From: Isoetes taiwanensis | Taxonomy: Eukaryota; Streptophyta; Lycopodiopsida; Isoetales; Isoetaceae | DNA: 64,000 nt | NCBI GenBank assembly: GCA_021234155.1 | Contig: JAJEKV010000004.1 | Span: 62,001-126,000 of the forward strand | Direction of reading: 5' to 3' | Shown here: one piece after another, positions 1-64,000 of the stretch | Position numbering within the stretch: the first letter of the stretch is position 1 | How the letters are laid out: each line of letters opens with the position of its first letter | Made by a program: the position numbers and the translations under genes | The notes under the pieces: generated by a model | Told to the model about the DNA's origin: nothing | The model's input: the letters and a program-made list of their open reading frames with translations, nothing else | Databases searched by the model: none

Positions 1-1182
1 ATCTTGCCATAGCAGGCAGCTAGAGATACGAGGCCGCCCCCGTTCGTACTCAACCTAATCTCATTGAGGTGATGCATAGAGGTCAAACCCATACCTTCAC
101 CACACGTAGTGACAAGGTATTAGGGCTAGCTTGCTATAAATGCCTAACAGTGCAAGCACATCCTAGATCCCTTTGCAATCGAAACAAGTCCCCCATTTTA
201 AGCCAGTCAAGGCCCTGGGCCCACGATCAGGTGGGCTCTCTATGCACAGGCTGCATTGTAATGGGAATTGCAAAGGTCTGCTCCTAGGTCCCTACCCCCC
301 TTACCCCCATACACAAGAGGTGCAAAACAGAGTATCATACCATGATCATCTGACATTAAAATAGAACAACAGTTCTAATATATTATGTCTAATCCCTAAA
401 TAATACAAAGGCCAGTGTTCTTTGGTCAGTCTGATTTTAGGGTTAATGGTCTATGAGCATGTAATACTAAATAGGGATGCTCCCTAGCTTAAGTCCTACT
501 TTTAAGCTAGGATTAACAACCTAAACTATAACCAACCTTCCACTGAAACTGCCTGACATGGCGCTCTCCACTAAATGCGAAGGTGCTGGGGCAGCACCCT
601 ATATATATGAGCTCTAGTCGAGCTTTGAGACTGTTTTGTGCCCTCCAAAGCCCAAAATGACCTTCAGAAGTGCCCTAATTCGTTCCTGGCCCAAACCTAA
701 AAGGTTTTAGGGTTCAAGCTCTCTCCTTTATATAGGCCTCGAAATTGGGGCTTTGGTCTGCGATTGGCCCACTTGGTGCAATGATGTCTTGCCACATGGC
801 AAATGGGATCACTAGTACCTTTATGGCAAATACCTATTAATAGGTATTTGGGATGGGGTGCTCTCCCCTTGACATGTGTCACACATGCAATGGGGCACAT
901 GTGGGTTTTAATAGCTCACACTTAATATGTTATGATAGAATAACATGTTTGGTGTTTGCCACTAGGGGGAAATATATTATACGACGCATGTAATATATCT
1001 AAGGTACATTGTTGATCTTATACCATTGGTATAATACACCAATTCCACTCATGGTCTCTACGCACCATTATACCTATAGTATGATCGTGATCTACCCTTG
1101 TACATGTCATCTTGGTGACGTGTACTGTGACATGGCGGTATAATATGCATATTCCTAGCGTATATTATACTGGAACGTCACA
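1..1182 (-). repeat. LTR, family C, copy 1 (cut by window edge)
   Basis: In minus orientation this matches the LTR-like blocks at 3178-4784 and 6845-8451, with scattered differences. Its 5' end on the minus strand starts TGTGACGTTCCAG at 1182, close to the TGTGGCGTTC start of the gypsy LTR at 35031. A purine-rich stretch, the expected place of a polypurine tract, lies just outside it (1183-1205, read on the minus strand). The 3' part of the LTR lies outside the window. Confidence 0.6.
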
Positions 1183-3177
1183 CCATGAGAACCCCCGATT
1201 CTTATGAGCAGGCTAAAACAATGTAAGAACGACATAAGGAAAATGATAAAATGGCAAGGAAAAATGGTCCCCAAAGGAAACAATTTGAGGGCAAAGAAAA
1301 TGAAAATGAAGCAAATAGAAACGACAAGCGACCAAGGATCGACAAAGTGAGTTCATGGAAAATCCGAATGGAGATGCACGAGAAAAACACTGATGTGCGA
1401 AACTCAAATGCCAAGCTCCAAATAGGGTGAGTGAGTGGCTATTGCTAACTGCTCGGAACACTTGTCACCTAGTTCTAGAAGGCCATTTACCTTCTATTCG
1501 TTGGAAAGGAAGTTAAATGTGGCTTCCAGTCTCATTTCCTTTTCTTTTTTCCTTTGCCGGAGCTATGTCGTCGCTGATAGCTCGTTTGTTGGCAATGGTG
1601 GTGCGGACCTTCTTTTACATTGGCGCTTGTCTTTAGATTGAGATTACTTCATTTTATCTTCTTGTTGGTGCCTTTCTTGTTGTTTTTATTGAGAATCCTT
1701 CGAGATGTTGGCTATGGCACCGCTAGATATGGCACTTAGCTTTTTGGTGCTTAGATTTGTAGGTGCTTAGCTTGTATTGCAAATCTTTGAAGTCCGTCGT
1801 TAATTATACAATCTTTAGTTATTCATCGTGTTGATCTTGATTTATTTTCTTTGCATCTTGTTCGCTTTTTCTTTTTCTAATAGTAGGTCTCTCTCCTCTA
1901 GGTAGTTCTACAAGTTACAAAGAGCCTATAAACCATTAAGATGCTTTAACATGTCTAGGGATTTTATATCCTGGCTCTGATCTTCATAATATTTTTTCAA
2001 GTGTGGCTGATTTTAGGATGTTTCTCCATATTTCCTAAGTTTGACCTAGATTTACTCTATTACTGTGTTTTCTTTGATCTTGGAAAGGTCCTAGCAATTT
2101 TTATTACACAGCTTTTGCTTCAAGTATCTTATTACATTCTAACCTTTTTTCTTATCTTTCTATACTTTAGTATGAAAGATATACACATTGAAAATCCTTC
2201 TCCTCAATCAAACGTTTTCGTGAATGTTGCTCAAGAGAATAGTGCTCTTGAGAACTTTCAGCTTCTTGAAGTTGATGCTCTTGTTGAGAACATGGCTGAT
2301 CAACTAGATGGATTTTAGAACGAATTTGGTGGTATAGAGAATGATGAAGATGATATTGCTACAAATAGAGAGGAATTCCTTCCATTAGATGAAGAGATTG
2401 TGAGGATTATAGATGCCGATGGAGAGACCATTCCCCTAGGCTAACAAAATGGGCTAGAAGACTTTTGGTACATGAAGGAGAACTTTAATGATGATGCTCC
2501 TATAGTTATTGAAGATCTTATTTGAGAGTGCTCAACAACATGCTTGTGCCTTTTATCATTCAAGTCAAGAAGAACAATGGATAAATGTATCCTCGTGGGA
2601 GGTAATTGTATTGAATGTACTTCGTTTCTTGATCTTTCTTAATAATAGTTTTTATTGTTTTATGTTGCACTTTAAGTATATTGTTCGGAACTATTGGAAG
2701 GATTATTAGAAAGAGACAGGAATAGAGGGTTGGAGAATCAGGCATAGCGGAGGCTAAATTTAATAGTCTTTAGTCTAATATATTTTCAAGGTTTGTGCAA
2801 GCTTTTGTTTTTGTTGTAAAAAGGTCTAGGAGTCTAAGAGTTGGCCAGAGATCTAAGAAGGCTGCATGGATTATCTATGCAAAGAAAAAGGACCTGCCAT
2901 CTGACATAGATAATTCAATTATCATGGACATGGGGGATGTTTGTAAAGAATCAAGGGCTATGGTGAAGGACTAGTAATTAGGCCTCTAGGTTGGATGTTC
3001 ATTAAAGTTCAAAATCTATCGGGTGAGTGCAAACCTTACCATGTGTTGTGTCTGCCTGCCGTTAATAAAAACAAGATGTTGATGCATCGAGGGGTTGCCC
3101 TTTACAAACACGTGGTTCGTTTCCATTTTGTCATCGTCTAATTTTTGATATAAGACTCTTTACTTCCCCATCTTTCC
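1183..3177 (-). mobile_element. Short internal segment of a non-autonomous LTR element, copy 1
   Basis: About 2 kb between two family C LTRs. No gag, protease, RT or integrase motif is visible on either strand, so if this is an LTR element it is non-autonomous. On the plus strand a short acidic reading frame (about 2171-2318, rich in E, D and N) is broken by stops and has no recognisable domain. I found no initiator-Met primer site next to the LTR, so calling this an internal region rests on the LTR alternation alone. Confidence 0.4.
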
Positions 3178-4784
3178 TGGGGTCGATCTCACTGCAGAAA
3201 CGTGTAAATGTAAGCACAAGCAATATGCTCACCGCGAAGGGTGAGGTACCATCAACAACATAGCATCATCATCATAATACAACATCACCATAGCATCACC
3301 TGGAAGTCCTAATCCATACTCAGACTCCGTGAGGTAGGACTGGCGGTCTGGGCCACAAGATAATAGTAGACAGAAGTTGTAATACTAGAATTGGCTTGCA
3401 ATGGAATAATGGCAAAGGGTAGTACACTCCATCTGCCCCTCCTCTGCATACTTTGCAGATAGATTAAAAAGCTTCGGGTCTCGATTGCAGCCTGCCGGAG
3501 ACGTAACTCTAAGGCTACTCCAAGGTTGTATCTGTCTTGGTCCGATGAGGCAAGAAAGCTGCTCCTTCCAAGAGGTATCTTGTTGTAGCAAGCAATTAGA
3601 AAGACAAGGCCTTACCTGCTCGTACTCAACCTAACCTCATTGAGGTGACGCATCACCTAGGAGGGTCAAACCCATACCTTGCCCACATGCAGTGACAAGG
3701 TATTAGGTCTAGCTTGCTATGGATCCCTCACAGTGCAAGCACACCCTGGATCCCTTTGCAATCGGAACAAGTCCCCTATTTTAAGCCAATCAAGGCCCTA
3801 GGCCCACGATCAGGCACTCTATGCACAGGCCGCATGGGAATTGCAAAGGTCTACCTACTACAATCATGCTACACATCCTAGGTCTCTATTTCCCTTATCC
3901 CCATACACAAAAGGTGGAAAATATAGTATCATACCATGATCATCTAACATCATACAGTTCTAATACATTATGTCTAATCCCTAAAGAATACACGGGTCAG
4001 TGTTCTTTGCTCAGTCTATTTGTAGGGTTAATGGTCTATGAGCATGCAACACTAAAGAGAGATGCTCCCTCGCTTAAGTCCTACTGTTAAGCTGGAATTA
4101 ACAACCTAAACTATAACCAAACTGCTCCTTCACACAACTCTCCACTGAAACTGCTTGACATGGCGCTCTCCACTAAAGACAAAGGCGCTGGGGCAGCACC
4201 TTAGATATATGAGCTCTACCTACTCGAGCTCTGAGACTGCTTTGTGCCCTCCAAAGCCCAAAATGACCTTCGGAAGTGCCCTAACTCGCTCTTGGCCCAA
4301 AACCTAAAAGGTTTTAGGGTTTAGGCTCTCCTTTATATATGCCTCAAAATTGGGCCGTTTGTCTGCGATTGGGCCACTTGGTCCAATGATGCACATGGCA
4401 AGTGGGGCCACTAGCATCTTTATGGCAAATACCTATTAATAGATATTTGGGATGGGGTGCTCTCCCCTTGACATGTGTCACACATGCAATGGGGCACATG
4501 TGGGTTTTAATGGCTCACACTCACTTAACAAGTTATATTAGAATAACATGTTGAGTGTTTTCCACAAGGAAGAATATATTATACAATGCACGTAATATAT
4601 CTAAGGTCCATTATTGGTCTTATGCCATTAGTATAATACACCAATTCTCCTCATGGTCTCTATGCACCATTATACCTATAGTATGTTCGTGATCTACCCT
4701 CGTACATGTCATCTTGGTGATGTGTACGGTGATGTGGCAGTATAATACACGTATTCCTAGCATATATTATACTGGAACGTCACA
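3178..4784 (-). repeat. LTR, family C, copy 2
   Basis: About 1.6 kb in minus orientation. The 5' end is TGTGACGTTCC (minus strand from 4784); the 3' end is placed at the TGGGGTCGATC on the plus strand near 3178 and is approximate. It contains, reversed, the LTR core shared with the other families: a GCAAAGT..GGGGCAGATGGAGT block (about 3411-3465) and a CCGCCAGTC..GAGTCTGAG block (about 3318-3350). Confidence 0.6.
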
Positions 4785-6844
4785 CCGTGACAATGCCCTG
4801 ATTCTTCTTTCGACAAAACGTTGTAAGAAGGATGTAAGGGAAAATGATAAAATGCCAAGGAAAAGACGGTCCCCAAAGAAGACAATTTGAGGGAAAAAAA
4901 ATCGATGCTCTAAAAACAAAGCAAATAGAAACGACCAAGCGACCAAGGATCTGGTGAAGTGAGCTCATGAAAAATCCAGAATGGAGATGCGCACAAAAAC
5001 ACTGATGCAAGAAACTCAAATGCCAAGCTCCAAATAGGGTGAGTGCCTGGCAGTTGCTAACTGCTTGAGACACTTGTCACCTAGTTCTAGAAGGCCATTT
5101 ACCTTTGGAAAGGAAGGTAAATGTGGCTCCCAATCTCATTTCCTGTTTTTTTTTCCTTTGCTGGAGCTATGGCATTGCTATAGCTCTATTTGTTGGCAAT
5201 GGTGGTGTCCGACCTCCTTTTATGTTGGTGTTTGTCATTAGATTGAGATTACTTCACTTTATCTTTTTGTTGGTGCCTTTCTTGTTGCTTTTTGTTGAGA
5301 ATCCTTTGAGATATCAGCTATGGCATCGCTAGATATGGCGCTTATCTTTTCAGGTGCTTAGATTTGTAGGTGCTTAGCTTGTAAGAGTTTTCTTCAAAAT
5401 CTTTAAAGTCCTTCGCTAGTATACAATCTTTTAGTTATTCATCGTGTGATCTTGATTTATTTTCTTTGCATCTTGTTTGATTTTTCTTTTTCTAATAGTA
5501 GTTGTATCTCGTCTACTTAGTTCTATAAAGTTACGAAAATGGTTTACAACATTCAAATCACTTACATTTGTATTATTTTGGAAGGTGCAGAGCCTACAAA
5601 CTATTGATATGCTTTAACATGTCTAAGATATTATATCCTAGCTCTGATCTTCATAATATTTCTTCCAGTGTAGCTCAATTTGGGATATTTCTCCCTATTT
5701 CCTAAGTTTGACCTAGATTTACTCTATTACTGTGTTTTCTTTGATCTTGGAAAGGTCCTAGCAATTTTTATTACACAGCTTTTGCTTCAAGTATCTTATT
5801 ACATTCTAACCTTTTTTCTTATCTTTCTATACTTTAGTATGAAAGATATACACATTGAAAATCCTTCTCCTCAATCAAACGTTTTCGTGAATGTTGCTCA
5901 AGAGAATAGTGCTCTTGAGAACTTTCAGCTTCTTGAAGTTGATGCTCTTGTTGAGAACATGGCTGATCAACTAGATGGATTTTAGAACGAATTTGGTGGT
6001 ATAGAGAATGATGAAGATGATATTGCTACAAATAGAGAGGAATTCCTTCCATTAGATGAAGAGATTGTGAGGATTATAGATGCCGATGGAGAGACCATTC
6101 CCCTAGGCTAACAAAATGGGCTAGAAGACTTTTGGTACATGAAGGAGAACTTTAATGATGATGCTCCTATAGTTATTGAAGATCTTATTTGAGAGTGCTC
6201 AACAACATGCTTGTGCCTTTTATCATTCAAGTCAAGAAGAACAATGGATAAATGTATCCTCGTGGGAGGTAATTGTATTGAATGTACTTCGTTTCTTGAT
6301 CTTTCTTAATAATAGTTTTTATTGTTTTATGTTGCACTTTAAGTATATTGTTCGGAACTATTGGAAGGATTATTAGAAAGAGACAGGAATAGAGGGTTGG
6401 AGAATCAGGCATAGCGGAGGCTAAATTTAATAGTCTTTAGTCTAATATATTTTCAAGGTTTGTGCAAGCTTTTGTTTTTGTTGTAAAAAGGTCTAGGAGT
6501 CTAAGAGTTGGCCAGAGATCTAAGAAGGCTGCATGGATTATCTATGCAAAGAAAAAGGACCTGCCATCTGACATAGATAATTCAATTATCATGGACATGG
6601 GGGATGTTTGTAAAGAATCAAGGGCTATGGTGAAGGACTAGTAATTAGGCCTCTGGGTTGGATGTTCATTAAAGTTCAAAATCTATCGGGTGAGTGCAAA
6701 CCTTACCATGTGTTGTGTCTGCCTGCCGTTAATAAAAACAAGATGTTGATGCATCGAGGGGTTGCCCTTTACAAACACGTGGTTCGTTTCCATTTTGTCA
6801 TCGTCTAATTTTTGATATAAGACTCTTTACTTCCCCGTCTTTCC
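4785..6844 (-). mobile_element. Short internal segment, copy 2
   Basis: The part from 5697 on is nearly identical to 2030-3177; the first part (4785-5696) is a diverged relative of 1183-2029. As in copy 1 there is no retroelement protein motif. The acidic plus-strand reading frame fragment is repeated here (about 5838-5985). Confidence 0.4.
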
Positions 6845-8451
6845 TGGGGTCGATCTCACTGCAGAAGCGTGTAAATGTAAGCACAAGCAATATGCTCACC
6901 GCGAAGGGTGAGGTACCATCAACAACATAGCATCATCATCATAATACAACATCACCATAGCATCACCTGGAAGTCCTAATCCATACTCAGACTCCGTGAG
7001 GTAGGACTGGCGGTCTGGGCCACAAGATAATAGTAGACAGAAGTTGTAATACTAGAATTGGCTTGCAATGGAATAATGGCAAAGGGTAGTACACTCCATC
7101 TGCCCCTCCTCTGCATACTTTGCAGATAGATTAAAAAGCTTCGGGTCTCGATTGCAGCCTGCCGGAGACGTAACTCTAAGGCTACTCCAAGGTTGTATCT
7201 GTCTTGGTCCGATGAGGCAAGAAAGCTGCTCCTTCCAAGAGGTATCTTGCTGTAGCAAGCAATTAGAAAGACAAGGCCTTACCTGCTCGTACTCAACCTA
7301 ACCTCATTGAGGTGACGCATCACCTAGGAGGGTCAAACCCATACCTTGCCCACATGCAGTGACAAGGTATTAGGTCTAGCTTGCTATGGATCCCTCACAG
7401 TGCAAGCACACCCTGGATCCCTTTGCAATCGGAACAAGTCCCCTATTTTAAGCCAATCAAGGCCCTAGGCCCACGATCAGGCACTCTATGCACAGGCCGC
7501 ATGGGAATTGCAAAGGTCTACCTACTACAATCATGCTACACATCCTAGGTCTCTATTTCCCTTATCCCCATACACAAAAGGTGGAAAATATAGTATCATA
7601 CCATGATCATCTAACATCATACAGTTCTAATACATTATGTCTAATCCCTAAAGAATACACGGGTCAGTGTTCTTTGCTCAGTCTATTTGTAGGGTTAATG
7701 GTCTATGAGCATGCAACACTAAACAGAGATGCTCCCTCGCTTAAGTCCTATTGTTAAGCTGGAATTAACAACCTAAACTATAACCAAACTGCTCCTTCAC
7801 ACAACTCTCCACTGAAACTGCTTGACATGGCGCTCTCCACTAAAGACAAAGGTGCTGGGGCAGCACCTTAGATATATGAGCTCTACCTACTCGAGCTCTG
7901 AGACTGCTTTGTGCCCTCCAAAGCCCAAAATGACCTTCGGAAGTGCCCTAACTCGCTCTTGGCCCAAAACCTAAAAGGTTTTAGGGTTTAGGCTCTCCTT
8001 TATATATGCCTCAAAATTGGGCCGTTTGTCTGCGATTGGGCCACTTGGTCCAATGATGCACATGGCAAGTGGGGCCACTAGCATCTTTATGGCAAATACC
8101 TATTAATAGATATTTGGGATGGGGTGCTCTCCCCTTGACATGTGTCACACATGCAATGGGGCACATGTGGGTTTTAATGGCTCACACTCACTTAACAAGT
8201 TATATTAGAATAACATGTTGAGTGTTTTCCACAAGGAAGAATATATTATACAATGCACGTAATATATCTAAGGTCCATTATTGGTCTTATGCCATTAGTA
8301 TAATACACCAATTCTCCTCATGGTCTCTATGCACCATTATACCTATAGTATGTTCGTGATCTACCCTCGTACATGTCATCTTGGTGATGTGTACGGTGAT
8401 GTGGCAGTATAATACACGTATTCCTAGCATATATTATACTGGAACGTCACA
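6845..8451 (-). repeat. LTR, family C, copy 3
   Basis: Nearly identical to 3178-4784, as part of the 3,667-bp tandem duplication. Minus orientation, 5' end at 8451. Confidence 0.6.
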
Positions 8452-10300
8452 CCGTGACAATGCCCTGATTCTTCTTTCGACAAAACGTTGTAAGAAGGAT
8501 GTAAGGGAAAATGATAAAATGCCAAGGAAAAGACGGTCCCCAAAGAAGACAATTTGAGGGAAAAAAAATCGATGCTCTAAAAACAAAGCAAATAGAAACG
8601 ACCAAGCGACCAAGGATCTGGTGAAGTGAGCTCATGAAAAATCCAGAATGGAGATGCGCACAAAAACACTGATGCAAGAAACTCAAATGCCAAGCTCCAA
8701 ATAGGGTGAGTGCCTGGCAGTTGCTAACTGCTTGAGACACTTGTCACCTAGTTCTAGAAGGCCATTTACCTTTGGAAAGGAAGGTAAATGTGGCTCCCAA
8801 TCTCATTTCCTGTTTTTTTTTCCTTTGCTGGAGCTATGGCATTGCTATAGCTCTATTTGTTGGCAATGGTGGTGTCCGACCTCCTTTTATGTTGGTGTTT
8901 GTCATTAGATTGAGATTACTTCACTTTATCTTTTTGTTGGTGCCTTTCTTGTTGCTTTTTGTTGAGAATCCTTTGAGATATCAGCTATGGCATCGCTAGA
9001 TATGGCGCTTATCTTTTCAGGTGCTTAGATTTGTAGGTGCTTAGCTTGTAAGAGTTTTCTTCAAAATCTTTAAAGTCCTTCGCTAGTATACAATCTTTTA
9101 GTTATTCATCGTGTGATCTTGATTTATTTTCTTTGCATCTTGTTTGATTTTTCTTTTTCTAATAGTAGTTGTATCTCGTCTACTTAGTTCTATAAAGTTA
9201 CGAAAATGGTTTACAACATTCAAATCACTTACATTTGTATTATTTTGGAAGGTGCAGAGCCTACAAACTATTGATATGCTTTAACATGTCTAAGATATTA
9301 TATCCTAGCTCTGATCTTCATAATATTTCTTCCAGTGTAGCTCAATTTGGGATATTTCTCCCTATTTCCTAAGTTTGACCTAGATTTACTCTATTACTGT
9401 GTTTTCTTTGACCTTGGAAAGGTTTGAGCAGTTTTTATCACATGGCTTTTGCTTCAAATATCTCATTACATTTTAATCTTTTTTCTTATCTTTCTATACC
9501 TTAGTATGAAAGATATAGACATTGAAAATCCTTCTCCTCAATAGAACTTTTTCGTGAATGTTGCTCAAGAGAATTGTGTTCTTGAGAACTTTCTGCTTCT
9601 TGAGGTTGATGCTCTTGTTGAGAATACAACTGATCAACTAGATGGATTTCAGAACGATTTTGATGGTATAGACATTGATGAGGATCATATTGCTATAGAT
9701 AGAGAGGAATTCATTCCATTAGATGAAGATATTGTGAGGATTATAAATGCCGGTAGAGAGACCATTCCCCTAGGCTAACAAAATCGGCTAGAAGACTTTT
9801 AGTACATGGAGGAGAACTTTAATGATGATGCTCCTATAGATATTGAAGATCTTATTTGAGAGTACTCAACAACATGCTTGTGCCTTTTATCATTCAAGTC
9901 AAGGAAGGAAGGAAGGAAGGAAGGAAGGAGAACAATGGATAAATGTATTCTCCTCGGAGGTAATTGTATTGAATGTACTTTGTTTCTTGATATTTTCTTA
10001 ATAATAGTTTTTATTGTTTTATGTTGCACTTTAAACGTGTTGTTCAGAACTATTGGAAGGATGATTAGAAAGAGACAGGAATAGAGGGTTGGAGAATCAG
10101 GCATAATAGGGCCTAAATTTTATAGTCTTTAGTCTAATATATTTTCAAGGTTTGTGTTGTTGTAAAAAGATCTAGGAGTCTAGGAGTTGGCCAGAGATCT
10201 AAGAAGGTTGCATGGATTATCTATGCAAAGGAAAAGGACCTACCATCTGACATAGATAATTCCATTACCATGGCCATGGGTCTCAAAAAAAAATCGACAT
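8452..10300 (-). mobile_element. Internal segment, copy 3 (older, diverged)
   Basis: Up to 9363 it is nearly identical to 4785-5696. From there it is a diverged version of the copy 1 and 2 internal region, so it probably represents the older ancestral right-hand copy. The acidic plus-strand frame is longer here (9554-9778, 74 residues, mostly E, D, N and L) and still has no recognised domain. Homology to copies 1 and 2 stops near 10277. Confidence 0.4.
9901..9930. repeat. GGAA microsatellite
   Basis: About seven tandem AAGG/GGAA units, present only in the third internal copy and absent at the matching places near 2567 and 6234, so it expanded after the copies diverged. Confidence 0.85.
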
Positions 10301-12250
10301 ACTATACGATGACTACGTTTGCTATCAGAGGTTGTATTGAAGTGCATGAAGTGTTAGACATGGATCTTTGTTTTAAATCTGATGCCAACGGTGAGCTCAC
10401 ATGATGTAATGAGTGATTATCTAAGACAAATTAGGTGACAAAAACCAGGATTAATCTTTCAATTCATATCTCCAGTTTGGAGTTATGAAACTGATTTTAT
10501 TAAGACATTTAAGCAATATACAACCTGGCACTTCCTTTTAAGACTGATAATTCTCATGTTAGGTCTTTGTTTCTGACTACAAACTGTGAAATTGAGAATC
10601 ATAATAAGTATCTTTTCTATATTTCCTTTATTTTTCTATTCTAATGTTTATGTTATATTGCAGGTATAAGATCATTCTAATAGAGTGAGTGAGAAGACCA
10701 TTCGACTGCGGTTGAGAGCTATGGGAGATTTAGCCAATCTGCAAATATCTAACAAGAGTGGAGGAGCCTCAAATATTACAAGGATGTTTCTTGTTGGAGT
10801 TCCACTAGAAATTGGAATAGAAGTTTCGACCATAGGACGTTTGATGTCATCTCTAAGTGAGTTTCCATTTCTTTCTTTTGTGTTTGTTTGTTATTTTCTT
10901 TATTAATGTTTTATATTCCTACTGTGTATGACAGTCTAAAGAATTTGCGATGATTGTCGCTACAATGGATGCAATTGGAAAGCTTGTTAATGACGTAAGA
11001 ATTACATGCGTGTTCGCCGATTTGAATTGAATAAGTGAAGGAAGATCGAAACAATAAAGGGAAGTCTATTCTTCTTGCCGATGAAGAAACCGCTTTTTCA
11101 AAGAGCATGTATTCTAGTACTTCCGTGTGCTAGTCAATTTGGATCCTAATGTCCTTAGTGGTAGTAATTTTGGTGTTTTGGTTGGTTCCGTATGTTGGTT
11201 GAGAAATGTGGGCGCTTGTTACTTAATGATCCGCTTTTCCTACAAATTTGTCAATTTATTAGAAAGTAAAACACCATTGTGGTACTCGATTTACCACCCA
11301 ACCGACCAACTAGAAGAGATGTCACCAAGTCAAGCTACTTCGTAAGATCAGATAAGAACAAGCTCTTTCTAGCCACCAACAACCACGTTCACCGATATGA
11401 TCAAGCAAGAAACAAGAGAAAATACTAGAAGAGCAAGGCTAAGCTCTTCATCAAACATAGAAAGAAGCAGATCTAGTTGTAAAATTTTAGACCCCTATGC
11501 ACCTTTCTCGAGCATAACGCTCAAACAAAGAAGGAATCTATAGATAACCAAGTCTAAACTGAAACTAGAGTTGAAGAGCTTTCCAACAAGATAAGGATCG
11601 CCGATTTTTTAGTTGTGGTCGCCGAGATATCACGTCGCCGAGATATCACGCCGAGAAATACTGGATGGCCTTGATCGTATCAATAAATATTGTTCCATGC
11701 AAGGCCACTCCCCCGAGCACCATATCGGCGGTGATATTTCATGTTGCAAAAATAAGCACGGTGGTGAAGAATAATACCGTTACAACTAGTGGTTTTACTT
11801 TTGTTGCTCTTGTAAGTTGGTACCTTTTCATTAGTTGTGCCAATGCCCAAGGTGTGGAAAAAGTTCTTGAAACTTGGAAAAAAGAAGATGTGAAAACCTC
11901 TCAAGACTCGCCATTTCATTCGCTTATTTTTTCTAATGTATTTGTTGCAAGTACTGATATGAATCTTCAGATATCATGCAGTCAAAACTATGTTATTATG
12001 AACGTATCGAATGGGAGGATGTCGATGGCGGCTGTTATTTCGGTGGAGACCTCGGCAGGGACCACTCTTGTTCCTGCCTTTACTTCTGGCACTCATTATA
12101 ATGCCCAGAATCAATGTCTATAGGGTTTGAGGGATGCATTAGCAAATGCATGCAGCGAGAGGTTGAGGTCCCGTAATAGTTAATGTTGAATTAGGGGTTA
12201 ACAACGATCTAAAGCATAATCGTGGCTACAATCAAAGGATTCTGAAGGGA
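10301..12250. other. Unassigned stretch between LTR array and LINE
   Basis: AT-rich. It contains an exon-like segment with a good acceptor (ttatattgcag near 10663) and a donor-like site (ctaagtgag near 10860) around a basic reading frame (10685-10906). A 152-codon plus-strand frame at 11665-12123 is rich in S, T and V. I recognise no domain in either. The segment may be the 5' part of the LINE that follows, or remains of a gene. Confidence 0.3.
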
Positions 12251-12283
12251 ACTGATGCTGGAGCTTGGAAGAGTGGGAATACC

Positions 12284-13201
12284 GTGGAAAAAATCTCAAA
12301 GCCCCGATTTTCTTACTGGATTAAGCAGGGCCTATCTGCAGATGTTAGAAGCAGCAGAGTAAATGATGCTCTTAGTATGTTGTGTTCTGATAATTTTATG
12401 TCAGATCCGAGTAAATCAGATCAATTTTTCCGTGCAAAGTTGATTATAGACCATGATAAACATTTGAGAAATATCCAAAATCTAGTCGCCAAATCCATTG
12501 TTGGCTTCTTCATGGGAGGTTTCCTGGACTTCAGAAGGTTACACTCTTGGTTGACCAGGCATTTAGAGAAGTTAAGACTGCCACAGTTTCAGTCGTTGAA
12601 AGCTATTGAAGGGAACTTTATTCTTATTTTATTTGATTGCGAATCTACTGTGGGGAAACTTGTAACTAGATCTGTAGATTACTTTGCAAGAGACTTTATC
12701 TTATACTAATATTACTCGCCTGGTTTCATTTTAGACAAGATGTCTGCCATAAAACTTCCTTGCTGGTTCGAGATTCAGCGCTTGCCTCCTGATATGCTTG
12801 ATCCAAATTTTCTGATTTCAATCGCCAACACACTTGGTACTTATATTTCTCACTCAATTGTTAGAGGTCCTAAGATTTGTATTGGTATACCGGCTGCAGA
12901 GGGTATACCGAAGCAAGTGGTTGTGCAAAGCGGTATGTACTTCTCTTTATTCAGTTTGAAGCTGTTAAATGGCTGGGACTTGCGCAGGATGTTCCTCAAG
13001 CTACACATTGAGGGGCTTGATATTATGCAAAACAAGAAAAGTGTGAAAAGGGAGGTGCATGCTTCGGACTCTAACCACCCCCAACACACACCCCCTTCAT
13101 CAGAACCTATGAAGGGTATGAAAACTGATATGGTTATTAGGGATAACTCCTTGGAGCTACCTCTAATTTTTTCTAATGAAAAGAAACTGTTAGAAAAGTA
13201 G
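12284..13201 (+). pseudogene. LINE ORF1 (DUF4283-like) with one in-frame stop
   Basis: One frame runs from 12284 to 13201, broken only by a TAA at 12707-12709. The second half has PCWFEIQRLPPDM followed by an IANTLGTY stretch. This matches the W-x-[IV]-x-x-L-P core of DUF4283, the ORF1 domain of plant LINEs thought to bind RNA. After the domain comes a hydrophilic linker rich in K, S and P. A further open frame at 13379-13717 (acidic, then K-rich) may be the ORF1 C-terminal part after a frameshift. Domain call by eye. Confidence 0.6.
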
Positions 13202-13699
13202 ATCCAATAGCTAATCACATTGTGCAGGAGAAGTCAAACAAATCTGGTTCTGACACTTGTTGTCTTTCCTCTCAATTGATCAATCATGGATTGGCTGGGT
13301 AGAGTCAACTGGTTTCAGACTCAGAATGGAAAAGTATAAAAGGAAAGAGGCTCGAGTGCTCTTAAACATGATGCTCCAATGAAACTTCCAAAAGCAGGAG
13401 CGGAAGTGCAAGTAGCAGTTGATAGTGATCTTACGCTTGAAAACAATGAGTTGATGTGTATTGACCCACCTAATCTCTTGCCTCCAGATCCGATGATCGA
13501 GATACCTCTCCATTCAAATAGATGGGCTGACCTGGTACTAGAAGAAATATGTGATAATGCAAACAGTATGGAACGTGAGCCTAGGAAAAAGGGTAAAATG
13601 GGTGAAGGTGAGGAAGAGAGAATGACATCCAAAAGGAAGAAACCTGCTCCCAAAAATGGATCACAAGATTTTAAGCTGGAACATCAGAGGGGTGAAATC

Positions 13700-16600
13700 A
13701 TCAGAGATAAAAGGTAGTAGGCTAGCTTTAGCCTTGGCTAAAATTAAACCAGATTTCATATGCTTACAGGAGCATATATTAGATGTAAGGATGAAGAAAT
13801 AGGACATCTTCTGGGTTTGCTAGGAAACTGGTTTGTTGGAATAGCATCAACGTGTGGAAGGTCTAATGCAGGGACCTTAATCGCGTGAAGGAAGGAGATC
13901 AAGGTATTGTCTACATATGTAGACAATTTTGGCAGATGTAACATAATTACTTGGGATGCAGGCGGACCAGTGATGACTTTAAGGTGTGAAACTTCGTAAA
14001 GTTGCTATATATTATCATTTTTTAAAATCTGGATTCGATGGTTTACTAGGATGCGTACGCTAAAGAATTTCATAAAATCGCCAAAATTTGATAATATTGC
14101 ATCCCAATTATAGTAAATTCGCCAAATTAATGGACATTTTACAGTAAAAACCTCAAATTTATGGTAAAACATCCAATTCTACTAAATTCGTTTCTATAAA
14201 AACGTTGGAAAAATAGGAAACAATCGCCACCATTTCTATAGTTTAGAATCAGCTAGAGGATGATAAAGTCATCACTGAGGCGGACAACTATGGGGTATAG
14301 TTAATGTTTATGCGCATAATGCTGCAAGAAAGAGAGGTGCACTATGGGCCTCAATTAAAAATAAGGTTAAATGTTTTGGTGGTAATAATATTGCGTGGAT
14401 CACGGTGGGTGATTTCAATATGGTGGAAAGTAGGGAGGATAGAATGGGCAATGCGGCAGAAACTGTGTTTGGCTTCGAGAAGGAGCAATGGGTTAGTTTG
14501 TTAGCAGAACTGCAACTATCATAATTGCATGGAGATGGCGGATTTACATGGCACAATGGGCGGGTAGCGGAAGGAAGGGCATATGCTCGTCACGATTATA
14601 TTAACCAGATCGCTGCATCTTGGTGCCCTTCTTTATATCGAGAAAACGCTAGATAATTCCATCTCGCGGATCACAACCCAAGAATTGGTGAGTAGTCGCA
14701 TTCTGGACAACTTTAAATCTTTAAGGACAGTTTTTAAATTGAATACACGATACTTGAAGGATGCTCATTTCAAGGTGCAATGCAAGAGAATATGACTTGA
14801 GACGAGCTCAAATAAAATGGGAATGGAGGCAATGATCTCCTCTTTAGTAGGTATTAAGAAATTTGCTAAAGAGTGGGGAAGAACTAAGGTAAGGGAGGAG
14901 AAGGTGAGATTAGATTCTCTGTATCAGGAGCTCTCCAATCTTAGAAGGGGTGGAATTATTATAGGAAACCGTGAGAGGGAAGTTTTGGAGGAGATAAAAA
15001 ACTTGGAAATAATCAAAGTCACTCAGGCCAAAGTAAAAGCAGACCTTACCTGGATAAGAAAAGGGGACAGATGTTCTAAATTTTTCTTCAAGGTTGCAAG
15101 GCAAAGAATGTATGCTGCTAAGCTTACTTCTATTTAGACAGAAGATGGGCTGGTGGTCAGGGAACCACAACTGATCAAAGAATATTTATATAATTACTTT
15201 AGGTGTTTCTTTGAGCAGAAGGATGTGGAGTTCCAGGATTGTTTTGAAAACATGGTCCTCGCTAAAGTAAGACCTAAATTGAATCAGTCCCAAAGGGATA
15301 CGCTTGAGCACCTTTATCTAGGGAAGAGATTAAGGAAACGGCCTTCTTGTTGGCTAAAGACAAGAGCCCAGGTGTGGATGGCATTCTCGTTGTGTTTTTT
15401 CAGACCAATTGGGAATGGATAGAGCCGTTTGTTTATAGCGCATACTCAGATTTTTTAGAAAGGGAGTACTTGGACAAGAGACTCAATACTGACGTCATTA
15501 CATTGATACCAAAGGTGAAAGAGCCTAGATCAATTAATGATTGGAGACCTATTACATTGTTGTCCTCCTTTTACAAAATTATAGCTAAAGCGTATGCAGA
15601 GAGGTTAAAACCAATTCTCATGGAACATATCATCTATACACAGTCTGGTTTCTTGCCCAAAAGAAGCATTCTTAGCAATGTTGCCGCAGGCTTTGAAGGT
15701 TTGCATTGGGCAAGAAAAACGCAGCAGAGAGTCATATACTTGAAGTTGCACTTTAAGAAAGCATATGACAGTGTAAGCTGGTCTTTTCTTCAGAAGATGC
15801 TTCTAGCTCTAGGCTGTGGTTCAGACTTCACATCAGTGGTAATGAAGCTTCTTGATACTAGTCATGCATCAGTGGTCTCTTCCTGCAAATCTTCTCCTAT
15901 TTTTCCAATTGGTAGAGGCATCAGGCAGGGCTGTCCATTGGCACCATTTCTCTTTAATGTTGTCTTTCCCAATTGCTTCTTTTAGCCACCGGTGACGGAA
16001 TCATTAATGGTCTCGCCATGCGGGATGGAACTCAACAAGTATGTAGCAAATATGCAGACGACACTTTTCCTTTCTTGGAAGCAACAGACGAGAATCTATC
16101 TTGCGCTATTAGGCTTCTTAACATGTTCTCCATGGCTTCGGGTTGTTCCTTAAACTTGAACAAATGTGTCGCATTGTGGCCTTTGGATGAAAATATACCT
16201 GATTGTATTCTCCAATATCCTTGGAGAGTAATACCAAGCGGTGCTTCATCCAGGTTGTTGGGTATTCCGATTGGTATTAACAGGTCAGCTACAGAGGCAT
16301 AGGATGAGATCCTATTTGGTTTGAAAAAACATTTAAATTTGTGGAAAATATGTAAGCTCTCTATAGCTGCCAGGATTGTGGTAACTAAATCAGTACTTTG
16401 TAGCACGTACTTATATGCAACTTCAGTGTTGTTGGCTCCAAAAAGCATCATCCAGCAATTGACGAACTTAATAAGGAATTTTGTATGAGGTGGAAATGAA
16501 GAGGGAGCAGATGTTAAGGTGGCTTGGGATAAGTGCTGCATTCATAGAAACCAGGGTGGACTAGGGATGCTAGATATTGCGTTGCATACCAAAGTTCTGG

Positions 16601-17692
16601 CGAGCAAATTCATTTGGCAGGTGTTGAATGAGCAGGTGATTCTCCTGGTACTCAGTTGCTGAAACAGTCATTTTTACATTGCATTCCGTGTGACAAAGCC
16701 TCCATGAGAGTGCCATGGGAGCCTTTCTCATGGGCTTCAACTTTTTTGAAGGGATTACTTAAAGCATGGAAGTCAATGAAGGGTTTATGGCACCTGAATG
16801 TAGAGAACTGCCACTCCATCGCAATGTCGGTGTGGTGATTAGCCATAGAAACTGATGGGGATCCGAAGCCCCTATTTTCTCTAGTGGATATGAGGATTCA
16901 CAGAAGGTGGTCATCACGTGGAATCAATTCTGTTGGCGATTGGTATTCACAGGGGGTGCTTTTATCATGGGAGGACTTAAAGCAGAAGTTTAAACTGCGC
17001 CCACAAGATGAAGCAATCTGGCGGTCGGTCGCAGGTAGCATTCCTTATTATGCAAGACCGTTGGTGGGGGATTTTGTGACATCTTATGAAGCTTTGCATG
17101 AGCACCCTTCAGTTTCTGCTTGTTACAAACTTCTTCATCGCAATGAGATCTTACATTTATCGCCAAAGTGGTCTTTGCAATGTGAGGAGGGGGGTTTGAA
17201 GCATATGTGGAAACAGGTATGGAAGAATCGGCTTCCCCCCAAAGTGCAAGTTCTCACATGGCAGATAATACACAAGGCGTTGAGAACTAACAGTGTGGTC
17301 AGCAGATTCAACTCACAAATAGTCCTATTTGTCCTATGTGTGATTGCACGGAGGAGTCTATTGAGCATTGCTTCATAGAATGCAGAGACGTCCAATCAGC
17401 TTGGGACCGAGTGAAAGCAGTTTTTGAATTACTTTGTCTAGTTGTAAATATTATGTTGGAAATTTACCCTAGGGGATGGCCTGTATTAAAAAGGGATGAT
17501 GCGCATTTGTGTAAGGGATGGTTGCTTTGGATTATTTGGAAGAGGCATAGGGCTTTTGTCTTCTCACAGAATTACTCGCACTCCTCCAGGATCTTGATAT
17601 CTCTTAAATCTAAGCTAAGTAAACAGGTTCAAGCTGCGACAAATCAAAGACTGGCTCGACAACTATGGGATTCTTTCTTTAGTCAGTTATGA
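13700..17692 (+). pseudogene. LINE ORF2: endonuclease, reverse transcriptase, zf-RVT
   Basis: The endonuclease start is marked by KPDFICLQEH (near 13745) and its core by VGDFNMVESREDRMG (near 14405). The reverse transcriptase region has WIRKGDRCSKFFF (15050), KSPGVDG (15360), DWRPITLLSSFYKI (15540), QSGFLPKRSI (15640), the LHFKKAYDSVSW palm motif (15745), GIRQGCPLAP (15920) and KYADDTFPF with the catalytic YADD (16050). The C-terminal part has LPPKVQVLTW (17235) and a CPMCDCTEESIEHCFIEC-type zinc cluster (about 17330-17380). Frame changes near 13950, 14560, 15137, 15420, 15985, 16302 and 17330 make it non-functional. It would have copied its RNA by target-primed reverse transcription. Confidence 0.9.
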
Positions 17693-17900
17693 TGTGTGGC
17701 ACGTTTAATCTTGCTATGTGATTAACTCTGCACAGTCGTTAAGACGTTGTGGAGGTCTTGATATCACATAGAATTAAGTTGTACACATAAACCCTAGGCT
17801 ATGTGTGTCTTGCACTTCATAAATCCTTCTGTAATAACCCATAACCCGATTGGGTTCGCGTGGACGAAAAAAATATTATCTTATCTTATGTAATGCTATA

Positions 17901-18588
17901 ATGATTGTAATGTTTTTCTTGGACTGAACTATTTGCACTTCAAAAACACTTCAAAAATCCTTTTGTAATTTTGTGATGATTGTAATGCTTTTCTAGTTTA
18001 TAAAGAAAAATATGGCTACCTCGAAATCAACAGTTCATCATGTGTAGTATTACTTGTTTTAAAATTGACAGAAAAAAAATAAGAAATCTAACGGGTAATT
18101 CCGTTATGTGTTTGGCAATTGCTCCTTTCATTTGTAGCAATTCCGTAGTAGTTGTTATTTTTTCTGTAAATGATGACCTTGCCGTACAGCTTTGGTTTCT
18201 TTCAGATCTTTCTCTACCTCTGTTTTAACCAGAGTTTTTCTGTTTCATCCTGAGTTTTAATAACTCTTTCATCTTTGATTAAGCCAACCCAATATGTGAG
18301 AACGCCTAGTTTATGCCAGTCTATAAGAAAACTGGAAATAAAAATTGTTGAGATGTAATAGAAAACTGCAGACTCACGTTACTCAGCAAACCAGTAAAGC
18401 CTGTATGAATGACAAGCTGTTCCTTGTCATGAACATGACATTAATTTATTCATTGCACACAGCTACGTCACGGGTGTCACCATAGAACAAGACAGGCAGT
18501 AGCAGAGCTAAAGAATAATAAGACAACTGATTTGGGCTTTTTTTTATTTTACTATGCTCCCAGCATATATGAATAACTAGGAGAAACA
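17901..18588. other. Intergenic, no gene seen
   Basis: AT-rich spacer between the LINE tail and the 3' end of the GT47 gene. The part nearest the GT47 stop (about 18400-18588) is probably its 3' UTR, which is inference from position. I see no coding or RNA gene. Confidence 0.5.
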
Positions 18589-20180
18589 TCATAATGGTGT
18601 TCTCCCAAGCTTATTCCTCTTCACATTCCGTCTCTGCCAAATCTGGTACATTGTCATGTAAAATGCATCATGATCTTCAGGCTTCATATGCCACTCAAAA
18701 TACTTTCTAACCTCACATACGTTTCTATGTAGGTAGAAGTAATCGGTATCAGAAATTGAAAGAAGAATATCTTTCAATAAAGGAATATCAAAATGACTAA
18801 TAACCAGAGAGAATCTAGTCCAGTCCAGTACATCAGAAAATGGCAAGTCATAGTAATCTGAGATTATGACAGGTACACAACCAAAATGGATTGCATCACT
18901 AATCCTGGCTGTGTTGACTTCATAACCCTTTACATGAAGGCAAAACTTACTCTTTTGGAAAGCTGCTTCATAGGAACTATTCATTGTTCCACTGTATATA
19001 TCCATCTCAGAATCATTTACCCAATGTTTAAGCAACTTTTCTCTGACTCTAGAATTCTGCACCCTTCCAGCAAAAAAAGCGAGTGTTGTCCTGTGATCAC
19101 AAGAAGAAAGTCACTATGAGATGCTTTGAGGGCAAAAAATGAACTCTCATGTACAGTTGCATGTGATATAGGTGTATATTCAGTTCTTATTTTCCATCAA
19201 GATGATGTTATAGCCAAGCCTAACAAACTATACAGGATAGAAGGTGGTGCAGGCATCTAAATAGATACATTAATTGCCCCTGTACAGGAAAACAGATAGC
19301 AAGGGCATGAAGTGAATGTGACACACGTCAATCATAGACATTACCTGTTTTGTGGAGGAGCAATTTTTGATTCTGAAAGCCGCGGCCATACTTGAGGAAT
19401 TGCTATATCCTTGTGAGGCACATAGAACTTTTGAAAATAGTTTGAGGAGCATGTAACTTTGACTGCATTATGCTGTAAGGCACGAAACTTGGATGAAGCT
19501 TCTCGACAAATTGAATGACAGCATACATAAAAATGGTCAGCTCCATGTGATTGGTTCCAAAATCTAAATTGATAACTGACATTCTGAACATATGCAGCTA
19601 CAAAATTGGCAATAGATGCCTCTGACCGTATTCTGCGATCATTCCGCATTGCATTTACAGAAAATGGCAAGAAAAAGAGCTCAGCATCATCAGGATTCTC
19701 TGTAAGGAAGGAGCTGTTCATAAGATTTATCTTAAACATGTGTTCACTAAAATAGTTCCCTAGCTTCGGATCATAGGGATTATGGTGAGGAGAAAACACG
19801 TTGGAGAACACCCCTTCCTTATCATATACATCTGGATAAACATAAACCTTAAATTCTCTGACCATTTTGCTGTATTCCATATCAAATAACCTTTTATTGT
19901 AATATGGGCCGCCCTTAATTTCAGGAGCAGGAATATGTTTAGCAACTGTTATCTTGAAAGCATAATGAGTTTGACGCAGATTATCCTTCGCAATCTTCGA
20001 TAAATCCAATTTCTTGCATAAGATGCAAATATTGCTCTGCTGAAATGATATTTCGTCTCCTATGCACATTGCACATTCATGTTTTTGTATGAAAGACTTT
20101 ATGGTCCAACCTTCCAAATAGATTAAAAGGACGACAGAAACGGATAGCATAAGCCATAATTTCCAGTCTACTTTTAACAT
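18589..20180 (-). CDS. Exostosin-family glycosyltransferase (GT47), two exons
   Basis: A type II membrane glycosyltransferase of the plant GT47/exostosin family. These act in the Golgi on cell-wall polysaccharide or glycoprotein side chains; the substrate cannot be told here. Exon 1 is 20180-19345 and exon 2 is 19090-18589. The intron has GTAATG and CAG ends, and joining the exons restores the family motif LAFFAGRVQNS. The protein is 445 residues, a normal size. Residues 5-25 form the signal anchor (LWLMLSVSVVLLIYL). Then come KVYVYPD, AELFFLPFSVNAMR, FWNQSHGADHFYVCCHS, the exon-2 nucleotide-sugar region with KSKFCLHVKGYEVNTARISDA and GCVPVIISDYYDLPF. There are no internal stops, so this looks like a working host gene. 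Its start lies about 190 bp downstream of the MZT1 stop on the same strand. Confidence 0.92.
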
Positions 20181-20372
20181 GTCAATTTTATAGCATATGC
20201 TTCGTCAGAAGATACAAGGTTCTTGACTTAGCAAGATACTTCTGAAGTTACAAGTCAACTCTTCTAAACCAAAAGACCCAAGACTAAATCTCAACTACAG
20301 ATACAGAGCTGAGCCCATAAACCTAAATACGAAGAAAGAAAAAGGCTGAAGAAATCTGACAGAGAAAATCTG

Positions 20373-20609
20373 TCAAGATCCTTTGTTACCACCAAGAGCA
20401 GCTGCTTCACGACGAAGCTCCTTCACAACAGCAGCCAGGGCCTCGGGATTGACACCATTTTCACAGAGAGCGATGAGGATGGAAAGAGTATGGCGATCAA
20501 GTCCGGCATGGAGAAGATTGGACATGTGGTATGCGATATCCAGTGCCTCTTTTGCCTTCTTCTTCTGCAGCATTGCCAACTCCTCCGCGGCAGGCCCTCT
20601 TTCTTCCAT
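20373..20609 (-). CDS. MZT1: Mitotic-spindle organizing protein 1 (MOZART1 / GIP1)
   Basis: A 78-residue protein. The central MSNLLHAGLDRHTLSILIA and GVNPEALAAVVKELRREAA stretches match the MZT1/GIP family almost residue for residue. MZT1 binds the N-terminal part of gamma-tubulin complex proteins and is needed for microtubule nucleation. In Arabidopsis the GIPs also act at the nuclear envelope and in centromere upkeep. The start is the first ATG of the conserved frame, and length is typical. An attgcag acceptor about 20 bp upstream (near 20635) suggests an intron in the 5' UTR. The coding part has no intron. The GT47 gene follows on the same strand after about 190 bp. Confidence 0.96.
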   Translation of the reverse strand: MEERGPAAEELAMLQKKKAKEALDIAYHMSNLLHAGLDRHTLSILIALCENGVNPEALAAVVKELRREAAALGGNKGS

Positions 20610-20722
20610 AGCCTCCTAAAGCGATGAATTTGCCTGCAATGTAAAGAAATGTCTTTTTTTCTGGCGGAGGACAAAGGAGTTTGTTTTTGCAATAAATGAT
20701 AATCGCTGTTGTTAGGTATAAT

Positions 20723-20832
20723 ATAAAATGCCCTTGTGTGCTTTTACGCTCAGAGGTGATGGGTGAGCCTCCAGTGCCCGAGCCTCGCACTGAGCCCCTT
20801 ACATGGCGTAAAAGCCCACAAGGGCATTTTAT
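20723..20832. repeat. Hairpin (27-bp inverted repeat) upstream of MZT1
   Basis: Arms 20723-20749 (ATAAAATGCCCTTGTGTGC..) and 20806-20832 are reverse complements at 26 of 27 positions. The 56-bp loop is rich in CCTCGC/GAGCCT words. It lies about 110 bp upstream of the MZT1 ATG, in its probable promoter or 5' UTR intron. It could be a small MITE or SINE-like relic. Confidence 0.8.
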
Positions 20833-21419
20833 AAGTGTAAAATGAACGTTTGTTGAGATGTAGTCTTAATTTAATTTTACATGATTAAAAAAGGATGTAA
20901 TTTGATAGTAATTTCAACAAATGTCCTCTCAACGAAGCAAAATGTGATACTAATGGATTTTTTGTTTTGGTGTGTTATGGAAGATGTTGTTTTTTTTTTG
21001 CTTGGGAGAAAAATAAAAAATAAAAAACATTGGCAACTTCAAAAATAATATATAAACTGTTAAAATATGTAGCAAAAAATAACAGTGGGGGTTCTGTGGG
21101 GATTTGATATGGATGTAAAAATAACAATTCACGAAATCATAGACTATATATCACTCAAACAATATAATGGGTTGTTATAAAAAATAGATTCAAGATAAAA
21201 AAAAATAATCACATTAGCTCACTGGGTATATTGGTTAAAGTAGTCTTATTAGGACATTAAGTTATTTTGGTAGAGATTCGAGCCCCCGTATTTCATATTC
21301 TAAAATCTTAGGCAAAGCCGTATAGAGGTTCGATATTCCCTCAAAACCTTAGGCTAAAGCGTATTTCATATTTCAAAATCATAGGCACCTCCAATCATAA
21401 ATGACTATTTAAACGAGAG
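20833..21419. other. AT-rich intergenic DNA
   Basis: Long A/T runs and low complexity. No coding, RNA or transposon signature seen. Confidence 0.5.
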
Positions 21420-21545
21420 GTGCTCCACGGGCCCCAACATACGATCCGGGTCGAGGATCGGCGAATCCGGCGACTATGGTAGTGCTCACAGGCCCCAACA
21501 TACGATCTGGGTCGTAGGATCGACGAATCCGACGACTATGGTAGT
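21420..21545. repeat. Two-copy tandem repeat, about 63-bp unit
   Basis: The unit GTGCTC..GGCCCCAACATACGATC..GACTATGGTAGT occurs twice in a row with a few differences (21420-21484 and 21483-21545). Function unknown. Confidence 0.85.
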
Positions 21546-21869
21546 CCAGGGTGCACCTCATTTAGAATTAAAAAAAAAAAAAAAATCTCAAATTTTTTGG
21601 AGCCTAGCGAAGACTTTGGCAAGGTTAAATTTAATAGGTATTCAGACTTAGTATCATTAGACTCTAGTAATTGGCAAGAATTTTTTGTATTATGTAGAGT
21701 TTTTTGCATTTCAGATTGATTAAATGATCTTCTAACTTTGAGATGTTCAATCCCAATTCCTTATCCTTGCATTTTAAGTTGATTAAATAATCTTCGGAAC
21801 TTTAAGATGTTCAATCTGAGTCTCTTATCTGCCATCGCTTTTCTGGAAATCTTTATCAAATTTCATTAG

Positions 21870-22945
21870 AAGTCCTGTAGGTAGTGAACCTCATAAAGAC
21901 CAAGATAGTCACATTCAGAATCAAGGCTAAACACAAACCCTTCAAGTATATGGGTGTAGAGCTGGTGGAATTGGCAGAATACAAATACCTCGGATACGAC
22001 GCATATAGCATAGGCAAATGGTCCAAGGGAACGGATGCCAGATTTCAGTCAGCCATAGGAAGCTATTTCACTATGAGAAACTTCTGCAACAGGAGCAGAA
22101 TAATTGATCGGGAGATCAAATGCTACCTGTTCAGCACGGTGGTTGCGTCAACACAGTTGTACGGATCAGAGGCATGGGGACCCAGCCTATTAGACAAGAA
22201 ATGAGAGAAGCAGGAAGGAATTTTCAGACAATAGCACAGACAGGAATTTAGAGTGAGGATGAACACACCTTTGACAGCCATGGTATACGAGACATGCCAG
22301 AGACCAGTGGAGATTAGAGCCTGGGAAAGGACCATTAGATACTTGTTGAGAGATAACATGGGTAGACATGTGGAGAAGCTATCTACAATTGCAAGGAATC
22401 GGCTAAACTACACATTGTCACAGGTAGCGGCTGGTTCAGAGAAGTAGCAGTATGGACTAGAGAAATGGGGATGAATCTGAGCGACATACTAAATGAAGGG
22501 AAATGGAATGAAGATTGGGTAGAGAGAGCGACAAGATCGTGATTACAAAAGCATAGTGGCCCGAAAACTCTTTGGCTAAGAGAAGTATTCAACCCGGACC
22601 AACAGATAGGACAACAAATGTATAGGGGCAGCCGAATAGGGAAGGCAAGAAGGGATACTTTAGCAAGATTCAAGATGGGCAGTCACGACAAATGGAGGAA
22701 AGTGGAAAGGGAGAACCCAATTTGCAGAATTTGTGACATTGGAAGAATAGAGGACGAGAATCACATGCTCAATGAATGTACAGCGTACGAAGACATAAGA
22801 AACAGGTATAGGTTTATAAGGTGGAGACAACTGGCACACACCCTCATGGTAAAAGAGGAGACAAAAGCGGATCTAGTAGATGCAATCAAGGAGATGGTAA
22901 TTAGATACCGGGAGGTGCACAAAGAGAAAGGGCTTGTAATATGAA
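21870..22945 (+). pseudogene. 3' part of a second non-LTR retrotransposon type
   Basis: The end of a reverse transcriptase is recognisable: N-x-x-KTKIVTF, then KYMGVELVELAEYKYLGY at 21940, and TQLYGSEAWGPS near 22160. This is the thumb region typical of RTE/R1-like LINEs. The C-terminal end has CRICDIGRIEDENHMLNEC (22720), a CCHC cluster of the E-x-x-x-H-x-L-x-x-C type. Stops near 22204, 22447 and 22545 break it. The catalytic palm is absent, so this is a 5'-truncated dead copy. Its zinc region differs from that of the LINE at 12.3-17.9 kb, so two LINE lineages are present. Confidence 0.8.
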
Positions 22946-23194
22946 CCACTGCAAAATGTGGGATATTAAAGCCCGCAATGCACACAGCTAAAAGCTGATG
23001 ATAGCGATGCACTCTCGCATGGTCAAGATGCCAAGTATAAGCAGGATGCCGGTATCAATATAAAACAAGATAAGCCCTTAGAAAGGGTTACAAAAAACCA
23101 GCATGATGCGCTCGCAGCAACCCTCTGGGATAGCTTGCCCATGCTATATCAATCCGGTGGCCTCATGGCACTAGGGACACTAATTGTATTCTAT

Positions 23195-23941
23195 GCTCCA
23201 ACACCCCAATTTTTTTTTATTACAGCAACCAACACATAACTATTATTAACATTAATTAACATAAAACTAACGATTTAGGCCCTTAAAGTTTATCTATCTG
23301 CTTTTGTTAGGGCCCGAAGGGCCCAAAATTTTTTTTAATATAACAATCAACACACAAATACCATTAACATTATTAACGCAAACCATTGCATTTAACACAT
23401 TTAAATTAAAATCCCCCTTAAACCCCCTTTGGTTTGGGTGCATATTCACACGGGGGGTGACGTAGGGCAGCGAGAGCCCTTATAATTATGATTTGTACGT
23501 ACAATATCAACACCATATAGTATATTGTCTTAAATCTTATAGTATTTTGCAAATCTTGTTATACAGTATAACAAATTTTGTACATCCATACCCCACAAAC
23601 GAGGAACTTTGTGTACGGTTTAGATTAAGGAATAAGGGGTGAATATGCCTATCCAACAGCTCTCGTTGCCCGGAGTCACCCCCCGTGTGAATATGCACCC
23701 AAACCAAAGGGGGTTTAAGGGGGATTTTAATTTAAATGTGTTAAATGCAATGGTTTGCGTTAATAATGTTAATGGTATTTGTGTGTTGATTGTTATATTA
23801 AAAAAAATTTTGGGCCCTTCGGGCCCTAACAAAAGCAGATAGATAAACTTTAAGGGCCTAAATCGTTAGTTTTATGTTAATTAATGTTAATAATAGTTAT
23901 GTGTTGGTTGCTGTAATAAAAAAAAATTGGGGTGTTGGAGC
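23195..23941. mobile_element. Fold-back element with 284-bp, nearly identical arms
   Basis: The left arm 23195-23478 and right arm 23659-23941 are reverse complements with only a handful of differences near the loop end. They start GCTCCAACACCCC and end GGGGTGTTGGAGC. The loop is about 180 bp. There is no coding capacity; frames inside the arms are mirror images of each other. It resembles a fold-back transposon or a very long-armed MITE. No convincing target duplication was found. Confidence 0.9.
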
Positions 23942-25191
23942 CCTTAGCAAAATAAACAAATGGCAACATATCTTGTATAGAACTATAAAACCTCTATTTA
24001 TTTTTGCAATGCAACATCTAGAGCAGTACACTTTCTCCACAATAAAGAAGTAATGTATTATATTCTCATAAATTGCAATGTTGCTTGTGATCCAAACATC
24101 TAGCAATGTGCAAAATGTGCAATATCTGAAAGCTCCAGCATCACCTAAGATTTAGTCTGCTCCGAATGAAAGCCACATTGCCGGATTAGTTAAAAGATAT
24201 ATTAGGTAAAAGATATATCTGCTTTCCTGCATGACATTGAGCAGGCATACCACAAACACGGATGGATATAACTTGTCAGCTATTTTAATTTGAATTCACC
24301 TGGACTTTGTGCAATTCAAACCAAGCATTAATCTGCTCCATGGAAAAGCAACTTTATAGAAGGCTTAGTTGCGTACTTCTTATGTGCCATGTCATAGATG
24401 CCTTATTCTCCAAATTCTGAGATTCGTATCAATAATATCAATTATCCAACATAATATAAAGGGCAATAATGCCATGTCTTCATCCAAAAATCCAAAATTG
24501 CATGTTAGCAAGTGTTTTGGAATTCAGTGCATGACCATGCCTTCAAGCACGTAAGCTGCAAAATACAGGGCTTAGATTTCTGAGTAGCTTACCACTCTGC
24601 AAACTTGTAATGAAACGTTTCCATACTGGGAATTTGCGAGTATCCCATTTGTCTATGGCTTTCGACGTGGCGTTGGCTAGGCATCTCTCATGGAACTATA
24701 AGCGAGATTTACGAACTTTATATAAGAGATCTTTCAAGGCGGAATGAGTGATGAGTTGACATACTCATTGTGTTTGAGGGCCTGTTAATTATGCGGAAGT
24801 TTGCAGAAGTTAGCTAAAGCTGAGGAAACAAGATTGGCACATTAAGCAATGTAAGGATAGCGTTAGTAGAAGCTCCAACTTACTTGTATATTCGATCGAA
24901 AGTTTCCTTTTAATTGCTCTGCAGAATATTGTGGGTAACAGAAACTGAGGCGTTCTTGCTTCTGCAATATATGAGCATCCATTAAACTGATTATCTCCTG
25001 GAGTTAATATTCAGGGAAGCCAATTGATTACCTTCTCTGGTGGTGTAAACTTGGAATCAATCAATAATGTTCTGATTCAAACTGCCAGCAGGTGGATATA
25101 ATTCTGCATGATAATGTGTTGGAGGTTTTGAGACCTTCCAAGGCCCATTAATACATTTCTCTTAGTGATTTGCCAGATGAGGTGAAGTGGA
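23942..25191. other. Unassigned intergenic DNA
   Basis: No conserved coding frame, RNA gene or transposon protein seen. The segment at 24560-25140 holds splice-like and coding-like scraps too short to assign. Confidence 0.4.
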
Positions 25192-25440
25192 TATGAGGTC
25201 CGCCATTTTCTTTCTTAGTGCCAGTCACCAACTGCACCTGAACCATGGAACTAGGAAAAAATAGAGCTAAGGCCCTGCGGATGGCAAAAAGAGCTAAAGA
25301 GCGAGACCTTGAAGTTGCGGATCTATGAGGTTGCGCCATTTTCTTTCCTAGTGCACCAACTTTTTTGAACCGTGGAACCGGGGAAAATAGACCTAAGGCC
25401 CCGCGAATTGAAAAAAAGAGTTAAAGAACGGACCTTGAAG
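25192..25440. repeat. Two-copy tandem duplication, about 130-bp unit
   Basis: Two adjacent copies (about 25192-25326 and 25327-25440) share GCGCCATTTTCTTTC.TAGTGC, GGAAAAAATAG and CTAAGGCCC.GCG.AT words in the same order, with roughly 80% visual similarity. Confidence 0.75.
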
Positions 25441-25539
25441 CCGAATCCAACTTTCGAAGTCGCCTCCAAACCCTTGCCTCACTAAACCCTTGCCTTACCA
25501 AGATCCGAAAAGGATCTTTGCACGGATCGATCTTTTTCG

Positions 25540-25712
25540 GGGCCCTTGACTCAACAAGACCCAGGAAATCTCCAAAACTCAAATAACCCTAAAATAACCT
25601 TTTTTCGCAAAGGATGCTACGGATCGTGCTTTTCGTGGCCCTTGACTCAACAAGACCGGAAATCTCCAAAACTCAAATAACCCTAAAATAACCTTTTTTC
25701 GATCGTGCATGT
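25540..25712. repeat. Two-copy tandem duplication, about 95-bp unit
   Basis: GCCCTTGACTCAACAAGACC, then GGAAATCTCCAAAACTC and AATAACCCTAAAATAACC, occur twice in order (from about 25540 and from about 25638). Each copy starts after a GATC..TTTTCG.GG stretch. Confidence 0.85.
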
Positions 25713-26469
25713 TCGATTAGGGATATTTTTAGGGATATTTAGTGAAATCATAGTTGTAACCATTGAAAAATGTCATTAAAAATAACGTGATAGTATGTGC
25801 ACTCTAGATGTACCGATTAGTATGTCTTATCAAATACCATCACCAAATCATATAAAAACCATAGGAAAAAAAGTATAAAAATATAAAAGAAACCCCCTGT
25901 TATTTTGCTACATATTCTATTCTATTCTATATTCTCGCCTCTCATGGTAATTGCGGCCGCTCCCACCTATAGGACCATATAGGAATTGATGCAATTGCTA
26001 CAGATTTTTTCCTGGATAAAGAAGAAAGCGAATAAGCTTGTGGTTCTTGTGCCAAAGTGGGGTTTATATGTGCATGATAATGACCAGTTCTAACTTGACA
26101 TACGCATCCCTTGCCACTTTAATGACAATTAAAGTGGATAGTGATCAAAATTTATCTCCTCATCTCTATGTCTTGTTCCAATTCAAAAATCTAAAAGGAT
26201 ATTCAAATCTTGCACTTGGAAAATGACATAATCAACAAGAATAGTACCACCTCCATGTCTATCATGTCTGCATGCAATACCTTTACGGCCATTGCTGGAA
26301 TCCATTACAATTTACCATCCCAAAACTTTAAGCAATTGGATGAATTCCATTCCAAATGTCTAGACATGTTTATTAGCATCAAGCGACGAAGATGGCAAAC
26401 CTTTATCATTACAAGACATCCATTAAGGTTCACGCGCATCCTCAAACATAAGTTGAGCCAACTTGCATT

Positions 26470-26930
26470 GCATATGCACGAATATTAAAATCACCAAGAA
26501 GAATAGCATGTCCTAACTACTTGAATTAAGCAATGTCATCATAAAAATCGTCATAAGGATCATTGCGATCCACATCACATCATAGAAAGGTGATGATGTA
26601 GGTGGAAAGTAACATGCAGCAACAAAAATGGCACTACCATTTGCGTAATGGAGTTGACTCACGTGAAGCGATTATACCGATCAACTTTATCAAGTGCGAT
26701 ATATGGAGCAAGAGCATCCTTAAAATAGCAAGCAACTCATCCGCATCTTTGTTACCAATAGCATTCATTAAATAATGAAAAGTATTGATATCCTATGAAA
26801 TGAGGGAGCCTTTTGGTAGAATGCTCCCAAGTTTCTAAAAGAAAAAGAATGTCCATATCTTTTTCAATTGGGTTCAGCTAACACTTTTACATCAAGGAAA
26901 ACCCAGACAATTCCAAGACACCAATCGAAG
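26470..26930 (-). pseudogene. LINE endonuclease fragment
   Basis: On the minus strand, split over frames, are LLETWEHSTKRLPHFIGYQ, FVAACYFPP and a LGDFNI-type motif, in the order of the exonuclease-endonuclease-phosphatase domain of plant LINEs. No RT follows, so this is an isolated fragment. It lies within 1 kb of the Helitron-like end at 27447, so it may be captured sequence. Confidence 0.55.
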
Positions 26931-27416
26931 GCACCTTTTCTATGAAGGTACATTTAGAGTATGAGCAGTGTGAGCTGAAGATGTTTGGGCCACGACAGTG
27001 GCAACAGCAGCAACAACAACAACAGGTGTACCATTTAGCAACATTGTGAGAGGAGAGCCTGGAGCATGAGATGATGTGGTGGATGTAAAAGATAGAGCAT
27101 TAGAATGTGCATTTGCAGCTTGGGAGTGTGCATGTGAAATGAGAGAATGGACCGAGCAGCAGTGGAACAAGATGTTGTAGAATGATGAAATATATTAGCA
27201 GATGCTATATGAGGTGGTGCAAAGATTGACTTAGTAAGTTAGGATGTCCATATTAGTACTCAAATTTGGCGCTGTGAATTTCAGTGTGTGCAGGCGGTGG
27301 GTTTGCAATGCTCTTACTCCACGTGCATCATTAACAACAACTATTATTGTAAGGTCCAATTTAGCCAACACCAGAGTCTGTACCTTTTGTTGCAATTTAA
27401 CATGCCTAGGACATTA

Positions 27417-27447
27417 GCCCGGCAACGCCGGGCACACGTTTACTAGT
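27417..27447 (+). mobile_element. Helitron-like 3' terminus
   Basis: A GC hairpin (GCCCGGCAACGCCGGGC, 27417-27433) is followed by nine bases and then CTAG|T (27443-27447). Hairpin plus CTRR before a T is the Helitron 3' signature. The matching 5' TC end was not identified with confidence; a run of TTCTATTCTATTC near 25915 is one possible place. No Rep/helicase is visible, so any element would be non-autonomous. Confidence 0.55.
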
Positions 27448-27595
27448 GCTTCTTTTAGCATATTATGCATCACCAAGTTACATGGACAGCTTTGCCTATC
27501 ATTGTATTCTCTACATCTCTAATTAGATGACGAAGGAACATAAGTCAAAGCTTGTAAACTGTAATATGTGCAACATTTCTGACAATATTGATATT

Positions 27596-27848
27596 TGGGC
27601 AAAAGTATGCTGGTGGGTATCAAAAGCAGGCGTCCGGACACATGCTGACAGCACTCATATAGCACCCCATATGGCAGCTTGTTTAAGGTGTTACTGGTAC
27701 TAGCACATGGTAATTAGGTAATCAATAGAAATATGTAACAACTCCAATTAATAACAAGTGGAATACTATGATAGAATAGTACATCCAGGGTGCTGATCTA
27801 AGTGCTGGGGCCGCGTTTTTTTGATACCCACTAGCATACTTTTGCCCA
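27596..27848. mobile_element. MITE with about 29-bp terminal inverted repeats
   Basis: TGGGCAAAAGTATGCTGGTG (27596 on) and its reverse complement ending at 27848 bound a 253-bp segment. The arms match over about 29 bp with one or two differences and have no coding content. The CTCCCT microsatellite starts just outside. The superfamily cannot be fixed because no clear target duplication was seen. Confidence 0.75.
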
Positions 27849-27870
27849 TTTGCTATTTTTTGCTTTTGCA

Positions 27871-27910
27871 TCTCTCCCTCTCCCTCTCCCTCTCCCTCTC
27901 CCTCTCTCTC
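27871..27910. repeat. CTCCCT microsatellite
   Basis: About six CTCCCT units plus a CTCTCT end. Confidence 0.95.
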
Positions 27911-28379
27911 TGAACTTGGAACAAAAATGCAAACTTTGTGAGCTTCCATGTGTTTATACATTGTACATATAAATACATGACACGTCACCATGGGAATGTA
28001 ATGATGCATTGGCCATTTATAAAATAAACCAAAAGGGCTAAAGTTAGCTATGCTAAATTGACATTAATTAAATAATCTAATTAATAACTAAAATATGCTA
28101 ACTAATTAGGTTAATTATCCCATTCTTGGCCCAATGGTTTTGACAAGATCCAGTTGGGTTAGATGCATATGGGCTGGGCTGCATGTTAATATTCGAGAGG
28201 CAATTATGTTGTTTGCGCTCGCAACAATGCACCGCTTGATTTGGGGGTGGGCTTCATCGATTGTTAACATCGGCCAAGTAGTGTATTAGTGCTTTATCTC
28301 CACGCCAAAGTTGGGTTGCAAAGACAACGCATGTGCTTATATTTCTAATTATAGGGCCAGGTTTTTTGAAGGCAAGTGT

Positions 28380-28630
28380 AGTGGATGCATGGGAGAAGAG
28401 CTGCTTCTATTTGGGGCAGTTTTGTATCTATTTTCTCTTGTACTTGTTGTGTTATAATTCTTCCATTTGGCTATGAGAGCCTTTTGAGTCTAGGAAATTG
28501 GCTTCCACTCGTAGTATCCACTCGGAGAAGATGTAGAGGGAAGTCTATAGTACTAGACAATACATGCTTTGTATGTAACTTTTTATATCAATAAAAAGTA
28601 GCAACCTTACCTTCAAAAAAAAAAAAAAAA
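28380..28630 (+). other. Poly(A)-tailed segment (retroposed 3' end)
   Basis: A unique sequence ends ATCAATAAAAAGTAGC..CTTC followed by about 15 A (28616-28630), so a polyadenylation signal precedes a genomic A-tail. This is what a reverse-transcribed RNA or a LINE 3' end leaves. The frame inside (28385-28594) is not recognised. Confidence 0.5.
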
Positions 28631-28631
28631 T

Positions 28632-29930
28632 TATCAAGTGCCACTTGGGCCAAATTGATTGGCCCTCAAGAACTTGCCAATTTTGGCCTAATCAAATTGA
28701 GTTAAAAACACCCCAATTTGCCCCAATTTGGGGCAAATGGAGAAGGAGGATGAGCTTATTCAACCGGAGGGGCATGGAGAACCCGAGAGATAGTGGATCT
28801 AGCCAAGATCTGGGTTAGTAGGCTTAGTTAGCTTGAGATTCTAGTTAAGGATTAACCCTTGTGTCCCTATATGGATGATTAACCTTTATTGATGCTCTAG
28901 TTGAGATTATAGATGGATTTATGTATTGTGGTAGTTCGTTTTCGGCACCTCGTGTGCTTGTGGGATAAGGGAGGGTATAGACCTAAAGGCTAGTAGGAGT
29001 AGAGTTGTTTTTAGCTAGAATCCCATAAATCCTAATAAATGCGGCCTGAAGGATATGCCAAGATTGAGCACCATACAACGGGCATAAGGTGAAGTCGATG
29101 TGGAGCCATGTTGAGCCTGGCTACTGGGGCTCCTATAGTGTGCTAGGCTTATAGCGGTAGGTCCTGCCAAGTCGATATATGAGTCCGGGACACCCCCGGG
29201 TCACAGGTGTCATCCTAAAAGAACATCCCGGATCAATAAGTGCGGTGAGTCGATCTATAGATTTTGGAGGGTAAGCAGTGCGGATGGATGGTGGTGTGGT
29301 GCCACGATCCTCTAGCCACCCATGGAACCATTGTGCTCTGGGAGAGGATTCGCCCCTTTCCTGCCTCATCGGACCAGGGAGATGCAACTTGGAGCTCATA
29401 GAATGACTCCATGAGATCACATCTCCGTAGGCTACAAAATGAGCCATAGCATGTTTCAGCCTTATCCTATCATAAAGTGTGCATGTGAGGGGTGGATGGA
29501 GTGGACTACCCTAGCCATTGTTCTATGCCTAACGCCATTGTCATGGTTCTGCCTGTTGTTATCTGGAGACCCTGACCATCAGTCGACCCCCTTGAGTCTC
29601 ATCCCAAGGTAGAACCCTAATTTATGATGCATTTTATATGTTATGTTAGTATTATGTTGTTGTTTGTAAGGATGATGGATAGGCCACCCTTCATGGTGGC
29701 ATATTATTTATGTGTATTGTCACTAGTGCTAACATGTATGTATGCTTTTGCCATATAGGATATGTCATAGAAGGCGTGGGACGAATAACACCTCCGTGCC
29801 CTTCACCCGGACACTTGGCCATCAAAGTGGTCCGAATCAGACGGAGGGCCTTCCCGTGATGATTGAATTGCCATGGGAGGGGAATTTTCCATATTTATAT
29901 GGGAGCATCATATAGGTTCGGGGAGCGTCA
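28632..29930 (+). repeat. LTR, family A (solo or 5' LTR)
   Basis: The right end is fixed by the primer site that follows directly; the left end is approximate. It shares the family-wide LTR core with the gypsy LTR at 35031: AAGTGTGCATGTGAGGGGTGG at about 29476, GGAGACCCTGACCATCAGTC at about 29566 and CCACCCTTCATGGTGG at about 29685. No second LTR of this family is seen downstream, and coding parts of its element are missing. Confidence 0.7.
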
Positions 29931-29933
29931 TAA

Positions 29934-29950
29934 TGGTATCAGAGCCATGA
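29934..29950 (+). promoter_or_regulatory. Primer binding site for initiator tRNA-Met
   Basis: TGGTATCAGAGCCATGA matches the complement of the plant initiator tRNA-Met 3' end, the standard primer of Ty3/gypsy and copia elements. It proves that the block before it is the 5' LTR of a retroelement. Confidence 0.9.
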
Positions 29951-31937
29951 TCTCAGTAGATCAGATCATAGCACTGGCCATGTCCTAATTAGTTGCTCAA
30001 TTAGTTCGTAGTGAGAGCTAATGTAAGGAATCCCCCTAAATTCCTAGGTAACATGCTCAAGTAACTTAGGTGTGTGAGAGATGTAGGAAGGGAAACATAG
30101 GAGGAAAATGTGAGACCATTCTAAGTTTTTAGCAGAAAGAGGTCACTTGCTCTCGGAGGCCATAACTTTTGATAGGGAGCTTGGATAGAGGCATTTTTTA
30201 TACCTTTGCGTAGGACCCTTGAATTAGCTAAGATTCCCTAAAAGCCCCATCAGGAGATGCAACATGTATAAAGTTACGCTCCTCTCCTTTTGTCGCTTTA
30301 AAATTTAATTTTAAACCCAAAAAAACTCCAGCAGCGCAACTTTATATGCCACATATATAAAACCGTCGTATAAAATTCCTTTATACGAAAGAAAAGTTTT
30401 GAAATTTAAGTTGGGCGTCTCTTTTCTGTCATTTTCCCTTTTCGTGTTCCATTAGGAGCTCCTGGCCGCCATATCTGCCGCACCATCGCCATAGCTGGTC
30501 AACGTTGCACCTTCGCCATAATTGATCCTGCCATGCCATCGCCTAAGCTTGACATTGCCCCGCCTGCTCACACCACCTTTGACCCTCGCTTGTGATCATC
30601 TTCTCCCGCCCATGTTCAGATTCTATAGACCTAGTGTCTGGAGACGTGTACCATGCACCATGGAAGGGGAATGCTTTAGCGCACCCTTGATGTCCTATCA
30701 TCAAGCCAAACCCTTTATCACCATGGTAAGCATTCTTTCAATGAATATAGCCATTTCTCGCTAACTCCGTTTTCTATTTAAAATAGAAGACTCCCGCCTA
30801 GCAATTGTCTTTCCCTAAACCAACACCGTGGTGGCAACAAATCCATCGGACTTGTGCAACCATGGCAAGGTGGAAACACCCTAAGGGTTCTTATTGTCAT
30901 TGGTTACGATTCCCAACGACCATATTGTCGAAGTTTTGACGATGAAAGATAGATGGAAATTCCTCCGAAGTGAGATAACCACTTCTAAGTTGGATTCTCA
31001 TCCACTATCGCCTCGATATTCTTTAGGCTAAGGCAATAATATTAAATTATCAACATTTCAAACACATAGCTTTAAATATTTTCCCTAGCAAATGTTTGGG
31101 TAGCGACCGCCCAAACATCATGTGGTTCACATTATCCGCTATTCAACTCCATACACTGGGGTTAAGTAGAATTCAAAGAATTCATCATAGCTAACGTTAT
31201 TTTCTATAGTCTGTAAGCGTTGACTCATCTCACTTTCTAGGAATTATTGGTACAATTTTTGTGCCGGAGACCACTATGAGTTGCCCAATTCTTTAAAATT
31301 AAAGACACTAGTGGTTTACAATCTATACTATTAGTTGAGCCACATATCACCTGGCCACAAAACATAGCAATAAACCAAGAGAATTGACCACCCTAAGGAA
31401 CCATGGTAATAAACTATACCATCAAACCATAATGAGAAAGAATAGGTACTTACTATGTGGATATACCACATTAAAAAATCTTAAATACAAATCATGCTAT
31501 TTAACTCCATCTAGTTATTCAACATATTAACCCACAAAGTAATATTAGTTTATCCTAGTTGTATAACACAAAAAGTAGCAGAGAAAACTAATAACAATTT
31601 TTTTTTTGGGGCCTTGTGTTGGATATGAAGGTGGTCTGCAGAAGACCCCCTCTTCAGGACAACAACACCAGCCACACATCTTCTATCACAAAATGACGAA
31701 AGGGCAAAATTAGGCATGGCATAGGAATTATCAGTCTGCACAAAGCCTGAATCCACATGCATGGAACTGAAACCACGGGCTTTAGGTTGTGAGAGGAAGG
31801 CAATGTTCCTATTAAATAAATTCCAGTTCTATTTATATTTTAGAGATATCAATCTAATATATATGTTGTTGTAAACTACGAGCAATGTTTTCCAATTTGT
31901 ATTTTGTTACCAAATTATGACTAATGTTTCTTATTCT
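29951..31937. other. Truncated retroelement leader and unassigned DNA
   Basis: The first several hundred bases are probably untranslated leader of the family A element. No gag or pol is seen; the rest is AT-rich without a recognised frame. A minus-strand frame at 31550-31762 has no known domain. Confidence 0.4.
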
Positions 31938-32700
31938 CACTTGTAGATAAGATATCATTCTTCAATGTGGGCATATGGACAACACTTTCGCATTGAAGAA
32001 GTTGACAAAGGTCGTGTCACTTTTGACTCTGGAATAATGGCTTCCTTTCTTCAAAGGAGTCAATGTAGTGCAGGGGACATAAATCCTATTGATGGCAATG
32101 TTGATTATATTGGAGTTATTACCAAAATCATGGACTTGAACTTTCGTTCATTCCATGTGAACGTGCTAAAGGCCAAATGGTTCAAAACACAAACCCAAGG
32201 AAGAAATCAAACCATTCGAGTACACCCTTCTGGATTCTATGAGGTAGACACTTCACATGTCTTAAGAGATCTAGACGAGCCTTTTATATTTCCTAGTCAG
32301 TGAAGCAAGTATTTTTCCATGATAATTTAGGGTTAAGAAATGGCGATAGTGGTTCATTCACAACCAACTTCTCAAGAGTTATTGCCATGCCTATCCTCAA
32401 TGATTCTAATTGTGACACCCAAGGATCATCATCCGATATTCCAATTCCTCGTGAGTTGGAGTTGATTGACCCAATTGAAGAAACCATTGACCATGAGCAT
32501 GATTCGTAATTAGAGGACCATCAAGGCCTTCGTAAGGTCTCCAATGCATAACCTAGAACATTGTATACTTGATGACTACTTTAATGAGGTGACATAGAAA
32601 ATGAGACAAAGAGACATGTATCGCGACTCCCTTTGCAATTGGATGATGATGAAATAGAAGAGGTTGAGCAGGATTTGCTATATGACATTACTAAAGACTA
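31938..32700 (+). pseudogene. CACTA (En/Spm) transposon fragment with DUF4216
   Basis: YGQHFRIEEVDKGRVTFDSG, DYIGVITKIMDLNF, VLKAKWFK and FIFPSQ followed by KQVFFHDN reproduce the order of the DUF4216 domain at the C-terminal side of plant CACTA TNP2-type transposases. A one-base frameshift at about 32302 separates FIFPSQ from KQVFFHDN. An acceptor-like CTTGTAG at about 31946 precedes the frame. The catalytic TNP2 part is absent, so this is a remnant. Confidence 0.8.
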
Positions 32701-33059
32701 GTTCAACAATGATTTTTTTAAGTATATGTCATTGTCGTTGAGGAATATTGTATTGAGATCCTCTTGATACAATTCCTAATATTATGTATTGGTGAACTTT
32801 TGAATTGTATGAGACAAATATAATAATACACACTTTATTGTATATTCGTTAGCCTTGGCAACCTTGTTCTAGCCACATAGGTATGTATGAAATGAGGACT
32901 TTTGAGAAAATAAAAAATGTAGAGAAAGAGTAGTTATATTAAGAGTGTATAGACAAATGGTTATTTGAATAGATGGCAAGTGTCTCTTTGGTATCTTTGC
33001 ATATGCGATTATTCAAAAGGCTTAAAACGAATAGTAAAGTGCATGACTATAAATAGAGT

Positions 33060-33750
33060 GCATACGATATGAGTCAATGGTATAGTGTTGGACATAAAGT
33101 CAATGGTCGCATCAACTCTAGACATAATGTATAGACAAGAGTTAGATCATATGTTAACATGAGTAGTAGAGTTCATACTATTGAATGAGTCAATAGTAGC
33201 CTCAGACATTTGGTTAGATAGAGTCAATAGTAGCATCAGACATAGGGTTAGAAATAGAGTCAATAGTAGCATCTAATATAGAGTCAGAATTGAAACTAAT
33301 GATAGTGTTAGACATAGCGTCAGAAGTAGAGATCAACATAAAGTCAAGCATAGTGTCAATTGTAAGGTCAGAACTAGAGTCACTGGTAGAGTCAGAATTG
33401 GAACAATGATAGTGTCAGACATAGCGCCGTGGAAGTAGAGGTCAACATAAAGGCAAGCATAAGCGCCAATTGTATGGTTGAGCTAGAGTCGATGGCGTGT
33501 ATGCTTGAAACCCAATGCCAATACCTTTGACTCATAGTGCATCGCTTGTTACGCCGGGTTATAATGTCGATTATAGCAAAAGATTGGTTAAAATGATATA
33601 GCATCATCTTTAGAGTCGAACATAGCCGTCAGTAGAGGTGAACATAAAGTCAAGCATAGCGCCAATTGCAAGGTCGGCGAAAGCGCCACTAGTAGAGTCG
33701 AATTGGAACTAATGATAGTGTCAGACATAGCGTCAGGAGTATAGGTGTTG
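33060..33750. repeat. Irregular minisatellite
   Basis: Degenerate tandem words AGAGTCAATAGTAGCATC, GTCAGACATAG, GAACTAATGATAGTGTCAGAC and AACATAAAGTCAAGCATAGCG recur in overlapping order. A larger unit of about 120-130 bp (AATGATAGTGT..AGACATAGCG) is seen at about 33298, 33405 and 33711. There is no reading frame. Confidence 0.8.
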
Positions 33751-35025
33751 GCTCGCATTCTTGAGCCAACATAGACATAGTTAGATTTAGTTCAATCGCA
33801 TTTTCTATCTTAATATGATCATGTGGTTTTTAGGTGCAGTTGCAAGTGAGTTTGTTGAAGAATTAGTGGGCAACCATCATAGCATTAAGTGCAAAGAAAA
33901 CCACGATCGTAACGGTTCGCCACGTGAAATCAAGGTTCAAAGAACTTAGAATTTACACAAGGGGAAGGTTATATCGTGATCTAAAGGTAATGGCCCAAGA
34001 GGTATTGCTCACAACATGGTAAGATATGGTGTATAAACTAGAAAATGTCAAACGTACTTGTTTTGTCATCCTCCCAGCTATTCTGCCATGTTTCCTGTCT
34101 ACTTGTTTATCCCTCGCCAATTTTATGCCATACCATGCTGCCTCCCTAGTCCTTCTACTTGTTTTATCACGCACCAGTCTTTATGCCATACCATGATGTC
34201 CATTACTCTGAAATCCATTTGCCTTATCAAGACCTGCTACACTATTGTCTATTCTATATTATGCCGATCATTAAATTGCTAGCACCGAGCTCTCTGGTCA
34301 CATTGCATGGTCACAATACATGAAATAAGCATGAGCAAATCTATCCATCCATTATTGCAAGTGCCAACATAATCTAGTTTACCACAGCCCATCTTGATCT
34401 TTGGACAAAATCGTGATGCACCAAAGACCAAAAAAGCTTAAATCTGCCATTTTATGCCCAAGTTGTTAAGCCTAGTATTTTTGTCTATATAGTTTGCTAG
34501 TTCATGAAAGCGTATTTTTATAACATATATAAGGTTTACATGGTTTTTAAGGGGTCAGATTGTATCAAGAAGAGTATGAAAATAGGGCAATAAGGAATCT
34601 TTGAAACCCCATTTTTTTAGGGAAGGTTTTTTTCTTTTTAGGGATTAACCACCACCACCGAAGTTCTAAGTTTAACTTATTTTAGAAAGTGAAAGGAGGG
34701 TTGATAACGGTATGTTATCAGCCTACTCAAGAAAGGGGCAAAAAGCTCGTTTTGCGATCATCTGGATTCGGGCGGCGCCTCCATGGTTTGATGCAAGGCC
34801 TAACGATGCTATGGCGGCGGCGAGCAAGATGGGCGCCTTGAAGGCGAGGCGGCTAGGGTAGATATGGTTAGGGCGGTTCATACTGGAAGTTCTCGGCGCA
34901 GAATGTGAGAGCTAGTTAGGGTTCTTATCCTTCTGGGAGGGCTAGCCGGGAGCTTGCATTGGCGATCAAGATCGGGTCGGGATGCCAAGTTTTGGCCTCC
35001 GAGGAAGGAGGCGGGGAGCCAGGGG
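33751..35025. other. Left flank of the large retroelement, no gene seen
   Basis: Mostly AT-rich; the last 250 bp are GC-rich (GGCGGCGCCTCCATGG..) and resemble coding or LINE 5' sequence, with no recognised domain. It was continuous with 61746 onward before the retroelement inserted, as the target duplication shows. Confidence 0.4.
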
Positions 35026-35030
35026 GCAAG
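35026..35030. repeat. Target site duplication, left copy
   Basis: GCAAG immediately before the 5' LTR; the same five bases follow the 3' LTR at 61741-61745. Confidence 0.75.
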
Positions 35031-36591
35031 TGTGGCGTTCCAAAGACAAGATACGGTCCTAGAACGTGATAATCAGATCCTAAATCACGCCACGTACACG
35101 CCACCGACCCACGCGTGTGCAGCCGACGGATAGCCGTGTAAGTAGCCCTAGGGCAACTTGCTAGGAATGTTCACATGTTATTAATGTGCACATATGCACA
35201 TTAATGTGGGCACACTTTTCCATGTAGACACTTTTGCCACCTTGCCATTAATGGCAAGTGGGCCCCTTCCACTATCCCACATGCCAAAAGGGATAATTGG
35301 AAACCCTAGCCCTAAACCCATGTCTATTTAGGTAGGAAAACCCTAACTTGCTAGTTTTCGCCCTTAGGGTTTTAGAGCCCCGCTTTGGCTGCCCCAGAGC
35401 CAAAACCGCATCCCGCACGCCGCTTGCTTAATTAGCCATCGGGCTTCCAATTCGGGATCACCGGCCAGATGGTTGAACTCAGTCGAGGAGCCACTCAAGG
35501 ATCAGGTATTTGGTCAATTTAATAGCTTAAACCGTCTTCTAGTCATAGAACCAAAGAAGTTTAGACTATTAAATTGCCCATAGTAGCTATCTAGGTCCTA
35601 GATCCAGACACTAACTAAAGAACCTAACTCTATGATCTAGATTAGATCTAGTTCTTTAGTTCTTCTATGATGTATATGGATGATGTATCTTTGTGAACCT
35701 TGTATTGGGAAGGGGGGTAGAGGCCCTAAGGCTTGTAGTTGATGCTCTCTAGAGTAGCCTCTCTAGCACACGGTAGATTCGGCCTCAGGCACAAGAACCA
35801 CACCGTTGTGGGTGAAGGGCCGACCGGCTTAGAAAGAGGTTCGTGTTCGACTCTTGAACGATCCCTATGGTGTGTTAGTGCTACCAGGGGATCATTGTGA
35901 CTAGGTCTAATGCCTTGCCACCGAAAGGGCAAGGCATGGGCTCGGCTGCAGGTGGGGTGGGGTTCACCTTCCAATGGGTTCAAGTCGAATACCTGGGCAA
36001 AGGGCCCTCTAGTCACCTTGAGTCAGCATGTAGACCTCTGGAGGGAGTGATCCCTACCTGCCCCATCGGAACTGGGGAGATGAAACCCAGGAATAGCCCT
36101 TTTGGCTATGCATCCGGCGGGCTACAGTCAGGTCCCAACACTTTTCAGCCTACCGCAAAGTGTGTGCATGGGAGGGGCGGATGGAGTGGACAACCCTATG
36201 CCATGTTCATATGCCAGCCAAAGCCATTGCCATGAATTCTGTCTGCAATGAACTCTGGAGACCCAAGCCGTCAGTCATCCCCTTGAGTCTGAGCCCTGGG
36301 TAAAGCTTCCCATATGTATTGTGCTCACCTTGTTTATGCAGATGTGATGGACCACCCTTGGAGGTGGTTATGTGCTTATGTTATATAATCGACATGTATG
36401 TTTACGCCCCGCTAGCCTAGGTTGGCCCCGAGGGAGGGGGTAGAATGACACCTTCACTCTTCCCACCGGGACTCGTTACGGGTGCGCTGATGTGTGGAGG
36501 GCCCTATATCGCTGTGGAGCTGGTATGGGGAGAACTCCTGCTTTGTATACCTGCGGAGGGCAACTGTATCGATGAGTAGGGGACGATCACA
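35031..36591 (+). repeat. 5' LTR
   Basis: It starts TGTGGCGTTC and ends GATCACA. It contains a near-palindrome (ATTAATGTGCA-cata-TGCACATTAAT, about 35179-35204) kept exactly in the 3' LTR, and the GCAAAGTGTG..GGGGCGGATGGAGTGG core shared with the other LTR families of the window. The U3/R/U5 limits cannot be set. Confidence 0.92.
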
Positions 36592-36592
36592 A

Positions 36593-36606
36593 TTGGTATC
36601 GTGAGC
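36593..36606 (+). promoter_or_regulatory. Primer binding site, initiator tRNA-Met type (decayed)
   Basis: TTGGTATCGTGAGC lies one base after the LTR and corresponds to TTGGTATCAGAGC, the usual tRNA-Met primer match, with two changes. Confidence 0.7.
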
Positions 36607-36790
36607 AATGTTCTTAGAGACCAAGAGCAAAGCACGGCCATGTTCCAAAGAGTACCGACTTGATAGGATCCTCAAGCCTCAAAAAAGTGGGAAAATTTTT
36701 CTCATTTTTGTAGTTATGCTAAGCTAGTAACAATTGTTTTAATTGGAATTTGGTAAGATTAAAAGAATAAGCCCAAAATTTTCCAAGTGA

Positions 36791-36868
36791 GATGGTCTCA
36801 TAGCTCGCTACCGGTCGCAGAACTAAAATTTAGTTTTTTTGAGCGAGGCGAAAGTCGCGGAGACATCG
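36791..36868. repeat. Leader hairpin unit 1
   Basis: Outer arms GATGGTCTC / GAGACATC and an inner AACTAAAATTTAGTT palindrome, with GGTCGCAG and GAGCGAGGCG between. Four such units of about 70-78 bp lie in the retroelement ahead of gag. Confidence 0.75.
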
Positions 36869-36984
36869 AGCCAAAAACACCAAAACATGAGGAATTTGAG
36901 AAACGTAATGTGGTAAGGCTAGTTCTAAGGCAGGAATTAATTAGAATAGCATGTTTTAATTACCTAAATAACCTAGAAATGTAC

Positions 36985-37040
36985 GAGATCTCACAAATTT
37001 ACTGGTCGCAGAAACTAAATATTAGTTTAGGAGCGAAAGC
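36985..37040. repeat. Leader hairpin unit 2, left part (split by the DNA transposon)
   Basis: GAGATCTCAC, then GGTCGCAGAAACTAAATATTAGTTT and GGAGCGAAAGC. The missing right arm GCGCAAGCCGTGAGACC is at 50628-50645, on the far side of the transposon, which fixes the insertion point. Confidence 0.8.
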
Positions 37041-37071
37041 ATTAGGGCGGATTTGGGGTCTGAAAATGGCC
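37041..37071 (+). repeat. Left terminal inverted repeat
   Basis: Starts ATTAGGGCGGATTTGGGG; an exact reverse complement of 50596-50626. Confidence 0.9.
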
Positions 37072-37640
37072 TCCTATCAGCCATTCCACGCCATATTTCC
37101 GCCTCCTTTTTCCCATGCCACCTAGGATACCAAACTCTCATAATTAGTGATTTGCTTGGAATATTCTTCCGAATAAGGGGGGATTGTACATTCATGGCCA
37201 TATGTATTTAATTCATTTGGTTGTCGACGGACTGATGCAACACGTGGCGCTTCTAAAATGCCACTTACATTATAGCATACCGCAACTCATGACGGTGTCT
37301 CTTGGTAAGCGTATGCGCGCCACCGCCTTCTACATTTCAAAAAGTTGAATGTGTAGGTTGAAGCTTTGTATCAGATCAGACTTTCATTTCGAGGCCATGG
37401 CTGCGCCTTTAACCGATCTTCACTTCATCCTAATACAAGCTTCCCCTTCTACAATTCCAAATTTGAATTTGCTTAATGTATAAAAGCATGGATTGTAGGA
37501 GAATGGACTTTTCGATTTCCATATGCACGCTGCAAATTTCAAAACGGTTAGTAGCACGGACGCTCGCCACACGGGGTTTAATTGTGTTGGGGCATAAAAA
37601 TACCACACCTTGATTTCGGGCGTACCGCGATCTACACAAG
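37060..37640 (+). repeat. Subterminal direct repeat, copy 1 (copy 2 at 39046-39650)
   Basis: AATGGCCTCCTATCAGCC, the GCATACCGCAACTCATG..GGTGTCTCTTGG stretch and GTATAAAAGCATGGATTGTAG occur in the same order about 2 kb downstream. Each copy ends in a TATA-containing promoter-like segment (TATAAAAG at 37479 and 39489). So the acidic gene at 38139 and the transposase-like gene at 39663 sit behind duplicated upstream sequence. Confidence 0.85.
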
Positions 37641-37840
37641 ATGGAAGTTGCTTGTTGTCAAATTAAACTTAAACACAAGTGAGGTCGGCAAGACTTACGT
37701 GGTTTTTCGAGGAGGGTTTGAGTGTTTTTTTAAATCCCAATTATCGACATAGTGTGACGTAGCATCTTGGTATTAAATAGTATGTTAAATTCAATTATAT
37801 CTGTTCATTTTTCGTTAAACTCAAATCATATAGGTTTAGG

Positions 37841-37950
37841 AATAAGGTTAAAAAAGGAAGATATTGGCTATTTAGGAATAAGGTTAAAAAAAGGAAGATA
37901 TTGGATATTTAGGTATAAGGTTAAAAAAAAGGAAGATATTAGATATGGCT
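37841..37950. repeat. Three-copy tandem repeat, about 38-bp unit
   Basis: TTTAGG.ATAAGGTTAAAAAA plus GGAAGATATTGG, three times, with a growing A run. Confidence 0.9.
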
Positions 37951-38138
37951 CAAATTTCGAGATATGCACATAATGGCATGTAATGATGGTTGATAGGACT
38001 GGAATACTTAATCATTCCTACGATTTTCACGCCTAATCCAAAGCCTATATCTATTCCGGCCCTAGATTGGTTTCCATTCTCCCCAATCTCCTGACCAATC
38101 TTTGCTAGATCCTCCGCCCAATTCTCTAGTCCATCGCC

Positions 38139-38453
38139 ATGAAGAGATCAAATTTTAAGAGCCTGGGAGGTGTCCTCCAAGAGGCTCTATTACGGCTGGA
38201 AGAGGTGTTCCCTCCGCTTCCCTCCTCCCCACGGTTCTTGCTCAGAATGCCTCAATTTCTCGATTGATTCTTTCGATTCCTCTCGATTCCTTTGACGAGG
38301 AATCAGAGAATGAGGAATCAGAGGAAATTTCGGAGCGTGAGTTCATCACAAGTGTTCTTTGAAGGTCGGATAGGAGATTCTTCTGAAAATGAGTATTCAC
38401 CGACGGGAGAAGAAGCCGAAGATGATGAAGAAGATGAAGAAGTTGAAGACTAA
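38139..38453 (+). CDS. Small protein with strongly acidic C-terminus (cargo gene)
   Basis: The reading starts MKRSNFKSLGGVLQEALL at 38139. After one or two frame changes or a missed intron near 38260-38350 it ends in SSENEYSPTGEEAEDDEE and a further acidic run, stopping at 38453. Acidic tails are common in histone chaperones and nucleoplasmin-like proteins, but no fold is recognisable. It lies behind the first copy of the subterminal promoter-like repeat. Whether it is a gene is uncertain; the coherent acidic tail and lack of stops in that part are the support. Confidence 0.4.
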
Positions 38454-39488
38454 TCAGCCGGGACTTCGAGGAGCTCATGCATGCTAGTTCATGGTACATG
38501 CATGTTTTCTTTCTTTTCTTAAGCATTCAACTAACGGTTATTTTTATTTTTTTTGCAAATGATGAAGTGATGAATGAAATTTGTTAGGGGCGAGCACCTC
38601 TTATTTTTTTTTTCCTTGTTCTTGTCGAGCTTGCCTCCGCCTTTTTACCATATGACCTGCAAGCCTCAGGGCTTTTTTGTTGTGAATAGTTGAAGCCTCC
38701 GGGCATTTAAATTTACAAAATGATGTAAAGCCATACGGCCATAAAAATTTTGAATGTAAAAAGTTTTTGCTTCTAATTCCATTTGAATACCTAACTTTTT
38801 TTATCGTACATGTGTTACCACTCTTAAGTACATAAGTCATCATCCCTTTTCAAAGAGCATATTATTTTTCAAGGATCACACCAAGTTTAATAGTACATAT
38901 GCAACAAAAATGGAACACACTAAATTCGTGATGATGGTGATCCACTTTCTTATTTGTTGTCAAATTAAAACTAAACACAAGTCCCTCGCCAATAGTCTCC
39001 CATTTGCATATAAAATATCTATCATTCCAAGTTATATTATGTTTTATGAACTAAAATGGCCTCCTATCAGCCATTCCACGCCATATTTCCGCCTTTTTTT
39101 TCCCCGTCGATTTGCTTGGAATATTCTCCTAATAAGGGAATCGTGATATCTATGGGCCATATGTATTTAATTCTCTTGTTGTCGACAGATTGACCTTAAC
39201 ATCGCTTCTAAAAAGCCACTTGCATTATAGCATACCGCAACTCATGCGGTGTCTCTTGGTTTGTCGATACCAATCATGCGCATCACCGATTCTTGTCTTG
39301 CCCTATTTTCATTTAGAGTCCATTCCCGCCTTCTACATTTCAAAATTTGAATGTGTAGGTTGAAGCTTTGTATTAGACTTTTCGCTTCGATTTGCGATTT
39401 AGATTTAAAAAGTTCTCAGAATAGGGATCTTTACTTCATCCCAATATAAAGCTTCCCGCCCCTACAATTAATTTTGAATTTGCTTTTG

Positions 39489-39496
39489 TATAAAAG
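39489..39496 (+). promoter_or_regulatory. TATA box of the transposase-like gene
   Basis: TATAAAAG, about 170 bp upstream of the transposase-like frame; the same segment occurs at 37479-37486. Confidence 0.55.
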
Positions 39497-39662
39497 CATG
39501 GATTGTAGGAGAATGGACTTTTCCATATGCACGTTGCAAATTTCAAAAACGAGGTTAGTACGGACTGAGCCTCAAACGAAGCGAATTGTGCTGGGGCATA
39601 CAAATTGTACACATTCATTTCGCGCCGTGCGATCCACGCGGTATGGAAGCTCCAAATGATGT

Positions 39663-42038
39663 GTGGATAAGGATCCAACTGACTCAGGAATATGCTCCAG
39701 TCTTCAATCGCAAAAAAGAGGTCTAAAAAATAAGAACTTAGACCTCGACATGTTGCGCCTTGCAGGCTCAAAAAGTATCGACATCTGGGCGGATGGCAGT
39801 TTATATCCATTGGATCCGTTGAGTGGCAGGAAACCGTCATTTCGGGACGTTTCAAGTTTAGTCCGATTTTGTGGTGACGGTAACTCTGGCCTCTTGGGAT
39901 ATTGTGAGAGATTGAGAGAGGATGAAGGCATTCGGAATCGAATACAGTTCCTTGAGATGAGCTGCTTCCGATTGTCACAAGAGAATTATAACTTAAACCA
40001 GCAGCTCTTTTTTCTCTCGCTTCATTACTCCACTGTGATGAAGGAAAGGAATGACGGCTTCGGGAGGGAAACTTCTTTGAGATACGAGGCGGAGAAGTCC
40101 AAATTGGTGATAGGGCAGCTGCAAGAAAAGATCCAAGAGCTCGAAAGAGCAAACTTTGGGCTTCAATGTAGGTTAAAGAATTTGAAGAAAACACCCCTTG
40201 GCTTGCGAGAAAGGAAGAAGCATTATCGACCGATAGAGGAACTGAAGTTTGGATCAGGTGCATTCAGACGCAGGGTCACGGCCACAAGGTCCGTTTACAA
40301 CACTAGCAAAGGCCAGTTAAGATCTGGGGAAACTAGAAGCAATCTTGGTTACGTAGTGAAGAACCTAGCGACGAACAGGGAGATAGTGGACATGATTTGT
40401 CAGCCCTACAACTCTCCTCTCAAGAAGATGGTATTGGAAATGGTACTAGGGGAGATCTACAAGAAGTTAGAAGCGACAGATGTACAGACTGTTTGTGATG
40501 ATGTAGGCATCAGTAGGCTTGGTTACCGTTCTCTATTCAAGCCATTCCACGAAGCGTTGAAAAGAATGGGCACAAAAAAAGTATTCGCTCCACGTCCACA
40601 AATTGTCGAGAATACAAGGGTTACTAGGACAAAGATGGTGTATGCCATATTAGGAGAGATGCACCACGTTGAATGTGCTGGTCCTGCCATAGCCATAAAA
40701 AGATAAGAATGGCAAGGATTGTTGTGATATAGTTGGAATGAATGAACGCAATAATCTTTGGGTTGACCTGGTTACTCTCTTACAATTCCTTGTCAAATAT
40801 TATGACTTAACAGTTGCAGAAACTAATGGTGAGATTGAAGTTTGCATAAAATTGGATGAAATGGAACTGACCAAGTTTGAGAAGTATGAGAGGGTATCCG
40901 TTGTCATCATGAATAGAGCAATTGAGAATGCAATTGCACATGCTAAATCAAAGAGCAACAAGAATAACAAAAAAGATGTAGAGGTGACGGACGAGGAGAA
41001 GAAGCGTGCGGAAAAATGGTTCTCATGTCAATCTGAAGATGACACCTGGTGGTTAGGTCTCTTTAAAGTTCAGAAAGAAACCCACGAGGTTTTGAAATGG
41101 GTGTTCAATCAAACTGACATCCCGAGTCTAATATCTAGATTCGAGGGAGGGGAAAAATTGCAAGTAGATCACTATGGATCTTACAAAGTAATTTTTCACT
41201 TGGCGTCTGATTTAAAAACTGAGAAAGCAATGTACAACATAAGTGGAGGAGGACAAGGAACATGCAAAAGTTGTCTGTACTGCAATCATGCAAGGAAGTC
41301 AAGTACTGGGAAGACTGTTTCAACCTTGTCCCTTAACCAAGCAAATGCTCCTAATAGAGGAGAAGAAGATCCCAAGTTCCATGGCATTTTCCCCATTCCA
41401 TTAGAGAGGGTTCATATCTGCACTTTGCACGGCTTTGTGAGAATCATCGACAAGATGATATTTTTGAGCTGCAGATTCGTGTGGAACATTTCAGACAAGA
41501 AGAGAAGAGAGGAAGGAATTCGTAGAGTTGAACATGTTCTATCGTAATGTGTTTGCATGGTGGCAATGTAAGATTAGAGCTCGATGAGAAAACGCGGTGA
41601 AGAACAAGTGTGCCTCGTGAAGGTGTCAATTGGAGGGATGAAAGCCTCGGACGCTTCATAAAGAATCATAGAGAGGCTCGGAACGGAAACCCGGATGGGG
41701 AGAAAAGGTCTATGAATTTGAAAATTGCCGGTTGATGCGGAGCGTGACCGCACGCATGCATGCTCGCTTCGGCATTGAGGAAAAAAAAGCATGGGATGCA
41801 TTGTCTGAATTGTTCCCATACATTCGCGAGAATGGACCTCACAAGAGAAGATGCAGAAATGTTCGCAAAGTTTAATAACAAATTTATTAAAGCTTTCATA
41901 GACGATGGGGGGAGAGTGAAGTCACGACTACTTGCACATCTTTTGGGCTCATGCACCTTGGTTTTTAGGAAGTATGGAAGCCTAGCAAAGGTGGAGTGCA
42001 CAAGGCATGGAGAAGTCGTGATAAACAAGCTAAAATAG
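39663..42038 (+). pseudogene. Transposase-like protein of unidentified family (frameshifted)
   Basis: Three open segments follow one another: 39663-40706, 40738-41547 and 41822-42038, with a further frame bridging 41550-41860. The N-terminal half has a coiled coil (about residues 150-185, RYEAEKSKLVIGQLQEKIQEL) and a helical DNA-binding-like part. The second segment has EVCIKLDEMELTKFEKYE, which could hold a catalytic D, then GTCKSCLYC-N-H (a possible zinc site) and LERVHICTLHGFVRIIDK. The bridge has a HGGNVRL..DEK motif and the last segment KYGSLAKVEC. The D / H-x-x-T-L-H pattern suggests an RNase H-like DDE transposase, and I recall similar uncharacterised proteins in other eukaryotes but cannot name the family. 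No ATG starts the first frame; the first one in frame is at 39750. It is the best candidate for the mobility gene of the 37041-50626 element. Confidence 0.6.
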
Positions 42039-42301
42039 CCTTTCATCGTAACACTCAAAGAGGGGTGGAAATGTGGGAACCAACCCTCTAAGACAGATGT
42101 GAGTGGTTTTATAGAAGGGCGATGGCTAAATCACGACAAGAAGGTCGCTTTAAGGAGCAACCCGTAAGTCGAAACACCATTGGCATAATGTGAAGAGAAA
42201 ACGGAAAGTTGCTTGGCAAAATTCTAGGCCCCACTAGCATCGCAAACAGTGGAGATCTAAGAGACAAAGAATCGGTAAAGTATACTTGTAATGTGTAGCA
42301 T

Positions 42302-42366
42302 GTTCACACGACGCGAAGTACTTGCCTCCAACCTTGTTTGCACAACCGTAGCTTCGGCCGTGTGAT
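42302..42366. repeat. Boundary hairpin, GATCACACGACGCGAA type, copy 1
   Basis: TTCACACGACGCGAAG (42302 on) and GTAGCTTCGGCCGTGTGATC (ending 42366) form a hairpin about 65 bp long. A further inverted copy of the outer motif (CTTCGCGTCGTGTGTGAA) lies at 42423-42440. It sits exactly between the 3' ends of the convergent transposase-like and coiled-coil genes. Single copies of the motif lie at about 44331, 44973, 45208, 45955 and 47733, and a second hairpin at 49872-49944. Confidence 0.8.
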
Positions 42367-42746
42367 CTTATTTGTATCATACCTGCCAGCAATGGAGTTC
42401 GCTATTGCTTGCATTTATGTGGCTTCGCGTCGTGTGTGAAGCTTTACAAGATAATAATAAAAAGGGTTACTTTTGATTAAAGTTGTGAAAGATGTTACAT
42501 TGAAAAACAAAATACAACGACTCATTGTTGCTCCAAAGGCGTAGCTCTTCTTCATTATCTTCATCATCATCATCAGCTCATTCCCTCGCCTTTCGTCTTT
42601 CATCTCTTCCCCAAGCGAGCAATCACCCTATCCAAACGTTCCTCCAATCTGTCCACCATCTCTTTTGTACATGTCCCGCCTCTGTCCCAATAGCACAACG
42701 TGTTCTTACGCTCGAATTAGCATCCTCGTTGCCCGTCATAACCACC

Positions 42747-42994
42747 TTAGTGCGCTTGTTGGGGCATGTCATCCCGTCCTACCCTTCTATTCAACCACCG
42801 ATTTGCCTCTCGGCTACGAAGCATAAGAAGGTTGAATTCATTCTCTTCTTCTTTCTGCTGAATTGTAACGGCGTTTTCCTTTAGAAGATCATCTTGCTCC
42901 TTCAACCTCTTCATTAGAACACCCAACACTATGTCGAAGGGAGTTCTATCCTCTTGCGTTTTCCATTATCAGCGGTTGAGGATGTGGAGGCCAT
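42747..42994 (-). CDS. Small coiled-coil cargo protein 1
   Basis: The ATG at 42994 begins MASTSSTADNGKRKRIE. After one frameshift the frame continues with DIVLGVLMKRLKEQDDLLKE and an E/N/L-rich coiled coil, ending near 42747. The TATAAA on the minus strand at 43086-43081 is 92 bp upstream. It is related to the frames at 43862, 44827 and 45766: an MASSSS-type start, a short basic linker, then a D-[IV]-x-L-x-V-x-[MV]-K-R-[LF]-K-E helix. Function unknown; it could bind DNA or multimerise. Open downstream frame continues to about 42490 in other phases. Confidence 0.5.
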
Positions 42995-43439
42995 AGATGA
43001 CAAATGGGAGGGACATTAAGATTATAGAAGTGAGGAGCAAAGACTCTAACCGGCGGAAGGAGCACATGCAAGGACCTCAATTTATACATATTAGCTTTTG
43101 AACATATTAAACACACTGGCCGCCGTGCCGCGACGTGTCGAGGGATTCACGGTTGTCCGCTAGAACACATTAATGGTACCGTCCGGCTGGAACACATTAA
43201 TAACTATTCTAACTATTAATCAGATATCACACCCACGCTGAATCAGAGACAGAGCTTTAAAACCCTATGAAGGGTTTTCGCCGCGGTGATCTATCTTGTC
43301 ATTCTCTACCACGGATATTGAAAATTAAAAATAGGAAACGTAATATTCGGTAAATTTGTCAAAAACTTTTCCCATTTAAAAATAAAACCAATTACAAACA
43401 TTAAAAAAAAAAACGGGCCCCTCTAGGAGGAGCCCGATG

Positions 43440-43862
43440 CCTATGATCGCCGGGCAAGCTCTTTTCCGGAGGGCGTTGATAATTTTTTCACTGCTCCTCC
43501 AACATGATTGCTCGCCCTCAAGAACCACGTTCTCATATTCCGCGAACCTTATCTTTCCCGGGCCATCGAAGTTGGGCTCGGCAGCCTCTCCCGGCCGATT
43601 GCGGCCCTAAGCCCTCTTGGAGGTTATATCTCGTGGAGCTGCATTACGCGGTCTAAGGCAGCCCGCTGATTGTCGTGCACTAAAATCACCTCCCCAGCAG
43701 AAGGCGGCCTTTTTCCTGCCGCGAACCAGCTTGGCGACGTCTTCATCATTTTTTCTTTTAGAAGGCGGATCCGTTCCTCCGCTTCAGCCGCGAATGTTCA
43801 ATTTCCTTGACCAAAACTTGAGACAAGATCTCTAAGCAGGATGGAACCGAGCTGGAGGCCAT
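43440..43862 (-). CDS. Small coiled-coil cargo protein 2
   Basis: The ATG at 43862 gives MASSSVPSCLEILSQVLVKEIEHS. After a frame change it reads AEAEERIRLLKEKMMKTSPSWF and a stretch ending LDRVMQLHEI. Start, helix spacing and the TATATAAA at 43962-43955, 100 bp upstream, parallel the other three proteins of the group. Several frameshifts. No known domain. Confidence 0.45.
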
Positions 43863-44469
43863 TGAAAGTGATGGGAGAACAGGGGAGTGATGGCTGAGGG
43901 CGGATGTGGTAGAACGTAAGATGGTGGATAGGAGAAGACAAAGGCCTCCGACGCTTTATATAGAAACTAGAGATCGTTGGAATCTACGGTTGCTAAAACC
44001 GATAAAGTTGTGTAATAATCCCACGAGGCTTAAATTATAGCATGCAATTAGGCAACGGTAGTCTATGTTCGCATCATGGGATCCGTCATATCCCAGCCGT
44101 ATTGTATGCAGGCCGCATAAAAAGACAATGTTATTGTGGCGGCAAGATGCCACGCCCTGGCATGACGTTGTCATCCACAAGCCACGATGTGAATAGACGT
44201 TGTCATCCACATGCAAATTCGCATTTACCTGCAAGTTATATCACATAATCTAGCTAGATATTTGTGTTACATACACTTTTCCATTAATAAATTATGAATT
44301 TATACATACAACGAGGTGTACGTTGTGGAGATCATACGACGCGAAATCCATTGATTGCTACCTAATTGCAAGAATGGCATTTCAAGGCCGTGGTGATCTT
44401 TTAATAAAACAAAACAAGAGAACGATAGAAGCAAGAAATAGAGCAAATTTTTCTTTGAAACAAAAAAAT

Positions 44470-44827
44470 ATATATACAATGGCTACGGATCTTCATGATC
44501 CTCAGAAGTCGGCCGTCAAAAAGCGCGTTCTCATCCTCCTAAACAAGCTTCTTCTCCATATCTTCTAGCGCCACGAATATTGTGTGCGATTAAAGCGCCT
44601 CGACCTACGGCTATTGGCCCTCGGCACTGGTTAATGTTGTGCGAAGCTCAAGGTCTCGCTCATGCAAAGCCGACCCCTAGTGAATTCTATCTGGCACCGC
44701 CTCCATCTTCTCGACGCAGGGCGGCTGTTTTTATTGCGGAACCTCCTTGAATCTCTTCATCACCACAGCAAGGGTGATGTCCGCTGGGTCCCGGTAGCGG
44801 TCGCCTGGAGGAGGATGAAGATGCCAT
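44470..44827 (-). CDS. Small coiled-coil cargo protein 3
   Basis: MASSSSSRRPLPGPSG from 44827, then in a shifted frame DITLAVVMKRFKEV, and near the end LEDMEKKLV..EDENALFDGRLLRIMK. TATAAATA lies at 44951-44944. The gene with its 3' flank (from 44331) is a duplicate of the next unit upstream (45208-45863). Frameshifted. Confidence 0.45.
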
Positions 44828-45359
44828 CTGAGGAGAAGGCGTATATGGAAGGCGGAAGGCGGAAGGCGGAAGGGGAGAAGATGAGCGTAAGAAGGCGGAA
44901 GGCTTAAGAGGATCTGAGGTCGAAGGCAAGATAGAAAGTCTTCTATTTATAACATGGATTTCGAGTAGCTTGAGTCACACGACGCCAAGGATGCCGTGGG
45001 TGGGGAAAATCGACCGTTACTTCTCGGCCGCGGTGAGGAAAAAGGACCGTTACTTCTTCTAACGTCTTTTCTTCCAGAAAGCTCGTGGGTGATAATTTTT
45101 ATTGATAATTTCGGTGATACAATCTATACATAAGTAATTTTATCGATACATAACTAAAGATAGAACTTCTCATTGAAGCAAAATAGAAGCGGCATGGAGA
45201 TCACACGACGCGAAATCCATTGATTGCTACCTAATTGCAAGCAAGGCATTTTAGGCGCGGTGATATTTTAATAAAACGTAACATACATTGGAACAACAGG
45301 ATAGATAGAAGCAAAAAATAGAGAAAACTTTTCTTTGAAGCAAAAAATAGATAGATACA

Positions 45360-45766
45360 ATGGCTAGGGATCTTCATGATCCTCTAGCTGATTTTCATGT
45401 CCGCGGTACTGAAGCCGTGAGGTCGCGTTCTCATCCTCCGCATTTCGGAGCTTCTTCTCCATATCTTCTAAGGCTCACAAATCATGTGAGCAGTTTAACC
45501 GCCGGCCCCCGCTGCTCGTCGCCTTCTTGGTACATGGCTTAATGTTTCCACGAGCTCAACGTCCCGGCCAGGTCGGCAGCAGCTCCCTCGTGAAGGTTAA
45601 CTAATCGACCATTGCCTCATTGTTCTCGGCGAGAGGCGGTTGTTTTCATCATGGATCTCCTTGAATCTCTTCATCACCACTGCAAGGGTGATGTCCACGG
45701 GCAGCTCTGGGGCTGGGGAGTGCTATCTTGGCATGGTCGCTTGCTAGAGGAAGATGATGATGCCAT
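45360..45766 (-). CDS. Small coiled-coil cargo protein 4
   Basis: MASSSSSSKRPCQDS from 45766, then in a shifted frame LPVDITLAVVMKRFKEIHDE followed by NNRL. TATAAATA at 45863-45856, 97 bp upstream. It is the closest relative of the 44827 gene; the shared helix is identical over 11 residues. Function unknown. Confidence 0.45.
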
Positions 45767-46139
45767 CGGAGCGAAGGTGGAAGGCGGAAGCCGGAAGTAG
45801 AAGATGAGCGGAATATGGAAGGCGATCGGAGGTCGCGGCGTGGACATCGGTCTTCTATTTATAATATGAGTCACACGAGTTGCTTCTCGATCGCGGTGAG
45901 GAATAAATAAATTAATTGTCTTTTTCCAATAATATTTCATTTCTTGAGATAGATATCACACCACGCGAAAACCTAGATATGATGAAAAAAATCAGGACCG
46001 ATGTATTTGGCGTGATGTGAATAAATACAAATAAAATAATTTTTATTAGGAATTTCGAAGGACAATCTGTACATAAATAATTTTACCGATACAAGTTGGA
46101 AAACATATAACTTCCAATTTCTCAAGCTTGTGTCAATTT

Positions 46140-47000
46140 CATGCTCTTTCAATCCCTCGCCAAGACTTGATCCAACAAGGCAATGACTTCCATGTTATCG
46201 ACCCCGACTTCCAACCTTGGGTGAGTCAAGCCGGCAGACTAAAAAAAATTTAACATATTGCTCGCGTCACAGACCGGCTTTGGTCGTCAAAATATTGTAA
46301 CACAACATCCGCCGGAAGTGCTATCACCCCTTCGGTGTTTGATGCCAATTGGGAATGGTTCGAACATGCATAATGCACGGAGGTAATAGACAAACTCGCA
46401 CCCTTTGACTGAAAGTTCTGGCGAAGACGATTATCTCCCATTAACGAATCTTGAGATATATCTTAACAATGTAGAGTCCTTCAATCTTTCCTGTCCGCCC
46501 GTGCATGTCGGCAAGAAAAATCATCTACTTCCCACAAATAAGAACCCTCAAGATTATCTTCTTCACATTTATCCTCATCTACAGGCTTATCTTTGATTGG
46601 TGAAGGGCACTGCCAAACCTCAGATCCCGTTGGCGCTTTGCAGGAGATTGGAATTCTTCTTCCGTTGGTAGATTAAGCCTCATCTTGAGCAAGTCGAGAC
46701 TCCAGCCTCTCATATGCTTCTTTAAGCTTTATAGCATTGCCGGTATAATTAGATACTTCAAACATCTCTTTGTCCAAATCCTCTTCAAAAATCTAGGCCT
46801 AAGTTTACCCATTCGCCAAGGTACTTGATAAGCTCGTCTTCCCTAGCACACATTAAGTAACATAGGCGGGTTCCTCGGTATATCACTTAGCAATAAGTAT
46901 TCTTTGCCTTCCACTAAAATTGGCGTTATGTCGGACAACTTCTTTTCATCCTCATCCCCATCCTCATCACCTTGAATCATCTCCCTCCTCCTGGTTCACC
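46140..47000 (-). CDS. Cargo gene remains with acidic and coiled-coil parts
   Basis: Minus-strand coding-like pieces in order: DADYDVEMEIDLQEEEQE at about 47080-47020, FEEDLDKEMFEVSNYTGNAI with KLKEAYERLESRLAQDE at about 46800-46690, EGVIALPADVVLQYFDDQ at about 46350-46290, and RLEVGVDNMEVIALLDQV ending in a stop at about 46150. An acceptor-like TTTTTTTTAG precedes the last piece. These may be exons of one gene or the 3' end of the gene at 47626. No domain recognised. Confidence 0.35.
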
Positions 47001-47116
47001 CCAAAGGCGTCGAAGCTAAAACTCCTACATTCTTGCTCTTCTTCTTGTAGATCTATCTCCATTTCTACGTCATAGTCGGCATCATCACACATAACCGACC
47101 CCTTGGCTTAAAGATT

Positions 47117-47626
47117 TCATTGTTTCAAGTGTATCTTCGGGTTTGGCCGAAAGAGAATGCAATAACTAGCAAATGCAAAGCAAAAAAGAGAAATAAGATA
47201 CCTTCTTAAGCACAAGGACGAGCCGGGGAGGAGCCCGCGGCGCGGCATTCTTGAAAACATCTTCCCGTTTTGCAAATGGGAAGCCGCCTCCTCTAGAGCT
47301 GGTTTTGGAATCCACGAGCGGGGACATCCGCAAAGGGCGTCTTGCCGAGACCAAGCGGTCTGGGTGAAAGCTAAAAGCAACCTCGCGATAGCATCCAAGC
47401 TCGCATCTTTGTTTGCCATGATGTCCAACTCCTTGCAATAGAACGGATAAATCATGATCGCCGCCAACTTCCTCGTTGTCATGAGGGGCGGATGCATACC
47501 ATTCGTGAACTTCACATAACAATCCATGGCGAAGCAAGCAGCGAAAACAAGAAGATGTTTAGGGGCGGTAAAAGTAGCCGGTCGCTTTGAACTCAAGTAG
47601 CCGTTGTCGATTATGAAAGGGGACAC
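47117..47626 (-). CDS. Possible histone H2B-like cargo protein
   Basis: A 169-codon minus-strand frame. The middle part CYVKFTNGMHPPLMTTRKLA, followed by AIMIYPFYCKELDIMANKDASL, can be laid on the H2B alpha-1/alpha-2 region. It keeps the K-x(5)-HP pair, the K-x(3)-IM step and the F-x(4)-[LF]-[ED]-x-[LM]-A spacing. By eye only about 9 of 38 positions are identical, so the call is tentative; its position directly beside the clear H3-like gene is what makes it worth stating. The frame before it (SPFIIDNGYLSSKRPATFTA) is not H2B. A donor-like AAG|GTATCT at about 47205 suggests an intron. The real start may be upstream (an MEDHTTPQ start lies near 47748). Confidence 0.35.
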   Translation of the reverse strand: MSPFIIDNGYLSSKRPATFTAPKHLLVFAACFAMDCYVKFTNGMHPPLMTTRKLAAIMIYPFYCKELDIMANKDASLDAIARLLLAFTQTAWSRQDALCGCPRSWIPKPALEEAASHLQNGKMFSRMPRRGLLPGSSLCLRRYLISLFCFAFASYCILFRPNPKIHLKQ

Positions 47627-47655
47627 GGCCGTTGTGGGGAGATTTGTCCGTACAT

Positions 47656-47684
47656 TTTAGGGTTAGGGTTAGGGTTAGGGTTGG
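47656..47684 (-). repeat. Short TTAGGG array
   Basis: Four TTAGGG units (TTTAGGG then TTAGGG), a vertebrate-type rather than the usual plant TTTAGGG telomere word. It lies in the 5' region of the H2B-like frame. Too short to be a telomere. Confidence 0.85.
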
Positions 47685-47852
47685 ATCCTGCTGACTACTA
47701 CTATGTGCAACAAAAAGCACAATGCTTGTGGCGTCGTGTGATCCTCCATTATAACATTCAAAAAAAAAAAAAATACAAAGTGCAGAAGCTAGGCTTCTAA
47801 GAAAGAAATGGACTAAGAGATTAAGCTTATAAAGCCATTGCATTAAGAAATA

Positions 47853-48757
47853 TTATACATATGAAAAAACACAAAGGCACTTCACGGCCTTTTTTCCGGG
47901 GGTCTTTCTTCTTGTTGTATTCAGCCATAAAATTTTGACCATAGTTTTTCGGGATCCCTTATGCGTAAGGCGTAGCATGTCCTTGGGCATAGCAGGTCCT
48001 GCGCTTGGCATGTATTCTTTGCAAGCTGCGAGTCCTCGAACAGGCCGAGCACAAGCGCTTCGAAGCCATTTTGAAGAGCATTTAAAGGCGGTTGCTTGCT
48101 TGATTACTATGCTTGGTATGATGTATCGCACAACACTCTTGCGGGGAATCTCTCTCACGAGCGGCAAATGGGAGGCGGAATGACCATCTCGGTGCTCTTA
48201 CGATACTTCTTAATCGGCGCTCTTTAATACCAGGCCGTCTTCGCTTAGGCCTCTACCCTCACCCACCCCACATTTGGAGCATTTGCTCGGCCGGCCTCTT
48301 CGGCCGCCTCCTCCTCACTCGGCATCTGCGAGCGATTTCCTCGGCCAGAACTCTTGCGGCGTAGATCTCCTCACATTCACAAGTAGCCTTCCCTTTACGG
48401 CGTTGGGCCTCCTCCTCGATTTGAAGGTCCTAGCACCTCCACGGGGGAGGCAGGAGGAAGCGAGGAAAGAGCAAGAAGAGGCGGCTGCCCAATAATTAAT
48501 CCGGCATCATATTCTTCGCCACGTCTCTCTCACATTTTCATCCTCGTCTCCGAACCGGAGTGCACCTCCCTACTTACTCCGTGAGCTGCTTCTCCCGCTG
48601 ATGCGTCATGCGATTTCTTTTCCGGGTCTTACATTAGGCATGGTCGGAGGAGGAGAATCTCTATCGAGACTTCAGAGATCAGATGAAGAAGGCGGACTAA
48701 TGTAATCACCGGCCTTACACCACGGATGGATCCTTGCATTTGTTTAGTTCTTGCCAT
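47853..48757 (-). pseudogene. Histone H3-like protein with long tail (transposon-borne)
   Basis: The ATG at 48757 gives MARTKQMQGSIRG, with the exact H3 tail start ARTKQ. A charged linker of about 170 codons follows with a coiled-coil part (EEEAQRRKG.. EEIYAARVLAEEIARR). Then the histone core appears in order, split over frames: RRRPGIKERRLRSI (H3 RFRPG.. alpha-N), KSTEMVIPPPIC (48200-48165, H3 KSTELLIRKLPF), LVREI (48161-48147), NALQ..EALVLGLFEDSQLA (48080-48018; H3 [20 protein letters not shown]), IHAKR and MPKDM (47990-47976; H3 MPKDIQ). A K/R-rich C-terminal extension runs to 47853. TATAAA lies at 48784-48779. Frameshifts within the core mean this copy is broken or the consensus is wrong. 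It would package or mark DNA if made from an intact copy. Confidence 0.85.
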
Positions 48758-48784
48758 GGCTTCTCGGCCGGATGGCGCTTTATA

Positions 48785-49479
48785 CTACTGAACAACGACA
48801 AAAATAGACAAGCTGGCGAGGAGATAAATAGTAAAAAAACGAAGTTAAAGTAAAATATGATGGTAGCGTTTTTAAATAATTATGCGGAACCCTAAAAAAA
48901 TATCGGACAAAATACGGAACCCTAAAAAACATCGGACAAAAACACAAATAAAAACCGAGATTCAAAGCGCTAGCCGATAGACAATTTCTTGTTGATCGCG
49001 AACTCACTAAACTTTACATTTCCTCTTGCTCAGAACCAACCCTAATGCCATCAATAAAATAATGGAAGTCGTTAAACAATTTCCTCTGTCTCCATTAGCA
49101 CTCTTAGCTCGATAATGGCCATTAAACTTTCCATGGTGGCCGTATAAATGACTTCCTCCCTCTCCATACTCGAATATCCACCGATCGGAGTGTCTATTAT
49201 GGTCCTCAAACGGCTCCCAAAAAGTTGTGCACCCTCTCTTTTACTTTTCCTTCGTTTCTAGTTGACAATTAACATTATAAATATTGTTTTGGAAGAAAGT
49301 ATCCGAACTTAAAGAAGGACTTAACTACGCGGACCTCTGTTAGTTGACCGGATGATTCGTGGAATCGAACATCCCGTGTCGGAACCAAAAATAAGCCATC
49401 CACAAAAATCTAGGGGAGAAAGCATTATATGTCTTGAGACTTTTGAACTTCCGCCTATCCGAATATGTTAGCAAATACC
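48785..49479 (-). other. Minus-strand coding-like stretch without assignment
   Basis: It continues from the ASF1-like frame (a DLFLVPTRDVRFHESSGQL-type piece near 49360 is readable) and ends in AT-rich DNA. No domain recognised. Confidence 0.3.
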
Positions 49480-49877
49480 TCAAAGCGGTGTGTGAAGATT
49501 TTTGAAACTCATCCTCACGCCTCCGTTTTCAGACATTCCCGCTTGCACCTCGTCAGCCATGCATTTCTTCATTGCAATTACATTGTTCTCATTAGTCCGT
49601 GGCTTACAAAGTTCACTTAAAGGGGCAATTCAACCGCCTCAAGCTTCGGTTTCCCGACCTTTACGTTATAATCATGTCCGTAAAACCGGATGCCTATACC
49701 CAAGGTCACGACATCCATACCTTGGAAAAGGACAATTAGATGTCTATGTGATACGACAAGTACACTACTAATACTTTCGGTAGGAATGACATCCACGACG
49801 TCGATAAACATAAACCTCGCACAATAAATTTGTTTGTAAACACGTGTCGAAAAGAAATGAAAAGATAAGAAGATCAC
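49480..49877 (-). CDS. Possible ASF1-like histone chaperone (cargo gene)
   Basis: On the minus strand, 49877-49617 reads RFMFIDVVDVIPTESIS then SVLVVSHRHLIVLFQ and MDVVTLGIGIRFYGHDYNVKVG. Laid on ASF1, these match the order WKLIYVGSAED.., SVLVGP..VFQAD and DIIGVTVLL..SYMGQEFLRVG: alternating beta-strand hydrophobics, an SVLV strand, an FQ, and Y-x-G-x-[DE]-[FY]-x-[RK]-V-G. After a frameshift the frame goes on as NNVIAMKKCMADEVQAG. ASF1 binds the H3-H4 dimer, which would fit the neighbouring H3-like gene. Identity is low and the family call is tentative; an Ig-like beta protein of another family is possible. Confidence 0.35.
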
Positions 49878-49944
49878 ACGACGCGAAACTATCTCTCACG
49901 CCAGATTAAGTAGGCGACGGTAGCTTCGGCGTCGTGTGATCCGT
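49872..49944. repeat. Boundary hairpin, GATCACACGACGCGAA type, copy 2
   Basis: GATCACACGACGCGAAAC (49872 on) and GGCGTCGTGTGATC (ending near 49941) pair as a stem. The inner GGTAGCTTCGG is shared with the hairpin at 42302-42366. It lies between the frames at 49877 and 50347. Confidence 0.85.
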
Positions 49945-49981
49945 TTTAAGGTGGTTACCATTTGCGGGCAATTTTGGGAAG

Positions 49982-50347
49982 CTATTTTTGGTGGAGATTA
50001 GCTCTTTGGCCATATCGGAAAGGGGTATATGCATGTATTGTTATATATTCCACTTTCCAGGCGCTAGAATTCAACTTGAACTCTTTTATCCTACCTATCC
50101 AATGTGTCCGCATCGCGTCGACGCCTTTGTCGCTTAACTCTATGCTCGCCCCTCGTTGATGGCAAAGATACTCACCTGAACCTATTGAGACAAAACCTCC
50201 CACTTCTTGACCTTGGGAGTTCGTAGAATGGGGCAAGAACACGAAAATTACGGGGAGACATGGATTGCGGATGAGGAGTGAAGGCGGAGAGGATGCACGA
50301 GGCAGCCCGGAGTGACAAGATCTGAAGTTGGCGCCAAAATTTGACAA
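49982..50347 (-). CDS. First exon(s) of a cargo gene at the right end
   Basis: The minus-strand frame runs 121 codons from 50347. A textbook donor (TCAG|GTGAGT) sits at about 50176 and an acceptor-like GAGCATAG at about 50140, so 50347-50177 is probably exon 1. The following part has FKLNSSAWKVEYITIH, which could be the N-terminal strands of the ASF1-like protein (DLEWKLIYVG), making 50347-49480 one gene interrupted by the boundary hairpin. This is speculative. Confidence 0.35.
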   Translation of the reverse strand: MSNFGANFRSCHSGLPRASSPPSLLIRNPCLPVIFVFLPHSTNSQGQEVGGFVSIGSGEYLCHQRGASIELSDKGVDAMRTHWIGRIKEFKLNSSAWKVEYITIHAYTPFRYGQRANLHQK

Positions 50348-50595
50348 GGGAGTTGGTGGCGCCCGGCGAGGGCGGTCAAAGTCACCATTATTTTGGGCGG
50401 CGACTCGAAAAAATACGGGCCATTAAAATGGTTGCAATAAAAGCGCAGCATCCCTATGAAAATACGCCATGTGGATGCCAAGTAAGCCCCGCTCATCCTT
50501 CTACCCGCCAAGTAATCTGCGACTTTTTTAAGAAAAGGCGCCAAACCGATTGGTCTGGCGACCGGGACGGCGGAAATCTTTAGCCCAAGATAAGG

Positions 50596-50626
50596 GGCCA
50601 TTTTCAGACCCCAAATCCGCCCTAAT
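50596..50626 (-). repeat. Right terminal inverted repeat
   Basis: An exact reverse complement of 37041-37071; ends CCGCCCTAAT. Confidence 0.9.
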
Positions 50627-50627
50627 G

Positions 50628-50645
50628 GCGCAAGCCGTGAGACCA
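50628..50645. repeat. Leader hairpin unit 2, right part
   Basis: GCGCAAGCCGTGAGACC completes the hairpin whose left half ends at 37040. Confidence 0.75.
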
Positions 50646-50746
50646 TTAGGTAGAGAAAGTCTGAAATAAGTGTAGATTTTAATTAAATAGGTGCCTTGGC
50701 ATGATAAATTGAGCAACTCGAACTCCGACCTAAAAATTTTCCAAGC

Positions 50747-50754
50747 TATAAATA
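50747..50754 (+). promoter_or_regulatory. TATA box of the retroelement H3-like gene
   Basis: TATAAATA, 104 bp upstream of the ATG at 50851. The same arrangement (TATAAATAGA, then CCCCTCATTT) recurs at 52706, so each cassette seems to have its own promoter in addition to the LTR. Confidence 0.65.
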
Positions 50755-50850
50755 GATGTAAACCCCCTCATTTTCTCGTCCGACCCTAGAAATCCGGCTC
50801 TTCCCACTTAGGGCGATCTTTGGGCTTTTTACCGATTGACGAAGTAAAGT

Positions 50851-52109
50851 ATGGCCTTAACCAAACAGACCGCCAGAAGCGTCGCCGCCAGCGAAACCAC
50901 CCGGCGCCCACGGAGGCTGAGATCATTCGATGATGCCCGCGAGAGGCTCGCGAAGGGGGTCGTCGCCTTCTGGACGAAAGAGCGGACACGTCCCGGTCGA
51001 TCGGACGCCTTCAACCCGCCAGGTGGAACAGACGAGGCAACATCACCAACCTCCATGGACGAGGAGACAAGGGAGGTATATGAGGAAATAGAGCGGAGAT
51101 CCAGAACAAGAAAGAGCAAGACCATTCAAGCAGCCACGGAGATCCTCGAAAGCGGGGAAGAGCGGTGACGGTCCGGAGGCCAGAGGAAGCAGACTTTTAG
51201 AAGGTTCATTAGGAAATATGAACGCGGAGAAGAGGAAGGAAGACAAAAAGAGGAAAAGGGAGGAAGAGGGAACAGTAAAGCGAGAAGAGAAAAAGAAGGC
51301 GAAGGGGAAGTTCGTGGATAGCACAAGGAAGTCAAGGATCAGCCCACGCCGAGGAAGAGGCCTAACCCCAAGATCGTCATCAAGGAGCTGCAAGCCGACG
51401 AACCTCCCAACTCCTCCGGACGACTCTTCCCGATGGGGACTTCAACCCTAATGCTGCAGGTGAAAGCTCTTCTAAGCACCCGGACGTGAGACGTGTAGTG
51501 CCCGACCAGCCAAAGACCGGAAGCAACCCCAGCCAAGACCAAGTGCGTAAAACCCCCGAAAATTCGGATGGGATAGAAAGAAGTACACCACGACCTTTGC
51601 GTGGAAGCTTACGCCACCGGTGGTAAAGATATAACGAAAAGAAAGATGAGGGAGCACGAGGCTTATATGAAGAAATGGGAAGCCTACAGCAAGTACTATG
51701 AAGAAAACAGGTGGTCGTGATCATCGCGAGGAGGGCGGCCGACAAAGCAGTTATAGACCTTGAAGCCGCCACCACCAAAGCCCAAGGTCCCTGCCACCAC
51801 CCAAGAAGAAGGTAGACAGGAAGGAGGGGTGGAGAGGAGGGAGATTAGGAGACTTAGGCAACAAGAGCTACTTGACTTTAATCCCCGCGCCCCCTTTGCT
51901 CCGTTAGTGCGCAGAAGTAATGCGTGCCTACGTGACGTAATTTCCGCGGTCATCACTTGCCGAGGCCGCTAGCAATGCAAGAAGCGGCCGAGGCAAAGAT
52001 AGTGCAACATTTTGAAGATTCAACAGCCTGCACTGTCCACGCCAAGCGGGTAACCCTAATGCGACAAGACATGAGTCTTGCGACCCGCATAAAGGGAGAA
52101 CGCCCTTAG
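50851..52109 (+). pseudogene. Histone H3/CENH3-like protein with very long N-terminal tail (retroelement-borne)
   Basis: The ATG at 50851 gives MALTKQTARSVAASE, the H3 tail start with one change in the first nine residues (H3: MARTKQTAR). A charged, low-complexity tail of roughly 310 codons follows over shifting frames (EEETREVYEEIERRSRTRK, KKKAKGKF, REHEAYMKKWEAYSKYYEE). The histone core starts at 51838: REIRRLRQQELL, then NPRAPFAPLVRR (H3 LIRKLPFQRLVRE), and, after a stop/frameshift at 51970, [17 protein letters not shown] and [20 protein letters not shown] to the stop at 52109. The last 45 positions are about 60% identical to canonical H3. APF before the LVR and LMR in place of IMP are typical of plant CENH3, while the KGER end is H3-like. 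No intron. It lies between leader hairpins of a chromovirus, not next to host genes. Confidence 0.88.
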
Positions 52110-52252
52110 AAGCGTTTTTTGTAAATAATTGAAAATTTTGTATTATAGAGCAATTGTGTGTACTTAATTGCATAAACTTGATTAATTAGAGCAAGTTAAT
52201 AAGTTTTAGCTTTTATTGCAGCGAAATAGGACAATTGCAGGCCGAAACACGT

Positions 52253-52322
52253 GATGTCTCATTTCGGCGCTGGTATAAAACTAAATTTTAGTTTTGAAGC
52301 GAGGCGCAAGCTGTGAGACCTC
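52253..52322. repeat. Leader hairpin unit 3
   Basis: GATGTCTC at 52253, CTAAATTTTAG centre, and GCGAGGCGCAAGCTGTGAGACC at its right end. Confidence 0.75.
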
Positions 52323-52449
52323 GCCCAAACTTGACCAAAGCAGCTCCAAATCGACTAAATAAGGGGTCAATTCTGTCTGAATTGATGAGCCCATCATCCT
52401 TACACCATTAGTTTACCCAAATTAGACACCTTTTGATCGAAATGAGAGT

Positions 52450-52520
52450 GATGTCTCACAGCTCGCGCCTGGTCAAAGAACTAAAAGTTAGTTTTGGGGA
52501 GCGAAATTTGTGGAGACCTC
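52450..52520. repeat. Leader hairpin unit 4
   Basis: GATGTCTCACAGCTCGCGCC, CTAAAAGTTAG centre, GTGGAGACC right arm. Its left arm pairs with the right arm of unit 3 as well as with its own. Confidence 0.75.
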
Positions 52521-52705
52521 TTACCATTTCTTTACGAGCGTGTCCAAATCATCTTCAACTTTGTTGGATAGTATCCTTGAGGTAATTTAGCCTGTTCAAA
52601 CATCTCATTTAGTCTTCAAATTGCCATTTTTACCTTAGATAGACTAGAATTACCCAACCCCAGGAATTTCCCAAGTCACCCAAAAATTAGGGTTTTCCCC
52701 TTTTC

Positions 52706-52713
52706 TATAAATA
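52706..52713 (+). promoter_or_regulatory. TATA box of the second cassette
   Basis: TATAAATA followed by GACCCCTCATTT, 122 bp upstream of the ATG at 52828; parallels 50747. Confidence 0.6.
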
Positions 52714-52827
52714 GACCCCTCATTTCTCAGATAGCACCCTACAAATCCGCTCCTGCCCTTCTAGCCGATTTCTCAACTCCCTGAGGCGCTCTTGCAACCG
52801 TTTGTTACCCTCTCCTGCAATTAACCA

Positions 52828-54339
52828 ATGGCAACCTCTGACTTTCGCTGAGATGGTACGGCGCCCGGCGCTCATCTGCTGAGGGCGGCGTCGACCAAAT
52901 CTTCCATATCTTGGGAAGACCTTGCACGCAACCCCCCTTACCCGGTAGAGTCTTGTCTCGAGTTCCAAGCTAGGGTAGAACCCAGCTAGTACAGCTCCCC
53001 TTGTGTAGGCTACTTTGTCCCTAGACAGTCCACATAGCGGCATTAGACGATGTCCCTAACATCGCCAAATACCTAACAAACAAAGCGCAAATAAGACACT
53101 CCTCGAGCCAATGGTCCTAACTGTCAATAGGACCAAGTATTTCTCTTTCAACACCGCCTTGGCAATCTTTCTCACCCACCGTGCCGAGAAGGTGGGGGGA
53201 AACCTCCATTCCCCCATGGACGTAGACCCATTAGCCATAGCGGAAGAACAACGGCTCCGGGCCACGGTATGAACAGAGCAGAAGGGGAAGGAAGAAGACT
53301 TCGGATGAACAGGAATCGAAGAAGAGGAAGACTATGTCGAGCTCGACCCAGCGGAGGAGCGGCGACAAGCGAGCAGGAGTGGCAAGACTTCGGGAAAGAA
53401 GCCGCAAACTCTGAGTCACGCCACCCCTTGGGTTAGGCATCACAAGCCTAGCTCCCATTATTGTCGAGGAGTTTACGCTCCTAAGCGACATCCAAAACCT
53501 CCCTGAGGGGAAAGGGAGCACAGACTGAAGAGTTGCTGCACCAACTCAAGAACGGACTGGGCGACTTCATCATCCGAGGAGCATCGACTTCCCACTCCAA
53601 GTAAGAGAAGCCGACACTTACATCGGAGAGTCGCCTCAGGCATCCAAGCCTACTGGCAAAGATCGTGCGATTATGGAGGGCGGACCAGGCAAACAAATCA
53701 ACTACCGACGGAGGGAAGAGTTCCCTTGCCCTCACAGAACAGATGGGGATCCGTTATGCGACCTCGAACATCCTAACGGCAAGCTCTTCAGCAACACCTC
53801 CCCCGGAGAGAAGAGGCGAATTCGACCTAAGGAGGGCTTCAGCAACAGTCAGAGACTACAGGGAGCTCACCACGGTGGAGGTTGATGACTTTGCAAAAGG
53901 AGACCTGAGCTGGATACCGGTGGCCGAGGGGCCCCGTCCGACTTAAAGCGGTCATTTGCGTTATTACCTCCCCTGCTGATGGATGGTAGATTAGCGGTAA
54001 TTCACCGCAAGTTCACCCCCAGAGGCGAGGAAGGAGTATCGATGCTGATTGCACTCTCAGGATTCGGCCGGCATGCGCGGTTGCCCCTCAACACCGAGTA
54101 TGCCATTGCCGTGAAGAAGCAGTAGCACTTTCGGCGTCTTCGACGTAGGTACCTTACAAAGGCAAGGATGGCGGTGGATGCAGCTTATACCTCGGCCCTT
54201 GAGAATAGAAGACTTGGCGAGAGCTTTACAGGGGGGATCTTCAGCCAATGTCCTTAGGAACTTGGGCCATTCAGTGGGAACAGCCCAAGTGAAAAAGTTC
54301 CTAGAGGATAACCCATCTTACCGGCGGCAGCAAGAATGA
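52828..54339 (+). pseudogene. Second retroelement cassette protein, unknown
   Basis: It begins MATSDF at 52828 and soon changes frame. Coding-like pieces follow in order: VNRTKYFSFNTALAIFLTHR at about 53127, an acidic EEEEDYVELDPAEERR part at about 53315, TVRDYRELTTVEVDDFAKGD at about 53845, LAVIHRKFTPRGEEGVSMLI at about 53990, and a continuous end with IEDLARALQGGSSANVLRNL and QVKKFLEDNPSYRRQQE, stopping at 54339. I tested it against H2A, H2B and H4 by eye and saw no match. It may be an element-specific ORF1 protein such as those found ahead of gag in some giant gypsy elements. Confidence 0.5.
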
Positions 54340-54502
54340 TTAGCAGTAGCTGTAATTTTGTATTAGCATAATATAAAATATGAATAGAATTTCGTTTGCT
54401 CTATAAATGTTTTGTTGATGTATCTTGTGTCCCCAACCATGCCAATAAACATAAATAATGCAAGAAAACAAGGAAAACTAACCATATAGCTATGAACCAC
54501 TT

Positions 54503-55460
54503 GTGTATGCAGCTAGAAGCCTAAACGCAGGAGAACGTCAACTGCGAGAACTTATGGAAGAACAGAGTCCGCCCAGGCCACGCCCGGCAAGGAACCTGCT
54601 TGAAGAATTTGGACAAATGACCCCAGAGGAAGAAATATCGCAAATGAGGACGGACCTTGAGCAGATAAAGGCTTTGCTAGCCGCACATGCTGTGAGCAGG
54701 TTCGGGTGGCGCTCCAACCCGCCGCAAGCGTCAGCTCGGAGAACAGGAAGAGACAAGAAGAGGGGCAAGAGAGGAAGGTCCCCCAGTTCGGACTCCTCCG
54801 ACTCAAGCCCAGATTCAGACTCCGATTCCGAGGAAGAAGAAGAGCAGAACCAAGACCGAACAGATGGAAGGCGAGGAACACCCGACCCGGGACGACAAAG
54901 GGACACAAGAACCTCGACTACCGTAAGAAAGTGGACTCGCATTGGGAAATGTTTGGAAGGCCGGGAAGCTCGAAAGGCAATTCTCAAAGCGAGAATAGGT
55001 CGCATGGAGGGAAGCTTGGCTTGACGAGATGAGTGAATATGGCAACACTTATGGTATGAAGGATAAGGATAAAGCGTGGTAGCAACCGCAAACCCGAAAG
55101 GAGCAAAGACGCATTTGGTGGGAAGGGTTATGCCAAAGCTCATGGCTTAAGCGGGGATGCTTGCGGTGTTCGTGAAGTTTGCTAAAGCCTTCAAAAGCGC
55201 CATTACGTTCCAAGAGAGCACAAGTCCAAAGATGATCTTGGCCGGTTCTGAGGTTGCGGCAAGGCAACAAGTCGGTCTGAGAAATATCTGAGAGGAGTTC
55301 ATGAATTTGAGGTATGTGCCAAAGTTAGGTGAGAAGCATGCGAGAAAGCTACATTGAAGGTCCGAATGAGGAGATCCGCAAGCTTGTAAGGGCAATAAAC
55401 CCTAGAACAATGCTCGAGCGGAGTCCAAGGCAATAAGCTTGCAAGGAGCGGGACCTGAGT
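54503..55460 (+). pseudogene. gag: gag
   Basis: An open frame of 173 codons from 54503 (no ATG; starts in phase with GTG) has LLEEFGQMTPEEEISQMRTD, a K/R and S/D-rich stretch and an EEEEEQ run. Further on, in other phases, FMNLRYVPKLGEKHARK (about 55299) and EEIRKLVRAINPRTML (about 55365) fit the capsid C-terminal pattern of Ty3/gypsy Gag. No intact CCHC zinc knuckle was seen. Broken by several frameshifts. Confidence 0.65.
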
Positions 55461-55954
55461 AGCGGCGGAGGCGGTATTATCGAGGACAAAGGCAAGGCAA
55501 CAGTGGTTTTAGCGAGGGGCGGCCCGACCCGGGGACCCGGCTAGAGCCCCATATATAGTAGCAATCGGGGAAGCGGCGGGGAGAAAAAGCGGTGTCCTTT
55601 AAAGATAGCGAGGAAGGGTCAAACTACTCCAAAGCGGTGCGATCCTTCTTGCGAGCCATGCCCAAGGAGAAACGAGGAGTGCATAAGCGGCTACGCCCGG
55701 GTGCTTCCAGCGGGCCATAGAACGGCGAAGCGCCCATACGTTATGAGTGCGGCACTAGCGAGTTGGGGATTGGGACACTCTGGCGGCGGCGGCGAGGAAG
55801 CCCAGCGACTACATTTGGGGTGAGTGTCATATCTTTGCCGCAATAGATCTGAGCAAGCGAGAGCGGTATAAGGTAATTTCCCGATTGGGAAAGGCCAAGG
55901 CCAAGTCATTTATAGTCTGATAGATCGGGGAAGTAGCCATAACCGCATCCCAGA

Positions 55955-56224
55955 ATGGCCCAAATGTTGAAGTTGAAACCATTAAAGTCAAAGCCAAGGC
56001 CCGTTGTCTTAGCAAGTGGAGCGGTAGAAGGCGGGGCGGCAGGTAAGAGAATCAACCGACATCGACTTACCGAGGGGATTAAAATCGGATGGGGGCGAGA
56101 GGTAATGGGCATTGGGAAATCTGACTTGATCATAGGTATGGAGTACCTTGGACCAGCGAGGGGGCCATCATTGATTGTGGAAGCGGAAAGTGACCTTCCC
56201 AACACCCGGCGGCAAGATCATTGA
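55955..56224 (+). pseudogene. pol: pol: protease region
   Basis: SDLIIGMEYLGPARGPSLIV (about 56120-56180) corresponds to the [IL]-[IL]-G-M-[DE]-[WY]-L end of gypsy aspartic proteases. The catalytic D-[ST]-G was not found in the decayed sequence before it. Confidence 0.6.
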
Positions 56225-56465
56225 GATCCGCGGGTAAAGAAGTTGTCCCCATCATGCGGTGTATGTCTTCTAAGCGGCTGTTCAAGTGTATCAAGAGTGA
56301 GCAGGTGGCATACATCTTCAAGCTTGAGATTGAAGAGCGAGTCGAAAAGAGAGTGAAGAAGATAAAGTGCTCAACAAGCTGCCCAAGCGGATAGCTAGCG
56401 ATCCGCGGAGTTCCATGAGCTCTTCCGGATGAGATCAAGCAGCTCCCTCCTTATAGGGGAGTCGA

Positions 56466-57190
56466 ATGCGAGATAGCACTTTCGAACGGGGAACAAAGCC
56501 GACAAGCAAGGCTCCATATAGAATGACAACGCAAGAGTTGGCCGGATTTGAAGAAGCGATTTCGGGAGCTGCTTTCGACCTAGGTTTCATTAGACCTAGT
56601 GTCTACCGCCATTTGGGCGCCCATTCTTTTTTTGTCAAGAAGAAAGATGGATCTCGAGGATGTGCATAGACTATAGGCGGTTGAATAAGCACACCATCAA
56701 GAACAAGTATCGCTTCCAAGATCGGGACGACTTGATGGATCAGCTTCAAGGAGCAAAGATCTTCTCAAAAATCGACTTAAGGTGGGGCTATCATCAGATC
56801 CGGATAAAGGAAGAAGATATCCATAAAACCGCCTTCGGGGGCGGTATGGGCACTATGAGTTCACGGTAATGCCTTTTCGGCTTATCAAATGCCCACAGCG
56901 TTCATGAGGCTCATGAGCGATATCTTGGGGAGTTCCTAGACACCTTTGTGATTGTTTTCTTTGATGACATTTTGGTGTATAGCAAATCCCTTGAAGAGCA
57001 TGTACAACACTTGAGAAGAGTCTTTGGAGAAGTTGAAGAGGCACCAATTATGCATGCCAAGTTGTCGAAGTGCCACCGCAACGGAGAGGGTGGAATACCT
57101 TGGTCATGTGATTTCAGCAGAAGGCATCTCGGCGGACCCGCCAAGATTGAAGCGATGATTCAATGGCGGCGCCCGAAGAAGAATGCATGA
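56466..57190 (+). pseudogene. pol: pol: reverse transcriptase
   Basis: Motifs in order over three frames: FIRPSVYRHLGAHSFFVKKK, CIDYRRLNKHTIKNKY, FSKIDLRWGYHQIRIKEEDI, VMPF, and the catalytic FFDDILVYSKSLEEHVQHLR, then AKLSKC. This is a Ty3/gypsy RT with the usual [FY]-x-D-D box. Frame breaks at about 56660, 56850 and 57050. Confidence 0.92.
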
Positions 57191-57289
57191 GGTCGAAGTT
57201 TTTCTCGGGCTAGGGTACTACGGGGAAGTTCGTGAAGAACTTTGCTAAGATAAGCGCCCCCCGATGCGCGGACGACAAAGGCGAGAGAA

Positions 57290-57700
57290 GGTGAAAGATT
57301 GGGCGAGCATTGGCACAAGAAAGCCCAAAAGGGGTTTGAATTGTTGAAAGAAGCTTTGGCGACAGCCCTGTCTTGACCTCGCGGACCGGAGAAAGATAAG
57401 CTTGTAGCAGCAGATGCAAGTAAAATAGCTACAGGGTAGTGCTTATCACGGGGAAGAGCGTGTGGTAGCGTATGACTCCGGGAAGATGAACGGCCGAGAC
57501 GTGGCGCTACCCAACGCCACGACCGAGGAATTGCTTGCGGTTGTCGGGGCACTAAGAATATGGAGGCATTACCTCTTAGGAAGGAAGTTCCAATTGGATA
57601 CCGACCATGAGCCTCGGTATGTATTCACGCATAACCACACCTTATCTCGAGGCGGCGGAGGTGGATGGAGTTCCTCGAGGAATATGACTTTGATATAGTC
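57290..57700 (+). pseudogene. pol: pol: RNase H
   Basis: FELLKEALATA, AADASKIATG (first acidic residue), ELLAVVGALRIWRHYLLGRK, FQLDTDHE and WMEFLEEYDFDIVYKRG are in gypsy RNase H order, spread over frames. Confidence 0.88.
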
Positions 57701-57929
57701 TACAAGCGAGGGGGAAGCTCAATGTGGTAGCGAGATGCTTTCGAGGCATCCCCCGACAACTAGAGTGCATTGCAATGCAATTTCGGACTCTCCGGCGACT
57801 TTGGTAAGAAGATTGAAGAGTCCTTGCCAACGGATGTGGATTTCAGAGAAATATGGGCAAGCCTCTCTAGGGAGGCTAGAAACGAGATAAAAAGCGGGAA
57901 GCCTTCAAGCATTATAAGAAGGAGGGCAA

Positions 57930-58720
57930 CTGTTATATCATAAGGACAAGTTGTGCGTGCACGAGTCATCGGGGGTAAGGAAATTGATCCTCCATGACAC
58001 GCATACTGGCCATGCGCGGCTATTAAACATATTTCAAAGCTTGGCGGCTATTATTGGCGGGGAATGAAGAAGCGGTAGCTCGCTACATCAAGGAATGTCG
58101 GCTATGCCCGGCAGACAAAGCGGGCGACTTAATTCGAGGGGGCATTAGAGCCATTAGCGGTGCCAAGCGCTAAGTGGGAGGTGATTAGCATGGATTTCAT
58201 CACAGGGACTCCCAAGGACCGTCCCGGAGGGAAAAGGCGGCTTTGATGGTGGTAGTAGACATAAGTTGTCGAAAATGGCACATTTTGTGCCTTGCGGGGA
58301 CCACAGAAGGCGGCTATGGATCTGGAAGCTCTTCACAAAAAGAGATCTTTAGGCTTCATGGCATGCCAAGGGAGATCATCTCCGAGCGAGGGATCCGAAA
58401 TTCATGGCGCCTTTTGGCGGGGACCTCTTTGCGACAATCGGGCGAAGCTATCCATGAGCACGCGGCATATCATCCTCGAGACGGATGGCCAAGCGGAGGC
58501 GGACCAACGAGGATTTTTAGAGGACATGCTACGAAACTATATGCGGAATAAGCAAGGTATGTGGGAAGAATTTATTCACTTGGTGGAGTTTGCATACAAT
58601 AGCACCAAGCGGGGAATCATCCCAAATGTCGCCGTTTATGATCAATTCGACTATCGATTGCCTAACTCCGGACACTTGGCACAACCCGTGTCAAAAGTGG
58701 AAGTTTAGCGGCGGATGTTG
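57930..58720 (+). pseudogene. pol: pol: integrase
   Basis: The HHCC zinc part is seen around 57985-58115 (ILHDTHTGHA.., YYWRGMKK). The catalytic core has MDFITGTPKD (first D, 58190), MVVVDISCRKWH (58245), GMPREIISERG (second acidic site region, 58360), TDGQAEA with the following FLEDMLRNYMR (58480) and WEEFIHLVEFAYNSTKRG (58562). Frameshifted throughout. Confidence 0.88.
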
Positions 58721-58758
58721 GCTGATATGCGGCGGCTTGTGGAAGAGGTTCGAGGGTA

Positions 58759-59293
58759 TCACGCTAGCGGCAAGAAGTCGACAAAAGAGCATCGCCGACA
58801 AGCATCGAACGTAAGAGAGTTCAAAGTTGGAGATGATGTTTGGCTCAAGATCAAGGTGAAGCGGGTGGCTTCGGGTTGGGAATTGCAAGAAGCTTGCTCC
58901 AAGGTGGGCTGGACCTTCGAGAATAGTCGAGAGAGTAGGTAATCAAGCCTACAAGCTAGACTTGCCAGCACACCTAAAGATTCATAAGGTCTTCCGCGTG
59001 AGTTTGTTAAAAAGCACACTCCAAACCCGGGCGAAGTCTTGGACACTCAACGTTGTTGGAAATGGCGGAGGAGGAAGGCTGGAGATAGTTTCGAATTGAT
59101 TCTTGATAAAGCTTTCAAGAAAGCGAGGAGATCAGAATTCCTCCAATACTTGGTCAAGTGGAAACACTTACCCGGTGGAAAGGCGACATGGGTACTTAAG
59201 AAAGATTTAGTAAGCGGTACCCACGGTTTATGGAGCAATGGGGCGGCAAGGTCATCTCAGAAGAAATCGGCTCGGGCATGTCGATTTGTGTAG
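58759..59293 (+). pseudogene. pol: pol: GPY/F-like linker and chromodomain
   Basis: FKVGDDVWLKIKVKR (58825) is the start of the integrase C-terminal barrel. After a gap, YLVKWKHLPGGKATWVLKKDL (59145-59205) is a chromodomain of the chromovirus type, which in relatives binds methylated histone H3 or other chromatin marks and steers insertion. It follows directly on the integrase and ends the polyprotein near 59293. Confidence 0.88.
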
Positions 59294-60158
59294 ATTAATT
59301 CTATGTATAGTTAAAGATTAATCTACGATGCAACCTATGCTAGGTATGGGTCGCATGCGTGTTACCAATGATGGGACCACTACGGTGATCTCTAGGGCGT
59401 GGTGTAATGTCAATGTAGGCATGACCGCGTTCCGATGGGCGAGTGGAAGGTAGATTAGAAAGTCTACTTACGTGTCCCGAAGTAGGCGACCTAGAGAGAA
59501 AGGAGGTCATGAAGGAATGCAGCGATAGGAAAAGCACCTCTAGCCCCATATATGCTTTGATAGGAGGAATGGGGCCTTCCGCCCCATATCTGGGAAGGAC
59601 CTATCCTCCCATTTGGGCAACTAGGGTGTAGGCATGGCGGCATATAGGCACATAGCATTTGTCTCCACGGCCATAATGGAAGATTCACCCTCTTCCATGG
59701 GAGATTAGCCATGCATCCATGTAGATAGGTGGGGGTGGTTACCATATAACCAAAAATTTATTAAATAATTAAATGGTACTAACGTAGTGTCGCACTGAGG
59801 CCAATAGAAGCTCAGGAGGCAAAGGAGGTCGAGCTACGAGACTTGCAACACAAATTTTGTTGGAATGTGTTGCAAGGAGCGAAAAGTACCTCGAACAATA
59901 ATTATGGATAGGAAATGTTGAAATTTTGTCTAACTTAATGTCATAATAAGCGAGATAGCGAATAACTTGTTTAATGATGTTATGAATTGATAAGTATTCC
60001 ATAGTATGATGGCGTGATAATGTTCTAAAAATATTACCTTAGGGTAATCTTGATAAATGTATAACTATTATATTGTATGCATCACGTTGATTGCAGTTGC
60101 GAGATTAGGAAGATCCCAAGGTGGGGAGACCCACGATCTTTGCGGACAACATCATTTC
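59294..60158 (+). other. Retroelement 3' untranslated region
   Basis: Between the chromodomain and the PPT; no recognised frame. Contains a first AAGGTGGGGAGA word at 60117, a possible second polypurine tract. Confidence 0.5.
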
Positions 60159-60171
60159 AAGGTGGGGAGAA
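60159..60171 (+). promoter_or_regulatory. Polypurine tract
   Basis: AAGGTGGGGAGAA directly before the 3' LTR TGTGG; the primer for plus-strand synthesis in LTR elements. Confidence 0.8.
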
Positions 60172-61740
60172 TGTGGCGTTCGGCCACGGTATACGGTCCT
60201 AGAGCATTATCTTTGATACTGCCTCAAATCGCAGCGTACCGCCACTCCGACCGGCGTTATGCGCCGACGGATAGCCGTGTAAAGTAGCCCTAGGGGCAAC
60301 TTGCTAGGAATGTTCACATGTTATTAATGTGCACATATGCACATTAATGTGGGCACACTTTTCCATGTAGACACTTTTGCCACCTTGCCATTAATGGCAA
60401 GTGGGCCCTTTCAATTATCCCACATGCCAAAAGGGGATGGTGGAAACCCTAGCCCTAAACCCATGTCTATTTGGGGTAGGAAAACCCTAACTTGCTAGTT
60501 TTCGTCCTTAGGGTTTTAGAGCCCCTGTTTTGGTTGCCCGGGGGGCCAAAACCGCATCCCGCAGCGCTTAAGCGAATTGCCATCGGTTTCCACGAATTCG
60601 ATCAGCTCGGCGGGGATGGTTGAACTCAGGTCAGGGGAGGAGCCACTCGGGGATCAGGTATTTGGTCAATTTAATAGCTTAAACCGTCTTCTAGTCATAG
60701 AACCGGTAAGTTTAGACTATTAAATTGCCCATAGTAACTATCTAGATCTTAGATCTCTGGGACACTAACTAAAGAACCTAACTCTATGATCTAGATTAGA
60801 TCTAGTTCTTTAGTTCTTCGGTGATGTATATGGATGATGTATCTTTGTGAACTCCTTGTATTGGGAAGGGGGTAGAGGCCCTAAAGGCTTGTAGTTGATG
60901 CTCCTAGAGTAGCCTCTCTAGCACCACGGTAGATTCGGCACGTGCACAAGAACCACACACGGTTGTGGGTGAAGGGGGGGCCCGGCTTAGAAAGAGGTTA
61001 GGTGTTCGACTCTTGAGCGATCCCTATGGTGTGTTAGTGCTACCGGGGATCATTGTGACTAGGTCTAATGCCTTGCCGAGTGCGGGCAAGGCATGGGCTC
61101 TTACTGCAGGTGGGGTGGGGTTCACCTTCCAATGCGGGTTCAAGTCGAATCTGGGCGGTGGCCCTCTAGTCACCTTGAGTCGGCATGTAGACCTCACGGA
61201 GGGAGTGATCCCTACGCCCCCATCGGGCGGGGAGATGAAACCCGAGGAATAGCCCTTTTGGCTATGCATCCGTGGCTCTGATCGAGGTCCCAACACTTTT
61301 CAGCCTACTCGCAAAGTGTGCACGGGGAGGGGCGGATGGAGTGGACAACCCTATGCCATGTTCATATGCCGACCAAAGCCATTGCCATGAATTACATGCG
61401 CAATGAACTCACGGAGACCCAAGCCGTCAGTCATCCCCTTGAGTGCGAGCCACGGGTAAAGCTTCCCATATGTATTGTGCTCACCTTGTTTATGCAGATG
61501 TGATGGACCACCCTTGGAGGTGGTTATGTGCTTATGTTATATCTTGACATGTATGTTTACGCCGCATGACTAGGTTGGCCCGAGGGAGGCGGGGGTAGAA
61601 TGACACCTTCACTCTTCCCCTTTGGGACTCGTTACAGTGCGGTGATGTGTGGAGGGCCCTATATCGATTGTGGAGCTGGTATGGGGAGAACTCTGTTTGT
61701 ATCACGGTGAGGGCACCGTATGCAGTAGGGGACATCCACG
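60172..61740 (+). repeat. 3' LTR
   Basis: Collinear with 35031-36591 over its whole length. Many differences are short local scrambles in G/C-rich words rather than single substitutions, which points to consensus errors as well as age. Confidence 0.92.
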
Positions 61741-61745
61741 GCAAG
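61741..61745. repeat. Target site duplication, right copy
   Basis: GCAAG, matching 35026-35030. Confidence 0.75.
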
Positions 61746-63741
61746 TCGGTATCCCGAGCCGGGGTAAGCTTGTCATTTTCAATCATTTGTGTTGTTGGTT
61801 CTACGATAAGCTCATATCGATGATAGCTTAATGCGGGCCGATTACTCTATCACGGCAATTAAATCTTAACTAGGGGCTTAAGGTTAATTTCTCAGTTTCA
61901 TTACAGAAAGCCAGAATGTTTTGTATGTGTGAAGAAGCCTTTGAAAATGGAAGAAGGGGTTCAAATTCCCGGTTTGTTTGTCCATTCTCTTTGCGAGGTT
62001 ACTTCTGAGATGAGAAGTGGAAAAGCGAAGAAGTGCTATTTTTCTTGGATTCTAGCGTATTGGCGGTCGGATTTATAGTTTGAATGCGATATGGCATCGC
62101 ATATTTTGCTACTTTGAGATGGAGGAACAAAAGGCGGTTCTTTAATCGTGGGCTGCTGAATACGCTTCCGCTTCATCGTAAAATATCTGAGTTCTAGCCA
62201 TGTGATATGTGATATTCGGTGGATTTTGTGCAGATGGCCGGCTTGAACAAATAAGAGGAGATGGCTCGCTACTGTAGCAGGGTTTTAGAAGCTTCATTCG
62301 CTCCTGCTTTAGTGCATCCAATAGTGGCAGTTGCTATGTTGAAGTCAAATGACATCGAGATTCTTGGCAATGGATGTCAACGGGCCCTTGAAAATAGAGC
62401 CACATCAGCGTTTGACCCCATTCGTGGCGTTATGCGTAATGGGATGGGCCTAGAGGGCATATCCTGCGAATATTCCCCTATCTAATGGCTGGGAATTCAC
62501 TAGAGCGCCCATCTGCGATATATGGCACGGTTTGGATAATACCATGTATATTTGTGCTAAGGTTATGCATTGGCATAAAATTCGTCACCAGCCTTAAGCC
62601 AAAAAATTTGCAATAAGAAAAAAAACCCTATAGCTGGTCTCGGGCAAAACCCTATCCAAACCACCATTGTTTCTGCACCATAGTCTGCCATGTCGGAGTA
62701 TCCAAATAGCAGTTTCGAAGCCATGGAAACAATTGTCGGTGCCGACTCCAGAGAACAAGGATGCGGTGCCGAATCCAAAGAACCAGGAACTGATTTGGAT
62801 TGGAAAGTTTTGGGCGCCAAAGCAGATAAGAAGAGAGGTATTGCGAGATTACGGATTGCGGTTGGGTGAAATCAAGTTGCCATTTGAATCACGAAGTTGA
62901 TCTTTGAATTTGATCTTTGTGAAGAACCGATTCTTTGGGCTGAATGCCTACATTACATTGCTATTACATTGCTTGAGGAACTGAGAGTTGCAGAAAACAA
63001 ATAACCTGAAGCAAAGTTTTGATTGATTGTAGCTGATCTCTGATCACTATGGAGAGATAAGTTGCTGTACATTTTATTGCATAAATACAAAATGTTTGAT
63101 GGTTGCTCAATTGAGAAATTGTTCCTGTGCATTAGTACTCTACTTTTTTAGGATGCTTCCATGTCATTAACGATAGTTTTTGCTGATATTTAGATCTGTC
63201 CATAAACTTCAAGTAGTCAATAGCCTTGCAATAGCCATAATTGTCTTCTGTAAACAGATAATGGGATTCAGTGTTGTTATATCCGTTTGCTAACTGGAGT
63301 TATGTAACCTGTTCACAGATTTCTGCACTTTTGCTATATCCATGCATTAACCCTTTTGCATATTCTCTTGCTTATAAATTCCTTCTGTAGCATGTAGTCA
63401 ATCACATCCAAATAGAATTCTGCCACGTCTTACATCCGTCTAATCTATATCCAGTCATTAAACTTTCTATTCTGTTGCATATAGGCAAGCTCATCCAAAT
63501 AAAATTCTGCTACAAATTACATCATTCCACCCTATTTGATAGAGTTGATCTTAGAGACCGTATCCTCCTGCATTCCCAAGATAATCCTTTATCCCTTCAT
63601 TTTGGCATCTTATTACATACTGTGGGGAATATTGGCTGGCTTCCATAACAGCCTGGAGGTCTGATCATTGGGTGGTGAACTCTTAGATTAACAGTTCACC
63701 ATTTTGGAGGTCCTACCGAGATTTTCTATAAGATAGGATAA
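61746..63741. other. Right flank, mostly unassigned
   Basis: Continuation of the pre-insertion locus. It has an acceptor-like TTTCATTACAG near 61905 followed by a coding-like AAAGCCAGAATGTTTTG stretch, and a frame at 62261-62485 without a known domain. From 62940 on it is AT-rich with a twice-repeated CAATCACATCCAAATAGAATTC-like word (63410 and 63490 regions). Confidence 0.35.
62690..62869 (+). CDS. Short frame, possible first exon or ORF1 start
   Basis: MSEYPNSSFEAMETIVGADS.. runs 59 codons with LDWKVLGAKADKKRGIARLR near its end. The overlapping frame to 62900 (..GLRLGEIKLPFESRS) also looks coherent, so a frameshift is possible. Not recognised; could be part of a decayed LINE or a host exon. 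Confidence 0.25.
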   Translation: MSEYPNSSFEAMETIVGADSREQGCGAESKEPGTDLDWKVLGAKADKKRGIARLRIAVG

Positions 63742-64000
63742 ATGTGGACCAGGAGTAAGACAAAAGGGGAAGGAATGAATGAGCAGCGTGTTGAACATAC
63801 AGTTGACATGACAGAATTACCTTCTGCTTTCCATCTGCATATGAAATCCTCCCAAGTGACAGAACAGATACCTGAAGTGGTTCAAACTCCATACGCCCGG
63901 ATGCTAAATACTATGTTTGATACACCAGCTCCTGCAGAGATGCATGATCATGAAGGAGAGCCATCAATGGCTGAGCCAGTGCTTCAGACTGCAGACACAA
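63742..64000 (+). CDS. Start of an unknown open frame running off the window
   Basis: The ATG at 63742, preceded in frame by TAA, opens MWTRSKTKGEGMNEQRVEHT and stays open for 86 codons to the window end. It is hydrophilic, rich in E, M, P and T, with no domain seen. This could be the start of a retroelement gag or of a host gene. Confidence 0.4.
   Translation, partial: MWTRSKTKGEGMNEQRVEHTVDMTELPSAFHLHMKSSQVTEQIPEVVQTPYARMLNTMFDTPAPAEMHDHEGEPSMAEPVLQTADT

Follow-up and report, generated by a model that had tools for sequence, protein, structure and literature searches.

The window, a 64-kb stretch of one contig of the Isoetes taiwanensis assembly, contains a Ty3/gypsy chromovirus in which a histone H3 gene lies after the leader, ahead of a further open reading frame (ORF2) and gag-pol (Table 1). 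The gene order gag, protease, reverse transcriptase (RT), RNase H and integrase is that of Ty3/gypsy elements, as seen from Pfam and DNA matches in the window and in other copies, the protease match coming from a second family (family 2) only. A chromodomain was found in all seven copies whose integrase end was examined. The primer-binding site is presumably of the initiator tRNA-Met type. The original prediction had placed the H3 gene between the 5' LTR leader and gag; the position after the leader holds, although a 13.6-kb TIR element interrupts the leader, which puts the 5' LTR 14 kb upstream of the gene, and ORF2 intervenes before gag.

Table 1. Features of the chromovirus copy in the window and of the element nested in it
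Feature	Position	Strand	Remarks
Target duplication GCAAG, 5 bp	35026-35030 and 61741-61745		Flanking both LTRs
5' LTR	35031..36591	+	TG start; self-blastn 87.7% to 60191-61733; ends read
Primer-binding site, deviating in the window copy	36594..36606	+	TGGTATCAGAGC in 4/4 other copies looked at
Leader, part one; palindromic hairpin cores at 36821 and 37013	36607..37040	+	Continuous with 50627-50850 in other copies
Nested TIR element, 13.6 kb	37041..50626	.	TIRs of ~38 bp, inverted match 37040-37078 / 50589-50627
Leader, part two; CTATAAATA at 50746, 105 bases upstream of the H3 start codon	50627..50850	+	
Histone H3 gene (ORF1): H3 tip, charged linker of ~320 aa, H3 core	50851..52109	+	Frame broken in the window copy
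Spacer; hairpin cores at 52279 and 52479; CTATAAATA at 52705	52110..52827	+	Pattern as before the H3 gene
ORF2	52828..54339	+	516-codon open frame in copy L029; between H3 gene and gag
gag-pol, frames broken in the window copy	54482..59290	+	gag and integrase by Pfam in copies and by DNA match
Reverse transcriptase	56600-57187	+	Pfam in window
RNase H	57429-57695	+	Pfam in window
Chromodomain, integrase C-terminus	59099..59215	+	PF00385, E 1.1e-6 here; 7.9e-11 in copy L032
3' LTR	60172..61740	+	GCAAG at 61741-61745

The nested TIR element is a later insertion that lies outside the chromovirus proper, because the two halves of the leader adjoin each other in other copies. It is accompanied by a 9-bp duplication (AGCGAAAGC and GGCGCAAGC, 7/9 alike). 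That the H3 gene might be part of this element was ruled out: the TIRs end 224 bases upstream of the gene, and other copies carry the gene without the TIR element. Within the insertion, the open frames at 39660-41544 have no Pfam match above cut-off, and the minus strand at 48020-48226 gives an 8.6-bit match to an H3/CENH3 profile built in this analysis, the next-best in the window and probably due to chance.

Elsewhere in the window are a tandem array with units of about 3.6 kb that are 84-92% alike (1-10280), a reverse transcriptase frame that probably belongs to a non-LTR element (15308-15982; PF00078, E 2.1e-22), a piece of an exostosin GT47 gene on the minus strand (19344-20204; PF03016, E 3.6e-21) and an inverted repeat with 283-bp arms that are 98.6% alike (23195-23477 and 23659-23941). 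Rfam families and tRNA genes were looked for in the window and none was found, and a scan for bacterial-type promoters and terminators gave results at chance level.

The H3 gene of the window copy contains frame changes and is read in eight pieces. Judged by profile matches, its last 46 codons are beyond doubt those of an H3: the C-terminal piece (51936-52106) matches the Pfam core histone family PF00125 (E 2.4e-11, 44.4 bits), a histone match of the kind that the original prediction proposed as a check, and it matches histone H3 in the PDB (E 1.2e-12). The predicted structure of a 57-aa piece has a pLDDT of 63, too low for a structure search. The N-terminal half of the core, taken alone, matches 0 Pfam families and no histone in the PDB, reaches E 0.56 with the H3/CENH3 profile and is recognised by motifs only, which stand in the right order; joined as a single query, the pieces match PF00125 across the whole core (E 8.1e-12). 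The motifs first named from the DNA are all present in the order given. A six-frame scan of the window with the H3/CENH3 profile yielded a sole strong match, at 51969-52103 (56.7 bits). The start, MALTKQTAR, is off the H3 start at one of eight residues, while the best ATG in 20 shuffled windows is off at four or five; one further ATG in the real window shows three differences. The profile scan and the shuffled-window test together rule out a chance match.

Errors in the assembled sequence bear on how the broken frames are to be read. The two window LTRs differ at 16% of columns and the differences are clustered, the longest identical run being 115 bases as against 69 or fewer in 1000 shuffles. 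The difference rate is 0.376 near CAG/CTG versus 0.110 elsewhere, and 0.338 near CG versus 0.070; in controls it is 0.174 versus 0.158 near AAT/ATT, and 0.221 versus 0.146 near GAT/ATC. The primer-binding site of the window copy shows deviations of the same kind. Base-calling errors at methylated cytosines are the likely cause of the frame breaks in the window. Decay of methylated cytosines is the alternative and would fit the clustering near CAG/CTG and CG, but the 87 transversions among 193 mismatches and the 42 gap events fit errors better. Because such errors are likely, the frame changes of the window H3 gene are weak evidence of decay; true decay may have occurred in some copies as well. 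Base-calling errors at methylated sites would break repeat frames elsewhere in the assembly too.

The host assembly (1.658 Gb, 1110 contigs) was searched with the C-terminal H3 piece as query. The best 150 of 7198 first-look candidates, which include the window copy, all have E values of 7e-20 or lower, so that there are at least 149 further matches. The window copy and the copies compared with it below are here called family 1. The matches listed are dispersed along long contigs, for example from 2.4 to 52.8 Mb of the 53-Mb contig C907. Thirteen of the 150 matches listed have open frames of at least 400 codons, and the other 137 have shorter ones. Twenty copies were compared. They were picked from the 150 best matches for having the longest open frames, a choice that lowers dN in the query part. 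Among the 27 loci from which they come (L002-L028), 24 have the core and 20 have it at equal length; L002, L004, L005 and L007 were dropped for another length and L003, L006 and L008 as being without a core.

In nine of the 20 copies the full frame is open for 403-443 aa and begins with MARTKQ. The tip MARTKQTARK, sought at the ATG that matched best no more than 40 bases from where the start was expected, is exact in 13 of the 20, has one mismatch in two and is frame-shifted, mutated or not found in five. Its presence in 13 copies rules out a tip without K9, as the window copy would read (MALTKQTARSV). An open copy matches PF00125 with E 5.3e-28 and H3 in the PDB with E 2.9e-26, copy L029 scores 98.2 bits with the core histone profile against a curated cut-off of 26.4, and the core of copy L009 reads RALREIRHFQRSYGLLIPRAPFARLVREVMQ...RIKGERP. 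The short tail of an ordinary H3, some 40 residues joined to the core, was not found; about 320 residues separate tip from core and, because of these, the family-1 product is classed by its sequence as an H3 variant and not as canonical H3.

The linkage of the gene to the chromovirus was followed in ten copies read in 10-kb and 4-kb pieces. In all ten the H3 frame comes after the leader, with 404-460 codons from stop to stop, and is followed by ORF2 (cut short in L035); gag is present behind these in nine copies and RT likewise in nine. An LTR lies upstream of the gene in nine, and the integrase-chromodomain and 3' LTR were found in seven, in a further 4-kb piece. LTR pairs, measurable in seven of the ten, are 90-98% alike with errors included, and the insertions are therefore fairly young. 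Other copies of the element thus carry the H3 frame, as the original prediction supposed, and do so at the same place in each of the ten examined. A one-off host retrogene, the contrary outcome foreseen there, is excluded by the at least 149 further matches and the common position. Searches of a 5.8-billion-protein set returned 2 and 14 H3 or CENP-A-like proteins of 69-168 aa; none of 109 candidates for long-tailed relatives in that set was found at E 0.001, and none of 19 pattern matches in viral contigs was confirmed.

The H3 core evolves under strong constraint. For the 20 equal-length cores, pooled pN/pS is 0.083 within subfamily A (12 copies), 0.102 within subfamily B (eight copies) and 0.115 between them, at pS values of 0.31, 0.34 and 0.63, respectively, and no pair has a pN/pS of 1 or more. 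For core positions not covered by the search query the values are 0.058 (A), 0.129 (B) and 0.135 (between), and the same core DNA read out of frame gives 2.5 and 2.0 for A versus B. Across the nine full frames pN/pS is 0.30 in the linker, 0.090 in the core and 0.042 in the tip, the last value being biased since these frames were chosen for their MARTKQ start. Comparison with copy L029, in stop-free pieces only, gave 0.073 for the H3 core (nine copies), 0.098 for RT (seven), 0.264 for gag (four), 0.275 for ORF2 (five) and 0.300 for the linker (nine). The histone core is therefore held about as tightly as reverse transcriptase. The same place in ten of ten copies, the at least 149 further matches and a core pN/pS of about 0.1, against 2.0-2.5 out of frame, bear out both the central claim of an H3-type gene inside a Ty3/gypsy chromovirus and the purifying selection suggested as a check on it; this is very probably a genuine H3 gene that belongs to the element and is under selection.

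The H3 gene and ORF2 appear to form two gene units, each with its own promoter. The TATA-type sequence CTATAAATA stands 105 bases before the H3 start codon and 123 bases before that of ORF2; in ten other copies, both sites are present in nine and the second only in one. A palindromic hairpin core (exact pattern, plus strand) occurs four times in the window, always in the chromovirus and twice ahead of each extra gene. The exact pattern is found 0 to 4 times per copy in the ten other copies, and RNA folding of three hairpins gave z-scores of -1.6, -2.7 and -2.4. ORF2 of copy L029 has no Pfam or PDB match of note; its product may act together with the H3 product and determine what the latter does.

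A search of the host genome with canonical H3 found 15 genes at 96-98% identity (270-274 bits) and, after a gap, at least 135 matches from 188 bits down. The six of these 15 host genes that were read encode the RKYQ form, which we take to be a plant mark. Seven copies of family 2 were read (L055-L058 and L060-L062), the gene order past ORF2 coming from one of them (L056/L059). Their H3 frames, 413 aa long in three of the seven copies, start with MA[IN]TKS, MDITKS or MANNKS, without the ARTKQTARK tip, and the N-terminal part is unrelated to that of family 1. The core is identical to host H3 at 84-87 of 98 positions, with G replacing E105 (five copies compared), and pN/pS in four copies is 0.036 for the core and 0.181 for the N-terminal part. 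The ORF behind the family-2 H3 gene matches family-1 ORF2 weakly in four of four copies (E 8e-12 to 0.010; 20.7% in L056) and has one NCBIfam match, far below cut-off. In L056/L059 this ORF is followed by a 166-aa ORF, gag (66 and 46%, in two pieces), protease and RT (94% over the first 51 residues). There are thus two related chromovirus families with the same gene order and very different H3 proteins, for which two separate captures or a gene replacement in one family are possible origins.

The gene had been described as H3/CENH3-like; its H3-type character stands, whereas a CENH3 identity is not established. Family 1 has CENH3-like residues (LLIP.APF and LMRQD), yet its loop 1 is of H3 length, two residues shorter than in the two plant CENH3 compared, and its profile scores are 95-99 bits for H3 versus 74-79 for plant CENH3. 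In a tree built with provisional reference sequences and from which host CENH3 is absent, family 1 forms one group (100/99) and family 2 another (97/98), and a single TE clade is weakly rejected (AU p 0.0455). Two plant CENH3 share a fork with family 1 there, on long branches and with support of 89/88 that falls short of the strict threshold, and family 1 stands with all five CENH3/CENP-A rows at 73/83; another, earlier tree gave it no settled place. No host CENH3 was recognised in the five loci read among the best 150 matches, where an intron-split gene could escape. A CENH3 origin, with the captured gene guiding the element to centromeres, would account for the CENH3-like residues and for the 89/88 fork, but it is improbable in view of the H3-type tip, the loop length and the higher H3 scores. 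The unsettled earlier tree, the provisional references and the failure to recognise a host CENH3 gene in those five loci weigh further against it, as does the dispersal of the listed matches along most of C907.

The best overall explanation, which we consider probable, is that the long-tailed H3 variant encoded by the gene is assembled into nucleosomes together with host H4 and works at the level of chromatin, through either anti-silencing or targeting. The protein would be made from the internal TATA-type promoter or from a spliced transcript, enter the nucleus, pair with host H4 and join nucleosomes, where its modifiable tip and bulky linker would alter the chromatin of the element or of the target; the outcome would be weaker silencing, or integration where the chromodomain integrase can dock. 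The four family-1 copies aligned retain C110, H113, R116, T118, D123, L126 and R129 (H3 numbering), residues that presumably belong to the H3-H3' interface and dyad region. A tightly held tip and core, with a loose linker, are what would be required of a protein presenting an H3 tip on a long arm from a nucleosome or an H3-H4 complex. Entry into nucleosomes is somewhat more probable as the mode of action than not, and escape from silencing could well be the main gain, although the odds lie slightly the other way.

Alternatively, the protein may not be deposited at all and may act as a decoy, its tip and H3-H4 surface occupying modifying enzymes, readers or chaperones (H3K9 methyltransferases, or those of the ASF1/CAF-1 type) and so weakening host silencing in trans. 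The tip, with its K4 and K9 sites, is the most constrained part (pN/pS 0.042, biased by the choice of frames; exact in 13 of 20 copies), and a 320-residue linker would presumably be awkward in ordinary chromatin; however, the core is as constrained as RT, helices alphaN-alpha1 included, and family 2 has kept its core without an ARTKQTARK tip, which makes a decoy rather unlikely. H3-H4 is deposited at replication forks, and the histone might instead ride with the pre-integration complex as an integration or import factor, tethering it to newly assembled chromatin alongside the chromodomain that the same element encodes (seven of seven copies examined there). The spread of the listed matches along long contigs argues against this role, which is a little less likely still. 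That the element merely carries a captured, functionless H3 gene amplified by hitch-hiking is highly improbable. The broken window copy, and frames of 400 codons or more in only 13 of the 150 matches listed, would agree with such a passenger, but clustered errors may account for many broken frames, a second family retains an H3 as well, and a pN/pS of about 0.1 at synonymous differences of 0.3-0.6, with 2.0-2.5 in the out-of-frame control, contradicts it, as does the value of 0.073 for the H3 core in the L029 comparison. A more specific form of the nucleosomal reading, in which new copies are wrapped in the element's own H3 and the modified ARTKQTARK tip is read by its integrase chromodomain, would amount to self-marking chromatin and is a long shot.

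DNA viruses encode histones, among them bracovirus H4 with an extended tail and the histones of Marseilleviridae and Medusavirus. These are likewise parasite-encoded core histones with an altered tail and presumably act in chromatin, but their carriers are not retroelements and the proteins are other histones or doublets. The closest precedent is H3L, a histone H3 gene in a hAT DNA transposon of Pyrenophora tritici-repentis, whose authors suggest that the genes may have drifted (PMC3538342). That transposon is a fungal TIR DNA element with nearly identical, recent copies (PMC3538342), whereas the Isoetes genes lie in LTR retrotransposons with deep copy divergence, occur in two families and have a strongly selected tip and core. 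No hAT transposase or TIRs were found around the H3 gene in the window: LTRs and gag-pol bound it, and the TIR element is nested upstream, at a site where other leaders have no insertion.

Plant LTR retrotransposons with extra ORFs beside gag-pol have been described, and the nearest captured host enzyme is the m6A demethylase encoded by an ORF of orchid Gypsy elements (PMC7264820, PMC6317226, PMC9289625). The descriptions of these elements that were consulted name no histone gene among the extra ORFs, in contrast to the H3 gene found here. Histones go unmentioned in the main text of a review on extra ORFs carried by plant LTR elements (PMC7264820), and a screen of 121 angiosperm genomes reported 15 unusual domains, with histone not among the nine named (PMC9289625). 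Known chromoviruses (Tekay, CRM and other clades; PMC6317226) share with the Isoetes element RT, RNase H, an integrase with chromodomain and a primer site of the initiator tRNA-Met type, but differ from it in that two extra genes, each behind a TATA-type sequence, here precede gag. A limited search of the open-licence literature found no report of a histone-coding LTR retrotransposon, in line with the original prediction, whose author knew of none described with such a gene.

Transposons are usually seen as being marked and silenced by way of histones that belong to the host; here retrotransposons own a histone gene. With them one can ask directly whether a retroelement is able to rewrite the chromatin around itself, and the copies offer a natural set of H3 tails and linkers shaped by selection. 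Elements of this kind can also inflate the number of histone genes counted in such genomes. If self-marking were true, the element would recognise related copies, shield them or hold them poised, and guide new insertions, which would be a private histone code; the two families, with their different N-terminal parts and tips, would then be rival codes.
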